Shown here piece after piece: positions 1 through 25,228 of a stretch of 25,228 nt of DNA. The notes below the pieces were generated by a model. The model made no database searches. It saw nothing but the letters and a program-made list of their open reading frames with translations, and was not told where the DNA came from. The stretch lies in the IMG/VR virus record IMGVR_UViG_3300029787_005119, positions 1 to 25,228 of that record; one strand, written 5' to 3'. The DNA is from a virus. Positions within the stretch are counted from its first letter, which is position 1. Each line of letters begins with the position of its first letter. A program made the translations under genes and the position numbers.

Positions 1-2
1 TA

Positions 3-1088
3 GACGACATCCTGTCGGTAATTGATAAGAAGAATCCTTACGCTTCATTTCTTAATGAAAGCGCACTTAGTAACGTTGATGGATATATTGATACTGGTTC
101 TATGGTATTGAATGGTATTATTTCCGGATCTCTTTTTGGAGGTGTACCAAAAAGTAGAATGACAATGTTTGCGGGCCCTAGTATGACCGGTAAATCATTT
201 ATTATTCAGAAGATTTTAGCTAATGCTCAAAAAGAAGGTATTATACCTGTTATCTTTGATAGTGAAAATGCTATTGATAGTCAAGGAGCAGAAAATCTTG
301 GGTTAGATACATCTAAAGTAAAGTATGTACCGACTTTTAGTATTGAAGAATGTCGTAATACTATCTATGACTTTTTAACTAAAGTAAAAGAAAAAGGACA
401 AGAAGGTAAATTTATTATAGCAATTGATTCTCTTGGTAATATGGAAAGTCAATTGCAAATAAATCGTCAAGAAAAGGGTAATGTGAGTGCTGATATGGGT
501 AGTAGAGCTAAAGCTATGAAATCTTTACTCCGTACTTGTACTCAATTAGCCGGATTAACTAAAACTACTATTTTAGCTACTAATCATATCTTTGAAGATC
601 CTGCCGCAATGTTTCCATCTCTAGTAAAAGATATGCCTGGCGGTAAAGCAGCTGTATATTTACCTTCTGTTACTGTTCAGTTAGCTCGTAAGCCTGTTAA
701 AGAAGATAATAATACTGATGGTAAGTTAGCTGTAGCGCAGAAAAAGTACTCCGGAGTGATATTAAGAGCGTTAACTGTTAAAAATCGCTTCGTAAAGCAA
801 TATCTTGAAGGTGAAATGTATCTATCGTTTGATAGAGGTCTAAATAAAGTTTATGGTCTATTAGATTTAGCCGTAGGATTAGGAGCTGTAGTGCAAACTG
901 GTGCTACATATCAACTTCCAGACGGTAAAAAACTTGGCTATTATTCTAAATGGAAAGATAATGACGATTTATGGGATAATACTATTATACCTGTTATCGA
1001 GGATAAGATTAAAACTGAATGGAAGTACGGTAATAATACGGAGGAAGAAGAGATACCCGACGAAGTAAATGAACTCGACTTTGAATAA
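3..1088 (+). CDS. uvsX: UvsX-like RecA-family recombinase, 5' end outside the window
   Basis: This is a T4 UvsX-type strand-exchange recombinase, which forms filaments on single-stranded DNA for recombination-dependent replication. The frame is open from base 3, so the gene begins upstream; 361 codons are present against about 390 in T4 UvsX, so only a short N-terminal part is missing. The Walker A loop GPSMTGKS lies at about 174-197, a DSEN motif follows (T4 has DSEF), and the Walker B strand FIIAIDSLGN is at about 411-440. The order matches UvsX, including the later NHIFE segment (T4: NHTYE). The C-terminus is strongly acidic, as in T4 UvsX. The ATG at 102 is internal, because the upstream codons continue the family's N-terminal part. 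The next gene overlaps the last 20 bases. Family assignment is firm; the true start cannot be seen. Confidence 0.93.
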   Translation, partial: DDILSVIDKKNPYASFLNESALSNVDGYIDTGSMVLNGIISGSLFGGVPKSRMTMFAGPSMTGKSFIIQKILANAQKEGIIPVIFDSENAIDSQGAENLGLDTSKVKYVPTFSIEECRNTIYDFLTKVKEKGQEGKFIIAIDSLGNMESQLQINRQEKGNVSADMGSRAKAMKSLLRTCTQLAGLTKTTILATNHIFEDPAAMFPSLVKDMPGGKAAVYLPSVTVQLARKPVKEDNNTDGKLAVAQKKYSGVILRALTVKNRFVKQYLEGEMYLSFDRGLNKVYGLLDLAVGLGAVVQTGATYQLPDGKKLGYYSKWKDNDDLWDNTIIPVIEDKIKTEWKYGNNTEEEEIPDEVNELDFE

Positions 1089-1296
1089 AAATTTAGTAGC
1101 AAAAAAAGTTATAATATGGCGAGTTTTTTCTATCGTAGTATGTACGTTAACTGCAAGAATATGGTTCGGCGACTGGCATACAACATTATACGGTATATTT
1201 TTAACATTTTTCCTTACAATACTGCATTATTGGTTTGAAATAGTATGGGAGCTTATAGTTAATGGAAAAAGAAAGCAGAGAAAAAAACGAAGTTAA
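1069..1296 (+). CDS. DUF2061-family small membrane protein
   Basis: This 75-residue protein resembles the DUF2061 family of small two-helix membrane proteins. Residues about 13-35 and 40-62 are hydrophobic and could span the membrane, with a basic tail (KRKQRKKRS) afterwards. The KxxxWRxxS start of helix 1 and the HYWFEIVWE end of helix 2 are the family-like features. The role of DUF2061 is not established. The gene starts inside the last 20 bases of uvsX and its end overlaps the next gene by 35 bases, so it is probably translated from the uvsX message by coupling. No good ribosome binding site is visible. The family call is from pattern memory only; the membrane character is clear. Confidence 0.72.
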   Translation: MNSTLNKNLVAKKVIIWRVFSIVVCTLTARIWFGDWHTTLYGIFLTFFLTILHYWFEIVWELIVNGKRKQRKKRS

Positions 1297-1939
1297 TCTT
1301 AATAATTTTTACCTTAATGAACATGCTCTTAGAGACTGCCTAAAATATAAATTTACCTTTCTTAATATAACAGAGGAGGAAATGTTCCGATGCTTTTATG
1401 ATTCTGATACATTCTTAGAAAAAATAAAAGAAACGGAACATGAATATAGTAATATTCAAATAAGATTAGGGCCTGAACTACATCACGGTACATTACCATA
1501 TAGGAAACAGGAGATAAGAGAAAAAGCAAATATTATTCGACCTGTAAGCTTACCAAGAAAGAAACATGTTTTTGGAGAAGGATTAATTAGAATAGTTTTC
1601 AATATTAATAATATAGATATAGGTTATATATCTTTTTGCATTTATAAAAAAACAGCTTTTTTAGGTAATATACAAACACTAATTAACCCCTCAGAAGCGA
1701 CAAATATAAGCCGGGAGTATCTTAAAAAGAAACCAGTTATTAATATTATGTTTTATACATTTAAAAACTTTTTATCTAACCATAACATAAAAGAAGTTTA
1801 CTGTGCATCAACAGATAATAAATTAGGCTGGCGCCACGACCGACTCGGTCAATATTGGCGTGGGACATGTTATGATAGGCTATTTAAAAGCTTAGGTGGT
1901 AAATTTACAGAAAATAAACGTTGGTTATTTGCCTTATAA
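1262..1939 (+). CDS. VirK/YbjX (DUF535)-like protein
   Basis: This 225-residue protein resembles the VirK/YbjX (DUF535) family, known mostly from enterobacterial and other proteobacterial genomes and linked there to envelope or virulence functions of unclear chemistry. Family-like features are in the second half: a short beta region followed by FLGNIQT, a helix with a string of basic residues, then VYCASTDNKLGW, and a final YDRLFKSLGG segment. It has no signal peptide or obvious membrane span. It overlaps the preceding membrane-protein gene by 35 bases, which suggests co-expression. A DUF535-like protein in a T4-type phage is unusual. The similarity is moderate and remote; an unrelated GNAT-like fold is the main alternative. 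Confidence 0.55.
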   Translation: MEKESREKNEVNLNNFYLNEHALRDCLKYKFTFLNITEEEMFRCFYDSDTFLEKIKETEHEYSNIQIRLGPELHHGTLPYRKQEIREKANIIRPVSLPRKKHVFGEGLIRIVFNINNIDIGYISFCIYKKTAFLGNIQTLINPSEATNISREYLKKKPVINIMFYTFKNFLSNHNIKEVYCASTDNKLGWRHDRLGQYWRGTCYDRLFKSLGGKFTENKRWLFAL

Positions 1940-1956
1940 TGGAACGTATATATAAT
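1929..1956 (+). promoter_or_regulatory. Promoter for the 1962 gene (TTGCCT-16-TATAAT)
   Basis: TTGCCT at 1929-1934 and a perfect TATAAT at 1951-1956 are separated by 16 bases. The start codon at 1962 lies 5 bases after the -10 box, so the transcript would start at or beside the ATG. GGAAC at 1941-1945 stands exactly 5 bases before the -10 box, a spacing repeated at 10412 and 22657. Confidence 0.6.
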
Positions 1957-1961
1957 ATGGT

Positions 1962-2129
1962 ATGAGTAAAAAATTAAAACCAGGCGCAGACATTCGAGCT
2001 GAGAATCCGTCTAAAAGAAAAATAATGGGACGTTCAAGTGGAAAATTAGTATTTAACGAAACAGTACAAAGGATGGTTACACCTAAAATAGATAAAGCTA
2101 TTGAGAATAATAAGGAAAAAAGAAAGTAA
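1962..2129 (+). CDS. Small basic hypothetical protein, 55 residues
   Basis: This short ORF encodes 55 residues, starts MSKKLKPGAD and ends KEKRK. It is rich in Lys and Arg with no hydrophobic span, so it is a small soluble, possibly nucleic-acid-binding protein; no family is recognised. Two things support it as real. A TATAAT promoter sits 5 bases upstream of its ATG. Its TAA stop overlaps the ATG of the QueC-like gene by one base (TAATG), a classic translational coupling arrangement. It may serve mainly as a leader cistron that delivers ribosomes to queC. Confidence 0.6.
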   Translation: MSKKLKPGADIRAENPSKRKIMGRSSGKLVFNETVQRMVTPKIDKAIENNKEKRK

Positions 2130-2884
2130 TGAGTAAAAAGAAAATTGTAGTAACTCTAAGTGGTGGTATGGATTCTGCTGTTTTGCTTCATAAAGCAGCT
2201 AAAGAAGCAGATGAAGTGTTTACTATTACTTTTGATTACGGTCAACGACATAGCCGTGAGTTAGATAATATATTAGATCAATTGTTTAATGCGAAAAAAC
2301 ACTTTGAAAATGTTAAATTTTATAATACGAGACTCGATACTAAATTTATTAAAGATATAGCTCCTACTTCCTCAATAACTAATGATGATATTGAAACTCC
2401 TAATGTAAATGATATGATGGGCGAGGCTCAGCCTAAATCATATGTACCTTTTCGAAACTTAATGTTTCTAAGTATGATATGTTCTCATGCCGAGGCTGTT
2501 AAGGCAGATGAAGTTTGGTATGGTGCAGCACAAGCTGATAGTTTAGCTGGATATTGGGATGGTTCAGAAGAGTTTGTCGAGCAAGTTAATAAGGTAACAG
2601 CCTTAAACCGTGAAAATAGAATTACTGTTAAAGCGCCTCTTATTGAACTTTCAAAAAAAGAGATAATTGAAGAAGGTATTGAGCTTGGTGTTGATTTTAG
2701 TTTAACTTATACTTGTTATTCCGGAAAATATCCTTGCGATGCAGAGTCAGCTAGTAGTGCTTTACGCTTAAGAGGCTTTTTAGACGCAGGTTATAAAGAT
2801 CCGCTACAGTATATACAGCAAGAGAAGCTAGAAAAGATATATCTAGATAATAACTGTAAAAATATTAATACCCGTGACGATTAA
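2129..2884 (+). CDS. queC: QueC-like 7-cyano-7-deazaguanine (preQ0) synthase with a degenerate zinc site
   Basis: QueC converts 7-carboxy-7-deazaguanine to preQ0 with ATP and ammonia. preQ0 feeds queuosine tRNA synthesis or, in several phages, 7-deazaguanine modification of genomic DNA. The PP-loop SGGMDS is at residues 11-16, followed by TFDYGQRH (34-41), YVPFRN (105-110) and a TYTCYSG segment, all typical. Length (251 aa) is slightly above the usual 220-235. The oddity is the zinc site: the family carries four Cys, the last three as CxxCxxC. Here C196 and C203 remain, but the next two positions are E206 and S209. The gene is coupled to the 55-residue ORF upstream, and its last 20 bases overlap the convergent 2865 gene. 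No FolE, QueD, QueE or DpdA partner is in the window. Confidence 0.88.
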   Translation: MSKKKIVVTLSGGMDSAVLLHKAAKEADEVFTITFDYGQRHSRELDNILDQLFNAKKHFENVKFYNTRLDTKFIKDIAPTSSITNDDIETPNVNDMMGEAQPKSYVPFRNLMFLSMICSHAEAVKADEVWYGAAQADSLAGYWDGSEEFVEQVNKVTALNRENRITVKAPLIELSKKEIIEEGIELGVDFSLTYTCYSGKYPCDAESASSALRLRGFLDAGYKDPLQYIQQEKLEKIYLDNNCKNINTRDD

Positions 2885-4169
2885 GTCTTTCTTGGCGGTA
2901 AAAATTTTGTAGTTCTGCTCTTCTCTGATCTTGCATTCTACGAGCAACTTCTTGAGGTGATAGAGCTGATTGTTCCTCTTCTTCTTTTCTTTCATCCCCT
3001 CTTTTTAGCTGAATATAAGAAGAAACATTAAATTGCTCATCTTCCTCTTCTTCATCATCTAAAGGTTCCATCTCACCCATTTGATCATCAGCAGGCGCTT
3101 CTTCTGGAGCATATTGATCGTTATCATCCTCTTCGTCATCATCGTCGTCTCCAAATACAGCTTCTGCACGAGCATTTTCATATTCAGAAACTTCGCCATC
3201 TTTATCTAAATCAGCTTTTTTAGGATCAATTTCATCTTCATACTCTACTGTTGTAACTTTTTTAACTTTAGATTTAGGAAATTTACCACCAATAATAGAT
3301 TCAATATCGTCATTATCTATATCATACTCAGGTGGCATATTTTCTTCTGGATGTTCATGGGTAAGAAAATCATCTAACTCTTCTTCTCCTTCTGCACCAC
3401 CCATATCAGCTAAACTTTTTTCTATAACTTCAAGCATTCCTTTTAGGTACTCTTCAGCAACATGATATTCTTCGTATTGATGCATATAATCTAAAAATTT
3501 CTTAAATTTAGCAACAGTATCAATCTTACCGCCTACGTTAGTAATATTAGCAATTATTTTTGGATCTATATCTTCAGTCTGTGCCATCTGGTTTAGTACC
3601 TTAGCTAAAGAAGCTTTTAAGAGTAATTTTTCATCTTGGATATCAGCATCTTCACCTTTATCAACAGGAGCTGCTTTTACTGCATCCATAGTAGTTTTTT
3701 TAATTTCTTGTGCAGTTAAACCACTATACTCTTTTTTCTTATAACCTTCATCTTTTTTAGGTCTTACACCCTTTCCAGTTCTAAGAATCATCGCAACACG
3801 TAAAAATTGTGATACTCTATCTTCATCAGTTCCAGGAACATTTTCTGTTGCATAAGCATCAAACTCTTCTCCAAACTTTTCAAACTTCTCTGGACTATCA
3901 ATGGCTATCTGACCAACTAATGCATTAACATCTTTAGCTGATGGCTTCTTTTTACCCATATCTGGTACTAACTCAGGATGTTTTTCTTTTAAAAAATTAT
4001 AAAAGAAAATACGAGCATCTCTATATGGTAGCCCGATATTAAGTTTTTTCATCTTATTCATTACCGGTTTAAGAGTTTTAGAAATACTTTCTTCTATAAC
4101 ATCCTCTGACAGGTATTGATGTGTATCTTCAGTGATAAATTGTCTACTATTCCATGAGTCTAAATTCAT
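2865..4169 (-). CDS. Acidic probable late structural or prohead protein with an EF-hand loop
   Basis: This 434-residue protein has no recognised family. The first 250 residues are mixed helical. The region 255-400 is extremely acidic, with runs of Asp and Glu around 340-350 and 370-380, and the last 40 residues are helical and basic. Residues 320-331 form a textbook EF-hand calcium loop: Asp at loop positions 1, 3 and 5, Gly at 6, Val at 8, Glu at 12. The N-terminus carries FITE (11-14) and YLSE (19-22), both matching the (I/L)XE cleavage rule of T4-type prohead proteases. It lies alone on the minus strand among early genes, behind a T4-late-like AATAAATA motif 5 bases from its ATG. A prohead core, scaffold or internal head protein is the best guess. 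Confidence 0.75.
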   Translation of the reverse strand: MNLDSWNSRQFITEDTHQYLSEDVIEESISKTLKPVMNKMKKLNIGLPYRDARIFFYNFLKEKHPELVPDMGKKKPSAKDVNALVGQIAIDSPEKFEKFGEEFDAYATENVPGTDEDRVSQFLRVAMILRTGKGVRPKKDEGYKKKEYSGLTAQEIKKTTMDAVKAAPVDKGEDADIQDEKLLLKASLAKVLNQMAQTEDIDPKIIANITNVGGKIDTVAKFKKFLDYMHQYEEYHVAEEYLKGMLEVIEKSLADMGGAEGEEELDDFLTHEHPEENMPPEYDIDNDDIESIIGGKFPKSKVKKVTTVEYEDEIDPKKADLDKDGEVSEYENARAEAVFGDDDDDEEDDNDQYAPEEAPADDQMGEMEPLDDEEEEDEQFNVSSYIQLKRGDERKEEEEQSALSPQEVARRMQDQRRAELQNFYRQERLNRHGY

Positions 4170-4174
4170 AATAA

Positions 4175-4182
4175 TATTTATT
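4175..4182 (-). promoter_or_regulatory. T4-late-like promoter (AATAAATA) for the 2865-4169 gene
   Basis: On the minus strand AATAAATA ends 5 bases before the ATG at 4169. One base differs from the T4 late consensus TATAAATA; the same octamer and spacing occur upstream of the 20146 gene. There is no -35 element, as expected of late promoters. It shares bases 4181-4182 with the -35 box of the divergent early-type promoter of the 4215 gene. Confidence 0.6.
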
Positions 4183-4208
4183 GATTATTAGCAAATTTCT
4201 ACTATAAT
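4181..4208 (+). promoter_or_regulatory. Promoter for the amidotransferase gene (TTGATT-16-TATAAT)
   Basis: TTGATT at 4181-4186 and a perfect TATAAT at 4203-4208 have a 16-base spacer. The ATG at 4215 begins 7 bases after the last T of the -10 box, which puts the expected transcription start on the A of the ATG. No ribosome binding site would fit in the mRNA. Confidence 0.72.
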
Positions 4209-4214
4209 ATAGGT

Positions 4215-4898
4215 ATGTGCGGTATATATTGTAGTAATGATCTTAGTACTTTTGAAATACTTGAAGAAGCAAATAGGGAAAGAGGAAACTTTGCTACTGG
4301 TGTAGCTTGGATGAATAAAATTAAAAATCAATATGAGATTATCAAATATAGCGATAATATTGATTGGAAGACTGAAGATGAAATACCTCATGATAAAGAA
4401 AAAAATTATATATATCTAGGCCATAATCAAGCCCCTACTAGTAGTCAGCGTGAATATGATCCAGATACGTCACATCCATTTATGTACGGTGATTGGATTG
4501 TAGCTCATAATGGGGTCTTAACTAACTATAAGCAATTAATAAAGGAATATTTATCTGAACATAGCAGCCCAGTTGATAGTAGTGTTATACCCGCTTTATT
4601 AGGAGAGAATGATTATATGACCGGTCCTCCGAATGATGAAGCTGATGAAGTAGCTAATGTAGCTAACGTTTTAGAATTATTAAAAGGTACTTTTGCTTTA
4701 TGGATATTTAATATACGCAGCTTTAATCTTTATATAGCAAGGCAAGGTAGCACTTTATTTTATAAGGGAACTAACGTATCATCTATTAAAGGGGTAGGAT
4801 ATAAAGAAGTATCTGAGGGTATTATTTACAAATATACTAATGATGGATTTAAGTCAGCTGAAGGCTTTGTCGTTGATTCCCCGTTTTTAACATTATGA
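4215..4898 (+). CDS. Stand-alone class II glutamine amidotransferase
   Basis: The protein begins MCGIYC; Cys2 becomes the N-terminal nucleophile after Met removal, as in the Ntn-type glutaminase domain of GlmS, PurF and AsnB. Supporting motifs are GHNQAP at 69-74 and the oxyanion-hole pair N99-G100 in HNGVLTN, as in GlmS. At 227 residues only the glutaminase domain is present; there is no sugar isomerase, phosphoribosyltransferase or synthetase domain. It should release ammonia from glutamine, either for a separate partner or for a trans-acting synthase. It leads a tightly packed run: the formyltransferase gene starts 4 bases before its end (ATGA overlap). A role in amino-sugar synthesis together with the downstream sugar genes is an inference. 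Confidence 0.88.
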   Translation: MCGIYCSNDLSTFEILEEANRERGNFATGVAWMNKIKNQYEIIKYSDNIDWKTEDEIPHDKEKNYIYLGHNQAPTSSQREYDPDTSHPFMYGDWIVAHNGVLTNYKQLIKEYLSEHSSPVDSSVIPALLGENDYMTGPPNDEADEVANVANVLELLKGTFALWIFNIRSFNLYIARQGSTLFYKGTNVSSIKGVGYKEVSEGIIYKYTNDGFKSAEGFVVDSPFLTL

Positions 4899-5437
4899 GA
4901 CATATAGCATTATTTTCACAAACTGGGTCTGAGATAGCGGCTTTAATGAAGAATGGATTTATTCCAGATCAGATTTTTTACGATCAGACTGATAAAGATA
5001 AAATTAATTCTAATATATGGAAGTGTGATAATACAGTCGATATAATTAAGGAAAAGGTAAAGGATGTAAAATTTCTTCGTAAATGTTTTGGAAATCCTAA
5101 AACTTGTTTTATAACCCTTCACGGATGGTTAAATATACTACCTAAAGAGATATGTAAGGAATATGAAGTTTATAATGGTCATCCTGGGTATATAATAGAT
5201 TACCCTGAACTTAAAGGTAAAGATCCACAGGCCAGAGCTTTTGAATGTAAAGAAAGATATAAATTTATAGGATGCGTTTTACATAAAGTAATTCCGGAAG
5301 TTGATGAAGGTGAAATAATCAAGAGTAAAAGAATGCCAAATGTATATGAAAGTAAGCAAGGTGTTATTGATGTATGTGCTAGAATATCTTTAAGTTTATG
5401 GATTGACTTTTTAACAACAAAGAAACTAAATGGATAA
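4895..5437 (+). CDS. Formyltransferase-fold protein (PurN/Fmt-like)
   Basis: This 180-residue protein has the catalytic core of the formyltransferase family, which transfers formyl from 10-formyl-tetrahydrofolate to an amine (GAR in PurN, Met-tRNA in Fmt, 4-amino sugars in VioF-type enzymes). The catalytic triad is visible: N94 and H96 in YNGHPG, and D137 in EVDEGE. The ITLHGWLNILP strand (73-83) precedes it, as LAGFMRIL does in PurN. It has no C-terminal tRNA-binding domain, so Fmt is unlikely. Its ATG overlaps the amidotransferase stop, so the two are translationally coupled. Next to sugar nucleotidyltransferase and glycosyltransferase genes, an amino-sugar N-formyltransferase is plausible. 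A PurN-like purine role, known in marine cyanophages, is the alternative. Confidence 0.8.
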   Translation: MRHIALFSQTGSEIAALMKNGFIPDQIFYDQTDKDKINSNIWKCDNTVDIIKEKVKDVKFLRKCFGNPKTCFITLHGWLNILPKEICKEYEVYNGHPGYIIDYPELKGKDPQARAFECKERYKFIGCVLHKVIPEVDEGEIIKSKRMPNVYESKQGVIDVCARISLSLWIDFLTTKKLNG

Positions 5438-5768
5438 ATTAAAACAAACAGGAAAACCAAGACAATTTGAAACTGGAGCTCAACGTGATAACGCTGAAGG
5501 TAAGTTACGTATGAGCTTAGTACCTCATAAAGCCTTAGATGCTGTAATGATAAGATATTTACAAGGTGCTGTTACGTATGGTGAAAATAACTGGCGTAAA
5601 GGTATGAAGCATTCAGTGCTATATGATAGTGCTATGAGGCATTTAATGCAAGACTTTCAAGGTGATGACAGCGAAGATCATTTAGGAGCAGCTCTTTGGA
5701 ATATAATGTGTATGATATGGAATAGAAACAATAAACCTGAAATGGATGATAGAAAAGAATATGAGTAA
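5430..5768 (+). CDS. dATP/dGTP diphosphohydrolase-like protein (DUF5664/MazZ type)
   Basis: This 112-residue helical protein fits the DUF5664 family (dATP/dGTP diphosphohydrolase N-terminal domain; MazG/MazZ-like), which cleaves dNTPs to dNMP and pyrophosphate. Landmarks are GKLRMSLVP (24-32), YGENNWRKG (50-58), the metal-site helix DSAMRHL (66-72) and DHLGAALWNI (83-92). It would act on the cytosolic nucleotide pool during infection. In phages with a 2-aminoadenine (Z) genome, MazZ works with PurZ; no PurZ or DatZ is in this window, so a general pool-adjusting role is as likely. The ATG overlaps the preceding formyltransferase by 8 bases, and its own stop overlaps the following ATG. A ribosome binding site is not obvious. 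Confidence 0.78.
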   Translation: MDKLKQTGKPRQFETGAQRDNAEGKLRMSLVPHKALDAVMIRYLQGAVTYGENNWRKGMKHSVLYDSAMRHLMQDFQGDDSEDHLGAALWNIMCMIWNRNNKPEMDDRKEYE

Positions 5769-6858
5769 AGTATATAGTGTTTTTGTTTCAGGTTGTTTTG
5801 ATATTATACATGCAGGGCATATTCAGTTTTTTAAAGAAGCTAAAAAATTTGGAAAACAATTAGTAGTATGTATTCCGTCTGATGAAGTTCTATATTTGTA
5901 TAAAAATAGACGCCCTAGTATTCCTATAGAACATAAAATTGAAATATTAACAAATCTTCCATTCGTCGATAAAGTTGTTATAGGTGGTAATACTGACGAC
6001 GTGGGTTTAAATTTTAAAGATGTTATAGAAAAAGAATTACCCGATACTTTAATTGTAACAGAAGATGATACTTTTAAATCTAAAAAACAAAGTCTATGCA
6101 AACGACTAGGAATAGAATATAAACCTCTGCCTAAGACTCCACCTAAATTCGAACCGGTATCTACATCATCTATTATTAATAATATTCTTACACCTAATGA
6201 TGCACCAATGAGAGTAGATTTCGCTGGTGGTTGGTTAGATGTACCGAAATATTCTATACCGGGAGGACTAATAGTTAACTGCGCAATATCTCCAAAAGTT
6301 TCATTAACTAACTGGTCATATGAAAGACAGTCTGGACTTGGGGGAAGCGGCGCCTGGGCTCTACTAAACGGCAAAGACGGTGTAGCAAGTGAATTAGATT
6401 TAGGTGTTGGGTGGCAAGATCCCGCAGTTATAAAAGAGACTGGATTATGTATATGGGAAAGTGGTAAATTACCGAAGTTGCATTTAAAGAGAAACGTAGA
6501 TATACTTACCGGTAAGATGGCTCTTTTATATACTGGTAAACAACATGATACCCCTGGTACAGTTAATTTTAAAAGGGACTTTAATGCTATTAAAGTTGCA
6601 GGAAAAATTGCAGCAATGGGGGTAGAAAAAAATGATTATACATTATTATGTGCTGCTATTGATCTATCCTATAAAGCACAACTAGATGAAGGTATGGAAA
6701 AATTACTTGACTATAAAGAATGCATTGCTAAAAAGTATTGTGGCGGGGGATATGGTGGATATGGTTTGTATATGTTTACTGATAAAAAAGAAAGAGATAA
6801 TTTTGTAGCTACAACACCAAATAGTTTAAAAATAGAACCTTACATTAATGAAATATAA
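5761..6858 (+). CDS. Nucleotidyltransferase-GHMP sugar kinase fusion
   Basis: The N-terminal 140 residues are a cytidylyltransferase-like domain: the HxGH signature is H17-A-G-H20 in CFDIIHAGH, and the closing segment has the TSS element of the ISTSS motif. From about residue 148 a GHMP kinase domain follows: RVDFAGGWLD (151-160), the ATP loop SGLGGSGA (191-198) and the Gly-rich CGGGYGGYG (327-335). The opening resembles heptose/galactose kinases of the HddA type. Such an enzyme could phosphorylate a sugar and then activate it as an NDP-sugar, like HldE, but with a GHMP rather than PfkB kinase and with the domains in the opposite order. The kinase half, about 215 residues, is short for the family. 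ATG 5761 is preferred (8-base overlap ATGAGTAA); an in-frame ATG at 5746 would add five residues. Confidence 0.82.
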   Translation: MSKVYSVFVSGCFDIIHAGHIQFFKEAKKFGKQLVVCIPSDEVLYLYKNRRPSIPIEHKIEILTNLPFVDKVVIGGNTDDVGLNFKDVIEKELPDTLIVTEDDTFKSKKQSLCKRLGIEYKPLPKTPPKFEPVSTSSIINNILTPNDAPMRVDFAGGWLDVPKYSIPGGLIVNCAISPKVSLTNWSYERQSGLGGSGAWALLNGKDGVASELDLGVGWQDPAVIKETGLCIWESGKLPKLHLKRNVDILTGKMALLYTGKQHDTPGTVNFKRDFNAIKVAGKIAAMGVEKNDYTLLCAAIDLSYKAQLDEGMEKLLDYKECIAKKYCGGGYGGYGLYMFTDKKERDNFVATTPNSLKIEPYINEI

Positions 6859-7473
6859 AATTTATACAGCAACTAAAGATAAAAAAGAAAATACTTTACT
6901 GTTTAAGTCTTTAAATATAGACTATTACAATATTCCTACTCATTATGTTATAACAAATTTATCAGCGATGCTAGAGATAATAATGTTGATGTTGCTGTTT
7001 TTATACATGATGATGTATACATTAATACGAGTGATCTACTCCGTAGGCTCGATACTGCTTCAAAAAAGTATACAGTATTCGGATTGGCTGGTGCAACAAC
7101 CTGCAAAATTGGTACACCTGCTTTATGGCACCTTATGTCTCAAAGGAATGACCACCGAGGATGTGTTGCGCATGGAACGGAAACAAAATATCATTATACT
7201 TCGTTTGGTCCTATTCCTAGTAGGTGTTTACTTATTGATGGCGTGTTTCTTGGTATTAATATTAAAAATCTTCCAGTGAATGTAAAATTTGATGAAACCT
7301 ATCCTTCAAAGTTTCATTACTATGATTTAGACTTTTGCCTTGAATGTAATAAAAATGACGTTATAATGGGTATAGTAGATATACCTATAATTCATAATAG
7401 CCCCGGACTTACTAATCCGAATGAAGAATTTTATAAAGGGCAGGAATATTTTATTAATAAATGGAAACAGTAG
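6848..7473 (+). CDS. Glycosyltransferase-like protein read in two frames through a -1 shift
   Basis: Two frames together spell one protein. The first encodes residues 1-38 and reads through YVITNL at 6944-6961. The -1 frame continues from 6961 as ISDARDNNVD, then VFIHDDV with the metal-binding H54-D55-D56, LAGATTCKIGTPALWH, a DGVFL stretch, KFDETYP, FHYYDLDFCL and IHNSPG, ending at 7473. These are the landmarks of the Glyco_tranf_2_5 type (GT-A fold). The joined product is about 208 residues. The zero frame alone would run on to 7279 as a hydrophobic nonsense tail. The join lies on an in-phase A AAT TTA heptamer, so programmed frameshifting is possible; a one-base assembly error or mutation is the other explanation. 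It overlaps its neighbours on both sides by 11-13 bases. Confidence 0.7.
6955..6961 (+). promoter_or_regulatory. In-phase -1 slippery heptamer A_AAT_TTA
   Basis: AAATTTA at 6955-6961 fits the X XXY YYZ rule for -1 ribosomal frameshifting, and its phase is right: the frame of the ATG at 6848 reads AAT at 6956 and TTA at 6959. Slipping here continues in the frame that holds the rest of the glycosyltransferase. A AAU UUA is the frameshift site of Rous sarcoma virus. No strong downstream stem or upstream Shine-Dalgarno-like stimulator is evident by eye. Confidence 0.5.
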
Positions 7474-7898
7474 TATTAGTTACAGGAGGATTTGATCCGT
7501 TGCATTCAGGCCATCTTGCTTATTTTAAAGCTGCAAAAAAGTTGGGCGATAAACTTATAGTAGGTGTTAATTCTGATCCATGGCTAGAGCGTAAGAAAGG
7601 TAATAACTTTCTGCCTCTAAATGAACGTTATGAAATAGTGTCGGCATTAAAGTACGTTGATAATTGTATACTTTTTAACGATAATGATGATACTGCTATT
7701 GAAGCTATTCGTAATGTTATAATGCTGTATCCTTTCGATCGTATTATATTTGCAAATGGAGGAGATAGAACTAAAGGTAACGTGCCTGAGGAAGACCCTG
7801 ACCTCTTCCCGGATAAAGAAATTATATTTCAATATGGTGTTGGTGGGTTAGATAAAAAAAATAGCAGTAGTTGGATATTACAAAAATGGAAAAAATAG
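7461..7898 (+). CDS. Cytidylyltransferase-family sugar-phosphate nucleotidyltransferase
   Basis: This 145-residue single-domain protein belongs to the nucleotidyltransferase family of TagD and the HldE/RfaE adenylyltransferase domain. The signature H15-S-G-H18 is in GGFDPLHSGH near the N-terminus, followed by LNERYEIVSALKYVD, a typical second motif. The later FANGGDR and the final NSSSWILQ helix fit HldE-type enzymes better than TagD. The expected reaction joins a sugar-1-phosphate or polyol phosphate with CTP or ATP and releases pyrophosphate. Its ATG overlaps the end of the glycosyltransferase frame by 13 bases, supporting 7473 as that protein's true end. It is one of three such domains in the window; the substrate cannot be told. 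Confidence 0.85.
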   Translation: METVVLVTGGFDPLHSGHLAYFKAAKKLGDKLIVGVNSDPWLERKKGNNFLPLNERYEIVSALKYVDNCILFNDNDDTAIEAIRNVIMLYPFDRIIFANGGDRTKGNVPEEDPDLFPDKEIIFQYGVGGLDKKNSSSWILQKWKK

Positions 7899-9202
7899 AT
7901 TTAGATTACTTTGAAAAAGTTTTAGTATATAAGAGTTTAACTGATGAAGAATATCTTGCCGATATTATTACTCATGTAGAGCCCGATTTAATAGCTAATA
8001 AAAATATTAAAGTTATATTTACTTTAATTAAAAATTTTTATATAAAGAGAGGTACATTACCTACTTCTACTGAGCTAAATACATATCTAGTTAATGAAGA
8101 GGTTAAAAATGCTTTTAAGTCTGTAGTTGCATCTTTTAAGGAGATAGATAAGACTCTTAATAAAGATGAGCTGCTCGAGAATACTGAAAGGTATTTAAAA
8201 GAAAGAGCTATATATCATACTATGATGGATGTAGCTGAAGATATAACTAAAGGTAAGGTTGATACAGGCTATATTTTAGAGAAGTTTGAAAAAAATTGTC
8301 GTATATCTTTACAAGATGATATTGGTCTAGATGTATTTGAAGATGTAGATGATATTATTAAAGATTTAGATACCGATGAACCTGTAATTCCCTCCGGCTG
8401 GTCATGGCTCGATGAAAAACTTGATGGAGGCTTTAGAGCTAATGGTAGAGCATTTTATGTATTTGCTGGTCAAACTAATGTTGGTAAGAGTATATTCCTT
8501 GGTAATATAGCTACAAGTATGCAGCGACAAGGTAAGAATGTTCTGCTTATATCTTTAGAGATGAGTGAACTAATGTATAGTCATAGATTAGTATCTGACT
8601 TAACTAAAATACCTATTGGTAACTTAAGAACTGAATCTGTTACTCTAAAGCATAGTATTAAAGGAATGAATGGTAAAGGTAAACTATTAGTAAAGGAGTT
8701 TCCACCGAATACTATTACATCTCAAAACTTAGCTACTTATATTAAGACAGTTTTAAATAAAGGTATAAAAATTGATGCTGTGGTCCTTGATTATATTAAT
8801 CTTATGAAGGGGTCGTTAAATTCTAACTTATATGAACGTATTAAATCAGCTGCTGAGGAAGTAAGAGCATTAACATATAAGTTTGATTGCCCTATTATAT
8901 CTGCAACTCAATTAAATCGAGCAGGATATGATACAAATAGCCCTCAGCTTGAGACTATTGGTGAAAGTATTGGACTTGCTGCTACTGCTGATGCTATTAT
9001 TGGAATTACTCAAAGCGATGAAGATAAAGAACTTGATATTATAAATCTACATATGATGAAAAATAGATTTGGTTCTAATTATGGTAAGAACGCAATGCGA
9101 ATAGACTATAAGACATTAACTGTTTTTGAAGATGATACCTTAAATGAAGACGACGGAGACCTTGGTGGTGTATCTGATGCTTTAGACCTGTTGAGTAATT
9201 AA
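7886..9202 (+). CDS. 41: DnaB-like replicative helicase, T4 gp41 type
   Basis: This is the replicative hexameric 5'-3' helicase that works with the gp61 primase encoded at 18569. An N-terminal helical domain of about 165 residues precedes a RecA-like motor with Walker A GQTNVGKS (about 195-202), LISLEMSELMYSHR, the Walker B strand AVVLDYINLM, a TQLNR sensor segment, and a late KNRFG segment equivalent to the T4 gp41 motif 4 region. Length is about 438 residues, close to T4 gp41 (475). The start at 7886 gives MEKIDLDYFEKV and a 13-base overlap with the previous gene; an ATG at 7871 would add five residues. Neither has a ribosome binding site, so coupling to the upstream gene is likely. Confidence 0.93.
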   Translation: MEKIDLDYFEKVLVYKSLTDEEYLADIITHVEPDLIANKNIKVIFTLIKNFYIKRGTLPTSTELNTYLVNEEVKNAFKSVVASFKEIDKTLNKDELLENTERYLKERAIYHTMMDVAEDITKGKVDTGYILEKFEKNCRISLQDDIGLDVFEDVDDIIKDLDTDEPVIPSGWSWLDEKLDGGFRANGRAFYVFAGQTNVGKSIFLGNIATSMQRQGKNVLLISLEMSELMYSHRLVSDLTKIPIGNLRTESVTLKHSIKGMNGKGKLLVKEFPPNTITSQNLATYIKTVLNKGIKIDAVVLDYINLMKGSLNSNLYERIKSAAEEVRALTYKFDCPIISATQLNRAGYDTNSPQLETIGESIGLAATADAIIGITQSDEDKELDIINLHMMKNRFGSNYGKNAMRIDYKTLTVFEDDTLNEDDGDLGGVSDALDLLSN

Positions 9203-9218
9203 AAAAGGGAACTAAATA
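9191..9218 (+). promoter_or_regulatory. Promoter for the DHH phosphoesterase gene (TTGAGT-16-TAAATA)
   Basis: TTGAGT at 9191-9196, a 16-base spacer and TAAATA at 9213-9218 stand 6 bases before the ATG at 9225, the same geometry as the stronger promoters in this window. The -10 box is imperfect. An alternative TACAAT at 9217-9222 would sit only 2 bases from the ATG, preceded by GGAAC at 9208. Confidence 0.45.
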
Positions 9219-9224
9219 CAATAA

Positions 9225-10115
9225 ATGAATAAGATTCATGTATTTACTGATGCTGATTTAGACGGCGCTGGTTGTTATTTTATGATAAAACGAGCATTTC
9301 CTAATGATAATATAACTTATAGTGTCACTACTGAAAAAAAGTTTAGATCAAACGTCCTTGGCTGGCTTGAACGGGATGATTTTAGTAATTATGATACAGT
9401 TTTTATTTGTGATTTAAATATTAAAAATGATATTCCTTTAATTAATCAACCAAATGTTATAGTTTTTGATCACCATGCTGAACATGTTGAACATTTACAG
9501 GAATATACTCAAGCTAAGCCAATTATTAAAGATTATAGTTCTTGTACACTACTATTATATCGCTCCTTTAAATTAAATGAAAAATTAAACGACTATCAAA
9601 AACTTTTAGTTAAAATTATTGATGATTATGACAGTTATACACTTTCTATACCATACAGTAGAAAATTAAATCAAATATTCTGGAATTATACAGGAGACCG
9701 AGTTAATAAATTTTTAAATGACTTTGAAAACGGGTTTAAAGGTTTTAATAAATACCATACTAATACATTAACAATAGTAGAGCGTAAAATTGAAGAATAT
9801 TTTAAGAAAGAGCAGCTATTTAAAGGTAATATAAAAATAGGTGGTACTAATCATACAGTAATAGGAGGATTTTTCTCTTTTTCACCTAATGAAATTGCTG
9901 AAAGAGCTTTAGATGAAAATAACGGTGATATTATATTTTTAATGAACCTAAATACAAAGACTTGTATAATGAGAAAGTCTAAATCATGTGATATTCACAT
10001 GGGCAAATTAGCTGAGACATTAGCTGATGGTGGTGGTCATGAAGACGCGGCTGGATGTTTGTTAAATGACACCATAATTAATATTACAAAGTTATTGGAG
10101 CCAGTATGTCAGTAA
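9225..10115 (+). CDS. DHH/DHHA1-family phosphoesterase (NrnA/RecJ-like)
   Basis: This 296-residue protein carries the DHH phosphoesterase motifs in order: TDADLDG (residues 8-14), CDL at about 62-64, DHH at 82-84, DDYD at about 133-136, and the substrate-binding DHHA1 motif GGGHEDAAG at 269-277. The family uses two Mn ions to cleave phosphodiester bonds in single-stranded DNA (RecJ), short RNA oligonucleotides (NrnA) or cyclic dinucleotides (GdpP). The size and lack of extra domains favour NrnA-like oligonucleotide hydrolysis, here perhaps recycling nucleotides or processing DNA ends beside the helicase. Destroying cyclic-dinucleotide defence signals is an open alternative that the sequence cannot decide. 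It follows gp41 after 22 bases with its own candidate promoter, and overlaps the next gene by 10 bases. Confidence 0.88.
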   Translation: MNKIHVFTDADLDGAGCYFMIKRAFPNDNITYSVTTEKKFRSNVLGWLERDDFSNYDTVFICDLNIKNDIPLINQPNVIVFDHHAEHVEHLQEYTQAKPIIKDYSSCTLLLYRSFKLNEKLNDYQKLLVKIIDDYDSYTLSIPYSRKLNQIFWNYTGDRVNKFLNDFENGFKGFNKYHTNTLTIVERKIEEYFKKEQLFKGNIKIGGTNHTVIGGFFSFSPNEIAERALDENNGDIIFLMNLNTKTCIMRKSKSCDIHMGKLAETLADGGGHEDAAGCLLNDTIINITKLLEPVCQ

Positions 10116-10390
10116 AAACACCAGCACAGAATATAGAAAGTAATGAATTCGATCATGCGTTTTTAACGTTCTGTACTTTTGTTTCATTATTACATGGTAA
10201 AAAAATGAACTACCCTACTGTATTTTTAAAAATCTTAGAAAATAAAAGGCTAAGAGAAATATATATGAATTTAATAAATGAAGATAACGAGTTCGGCGCT
10301 ATTAGTAAATTTATTGAAACAGAACCCTCAATAACTAAGAGTAAATATATTACTAAATATCTTAATAAACAAAAAGGTCCTTTACTTTAA
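10106..10390 (+). CDS. Hypothetical protein, 94 residues
   Basis: No family is recognised. The protein is predicted mainly helical, with a hydrophobic stretch around FLTFCTFVSLL (residues 19-29) that is too short and interrupted for a confident membrane span, then a basic C-terminal part ending KYLNKQKGPLL. It starts within the end of the DHH gene (10-base overlap; the ATG follows TTGGAGCCAGT, where GGAG is a usable ribosome binding site) and ends 43 bases before gp32. In T4 the neighbours of gene 32 are 59 and 33, but neither the gp59 fold nor a gp33-like acidic clamp-binding tail is apparent here, so no name is given. Confidence 0.65.
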   Translation: MSVKTPAQNIESNEFDHAFLTFCTFVSLLHGKKMNYPTVFLKILENKRLREIYMNLINEDNEFGAISKFIETEPSITKSKYITKYLNKQKGPLL

Positions 10391-10399
10391 TAAAGTTAG

Positions 10400-10427
10400 T
10401 TGAAATAAGAAGGAACTATTATATAAT
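10400..10427 (+). promoter_or_regulatory. Promoter for gene 32 (TTGAAA-16-TATAAT)
   Basis: TTGAAA at 10400-10405 and TATAAT at 10422-10427 are separated by 16 bases; the ATG at 10434 is 6 bases further on, giving a leaderless transcript if the usual start is used. GGAAC at 10412-10416 again stands 5 bases before the -10 box. This is one of the best promoter matches in the window, fitting a protein needed in large amounts. Confidence 0.75.
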
Positions 10428-10433
10428 AGGGGT

Positions 10434-11303
10434 ATGAGTAATATAACTAATACAATGTTCGAGTCAATACGCGGTGCTCTCGCTAGCTCGGAAGAAAAAT
10501 CGTCGTCAACAGTAGCTAATATTCTTAGAACAGAGCCAGGGAATACTTATACGCTACGGTTATTGCCCTTTGCTAAGGATCCTAGTAAAACGTTCTATCA
10601 TTATATGCAACATGGATGGAATAGCTTCGCTACTGGTCAATATGTAAGTGCTGTATCTCCTCAAACTACTGGAGATAGAGATCCTATAGCGGAGATTCGT
10701 TATAAATTTTATCGTGGAAACGATTCTGAAAAAGCTATTGCGAGTAAAATTACTCGTTCTGAAAAATGGCTTGCTAATGTTTACGTTGTAAACGATCCTG
10801 TTAATCCTGATAATAACGGTAAGGTTATGATCTTACGTTACGGTAAGCAATTGCATAAGATTATTGCTAGTGCTATTGATGGTGAAGACGCTGGTGATTT
10901 AGGACCTCGTATTTTTGATCTGGGACCTGATGGATGTAACTTTAAAGTTATTGTAGAAAAGCAAGGTGACTTTCCTACCTATGTATCTTCTAAGTTTACG
11001 TTTCCTTCTGCGATAGAAGGTTTAGGTGAAGATAAGTTCGAGAGCATTTATAATAATGTCTATGATCTTGAATCTACTTTTACTATTAAAAGCTATGATG
11101 ATCTTAAAGGTATGGTAGATGAGCATATCTTAGTAAATGATAGTAGTACTGAGCAGTCTACTGTAGCGCCTGTTACTCCTGTTACTACTTCAGTACCAAC
11201 TCCTCCTATTGAGGATACTAAACCTACTCCTGTTACTACTGAGGGTAAGCCTGCTGAAGAAGATGAGGATATTAAAGATTTACTTGCTGGTTTAGATTTG
11301 TAA
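10434..11303 (+). CDS. 32: Single-stranded DNA-binding protein, T4 gp32 type
   Basis: This is the replication SSB, coating single-stranded DNA and contacting polymerase, helicase loader and UvsX. The core matches gp32: a basic N-terminal cooperativity region, TYTLRLLPF, then WLANVYVVNDPVNPDNNGKV (T4: [20 protein letters not shown]), and later CNFKVIVEKQGDFPTY. The C-terminus is an acidic tail (EEDEDIKDLLAGLDL, like T4's DDTDLDDLLNDL), reached through a Pro/Thr-rich linker at about 240-272. Length is 289 residues against 301 in T4. The T4 zinc site (three Cys and a His) is absent: the only Cys is in GCNF, far from that position. It is transcribed from its own strong promoter, and the next gene starts after one base. 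Confidence 0.92.
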   Translation: MSNITNTMFESIRGALASSEEKSSSTVANILRTEPGNTYTLRLLPFAKDPSKTFYHYMQHGWNSFATGQYVSAVSPQTTGDRDPIAEIRYKFYRGNDSEKAIASKITRSEKWLANVYVVNDPVNPDNNGKVMILRYGKQLHKIIASAIDGEDAGDLGPRIFDLGPDGCNFKVIVEKQGDFPTYVSSKFTFPSAIEGLGEDKFESIYNNVYDLESTFTIKSYDDLKGMVDEHILVNDSSTEQSTVAPVTPVTTSVPTPPIEDTKPTPVTTEGKPAEEDEDIKDLLAGLDL

Positions 11304-11304
11304 A

Positions 11305-11886
11305 ATGAGCGACGACGTACCTCAGATTCCTATGCCGGAGTTCTCTAATCCACCGGTAGATAATACTCCGCCACCGGAAGGTGGATTTACGCGTGAGTTG
11401 ACACCTGAAGAAGAGAGAAATGTTTTAATTAATTTTATGGGTACCCAATATGGTGAAATGCATAAGATGGATAAAAACATAGTCGGCGAATCGAGTGTAT
11501 TAAAAAGAGGGAAGAGCGACGAGGTTAAGCAGCAAATTACTCAATTGTTGCAGCAACCGGTTCAGCCGGCTGCGCCTCAACCCTTACCTCCACAACCCGA
11601 AGTACCTGAAGTTGAGCCTCTACAATCTAATCTATCTGAACCGCAGCCTAGTAAAGTAGCTATTCAAGTACCGGTAAATGTTCCGCCAGATCCTCCACCT
11701 AATTCTGATCAAATGACATTTAATTTTGATGTATCAGAAAAAGAATTACTTTTAAATAGTATTCAAACTCTTGCAGATAAAATTGATAATCTTAATAAGA
11801 TGGTAGTTAGAAATTATACTAAATTAGAAGAATTATCTGCGCGTAAAGTCGTAAAAAAAAAGTCAGTTGAAACGACTAAAAAGTGA
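11305..11886 (+). CDS. Proline-rich hypothetical protein with possible clamp-binding motif
   Basis: This 193-residue protein has no recognised family. The N-terminal 30 residues and the stretch 85-135 are rich in Pro, Gln and Glu and likely disordered. Residues 33-75 and 144-180 are helical, the latter with a heptad-like pattern suggesting a short coiled coil. The tail is basic (KVVKKKSVETTKK). Residues 136-141, QMTFNF, resemble a sliding-clamp binding peptide (a Gln followed by hydrophobics and an aromatic), and the gene lies between gp32 and the gp45 clamp. A replication or late-transcription adaptor is possible but is only inference. There is one base between the gp32 stop and this ATG, so translation is coupled. 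Confidence 0.7.
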   Translation: MSDDVPQIPMPEFSNPPVDNTPPPEGGFTRELTPEEERNVLINFMGTQYGEMHKMDKNIVGESSVLKRGKSDEVKQQITQLLQQPVQPAAPQPLPPQPEVPEVEPLQSNLSEPQPSKVAIQVPVNVPPDPPPNSDQMTFNFDVSEKELLLNSIQTLADKIDNLNKMVVRNYTKLEELSARKVVKKKSVETTKK

Positions 11887-11895
11887 TACTATAAT
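11867..11895 (+). promoter_or_regulatory. Promoter for the clamp gene (TTGAAA-17-TATAAT)
   Basis: TTGAAA at 11867-11872, a 17-base spacer and TATAAT at 11890-11895 lie inside and just past the end of the preceding gene. The ATG at 11907 is 11 bases beyond the -10 box, so the leader would be about 5 bases, longer than at the other promoters here but still too short for a normal ribosome binding site. Confidence 0.65.
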
Positions 11896-11906
11896 AAAGA
11901 GTATAT

Positions 11907-12644
11907 ATGACTTCTTTAAAAATAAAAAATAAAAAAGACTTTGTTAGTAATTTTTTAGGACCAGTATCGAACTTAAATGATATGTGCGTCCTTACTTTAT
12001 ATAAGGATAAGATAGAATGTACTATTGCTGGTGCAGATTCTACAATTGTATGTAAAGCAGCTACTGAAATAGAATCAGATATTACTGATAGTAGAACTTT
12101 AAACATTCCAGATATTCGTAAATTAGTTAGAGTATTAGAAATTATACCTGAGCAAGATATTGAGATAAAAATTAACGAAAATAATATTGCATATAATAAG
12201 AATGGGTATAGGTTTAAGTTTCATTTATTAGATGACGGCTTTGTTAAATTACCTAATATTAATGTTGAAAAAGTTAATGAATTAGAATTTGGTACTACAT
12301 TTAAAGTATCTGAGAGTAATTTAACTACTTTATTTAAAGGTAGTGCCTTTACTACCGAAACATCTAAGCTTTATGTATATAGCGATGGTGGTACTATTGC
12401 TGGAGAGCTTGGTGATAGAAGTAGACATAATACCGATAATTTTGTATGTACAGTAAGCGATACATTTGATGGTAAAGAGATGAGTAAACCTCTACCTGTT
12501 AACTTTGAATCCTTTAGATTAATTAGCTTTAGTCAAAGTCGTGAAATAGATTTCCGTATAAATGAAGAACTTGGTATTATTACGTGCAGTTTAAGAAAGG
12601 GTAATGTAGCATTGACTTATGTTGTATCTGCCTTAATTAATTAA
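11907..12644 (+). CDS. 45: Sliding clamp, T4 gp45 type
   Basis: The gp45 trimer is the DNA polymerase processivity clamp and, in T4, the mobile activator of late transcription with gp33 and gp55. The 245-residue protein (T4: 228) has the beta-rich repeating pattern of the clamp fold. The most recognisable part is the C-terminal half: NFVCTVSDTFDG followed by PLPVNFESFRLISF, then ITCSLRKGNVALTYVVSAL, in place of the T4 KYSLTLGDYDG, NFIINMANMKM and ANYVVALE segments. Overall identity to T4 would be low, as expected for distant relatives. The clamp loader genes 44 and 62, which follow 45 in T4, are not here: a small unknown gene follows after one base. Confidence 0.85.
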   Translation: MTSLKIKNKKDFVSNFLGPVSNLNDMCVLTLYKDKIECTIAGADSTIVCKAATEIESDITDSRTLNIPDIRKLVRVLEIIPEQDIEIKINENNIAYNKNGYRFKFHLLDDGFVKLPNINVEKVNELEFGTTFKVSESNLTTLFKGSAFTTETSKLYVYSDGGTIAGELGDRSRHNTDNFVCTVSDTFDGKEMSKPLPVNFESFRLISFSQSREIDFRINEELGIITCSLRKGNVALTYVVSALIN

Positions 12645-12645
12645 T

Positions 12646-13008
12646 ATGCTAGATAAAAAAGGTAGACTTAAAGAAAAGCCCATTAGTAATAAACTAAAGA
12701 CAGCAGGCTATACTATTAAGCGTTTACGCGATAATGGATTCGTTGTTCTTAAAATGTTTAATGCGTATAATAATCAAGATCCGCGAAGATGGACAGTTCT
12801 AATTGACCCTGGTAGAACATCAGTTTATATGACATGTTTTCATAATAAAGAAAATTTAAACGAGATTTTATTTGAAATAGATGATGGTGGTGTTAAGTTT
12901 AATCGGGGATTCTTTATTAAAACTGATAGCGTTGAAGTATTAATTAGCGCTTTAATTGAAAAGGGCATTCCATCAGACCCATCTGGTAATCCGTTCTATA
13001 AAGCTTAA
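12646..13008 (+). CDS. Hypothetical protein, 120 residues
   Basis: No family is recognised. The protein is basic at the N-terminus (MLDKKGRLKEKPISNKLK) and then has a beta-rich pattern, including RRWTVLIDP, SVYMTCFHN and NRGFFIKTD, with a final helix and SDPSGNPFYKA. It looks like a small alpha/beta soluble protein. One base separates it from the clamp gene stop, so it is probably co-translated with gp45; no ribosome binding site is visible. Its position is that of gene 44 in T4, but it has no AAA+ motifs and is not a clamp loader subunit. Confidence 0.7.
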   Translation: MLDKKGRLKEKPISNKLKTAGYTIKRLRDNGFVVLKMFNAYNNQDPRRWTVLIDPGRTSVYMTCFHNKENLNEILFEIDDGGVKFNRGFFIKTDSVEVLISALIEKGIPSDPSGNPFYKA

Positions 13009-13019
13009 ATAGTTTTATA

Positions 13020-13376
13020 ATGGATACAGATCCGGAAGAACAACCTAAAAAGTCTCTATCAGCGCAAGACTGCTTTCCTGAAGATTTCGAAGAGATGGAA
13101 TCTCTTATTAAGGAAACAATGAAAGATATGTTTAAGCAAGAACGTGTAAAACGTAAGCTTAAAACAGGAGCTGAGACCGAGGCTTTAGCTCGTACTTGCT
13201 CTGAATTTATGAATAGCTTTATTATTATGGGATATAATACTCGTAATGAACCTATTGACCCTATATTTTATTGTAGGTCAGAGCTAGAAGCAGATGCATT
13301 ATCTCATTACTTACAGAGATTTTTCCTATCTATGGCTGAAGGTAAAACAGATTTAGGTGACAAGTTTAGACCTTGA
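13020..13376 (+). CDS. Hypothetical protein, 118 residues
   Basis: No family is recognised. The protein is acidic and predicted almost all helical. The first 35 residues are rich in Glu and Asp, with a basic patch at KQERVKRKLK (40-49); a conserved-looking NEPIDPIFYCRSELEADALSH segment follows. It has no membrane span. It lies 11 bases after the preceding gene. A TATAAT overlaps its ATG (13016-13021) and cannot serve as its promoter, so it is most likely read from the clamp transcript. Confidence 0.68.
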   Translation: MDTDPEEQPKKSLSAQDCFPEDFEEMESLIKETMKDMFKQERVKRKLKTGAETEALARTCSEFMNSFIIMGYNTRNEPIDPIFYCRSELEADALSHYLQRFFLSMAEGKTDLGDKFRP

Positions 13377-13400
13377 TTACTTAAAAATACCTCATAAATT
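13373..13400 (+). promoter_or_regulatory. Promoter for the FkbM methyltransferase gene (TTGATT-16-TAAATT)
   Basis: TTGATT at 13373-13378, overlapping the stop codon of the previous gene, is followed after 16 bases by TAAATT at 13395-13400, 6 bases before the ATG at 13407. The -10 box is imperfect, but the spacing equals that of the stronger sites. The 14024 promoter repeats the CCTTGATT context. Confidence 0.5.
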
Positions 13401-13406
13401 ATACAT

Positions 13407-14021
13407 ATGAAAGGTGACTCATTATACGTAGCTGAAGATTTTGTAAGTAAAATTCTTAATAAAGATAAAATTAAAACTGTCATTGAGCTCGGGGCCCGTG
13501 ATTGCGACGATACTCCAGCACTCGAACGTATATACCCTACAGCTCAAATTTATTCTATTGAGTGTAACCCACATCAGGCTGATACTTGTAAGAAAAACTT
13601 AGAAAAAACTAATCGAACTACTTTTATTCAAAAAGCTATTACAAATTATTCTGGGTGGAAAAATTTTTATGTATACCCTGATACAGAAGATAATCCTATG
13701 GGGCATGGTTCATCCTCTTTATATGATCATGTTGAAGATTTTATGACAATAACTAGTGTTCAATGCACAACTGGCAAGCAGTTAGTAAAAGAATATAACT
13801 TAAGTCATATCGATGTTTTATGTATGGATATTCAAGGAAGCGAATACGAAGCATTATTAAGTTTTGAAGATTTTATTAATAATATTGACTATATAATTTT
13901 TGAGGATGATGCGCACAGGTATAAAAAACCAGTACAAAACTGCTTACATACATTTTTAAAAAATAATAAATTTGAGCTAATACATCATCAGTCAGACTAC
14001 TTATATAAGAGAATATTTTAA
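13407..14021 (+). CDS. FkbM-family methyltransferase
   Basis: This 204-residue protein has the FkbM-type Rossmann methyltransferase pattern. SAM motif I is VIELGARD (residues 25-32), an acidic residue for the ribose comes in IYSIECNP (48-55), and the family signature DVLCMDIQGSEYE (136-148) replaces the usual DxLKIDVEGxE. FkbM enzymes O-methylate sugars, polyketides or other small molecules. Between two sugar-nucleotide blocks, methylation of a sugar hydroxyl is the natural guess; the substrate is not visible. The gene has its own candidate promoter, and a near-identical promoter arrangement precedes the next gene, so the two may be regulated alike. Confidence 0.85.
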   Translation: MKGDSLYVAEDFVSKILNKDKIKTVIELGARDCDDTPALERIYPTAQIYSIECNPHQADTCKKNLEKTNRTTFIQKAITNYSGWKNFYVYPDTEDNPMGHGSSSLYDHVEDFMTITSVQCTTGKQLVKEYNLSHIDVLCMDIQGSEYEALLSFEDFINNIDYIIFEDDAHRYKKPVQNCLHTFLKNNKFELIHHQSDYLYKRIF

Positions 14022-14023
14022 CC

Positions 14024-14051
14024 TTGATTTTAGTAAAATTTCATATAAAAT
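14024..14051 (+). promoter_or_regulatory. Promoter for the RmlD-like reductase gene (TTGATT-16-TAAAAT)
   Basis: TTGATT at 14024-14029, 16 bases, TAAAAT at 14046-14051, 6 bases, then ATG at 14058. The layout matches the promoter of the preceding gene, including the CCTTGATT context around the -35 box. A leaderless transcript is expected. Confidence 0.6.
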
Positions 14052-14057
14052 ATATAT

Positions 14058-14933
14058 ATGAATGTTTTAATTCTCGGTAAAGGGTACGTAGGTGGTCACC
14101 TTCAAAAGTATCTATCTAATCAGCAGACTGCAGATAATAATATTTTTTTTAAATCTAAAAATAATTTAGATTATACAGATTCAGAAATTCTTTATAATTT
14201 TTGTTTATCGAAAGATATTGATACTATAGTTAATACTTCTGGTTATACCGGATCACCTAATGTGGATGGTTGTGAAGATAACAAAGAAGATTGTTTTTAT
14301 TATAATGTTAATGTACCTGTTATAATAGAAGGCGTCTGTAAGTCTTTAGATATAAATTTAATACACATTGGGTCTGGCTGTATATACAGCGGGTACGATA
14401 AACAATATACAGAACAAGATACTCCTGATTTTGGTATATACGATCAAGATTCAAGTTTTTATAGTAAAACAAAACATATATCCGAATTAATGTTAGATAC
14501 AAATTTTACAAATATTATTCGGATTAGAATGCCAATTGAACATAAATTAACTGATAAAAATCTTCTTACGAAGCTTATAAAGTACCCTAACTTAATTGAT
14601 TTTGCAAATAGTAAAACTGATATGAATCGGTTATGTCAATTTATATCTATTGTTATTAATAACTTCAAAGCCGGTATCTATAATGCCGTTCATAGTAAAC
14701 CGTTAACGACTAGAGAAGTTGTAAAAATTCTTAAAGATTATGATCTTGAAAATAAAGATTGGAAGTTTGTAAATTATGAAACTCTTAATATAAAATGTAA
14801 CCGCAGTAATTGTGTTATAACTAATCAAAAAGCAAAAGATGACTTTAATTTTGATTTTGGAGATGAAGAATATTACTTAAAACTAAATGCGTCTTTAATA
14901 AAAAAGGAAAAAGAATGGCTAAAGCAGAAATAG
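14058..14933 (+). CDS. NAD(P)-dependent sugar reductase/epimerase, RmlD-like SDR
   Basis: This 291-residue extended short-chain dehydrogenase has the nucleotide loop GKGYVG at residues 7-12 (GxGxxG) and the catalytic YxxxK pair Y135 and K139 in FYSKTK. HIGSGCIYSG (103-112) is the usual strand with the catalytic Ser/Thr region. The pattern is that of RmlD-type enzymes, which reduce the 4-keto group of NDP-6-deoxy-4-keto sugars; the short N-terminal strand and lack of a GalE-type insertion support this. With the RmlB-like dehydratase encoded at 16246, it could make a 6-deoxy sugar nucleotide. Its end overlaps the next gene by 19 bases. Confidence 0.8.
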   Translation: MNVLILGKGYVGGHLQKYLSNQQTADNNIFFKSKNNLDYTDSEILYNFCLSKDIDTIVNTSGYTGSPNVDGCEDNKEDCFYYNVNVPVIIEGVCKSLDINLIHIGSGCIYSGYDKQYTEQDTPDFGIYDQDSSFYSKTKHISELMLDTNFTNIIRIRMPIEHKLTDKNLLTKLIKYPNLIDFANSKTDMNRLCQFISIVINNFKAGIYNAVHSKPLTTREVVKILKDYDLENKDWKFVNYETLNIKCNRSNCVITNQKAKDDFNFDFGDEEYYLKLNASLIKKEKEWLKQK

Positions 14934-15361
14934 TAGGTTTTACAGCAGGTAATTTTGATCTTCTACACCCTGGCTACATATATACGTTTGAAGAAGCAAA
15001 ACGACATTGTGATAAATTTTTAGTGTTTTTACAAAAAGATCCTTCTGCAACAAGGTATACAAAATATAGGCCAGTTATACCATACTATGAACGATATAAA
15101 ACTCTAATAGCAATTCAATATATTGACGAAGTCTACATGTATCAAACAGAGGAAGAATTAATAGAACTTATTAAGTTTTTTAAACCAGATATTAGAATAT
15201 TAGGAGAAGATTATATTGGTAAATCTTTCACCGGTGATGATTTACCTCCTAAAGTAATTTATACTACTCGATCGCATGAATGGTCAACAACAAAAATAAA
15301 AGACCTTATAACAAAACAAACAATTAAACAAAATCCGGATATTTTAAATGATAGTAAATAA
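14915..15361 (+). CDS. Cytidylyltransferase-like nucleotidyltransferase with an altered HxGH motif
   Basis: This 148-residue protein is the third cytidylyltransferase-type domain in the window. The opening GFTAGNFDLLHPGYIYTF aligns with the GxFDxxHxGH region, but the signature reads H18-P-G-Y21, so the second His is Tyr. The rest is typical: YRPVIPYYERYKTLIAIQYIDEV, then RILGEDYIGKSFTG and the closing WSTTKIKDL, equivalent to the ISTTxI motif. It may still be active, since a subgroup with HPGY may exist, or it may bind nucleotides without catalysis. A good ribosome binding site (AAGGA at 14904-14908) lies 6 bases before the ATG inside the previous gene. Its stop overlaps the next ATG by 14 bases. 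Confidence 0.8.
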   Translation: MAKAEIVGFTAGNFDLLHPGYIYTFEEAKRHCDKFLVFLQKDPSATRYTKYRPVIPYYERYKTLIAIQYIDEVYMYQTEEELIELIKFFKPDIRILGEDYIGKSFTGDDLPPKVIYTTRSHEWSTTKIKDLITKQTIKQNPDILNDSK

Positions 15362-16256
15362 GAAAATTATTGTTACCGGTGGGAACGGTTTTATAGGTTC
15401 TCATATTGTAGATAAATTAGCTGATTCTAATGAAGTGCATGTTATTGATAATCTTTCTAGTGATGCAGCGGATAAACACTACTACAATAAACGGGCAATA
15501 TACCATAAAGCAGATATAGCAGATTATGAAGCTATAAAAAATATTTTTGAAGGAATAGATTACGTCTTTCATTTAGCAGCTGAGGCTAGAATACAACCTA
15601 CTTTAAATAATCCTGTACTTGCTGCCAAGAGTAATATGCTTGGAACATGTACAGTTTTACAATGTAGTAGAGAGGCTAATGTTAAAAGAGTTATATATAG
15701 CTCTACCTCATCTGCGTATGGTTTAAAAAATAAACCTCCTTTGCAAGAAGAAATGGATAATGATTGTCTTAATCCATATTCAGTTACTAAAACTGGTGGT
15801 GAAGAGTTATGTAAAATGTTTACTAAGCTCTTTAATCTTGAAACTGTAATATTAAGATACTTTAATGTATATGGAGATAGGTCTCCACTAAAAGGTCAAT
15901 ATGCCCCCGTTGTAGGTATCTTTTTAAGACAGACGATTAATAATGAACCAATGACAATTGTCGGTGATGGTAATCAAAGAAGAGATTTTACTCATGTTCA
16001 AGATATTGTTGAGGCTAATATAAGAGCCGCCGCCAGTGAAAATAAGAAGATTTTAGGTAATACTATAAACGTTGGTACGGGTATTAATTATTCTATTTTA
16101 GAAGTAGCTAATATGATTGGTAGTATGACAGTACATTTACCTGAACGAAAAGCCGAGGCTAGTATAACGCTTGCTAACAATAAAAGACTAAAGGAGTGGT
16201 TAAATTTTATACCAACTGACAAACTTAAAGAATATATTACTGGTTATGGAAGATAG
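15348..16256 (+). CDS. NDP-sugar epimerase, GalE-like SDR
   Basis: This 302-residue extended SDR has GGNGFIG (residues 11-17) for NAD binding, FHLAAEAR (74-81), the catalytic Ser/Thr region YSSTSSAYG (117-125) and the YxxxK pair Y144 and K148 in PYSVTK. FNVYGDR and the DFTHVQD motif follow as in UDP-hexose 4-epimerases. GalE-like enzymes oxidise and re-reduce C4 of a UDP-sugar; UDP-GlcNAc, UDP-glucuronate or heptose variants cannot be told apart here. It overlaps both neighbours (14 bases upstream, 11 downstream), so the three sugar genes from 14915 to 17205 form one coupled unit. Confidence 0.86.
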   Translation: MIVNKKIIVTGGNGFIGSHIVDKLADSNEVHVIDNLSSDAADKHYYNKRAIYHKADIADYEAIKNIFEGIDYVFHLAAEARIQPTLNNPVLAAKSNMLGTCTVLQCSREANVKRVIYSSTSSAYGLKNKPPLQEEMDNDCLNPYSVTKTGGEELCKMFTKLFNLETVILRYFNVYGDRSPLKGQYAPVVGIFLRQTINNEPMTIVGDGNQRRDFTHVQDIVEANIRAAASENKKILGNTINVGTGINYSILEVANMIGSMTVHLPERKAEASITLANNKRLKEWLNFIPTDKLKEYITGYGR

Positions 16257-17205
16257 ACGAATTTTAGTAACTGGTGGTTATGGATTTATTGGTGGAAATT
16301 TTATTAGATTTCTTAGAGATAACTTTCCTAGCAGCTATATAGTTAACATTGATAAGAATAGCTATGCCTCTAATAAAGAATATGTAAAAGGTCTTTGTGA
16401 TGAGGAGCATGCTGTTGATCTTAAAGATTCTTTATTTCTTGAAAATGTCTTTCTTAAAAATGATAAGTTTGATTATATTTTTCATTTTGCCGCTGAATCT
16501 CATGTAGATAATAGTATTACTGGCCCGTCAGTTTTTGTCGAATCTAATGTATTAGGTACTCAAAATCTTCTAGAATGTTATAGAAAAATTAATAATGGAT
16601 ACGGTAAATTTGTACATATCTCCACTGATGAAGTGTATGGTCACTTAGGTTGGAATGACCCTTCATTTACTGAAAAGACCCCATTGTCCCCAAGGTCTCC
16701 ATATGCTGCTTCAAAGGCTTCTAGCGACTTAATGTGTCTATCATATATAGAAACTTTTAACTTAGATATTAGTATAACACGGTGCTGTAATAACTTTGGA
16801 CCCAATCAACATAGTGAAAAATTTATACCTACAATTATTAATTCTCTTAAAGATAATAAGAAGATACCAGTGTACGGTGAAGGGTCAAATATAAGAGAAT
16901 GGATACATGTCCATGATCATAATCTTGCAGTCTGGACTGTAGCTACTACTGGTAAGCCTGGTGTATATAATATAGGTTCTGGAAACGAACTAACTAATCT
17001 TGAACTGGTAGATATTCTTTGTAAAATTTTTGATAAAGATATGGACCATTGCGTAAGATTTGTTGAGGATAGACTTGGGCATGACTTTAGATATAGTATA
17101 GACAGTAGTAAAATTAGAAATGAATTAATATGGGAACCATTATATAATGATATTGAAAAGGAACTCAGAGAATATGTCGAATACTACTTACAAAAAGGCA
17201 GGTAA
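16246..17205 (+). CDS. rmlB: dTDP-glucose 4,6-dehydratase-like protein (RmlB type)
   Basis: This 319-residue SDR has GGYGFIG (residues 10-16), FAAESHVDNSI (81-91), the dehydratase triad T127-D128-E129 in STDEVYG, Y153 and K157 in YAASKAS, and the substrate-binding RCCNNFGPNQ (179-188) followed by EKFIPTIINSL. The Asp-Glu pair after Thr separates 4,6-dehydratases from epimerases, and the CNNxGPxQ segment is characteristic of RmlB. It should convert dTDP-glucose (or another NDP-hexose) to the 4-keto-6-deoxy form, the branch point to rhamnose, fucosamine and 4-amino-4,6-dideoxy sugars. The gene is in frame-overlap with the epimerase upstream and the small gene downstream. The match to RmlB is strong; the exact nucleotide is not proven. 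Confidence 0.88.
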   Translation: MEDRRILVTGGYGFIGGNFIRFLRDNFPSSYIVNIDKNSYASNKEYVKGLCDEEHAVDLKDSLFLENVFLKNDKFDYIFHFAAESHVDNSITGPSVFVESNVLGTQNLLECYRKINNGYGKFVHISTDEVYGHLGWNDPSFTEKTPLSPRSPYAASKASSDLMCLSYIETFNLDISITRCCNNFGPNQHSEKFIPTIINSLKDNKKIPVYGEGSNIREWIHVHDHNLAVWTVATTGKPGVYNIGSGNELTNLELVDILCKIFDKDMDHCVRFVEDRLGHDFRYSIDSSKIRNELIWEPLYNDIEKELREYVEYYLQKGR

Positions 17206-17434
17206 ACTTTTTGCTGTACATCATGGTGATTACGCCGGTCAAATGTTTGCCTTAGTAACGATTGAGGAACACAATTATAATTTTCTATCAATGCCTGAAA
17301 TGAAAAATATCTCAGTTTCGGTTAAGGATTTTGATCGCGGTATAAAAAAAGAAATTATACAATTTGTAGAAGCATTACCTAAGGATATTTTTAAAGTAAT
17401 TAAAGCACAATATGAAAAAAATTCTAACAATTGA
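17174..17434 (+). CDS. Hypothetical protein, 86 residues
   Basis: No family is recognised. It is a small alpha/beta protein with a beta-rich first half (KLFAVHHGDYAGQMFALVTI) and an amphipathic C-terminal helix ending KAQYEKNSNN. The start at 17174 is chosen because it shortens the overlap with rmlB to 32 bases and has AAGGAA upstream at 17158-17163; an in-frame ATG at 17147 would add nine residues encoded inside rmlB. It overlaps the RNase H gene by 23 bases, suggesting coupling to it. The conserved-looking position between sugar genes and RNase H gives no functional hint. Confidence 0.65.
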   Translation: MSNTTYKKAGKLFAVHHGDYAGQMFALVTIEEHNYNFLSMPEMKNISVSVKDFDRGIKKEIIQFVEALPKDIFKVIKAQYEKNSNN

Positions 17435-18257
17435 TGGTAATAATTTAGTACACCGGGTATACTGGGTTGCTAATAATATGGCTAAAAAGTCTGATAACTT
17501 TCATGTCTATATGTTTCTTAATGCGGTAAAAAGCTATACTGATATGTATAAAGCAGATACAGTTATATGTGTATGGGATGAAAAACCTGATTATAGAAAA
17601 AATAAACGTAGAGATCTTTTAGAAGAATATAAAGGTAACAGAGATTATGATTCCAGTGTTCATGATAAAAATGAGCTTATTAAAGAACTTTTACAGCTTA
17701 TGGGTATACCCTCTATATACCCCCGTGACTATGAAGCTGATGATGTAATTGGCTTTATAGATGGTTATTTTTATGACGATGAGCATATAATTGTAACAGT
17801 AGACAAAGACCTATGTCAGCTTATCAGTGAGGATACTGTTGTATATGACCCTATTAGAAAATATGAAATTAATTTAGAAAATTTTACCGAGAAACTAAAG
17901 TATGACCCAGAGGATTTTATTAAGGTTAAAGCTTTACAAGGAGATAAAAGCGATAATATACCCGGGTTAAAAGGGTTCGGTAAAGTTAAAATTGGAAAAT
18001 TCTTAGATGGTGTTATAAGACTTACCGAGGAAGAAAACAAAATTTACACTCGTAATTTAAAATTAGTTACTCTTAGTAAAGATTTAGAGGAGGAAGACTA
18101 TGTTATTAAGCAACTTAAAAATTGTTCATTTAAATCAGATTTTACTGAATTTATTAGCCTTTGTAAAAAATGTTGGTTTACTAATATTTTAAAATATGAT
18201 CAAAAATGGTTTACTACCTTTTTTGAAAAAAATAGATTAATTGATTTACTATCTTAA
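17412..18257 (+). CDS. rnh: RNase H / 5'-3' exonuclease, T4 Rnh type (FEN family)
   Basis: This 281-residue flap-endonuclease-family protein removes RNA primers from lagging-strand fragments, as T4 RNase H (305 aa) does. Metal ligands stand in the usual order: D8 in TIDGNN, the EADD motif at 108-111, D131 and D133 in TVDKDLCQL, and G177-D178 and D181 in GDKSDNIPG, followed by the helix-hairpin-helix stretch GLKGFGKVKIGKFL. The N-terminal KKILTIDGNNLVHRVYW is typical of phage members. It sits with primase, helicase and SSB genes. It overlaps the small gene upstream by 23 bases and ends 8 bases before the next ATG. Confidence 0.92.
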   Translation: MKKILTIDGNNLVHRVYWVANNMAKKSDNFHVYMFLNAVKSYTDMYKADTVICVWDEKPDYRKNKRRDLLEEYKGNRDYDSSVHDKNELIKELLQLMGIPSIYPRDYEADDVIGFIDGYFYDDEHIIVTVDKDLCQLISEDTVVYDPIRKYEINLENFTEKLKYDPEDFIKVKALQGDKSDNIPGLKGFGKVKIGKFLDGVIRLTEEENKIYTRNLKLVTLSKDLEEEDYVIKQLKNCSFKSDFTEFISLCKKCWFTNILKYDQKWFTTFFEKNRLIDLLS

Positions 18258-18265
18258 ATAATTAT

Positions 18266-18532
18266 ATGAGCAATTACAATCCAAATGATTTTGTAAACCC
18301 TACACAAGTTAGATCTCCATATACTGGCGAGACTGCAACACCTTCATATAACAGCTTTGAACATCAAGGCAATACGTATCAACAGGCTGTTTTTTCTGAC
18401 CCAGTAACAGGCCATCTTATTAAAAAAGGTATAGTTAGTATTAAAGATAAAGAAGGTAAAATAGTGGCAGATTATAACTCCGTATTAGGTAGTTCAAATA
18501 ACGTTACACAAAGAAGTTTAGACAACCTTTAA
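18266..18532 (+). CDS. Hypothetical protein, 88 residues
   Basis: No family is recognised. The sequence is rich in Asn, Ser, Thr and Tyr, with several short beta segments (NTYQQAVFSD, GHLIKKGIVSIKDKEGKIVADY) and no hydrophobic span, which resembles small phage-encoded beta proteins. It lies 8 bases after RNase H and ends 36 bases before the promoter-driven primase gene. No clear promoter or ribosome binding site of its own is seen, so it is probably read from the RNase H transcript. Confidence 0.65.
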   Translation: MSNYNPNDFVNPTQVRSPYTGETATPSYNSFEHQGNTYQQAVFSDPVTGHLIKKGIVSIKDKEGKIVADYNSVLGSSNNVTQRSLDNL

Positions 18533-18534
18533 GA

Positions 18535-18562
18535 TTGATAATCAACTAATTTATACTATAAT
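18535..18562 (+). promoter_or_regulatory. Promoter for the primase gene (TTGATA-16-TATAAT)
   Basis: TTGATA at 18535-18540, a 16-base spacer and TATAAT at 18557-18562 are followed after 6 bases by the ATG at 18569. This is a near-perfect member of the leaderless promoter class; it occupies the whole intergenic gap. Confidence 0.75.
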
Positions 18563-18568
18563 AGGTGT

Positions 18569-19606
18569 ATGGTACCTATTCCCGAGCAATATGTAATAAA
18601 AGTCTTATACGAAAATATCTATAAGATTACATATAATAAATTTAATCATACTTATAATGGGTGCTGCCCTATCTGTAAAGAAGGCGATTCATGGGGCCGG
18701 AAAAAGCGTTTCTACTATATACCTAAAAAGGAATTAGCATATTGTCATAATTGTGGCTATAGTAAAAAGCCTTTACCGTTTATAGGCGACGTAACTAATA
18801 AACCTTTACAAGTTATTTTAAATGAAGTAAAGGAGCTCGATGTAGATATATTGCCAGTTATTGAAGAGCCGCAAGAAGAAAAAAAGATAGTTAATAATGA
18901 GACATTGCCGAAAGATTGTATAAACTTATCGGATAAAGCTCAATTAGAATTTTATAAAGATAATCCTGTAGTTACAATGGCTTTGCATTGTATAGAAACT
19001 AGGCGACTTAATAAAGGTATTAATAGTCCTAAAACATTTTACCTCTCGTTAAATGACCCCGTACATAAAAATAGATTAGTATTGCCTTTTTATGATGAAA
19101 ATAATAAAATTATATATTATCAGACAAGAGGGTTAATTAATAAAGATTTACATGATAGACCGAAATATCTTTCTAAGATGAATGCGGTAAGATGCCTGTA
19201 TGGTATTCATAATATTAATTCTAATATTGATAGTGTGTTTATATTTGAAGGCCCGATTGATAGTTATTTTGTAGAGAATGGGCTCGCTACTTGTGGAATA
19301 ACTGAGCGTAGTAGTAAAATATTTACTGCTCGTCAAAAAGACCAAATAAATGGACTAAGATTTTATGATAAAGTATTTGTATTGGATAATCAATATCAAG
19401 ATACTGCTGCTTTAAATAAGAGTATAATTTTAGCCGAAAATAATGAAAAGGTTTTTGTGTGGCCGAAAGAATTAAAGCAGTTTAAAGACTTTAATGATAT
19501 ATGCGTAGCTGGTAATAAAGACAAAATAAAACCCGAATTTATATTAAAAAATACTTATTCAGGTCTTAAAGCTAAGCTGTTGTTAACTGAAATTAAAAAT
19601 AATTAG
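18569..19606 (+). CDS. 61: DNA primase, T4 gp61 type
   Basis: gp61 makes the RNA primers for lagging-strand synthesis with the gp41 helicase. The N-terminal zinc ribbon has C33 and C36 (CPIC), then C59 and C62 (CHNC). The TOPRIM core follows: the catalytic Glu E227 in FIFEGPIDSYF and D273 in VFVLDNQYQD. The second acidic motif lacks the usual DxD spacing, a feature I recall as shared with T4 gp61. Length is 345 residues against 342 in T4. It has its own promoter and is the last plus-strand gene before the convergent minus-strand cluster. The assignment is strong. Confidence 0.9.
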   Translation: MVPIPEQYVIKVLYENIYKITYNKFNHTYNGCCPICKEGDSWGRKKRFYYIPKKELAYCHNCGYSKKPLPFIGDVTNKPLQVILNEVKELDVDILPVIEEPQEEKKIVNNETLPKDCINLSDKAQLEFYKDNPVVTMALHCIETRRLNKGINSPKTFYLSLNDPVHKNRLVLPFYDENNKIIYYQTRGLINKDLHDRPKYLSKMNAVRCLYGIHNINSNIDSVFIFEGPIDSYFVENGLATCGITERSSKIFTARQKDQINGLRFYDKVFVLDNQYQDTAALNKSIILAENNEKVFVWPKELKQFKDFNDICVAGNKDKIKPEFILKNTYSGLKAKLLLTEIKNN

Positions 19607-19644
19607 CTATGATAATCTGTATTATCTCGGAACTCAAGCTCCTC

Positions 19645-19890
19645 TTACGCATCTACTGTTAACGCGTCAACTGTTACATCATCGTAATCGTACTCTTCAT
19701 CGATGCCAGCCTTAACAGCTTCAGCCTTAGCAGCTGTGCTATATGCTCCAATAATTTTAAACTTACCACCCCAGCCATCTTCAACATGAGCTTTAACAAT
19801 GTATACTTCTTTCATACTATTATCATATGCACCGTCTTCACCTACTATTTTAGTATAGGCTTCAAAAATTAAGTTTTTGTCTTTATTCAT
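19645..19890 (-). CDS. Small acidic protein with capsid-targeting-like N-terminus, 81 residues
   Basis: The protein starts MNKDKNLIFEA. LIFE followed by Ala at residues 7-11 fits the (I/L)XE rule of T4-type prohead proteases, with Glu at residue 10, the same position as in the targeting peptide of T4 internal protein III (as I recall it, MKTYQEFIAE then A). The body has a compact alpha/beta look (KEVYIVKAHVEDGWGGKFKI) and an acidic tail. The start at 19890 is chosen because it aligns with the paralogous N-termini; a GTG at 19902 would add four residues overlapping the upstream gene. It is the last gene of the minus-strand cluster, one base after its neighbour. Likely packaged in the head or part of the prohead core; function unknown. 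Confidence 0.75.
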   Translation of the reverse strand: MNKDKNLIFEAYTKIVGEDGAYDNSMKEVYIVKAHVEDGWGGKFKIIGAYSTAAKAEAVKAGIDEEYDYDDVTVDALTVDA

Positions 19891-19891
19891 A

Positions 19892-20146
19892 TTAAAAATC
19901 ACCCTCTATAAGTGAATCGTATGCTTTTCTTAATTCAGGGTCATTAACATAAGACTCTTGCTTTAATACATCAACAGCATCGAATACCTTTTCAAGTATT
20001 TGATTTATCTTATCTTCTAGTTCTGGTGCTTCTCCTTTAAGTTGTTCAAGTAAATTTACAGCACCTTCTGACGATTCTTCATTTTCACTGGGAGTCTTGT
20101 TAAATTGAGCATAAGCTTCAAAAATTAAATCTTGATCTGTTTTCAT
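19892..20146 (-). CDS. Small acidic protein with capsid-targeting-like N-terminus, 84 residues
   Basis: The protein starts MKTDQDLIFEA, which matches the T4 internal protein III targeting peptide in length and in the MKT-x-Q start, with the LIFE site again at residues 7-10 and Ala following. The remainder is helical and acidic (EQLKGEAPELEDKINQILEKV), resembling small prohead core proteins such as T4 gp67 in size and charge but without clear identity. It has its own late-type promoter: AATAAATA 5 bases before the ATG. After cleavage the mature protein would begin at Ala11. Homology to any named core protein is not claimed. Confidence 0.75.
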   Translation of the reverse strand: MKTDQDLIFEAYAQFNKTPSENEESSEGAVNLLEQLKGEAPELEDKINQILEKVFDAVDVLKQESYVNDPELRKAYDSLIEGDF

Positions 20147-20151
20147 ACAAT

Positions 20152-20159
20152 TATTTATT
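20152..20159 (-). promoter_or_regulatory. T4-late-like promoter (AATAAATA) for the 20146 gene
   Basis: On the minus strand AATAAATA ends 5 bases before the ATG at 20146, the same octamer and spacing as upstream of the 4169 gene. No -35 element is evident. It lies in the 32-base gap after the 20179-20400 gene, the only real gap inside the cluster. Confidence 0.6.
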
Positions 20160-20178
20160 AACTGAGATAAAAAAATAA

Positions 20179-20400
20179 TTAAATTTGTCTATCTATTGGT
20201 TGTGCTGCAGCGCGTGAACCGCCACCTGTACGAGTACCAGTCGACATAAAATCTACATACTGGTTTAAAGTCTTAAGCTCACTGGCAATATCTTGTAAAG
20301 CTTTAACCATATCATTAGCCACTGAAGGGTCATCTATTTGTTCATTAATAGTTTTTTTACCACTAACGTAGCTTTCAAATATTTTTGTCATATCGTCCAT
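20179..20400 (-). CDS. Small protein with capsid-targeting-like N-terminus, 73 residues
   Basis: The protein starts MDDMTKIFESY, a shortened version of the shared N-terminus, with IFE at residues 7-9 and Ser following instead of Ala. The middle is a long helix (NDMVKALQDIASELKTLNQYV), and the tail is Gly/Arg-rich with Thr (STGTRTGGGSRAAAQPIDRQI), which could bind nucleic acid or be disordered. It follows the 208-residue gene after 2 bases with no visible ribosome binding site, so it is probably coupled. No known family is recognised; a minor head or core protein is the best guess. Confidence 0.7.
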   Translation of the reverse strand: MDDMTKIFESYVSGKKTINEQIDDPSVANDMVKALQDIASELKTLNQYVDFMSTGTRTGGGSRAAAQPIDRQI

Positions 20401-20402
20401 AA

Positions 20403-21029
20403 TTATATAATATATTTAGTTGTGTAACTTACGCTTTCTTTAGCAATTTCTTTTTCAGCATCCCCATAAGCATCTCTTCCGAGGGCGTCTCTTTCATGAG
20501 CAGTTAAGGACATTCCATCTTTTAATCTTTCTTCAGCAGCTTTAATTAAAGCATCGCCAGCTGTTCCCATTCCTTTAACTTTCTTTAAAAGCTCATCATC
20601 TGAAAGGTCACCAGTCTTATCTTCATCATCCTGACTCTTCTTTCTTAATTTACCGGTAACAGGGCATCTTTCTGCCTCTTCTTCCGGGTCGTCTTCATAA
20701 TGATCTGCAACTGCTCTTGCATGTTCTTGACCTGCTCTTTCTCTCTCTTTTTTCTCAATATCTACAGGTTCTTCTGGTTCGCCTTCTTCATTAGATTCCA
20801 TGTCTTCAGTATCTATAGCACTAGGACGTTCGCCTTTTTCGTAATAATCATCACGTTCTTTAGTAATATAAGCTCTTACACTTTCTGTATCATCAAGTTT
20901 TAAGTCTTTTATAATATCATCTACATCATCGCCCATTTCAATGGCAGTAGCTATATCTTTCATTTTACTTTCTTCGAGAGTTTTAACTTGATAAGCTTCG
21001 AATATTAAACTAGTATCTTTATCAAACAT
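20403..21029 (-). CDS. Acidic protein with capsid-targeting-like N-terminus, 208 residues
   Basis: The protein starts MFDKDTSLIFEAY, with LIFE at residues 8-11 followed by Ala. A second (I/L)XE site, LEE, follows at about 18-20. The central 80-150 region is highly charged and acidic (many Glu and Asp, with a CPVTGKLRKK segment), and the C-terminal part is helical. This composition is typical of prohead scaffold/core or internal proteins cleaved during head maturation. A good ribosome binding site (AAGGA) precedes the ATG, in the 8-base gap after the 141-residue gene, so it is translated from that gene's late transcript. No family is recognised. Confidence 0.75.
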   Translation of the reverse strand: MFDKDTSLIFEAYQVKTLEESKMKDIATAIEMGDDVDDIIKDLKLDDTESVRAYITKERDDYYEKGERPSAIDTEDMESNEEGEPEEPVDIEKKERERAGQEHARAVADHYEDDPEEEAERCPVTGKLRKKSQDDEDKTGDLSDDELLKKVKGMGTAGDALIKAAEERLKDGMSLTAHERDALGRDAYGDAEKEIAKESVSYTTKYII

Positions 21030-21037
21030 TATATTCC

Positions 21038-21463
21038 TTAGTTGTATCTATATTTTGGATCATTAGCACCTGCTAAATAACCTTTTAAAATTTCACTTAA
21101 CGACATTACTTCCATTGCAACTCTTGCCATTTTCTTTGTTTCGGCATTAGCTATGCTATTATAGATTGTATCTGACTCTGCAGAATTAATTTTTGTTGTA
21201 ATACTGCTTTCGGTACCGTTAACATATTCAGCAAATTTATCCATTTCAGTAACCCAGCTTTTAAGCTCATCGTACATTTGTCTTTGCTGATCAGTCATAG
21301 TTGTTGATGTTGCAACGTCTTCTACATCAGCACCAAGGTCGTCGCTGGACATGGTATCTAATTCTGCATCAGCAGCTTCTGTATCGGTAACGTCAATATC
21401 TACGTCAAGCTCATCGTCTTGTTCACTTAACACCTTTTTAAATCTTTTACTGTAGATGGTCAT
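21038..21463 (-). CDS. Acidic probable prohead/virion protein, 141 residues
   Basis: The protein starts MTIYSKRFKKVLSEQDDE. LSE at residues 12-14 fits the (I/L)XE prohead-protease rule, and the leading basic stretch is followed by a very acidic region to about residue 50. The rest is helical (MTDQQRQMYDELKSWVTEMDKFAEYV). An upstream in-frame ATG at 21742 would extend it by 93 residues but would cover the divergent 21498 gene and its promoter; 21463 is chosen because a CATAAATA late motif ends 5 bases before it. T4 gp68, a prohead core protein, is also 141 residues, but no sequence match is claimed. It is the first gene of the minus-strand late operon. Confidence 0.72.
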   Translation of the reverse strand: MTIYSKRFKKVLSEQDDELDVDIDVTDTEAADAELDTMSSDDLGADVEDVATSTTMTDQQRQMYDELKSWVTEMDKFAEYVNGTESSITTKINSAESDTIYNSIANAETKKMARVAMEVMSLSEILKGYLAGANDPKYRYN

Positions 21464-21468
21464 ATTTA

Positions 21469-21476
21469 TATTTATG
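21469..21476 (-). promoter_or_regulatory. T4-late-like promoter (CATAAATA) for the minus-strand cluster
   Basis: On the minus strand CATAAATA ends 5 bases before the ATG at 21463. It is the divergent partner of the TATAAATA that serves the 21498 gene; both fit within the 34-base gap between the two start codons. Transcription from here would cover the 141- and 208-residue genes and probably those beyond. Confidence 0.62.
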
Positions 21477-21484
21477 CTGCGACG

Positions 21485-21492
21485 TATAAATA
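21485..21492 (+). promoter_or_regulatory. T4 late promoter consensus (TATAAATA) for the 21498 gene
   Basis: TATAAATA, identical to the T4 late promoter consensus, ends 5 bases before the ATG at 21498. In T4 the octamer covers about -13 to -6, which places the transcription start on the A of this ATG. No -35 element is seen. Confidence 0.7.
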
Positions 21493-21497
21493 TATAC

Positions 21498-21866
21498 ATG
21501 AAGCAACGATTATTTGAAGATTCCGAAATGCCGGATGTTAGTAGACAGGTAACTGGCATAGGGACTAATACAATGGATGCCGGGGCAACCACTCTTGGAG
21601 ACTTTACGCGCCGCGAAAACGGACTACCTAATACACATGATTCTGGAGTTGCATACCCATTAGATAGTATTGATGATATTGCTGCTGATGCTTTTTTGAA
21701 TATAAGCAATATGCAGCGAGACTTAGAGATAGCAAAAAGCAATCCGGTCTTAAAAAGCGATAAGCATCAAAAAATAATAGATAAGTTAGAATTAAATCTT
21801 AAAGATATTACTAAATCTTTACTTGATTTTGATAAAACCTTATCTATAATTAAAGGTAATGAATAG
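21498..21866 (+). CDS. Probable late head protein with prohead-protease-like N-terminus, 122 residues
   Basis: The protein starts MKQRLFEDSE; LFE at residues 5-7 fits the (I/L)XE cleavage rule. A polar, Gly/Thr-rich stretch follows (TGIGTNTMDAGATTLGDF), then a helical C-terminal half with several amphipathic helices. The start at 21498 is chosen because a perfect late promoter ends 5 bases before it; the in-frame ATGs at 21456 and 21474 would place codons inside both late promoters. Its end overlaps the next gene by 8 bases. No family is recognised; a virion or prohead component is inferred from the promoter and N-terminus. Confidence 0.7.
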   Translation: MKQRLFEDSEMPDVSRQVTGIGTNTMDAGATTLGDFTRRENGLPNTHDSGVAYPLDSIDDIAADAFLNISNMQRDLEIAKSNPVLKSDKHQKIIDKLELNLKDITKSLLDFDKTLSIIKGNE

Positions 21867-22248
21867 TATTCTTAAGGTTTTAGCTTCTTTTGGATTAACC
21901 ATTGGATTGAGTACACTTATAGCTCTTTTTTTCTCTAGTGAACTCTTCTGGTTAATATGGACTACAGCAACTATTTTGCAATTTGTTGCCTTTTATTTTT
22001 ATAATCGTATCTATACAAATAGATTAATTAAAGATTTAGAAAATATAAAAGTTGATCAATTAAAAGAAGCCAATAGAAACATGGTACAAGTTAAATGTCC
22101 ATGCGATGAAAATTTACAGCAAGCTGTTGATTTTAGATTTGATCAGGTAAATATTTTTGACTGTGTAAAATGTGGTAAACCAGTTAAATGCGATATAAAT
22201 GTAACAACAGTAATGGTGACTGAACCTATGTACTTTGACGATAAATGA
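21859..22248 (+). CDS. Two-helix membrane protein with a cytosolic Cys cluster
   Basis: This 129-residue protein has two hydrophobic segments, about residues 4-25 and 29-49, separated by a short SSE turn, so it should be a hairpin in the inner membrane. A charged helix (53-75) follows, and then Cys residues at 80, 82, 102, 105 and 111 (CPC, later CVKC), which resemble a small zinc ribbon with uneven spacing. No family is recognised. It overlaps the upstream late gene by 8 bases and the downstream gene by 4 (ATGA), so it is probably expressed in the same unit. Lysis, superinfection exclusion or membrane tethering of a phage complex are all possible and undecided. Confidence 0.7.
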   Translation: MNSILKVLASFGLTIGLSTLIALFFSSELFWLIWTTATILQFVAFYFYNRIYTNRLIKDLENIKVDQLKEANRNMVQVKCPCDENLQQAVDFRFDQVNIFDCVKCGKPVKCDINVTTVMVTEPMYFDDK

Positions 22249-22649
22249 AAGATTTAGAATCCATAACTAAGGAAGTGGCACCGAATTTTACAGCTCCTTT
22301 ACCAGTAGAAAAAAAATTAGAGATAAAAGCATTGCTTAATATTTTAGATAGTACTTTATCTGTTGATAAACGAGATTTATTAGCAACTGGTATTGCATCT
22401 CGTGGATGGAAAGATCTATCAGTATTAAAGGTATTAAGAGAATGTCTTTTTTTAGAAATAGAAGATCTGCAAGTATCTAAAAATACTGAAGATGCTAACG
22501 TTCGCCTTGCAACAAATCAAATTAAGCGTAATTTAAAAAGTCAAGTTGATACTATTATTAATATTTTAGAATCTTCAACCAATAAGAAAGAAAATTTTTA
22601 TTACTTGATAGGTGTTGTGCTCGCTAGTTTAGAAAAAATGGAACAGTAA
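22245..22649 (+). CDS. Hypothetical helical protein, 134 residues
   Basis: No family is recognised. The protein looks fully helical, with repeated Leu-rich amphipathic segments (KALLNILDSTLSVDKRDLL, LKVLRECLFLEIEDL, VDTIINILES, YYLIGVVLASLEKM) and no membrane span. Its ATG overlaps the stop of the membrane protein (ATGA), pointing to coupled translation and perhaps a joint role. It ends 29 bases before the next ATG, where a TATAAT lies. Confidence 0.68.
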   Translation: MKDLESITKEVAPNFTAPLPVEKKLEIKALLNILDSTLSVDKRDLLATGIASRGWKDLSVLKVLRECLFLEIEDLQVSKNTEDANVRLATNQIKRNLKSQVDTIINILESSTNKKENFYYLIGVVLASLEKMEQ

Positions 22650-22656
22650 TATTATA

Positions 22657-22672
22657 GGAACTATAGTATAAT
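22657..22672 (+). promoter_or_regulatory. GGAAC-5-TATAAT promoter for the 22679 gene
   Basis: TATAAT at 22667-22672 stands 6 bases before the ATG at 22679. No TTGNNN -35 box lies at 16-18 bases, unlike the other members. Instead GGAAC at 22657-22661 is 5 bases before the -10 box, as at 1941 and 10412. It may be a variant class using an upstream element in place of the -35. Confidence 0.5.
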
Positions 22673-22678
22673 TTAAGT

Positions 22679-22942
22679 ATGTCTAATAAAGAGAATAATA
22701 AAAAAGTAGATAAGTTAGAGGATACGCAAGATTTAGATTATCTTGCCCGATTTGCTTGTTTAATGTATGGTGTTAATGTAGCTGCAGATTTTGCCGAAAA
22801 ACGGGGTATTAATACTGAAAAGAATAATTCATGGATTAAGCCAATAGTTTTTCAGAAATATATTGATGAAAGATACGAGGATATGAAATTTAATATTAAA
22901 CAATCACTAGAGGGTAAGGAGAATGAAATACATTCCTGGTAG
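22679..22942 (+). CDS. Hypothetical protein, 87 residues
   Basis: No family is recognised. The N-terminal 20 residues are charged (MSNKENNKKVDKLEDTQDL), followed by a helical segment with YLARFACLMYGVNVAADFAEKRG and a mixed C-terminal half ending with ENEIHSW. The protein is soluble. It has its own TATAAT promoter 6 bases upstream of the ATG, and it overlaps the next gene by 20 bases. Confidence 0.65.
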   Translation: MSNKENNKKVDKLEDTQDLDYLARFACLMYGVNVAADFAEKRGINTEKNNSWIKPIVFQKYIDERYEDMKFNIKQSLEGKENEIHSW

Positions 22943-23144
22943 TACTTTTTTAAATAGAACACAACGGCATAGAAAATACTTTAAAAGAGGTATACCGTAT
23001 AGTTTAAAAATAATTCGAACCTTACCAGATTCGTCTAGTTTAAAATATGTCTTTACTGATCAAACAACTGGTGACGATACTGATATTATTTTTGAAGATG
23101 CAAGGCAAGCAGATAAATTTTTAGAACAATTTTTAACTAAATAA
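22923..23144 (+). CDS. Hypothetical small protein, 73 residues
   Basis: No family is recognised. The first 30 residues are basic (TFLNRTQRHRKYFKRG), and the rest alternates beta-like and acidic segments (LKYVFTDQTTGDDTDIIFED) with a final helix. It could bind nucleic acid, but no motif proves it. AAGGAG ends one base before the ATG, which is closer than a normal ribosome binding site, so coupling to the overlapping upstream gene (20 bases) is more likely to drive translation. One base separates it from the oxygenase-like gene. Confidence 0.62.
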   Translation: MKYIPGSTFLNRTQRHRKYFKRGIPYSLKIIRTLPDSSSLKYVFTDQTTGDDTDIIFEDARQADKFLEQFLTK

Positions 23145-23145
23145 C

Positions 23146-23697
23146 ATGAAATACGAAAACATAGATGAAAAGTTTGTTTGGAAAGTGCCTACTAAACCGC
23201 TGGATATAGAAAAATTAGTAAAAGTTAATAGCGAAATGCGTTATTACCACTTTGACGTACAAGAGATTAATGTACAAGATCTTTGTAAACAAAATGACTT
23301 TTTTGATTGGCTATTTAAAAAGCATCCATATCGGGCTGGTCTTGTTAAAATGGACCCGAATACACTATATGATTGGCATGTAGATCACCTTGAAGGCAGA
23401 ACCATGAGGGGTGTATGTATTAATGCCGTAGTTACAGATTCACCTTCCTTAGTTATGTTTTCTGAAAATATAGAAAAACTTGCAAGCCAAGGGGGTAACG
23501 AATGGCAAGCTGATATTGTACCTTTTACATACGAGAAAAACGAAGTTTATATATTCAATCCAACACAAAGCCATTCAGTTTATAATTTTGAAAATACAAG
23601 ATACTTATTTAGTTTACAGTTTGGTGAAAATGTGCATAGATTAACCTATGAACAACTCGTAAATGAAGTAAAGACAGAATATGTCGCAGGAAAGTAA
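23146..23697 (+). CDS. 2OG-Fe(II) oxygenase-like protein, paralogue 1
   Basis: This 183-residue protein has the double-stranded beta-helix pattern of iron/2-oxoglutarate oxygenases. The HxD pair is H78 and D80 in YDWHVDH, the distal His is H143 in QSHSVYN, and R152 in TRYLFSLQF is well placed to bind 2-oxoglutarate. KKHPYRAGLVKMDPNTLYDW precedes the HxD. Asp/Asn hydroxylase-like or cupin-like binding roles are alternatives; the substrate is unknown. It has a close tandem paralogue just downstream, overlapping it by 17 bases. The HxD...H...R layout is visible, but no named family is certain. Confidence 0.68.
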   Translation: MKYENIDEKFVWKVPTKPLDIEKLVKVNSEMRYYHFDVQEINVQDLCKQNDFFDWLFKKHPYRAGLVKMDPNTLYDWHVDHLEGRTMRGVCINAVVTDSPSLVMFSENIEKLASQGGNEWQADIVPFTYEKNEVYIFNPTQSHSVYNFENTRYLFSLQFGENVHRLTYEQLVNEVKTEYVAGK

Positions 23698-24202
23698 ATA
23701 TTTTTTAAAAATTACAGATGTAGATATTAATTTATCTAATTTACAACCTACATCTGAGTCACATAATTATAATGGGTTTTATATATACCCTATGATTGAT
23801 GATAGCTCAGAAGAAAAATTTATTAACGATAATGAGTTTTTATGTTGGCTAAATCAACGCCACCCGTTAAAATGTGCTTTAATTAAAATGAATCCTTTTC
23901 AGACTTATAATTGGCATAAGGACGTAAGACGAGGAGTTTGTATAAATGTTTTATTGGATCATAAAAATTCATATACGTTATTTTCAGATGATGTATTAGA
24001 AGGTTCAAACGGACTTTATGGCAATATAACAAAAATGAATTATGAACTAAATAAATTCTATTTGTTTAATAATCAAATACCTCATTCAGTATATAATTAT
24101 GAAGGGGAGAGGGTACTTTTTAGTATAGAGTTTTTAAATGAAGATAAGCACCAACTTACCTATGAACAGCTAAAAAATGAGATAGACGAGTATTTTCTGT
24201 GA
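23681..24202 (+). CDS. 2OG-Fe(II) oxygenase-like protein, paralogue 2
   Basis: This 173-residue protein is a paralogue of the preceding one. Shared features are RHPLKCALIKMNPFQTYNW, the H79-x-D81 pair, RRGVCIN, the distal H135 in PHSVYNYEGE, R144 in ERVLFSIEF and the closing QLTYEQLKNEI. It lacks the longer loop between the HxD and RGVCIN that paralogue 1 has (the HLEGRTM stretch), so the active-site surroundings differ. The start at 23681 overlaps paralogue 1 by 17 bases; no ribosome binding site is clear. It is the last plus-strand gene in the window. The two proteins probably arose by tandem duplication and may act on related substrates or form a heterodimer. Confidence 0.66.
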   Translation: MSQESKYFLKITDVDINLSNLQPTSESHNYNGFYIYPMIDDSSEEKFINDNEFLCWLNQRHPLKCALIKMNPFQTYNWHKDVRRGVCINVLLDHKNSYTLFSDDVLEGSNGLYGNITKMNYELNKFYLFNNQIPHSVYNYEGERVLFSIEFLNEDKHQLTYEQLKNEIDEYFL

Positions 24203-24289
24203 TTTTTATGAAAAACGGTGCAGGAGATTAAGGGAGACCCCATTTGTTTTGTGTTAGGTATATATTGGTATACCTAAAAAACCACGGTT
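24203..24289. other. Convergent intergenic gap with hairpins
   Basis: This 87-base gap separates the plus-strand oxygenase-like genes from a minus-strand virion gene. It holds no plausible gene. It contains one clear inverted repeat (24254-24277) and, beside the minus-strand stop, a short AAAACC-GT-GGTTTT palindrome followed on the minus strand by a T run, which could end transcription weakly in that direction. Confidence 0.5.
24254..24277. terminator. Hairpin, possible terminator between convergent genes
   Basis: TTAGGTATA at 24254-24262 pairs perfectly over 9 bases with TATACCTAA at 24269-24277 around a 6-base loop. On the plus strand it is followed by an A run rather than a T run, and on the minus strand the T run comes before it, so it does not fit a standard intrinsic terminator in either direction. 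The location between converging genes still suggests a role in ending transcription or stabilising message ends. Confidence 0.3.
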
Positions 24290-25228
24290 TTAATAGTAAT
24301 CCCCGTATACATCAGTGTCATTCTGAGACATATCAAATACATCAGTTTTACTAAATGTATCAACATTGTACTCATCATACTCATCTTTTTTAAGATCTGT
24401 TTGTGGATTAGTAAATCCGGATAATCTACCTGCAAAGCTATCTTCATAAATTTGCTGATTACCAGAGATTTGAGTAACGAAATTAGATGTCCAAACCTGA
24501 CTAGATAATGTACCTACTATTGCACCTGTTGGTTTAAATGAAGGTTGACTACCAGTACTGAAGAATGTATCTGGCCAAACTGCTAGCCAGGGGTAAGGTG
24601 CAGAATCTGATGATGAAGAACCTTGATTAACACCTTGCTTAAGCAGATCCCAACTCGCTGTAGCACTAGAGGTACCTAGATTAGTACCGCCTGCTTTTTG
24701 AAAAATATAATCATCTCCATCACTATTTCTTGTCCACTTTAAAGTACCGTTATCATTATTTAAAATATATGTTCCCTCTATTTCCGGTACTCCGTAGTCT
24801 AAGAAATCAAAAGTATTAACAGCTGTGGTTGCTTGGAATGGTGTATTTTTACCATCTGATGATGATAGATATTGAAACTGTAAATATGGAAGTTTCTTCC
24901 TATACGGGTCAAATTTGTCTATATCAATAGTTTCTTCATTAATAAATTCATTTGAATAACCATCAGAAAAGATTCTACCTACACCATATGCTGTAACTCC
25001 ATCATAACGAGTTTGAGAATATCTCTCACCAGTTATTATACTAACAGTAGTATCTTGATAATATGGCCCAGTATCTACATATATCTTACTATTAACTAAT
25101 GCGCCGCCTGTAAATGGTATACCAGGCTCGAAGCTATAATCATAACGTTTAGCCTTAATTAAAAATACATAATGGCCAGCTAAAGGATTAATTTGAGATA
25201 TATCTTCGTCTAACTTTTCAGTTATTTC
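24290..25228 (-). CDS. Probable virion structural protein, 5' part outside the window
   Basis: A frame open from the window edge runs 312 residues on the minus strand to a TAA at 24290-24292. The protein is rich in Tyr, Ser, Thr, Asp and Gly with many short beta segments, such as GHYVFLIKAKRYDYSF, PFTGGALVNSKIYVDTGPYY and PYPWLAVWPDTFFSTG, and a Ser-rich loop (QGSSSSDS). The end is acidic and Tyr-rich (NDTDVYGDYY). This composition is typical of phage tail, baseplate or neck proteins. No family is recognised. It converges on the 2OG-oxygenase-like genes across an 87-base gap with hairpins. The full length and start cannot be seen. Confidence 0.65.
   Translation of the reverse strand, partial: EITEKLDEDISQINPLAGHYVFLIKAKRYDYSFEPGIPFTGGALVNSKIYVDTGPYYQDTTVSIITGERYSQTRYDGVTAYGVGRIFSDGYSNEFINEETIDIDKFDPYRKKLPYLQFQYLSSSDGKNTPFQATTAVNTFDFLDYGVPEIEGTYILNNDNGTLKWTRNSDGDDYIFQKAGGTNLGTSSATASWDLLKQGVNQGSSSSDSAPYPWLAVWPDTFFSTGSQPSFKPTGAIVGTLSSQVWTSNFVTQISGNQQIYEDSFAGRLSGFTNPQTDLKKDEYDEYNVDTFSKTDVFDMSQNDTDVYGDYY

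Follow-up and report, generated by a model that had tools for sequence, protein, structure and literature searches.

The internal proteins IPI, IPII and IPIII of phage T4 carry an N-terminal peptide of about 10 residues, in which an (I/L)xE motif precedes a small residue (the ipII and ipIII products start with MKTYQEFIAEA). In IPIII, residues 4 and 7 matter for targeting, and residues 8 and 10 for cutting (PMC9026906). That the internal proteins of the T-even phages are diverse, with only the tag being conserved, is already known (PMC3012670), the bodies found behind the tag being unrelated (PMC3012670, PMC9026906). For the most part, the T4 internal proteins have been regarded as peculiar to the T-even phages.

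An (I/L)xE motif is also present near the N-terminus of T4 gp67, gp68 and gp22, gp21 processing being established for the T4 proteins only. Head proteins of the giant phages SPN3US and phiKZ bear N-terminal propeptides, which are thought to aid packaging and are cut by the prohead protease; unlike the short tags described below, they are mostly much longer (about 80-127 residues) and have an AxE/SxE motif (PMC5694885).

As for cyanophages, 52 proteins were found in purified particles of S-CREM2 by mass spectrometry (PMC10665884), and the authors of the S-CREM2 and S-SCSM1 studies regarded the particle enzymes as possible carry-over, leaving the question open. No attribution of the presence of these enzymes to a leader was found in the relevant sections of the cyanophage papers, and no report of capsid-targeting sequences in marine T4-like phages or cyanophages in the open-licence literature that was searched.

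Here, a locus is described in which neighbouring, dissimilar proteins share a short leader. It is likely (with a probability of roughly 0.82) that this leader is a capsid-targeting propeptide cut by a gp21-type protease; packaging, cleavage and delivery are inferred, as there are no virion data.

A shared leader on neighbouring genes

The window, i.e. the whole stretch of DNA that was analysed, is the complete IMG/VR record IMGVR_UViG_3300029787_005119 (25,228 bases). It comes from a T4-like myovirus, a distant marine relative of phage T4 without close isolate. A nucleotide search against 50,697 phage records (isolates) gave no matches, and neither did protein searches with ORFs A and D against isolate phages; for UvsX, the nearest isolates, mostly cyanophages, are only 30-32% identical. 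The Far-T4 phages (PMC4360716) are one possible name for the clade, the assignment being untested. Judging by sequence and position, other ORFs of the window resemble a gp41-type helicase, a sliding clamp, a primase-like protein and sugar-nucleotide genes; the only one of the other ORFs to be checked by profile was gp32. Many sugar-nucleotide or cytidylyltransferase-like genes (by their look, epimerases, kinases and nucleotidyltransferases) lie amid the replication genes at 5746-17205.

The leaders of the tagged ORFs, their predicted cut sites and the other features discussed are collected in table 1.

Table 1. Tagged genes, predicted leaders and late promoter boxes (window positions), and leader-bearing virion proteins of S-CREM2 (positions in OR473000). 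The arrow marks the predicted cut.
Feature	Position	Strand	Description
ORF A	19645..19890	-	81 aa; leader MNKDKNLIFE↓AYTKIV; body matches DUF7336 (Pfam PF24024)
ORF B	19892..20146	-	84 aa; leader MKTDQDLIFE↓AYAQFN; body helical, acidic
ORF C	20179..20400	-	73 aa; leader MDDMTKIFE↓SYVSGK
ORF D	20403..21029	-	208 aa; leader MFDKDTSLIFE↓AYQVKT; strongly acidic (net charge -26)
ORF E	21038..21463	-	First gene of operon E-D-C-B-A; leader MTIYSKRFKKVLSE↓Q; net charge -19
ORF F	21498..21866	+	Divergent gene; leader MKQRLFE↓D
ORF G	2865..4169	-	434 aa; leader MNLDSWNSRQFITE↓D; net charge -45
Predicted capsid-targeting leader, ORF A	19861..19890	-	Residues 1-10
Predicted capsid-targeting leader, ORF B	20117..20146	-	Residues 1-10
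Predicted capsid-targeting leader, ORF C	20374..20400	-	Residues 1-9
Predicted capsid-targeting leader, ORF D	20997..21029	-	Residues 1-11
T4 late promoter box TATAAATA	21463..21470	-	At E start
Box CATAAATA	21469-21476	-	Overlaps minus-strand TATAAATA; end 6 nt from ATG of E
T4 late promoter box TATAAATA	21485..21492	+	6 nt from ATG of F
S-CREM2 Cas9 homologue	7704-10313		OR473000
S-CREM2 SAM hydrolase	3837-5081		OR473000
S-CREM2 kinase	10579-12846		OR473000
S-CREM2 cytidylyltransferase	124608-125468		OR473000

The initial annotation had claimed that four neighbouring proteins (19645-21029) share an IFE start and little else, with the Glu at residue 10 in two of them. All of this held: the leader is present on ORFs A-D, with coordinates and minus strand confirmed, their bodies have no detectable similarity to one another, and the Glu is residue 10 in A and B (9 in C, 11 in D). 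The related leaders on E, F and G had been missed. Compared with T4 IPIII, (I/L)xE is kept; the tag departs from it at residue 4, with Asp in place of Tyr, and the cargo is not basic but acidic.

ORF A (for which a GTG is present upstream, the relatives beginning at the ATG) matches DUF7336 above the Pfam cut-off (E 1e-6), the only such match among ORFs A-G. No homology to the IPI, IPII or IPIII families of T4 was found. AlphaFold2 models of A and B, built from two and four sequences, had mean pLDDT of 65 and 61, too poor for fold searches, and phrog_38, tried as a guessed family, was uninformative. The start of gp32 (10434-11303), MSNITNTMFES, was considered as a tag and rejected; since relatives have MFDS, its MFES is probably not a cleavage site.

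The leaders of A and B have D4/L7 where T4 has Y4/F7, the Leu at residue 7 being still hydrophobic. T4 gp22, gp24 and gp68 are also without Y4/F7, which, therefore, does not define all targeting peptides. Furthermore, the mature parts of T4 IPI-III are near-neutral to basic, whereas the bodies of the clade are acidic and modular and, unlike in T4, occur as many variants in one genomic slot of a very distant clade. Because their bodies are unrelated and acidic, and because of the Asp at residue 4, A-D are not members of the T4 internal protein families; the likely inference from the sequences is that the tag works like the T4 capsid-targeting sequence, on proteins that are not themselves T4 internal proteins.

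Conservation of the leader in the slot

Relatives were retrieved with the helicase, E and terminase as queries, and the slot was defined as the interval that separates the primase-like gene from E, only relatives with a readable, non-empty slot being considered. Such slots contain one to four minus-strand ORFs. The motif [ILM]xE is present at residues 5-17 in 32/32 distinct slot ORFs, LIFE being its form in nearly all of them, and in 24% of other ORFs (binomial P about 1e-20, an overstatement because the leaders are related by descent), and is followed by A (21), S (6), R (3), Q or K. Among 33 sequences, the residues L, I, F and E are kept with synonymous differences in their codons, so that the conservation shown here is at the protein level, with selection keeping the peptide and not the DNA alone. 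In distant relatives the slot proteins are absent and E is kept, with leaders such as MSTFQKKFLKILEA, MSLYQKRFKKFLSEQ and MSIFKSQFSKFLTEE.

Across six related contigs, the pattern [FYLIWM][LI]xE[AS], which was refined after inspection of the data, peaks at residues 6-15, with 22 ORFs observed and 2.5 expected. In a single 185-kb genome the count of the plain motif was not significant (10 vs 5.5, shuffle maximum 13); the strength of the signal lies in the slot, and not in a genome-wide excess.

Exchange of bodies behind the leader

When bodies were compared by Blast with the leaders removed, exchange of domains became apparent. The body of ORF C (49 aa, 92%) corresponds to residues 144-192, the end of the D homologue, in L028/L045, where the N-terminal part of ORF D (77% over 123 aa) precedes the C-type body. 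In L052 the leader in front of the ORF B body (79% over 66 aa) is MNTTETDLIFERY, and in L092 a match (62% over 69 aa) has leader MNNKTDINSIFEAY; a body homologous to that of ORF A stands behind leader MKNKTDINLIFES in L029/L032. One cargo is found with two leaders, namely MKTDQDLIFEAY in L006 and MKTFDKLYSSLMEG in G001 (61% over 79 aa), the latter being of the T4-like MKTF...LMEG type, unlike the LIFE leader in L006. Two neighbours in L032 are identical over their first 29 residues and have different bodies thereafter. The slot proteins and protein G have in common acidic linkers of the YAPEEAPADDQ type, the C-terminal acidic linker of ORF G (NDQYAPEEAPADDQ) being also found in slot proteins of relatives. 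Thus, the leader is the constant part and the cargo is exchangeable, and the leader can also give way to a different one of T4-like shape. As far as can be judged from the sequences, the slot appears to be a standard, exchangeable cargo position, in which the leader is kept and the proteins behind it are swapped.

A gp21-type protease and its sites in gp23

A gp21-type protease gene is absent from the 25-kb window, which says little since the window is a fragment. It is present in G017, whose terminase is 71% identical to that of L028, a close relative of the window. Together with gp23, G017 encodes a Peptidase_S77/gp21 homologue above the Pfam cut-off, labelled head maturation protease in PHROGs, which aligns with T4 gp21 through GELNHP and the SSR motif. 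A scan of IMG/VR based on this protease yielded 327 relatives, in which the gp23 N-termini (about 45 distinct) have an invariant ENQE(A/S/T)WC, followed by (L/I)-x-E plus A/G/S/D/N and then a hypervariable stretch, the site lying near the position of the T4 LTE↓A site. The leader motif, thus described, matches the gp23 site of the gp21-type protease of the clade, cutting itself being inferred.

The 185-kb G029 encodes the protease (17943), scaffold (18761), gp23 (19699) and a slot protein, MKTDQDLIFEAY (118668), the first twelve residues of which are the same as those of B; tag and protease, therefore, occur in one genome. The slot adjoins the primase-like gene and does not lie between the portal and protease genes; in G029, about 100 kb separate it from the protease. 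The initial annotation had taken the lack of a gp21-type protease from the genome as a result that would refute it, which is not borne out by these relatives, G029 included.

Late promoter boxes

Exact copies of TATAAATA number two in the window, against 9.8 expected in shuffles, and both lie, in opposite directions, within the short stretch that separates the divergent genes E and F, with none elsewhere in the window. Over the window and five relatives, there is a sharp peak of the box at 6 nt before the ATG (21/44 near-start cases); it mostly precedes structural, tagged or unknown genes, and not those of gp32, UvsX or the helicase. On the basis of this placement, late expression is predicted for the operon E-D-C-B-A, a timing that suits head proteins; the predicted late expression and the gp21-type protease of the clade are further likenesses to the T4 internal proteins.

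As a separate observation, many late genes have TATAAATA at a distance of exactly 6 nt ahead of their ATG (21463-21492; G001, G002, G015, G017, G018). From this distance and the T4 spacing, transcripts are predicted to start on the A of the ATG, giving leaderless late mRNAs, of which no report for T4-like phages was found in the literature search.

Leaders on cyanophage virion proteins

Particle data from another phage are a proxy in this respect. All 219 annotated genes of S-CREM2 were translated and scored with a strict pattern, derived from T4 alone ([FY]xxF[IL]xE, first 16 residues), and with a relaxed one, widened after inspection of the list ([FYLW]xxF[ILMF]xE, first 32 residues). The relaxed leader is found in 6/28 non-structural or unknown virion proteins vs 1/167 undetected ones (Fisher P 3e-5, which is optimistic), and the strict one in 3/28 vs 0/167 (P 0.003; range 0.003-0.01 for stricter T4-derived motifs). 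Since the list had already been inspected when the relaxed pattern was settled on, more reliance can be placed on the narrower figure. The plain motif [ILM]xE[ASGQDN] was not significant in the S-CREM2 virion test, whereas the motif built on T4 residues 4, 7, 8 and 10 was, and most S-CREM2 virion proteins are without a leader.

The leader-bearing virion proteins of S-CREM2 are the SAM hydrolase (MKDFDSFLEE), a kinase (MKRFDAFLTE), the cytidylyltransferase (MKNFSSFLTEA), the Cas9 homologue (...LRFASFMAEA) and two unknowns. The cytidylyltransferase has been reported in virions of three isolates (S-CREM2, S-SZBM1 and S-SM1), starting with MRFRQFIIEA in S-SZBM1 and MKKFSAFLNEA in S-SM1; the homologue of P-SSM2, for which no virion data were considered, starts with MKSFSQFLTET. 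Among the S-SZBM1 virion proteins checked, only one is clearly tagged. Like the slot proteins, these virion enzymes of the Kyanoviridae (cytidylyltransferase/NMNAT, SAM hydrolase, APH/ChoK-like kinase and the S-CREM2 Cas9 homologue) carry leaders, here T4-IPIII-like; unlike them, they belong to recognised families and have an aromatic-type leader. The N-termini of the four named S-CREM2 proteins may point to true packaging and not to contamination, and a targeting leader is a simple alternative to carry-over for such enzymes.

Proposed mechanism and alternative explanations

In the preferred reading, a T4-type late promoter would drive late transcription of the operon E-D-C-B-A; the leader would bind the prohead core and bring each protein into the prohead; the gp21-type protease would cut after IFE, at the same kind of site as in gp23; and the freed acidic bodies would be retained in the head as internal proteins. 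The bodies would then probably enter the host together with the DNA, which is the least certain step and rests on analogy with the T4 internal proteins. The locus itself would be a cargo slot, the leader being kept while acidic linkers and small domains are swapped or fused. The weak points of this reading are the kinship of the leaders, the lack of particle data for the clade and the absence of a genome-wide excess in the 185-kb genome.

The initial annotation had also proposed that different cargo proteins bear one address tag for the prohead. This is supported by the protease, the gp23 sites, the exchange of bodies, the late promoter and the S-CREM2 correlation, whereas the presence of the proteins in particles and the cut after IFE are inferred for this phage, and the suggested delivery to the host with the DNA remains an inference that has not been shown.

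The main rival, which cannot be set aside and applies above all to D, E and G, holds that the tagged proteins are minor parts of the prohead core or scaffold, like T4 gp67 and gp68, being targeted, processed and then degraded or left in the head with no role in the host. In its favour, D, E and G match T4 gp67 and gp22 in acidity (-26, -19 and -45 vs -24 and -27), and the T4 core proteins, too, have their (I/L)xE near the N-terminus. Against it, even from one close relative to another the bodies are almost wholly replaced, and they are shuffled as modules, which sets them apart from structural core proteins; the slot lies outside the gp20-gp23 cluster and, in G029, far from gp21-gp23; and the tagged virion proteins of cyanophages include enzymes (SAM hydrolase, Cas9 homologue).

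According to a second rival, the leader would be common only through duplication and recombination of 5' ends, without any address function. Most leader codons are common to A and B, and the identical starts of the L032 neighbours are in line with such events, but the codons vary synonymously while the residues are kept, one cargo is found behind leaders sharing little beyond the gp21 motif, and different leaders of this kind are borne by E, F, G and the enzymes of cyanophages, which makes this explanation very improbable. Chance, finally, can draw on the frequency of short I/L-x-E motifs near N-termini (loose [ILM]xE at residues 5-17 in 24% of background ORFs) and on the non-significant excess in the 185-kb genome, but is practically ruled out by the slot test, with its 32/32 and LIFE in nearly all.

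Novelty and implications

The modular slot, its acidic cargo and the link to cyanophage particle enzymes appear to be new. A bolder reading than the capsid-targeting one given above, for which we see as much reason to hesitate as to believe, is that one head-loading system based on an address tag is general across the T4 superfamily; it would explain the cytidylyltransferase, SAM hydrolase, kinase and Cas9 homologue of cyanophages and, in the clade of the window, a combinatorial slot whose shuffled acidic domains would be injected and act on host targets.

Should the leader be an address tag here too, it would suffice to read the N-termini of the many unknown proteins of marine T4-like phages to predict which of them are carried in the particle. 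The slot would then list candidate first-minute effectors and anti-defence proteins, the distinction between true cargo and contaminant among cyanophage particle enzymes would come closer to being settled, and new tags would be at hand for loading proteins into phage heads.

Similar starts outside the slot

A second place for the LIFE leader is found in G029 at 102300-103667 (L236:2300-3667:-), where a 455-aa protein with the start MNKDTELIFEN and without PHROG match adjoins the homologue of protein G. Small unknown proteins whose starts resemble the tag (YLQEA, YLNEA, LLEA, LMEG, LINEA) form a second cluster in G001 (25548-33093) and G015 (16987-24641), which includes a fusion of DUF6267 with a cytidylyltransferase (632-665 aa). 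G001 30594-31208 and G015 18310-18864 encode the homologues MDNEANLIFTQYLNEA and MDNDANLIFEQY; in MDNEANLIFTQYLNEA the Glu of LIFE is missing and a second site, YLNE↓A, then follows, as if the cut site had moved.
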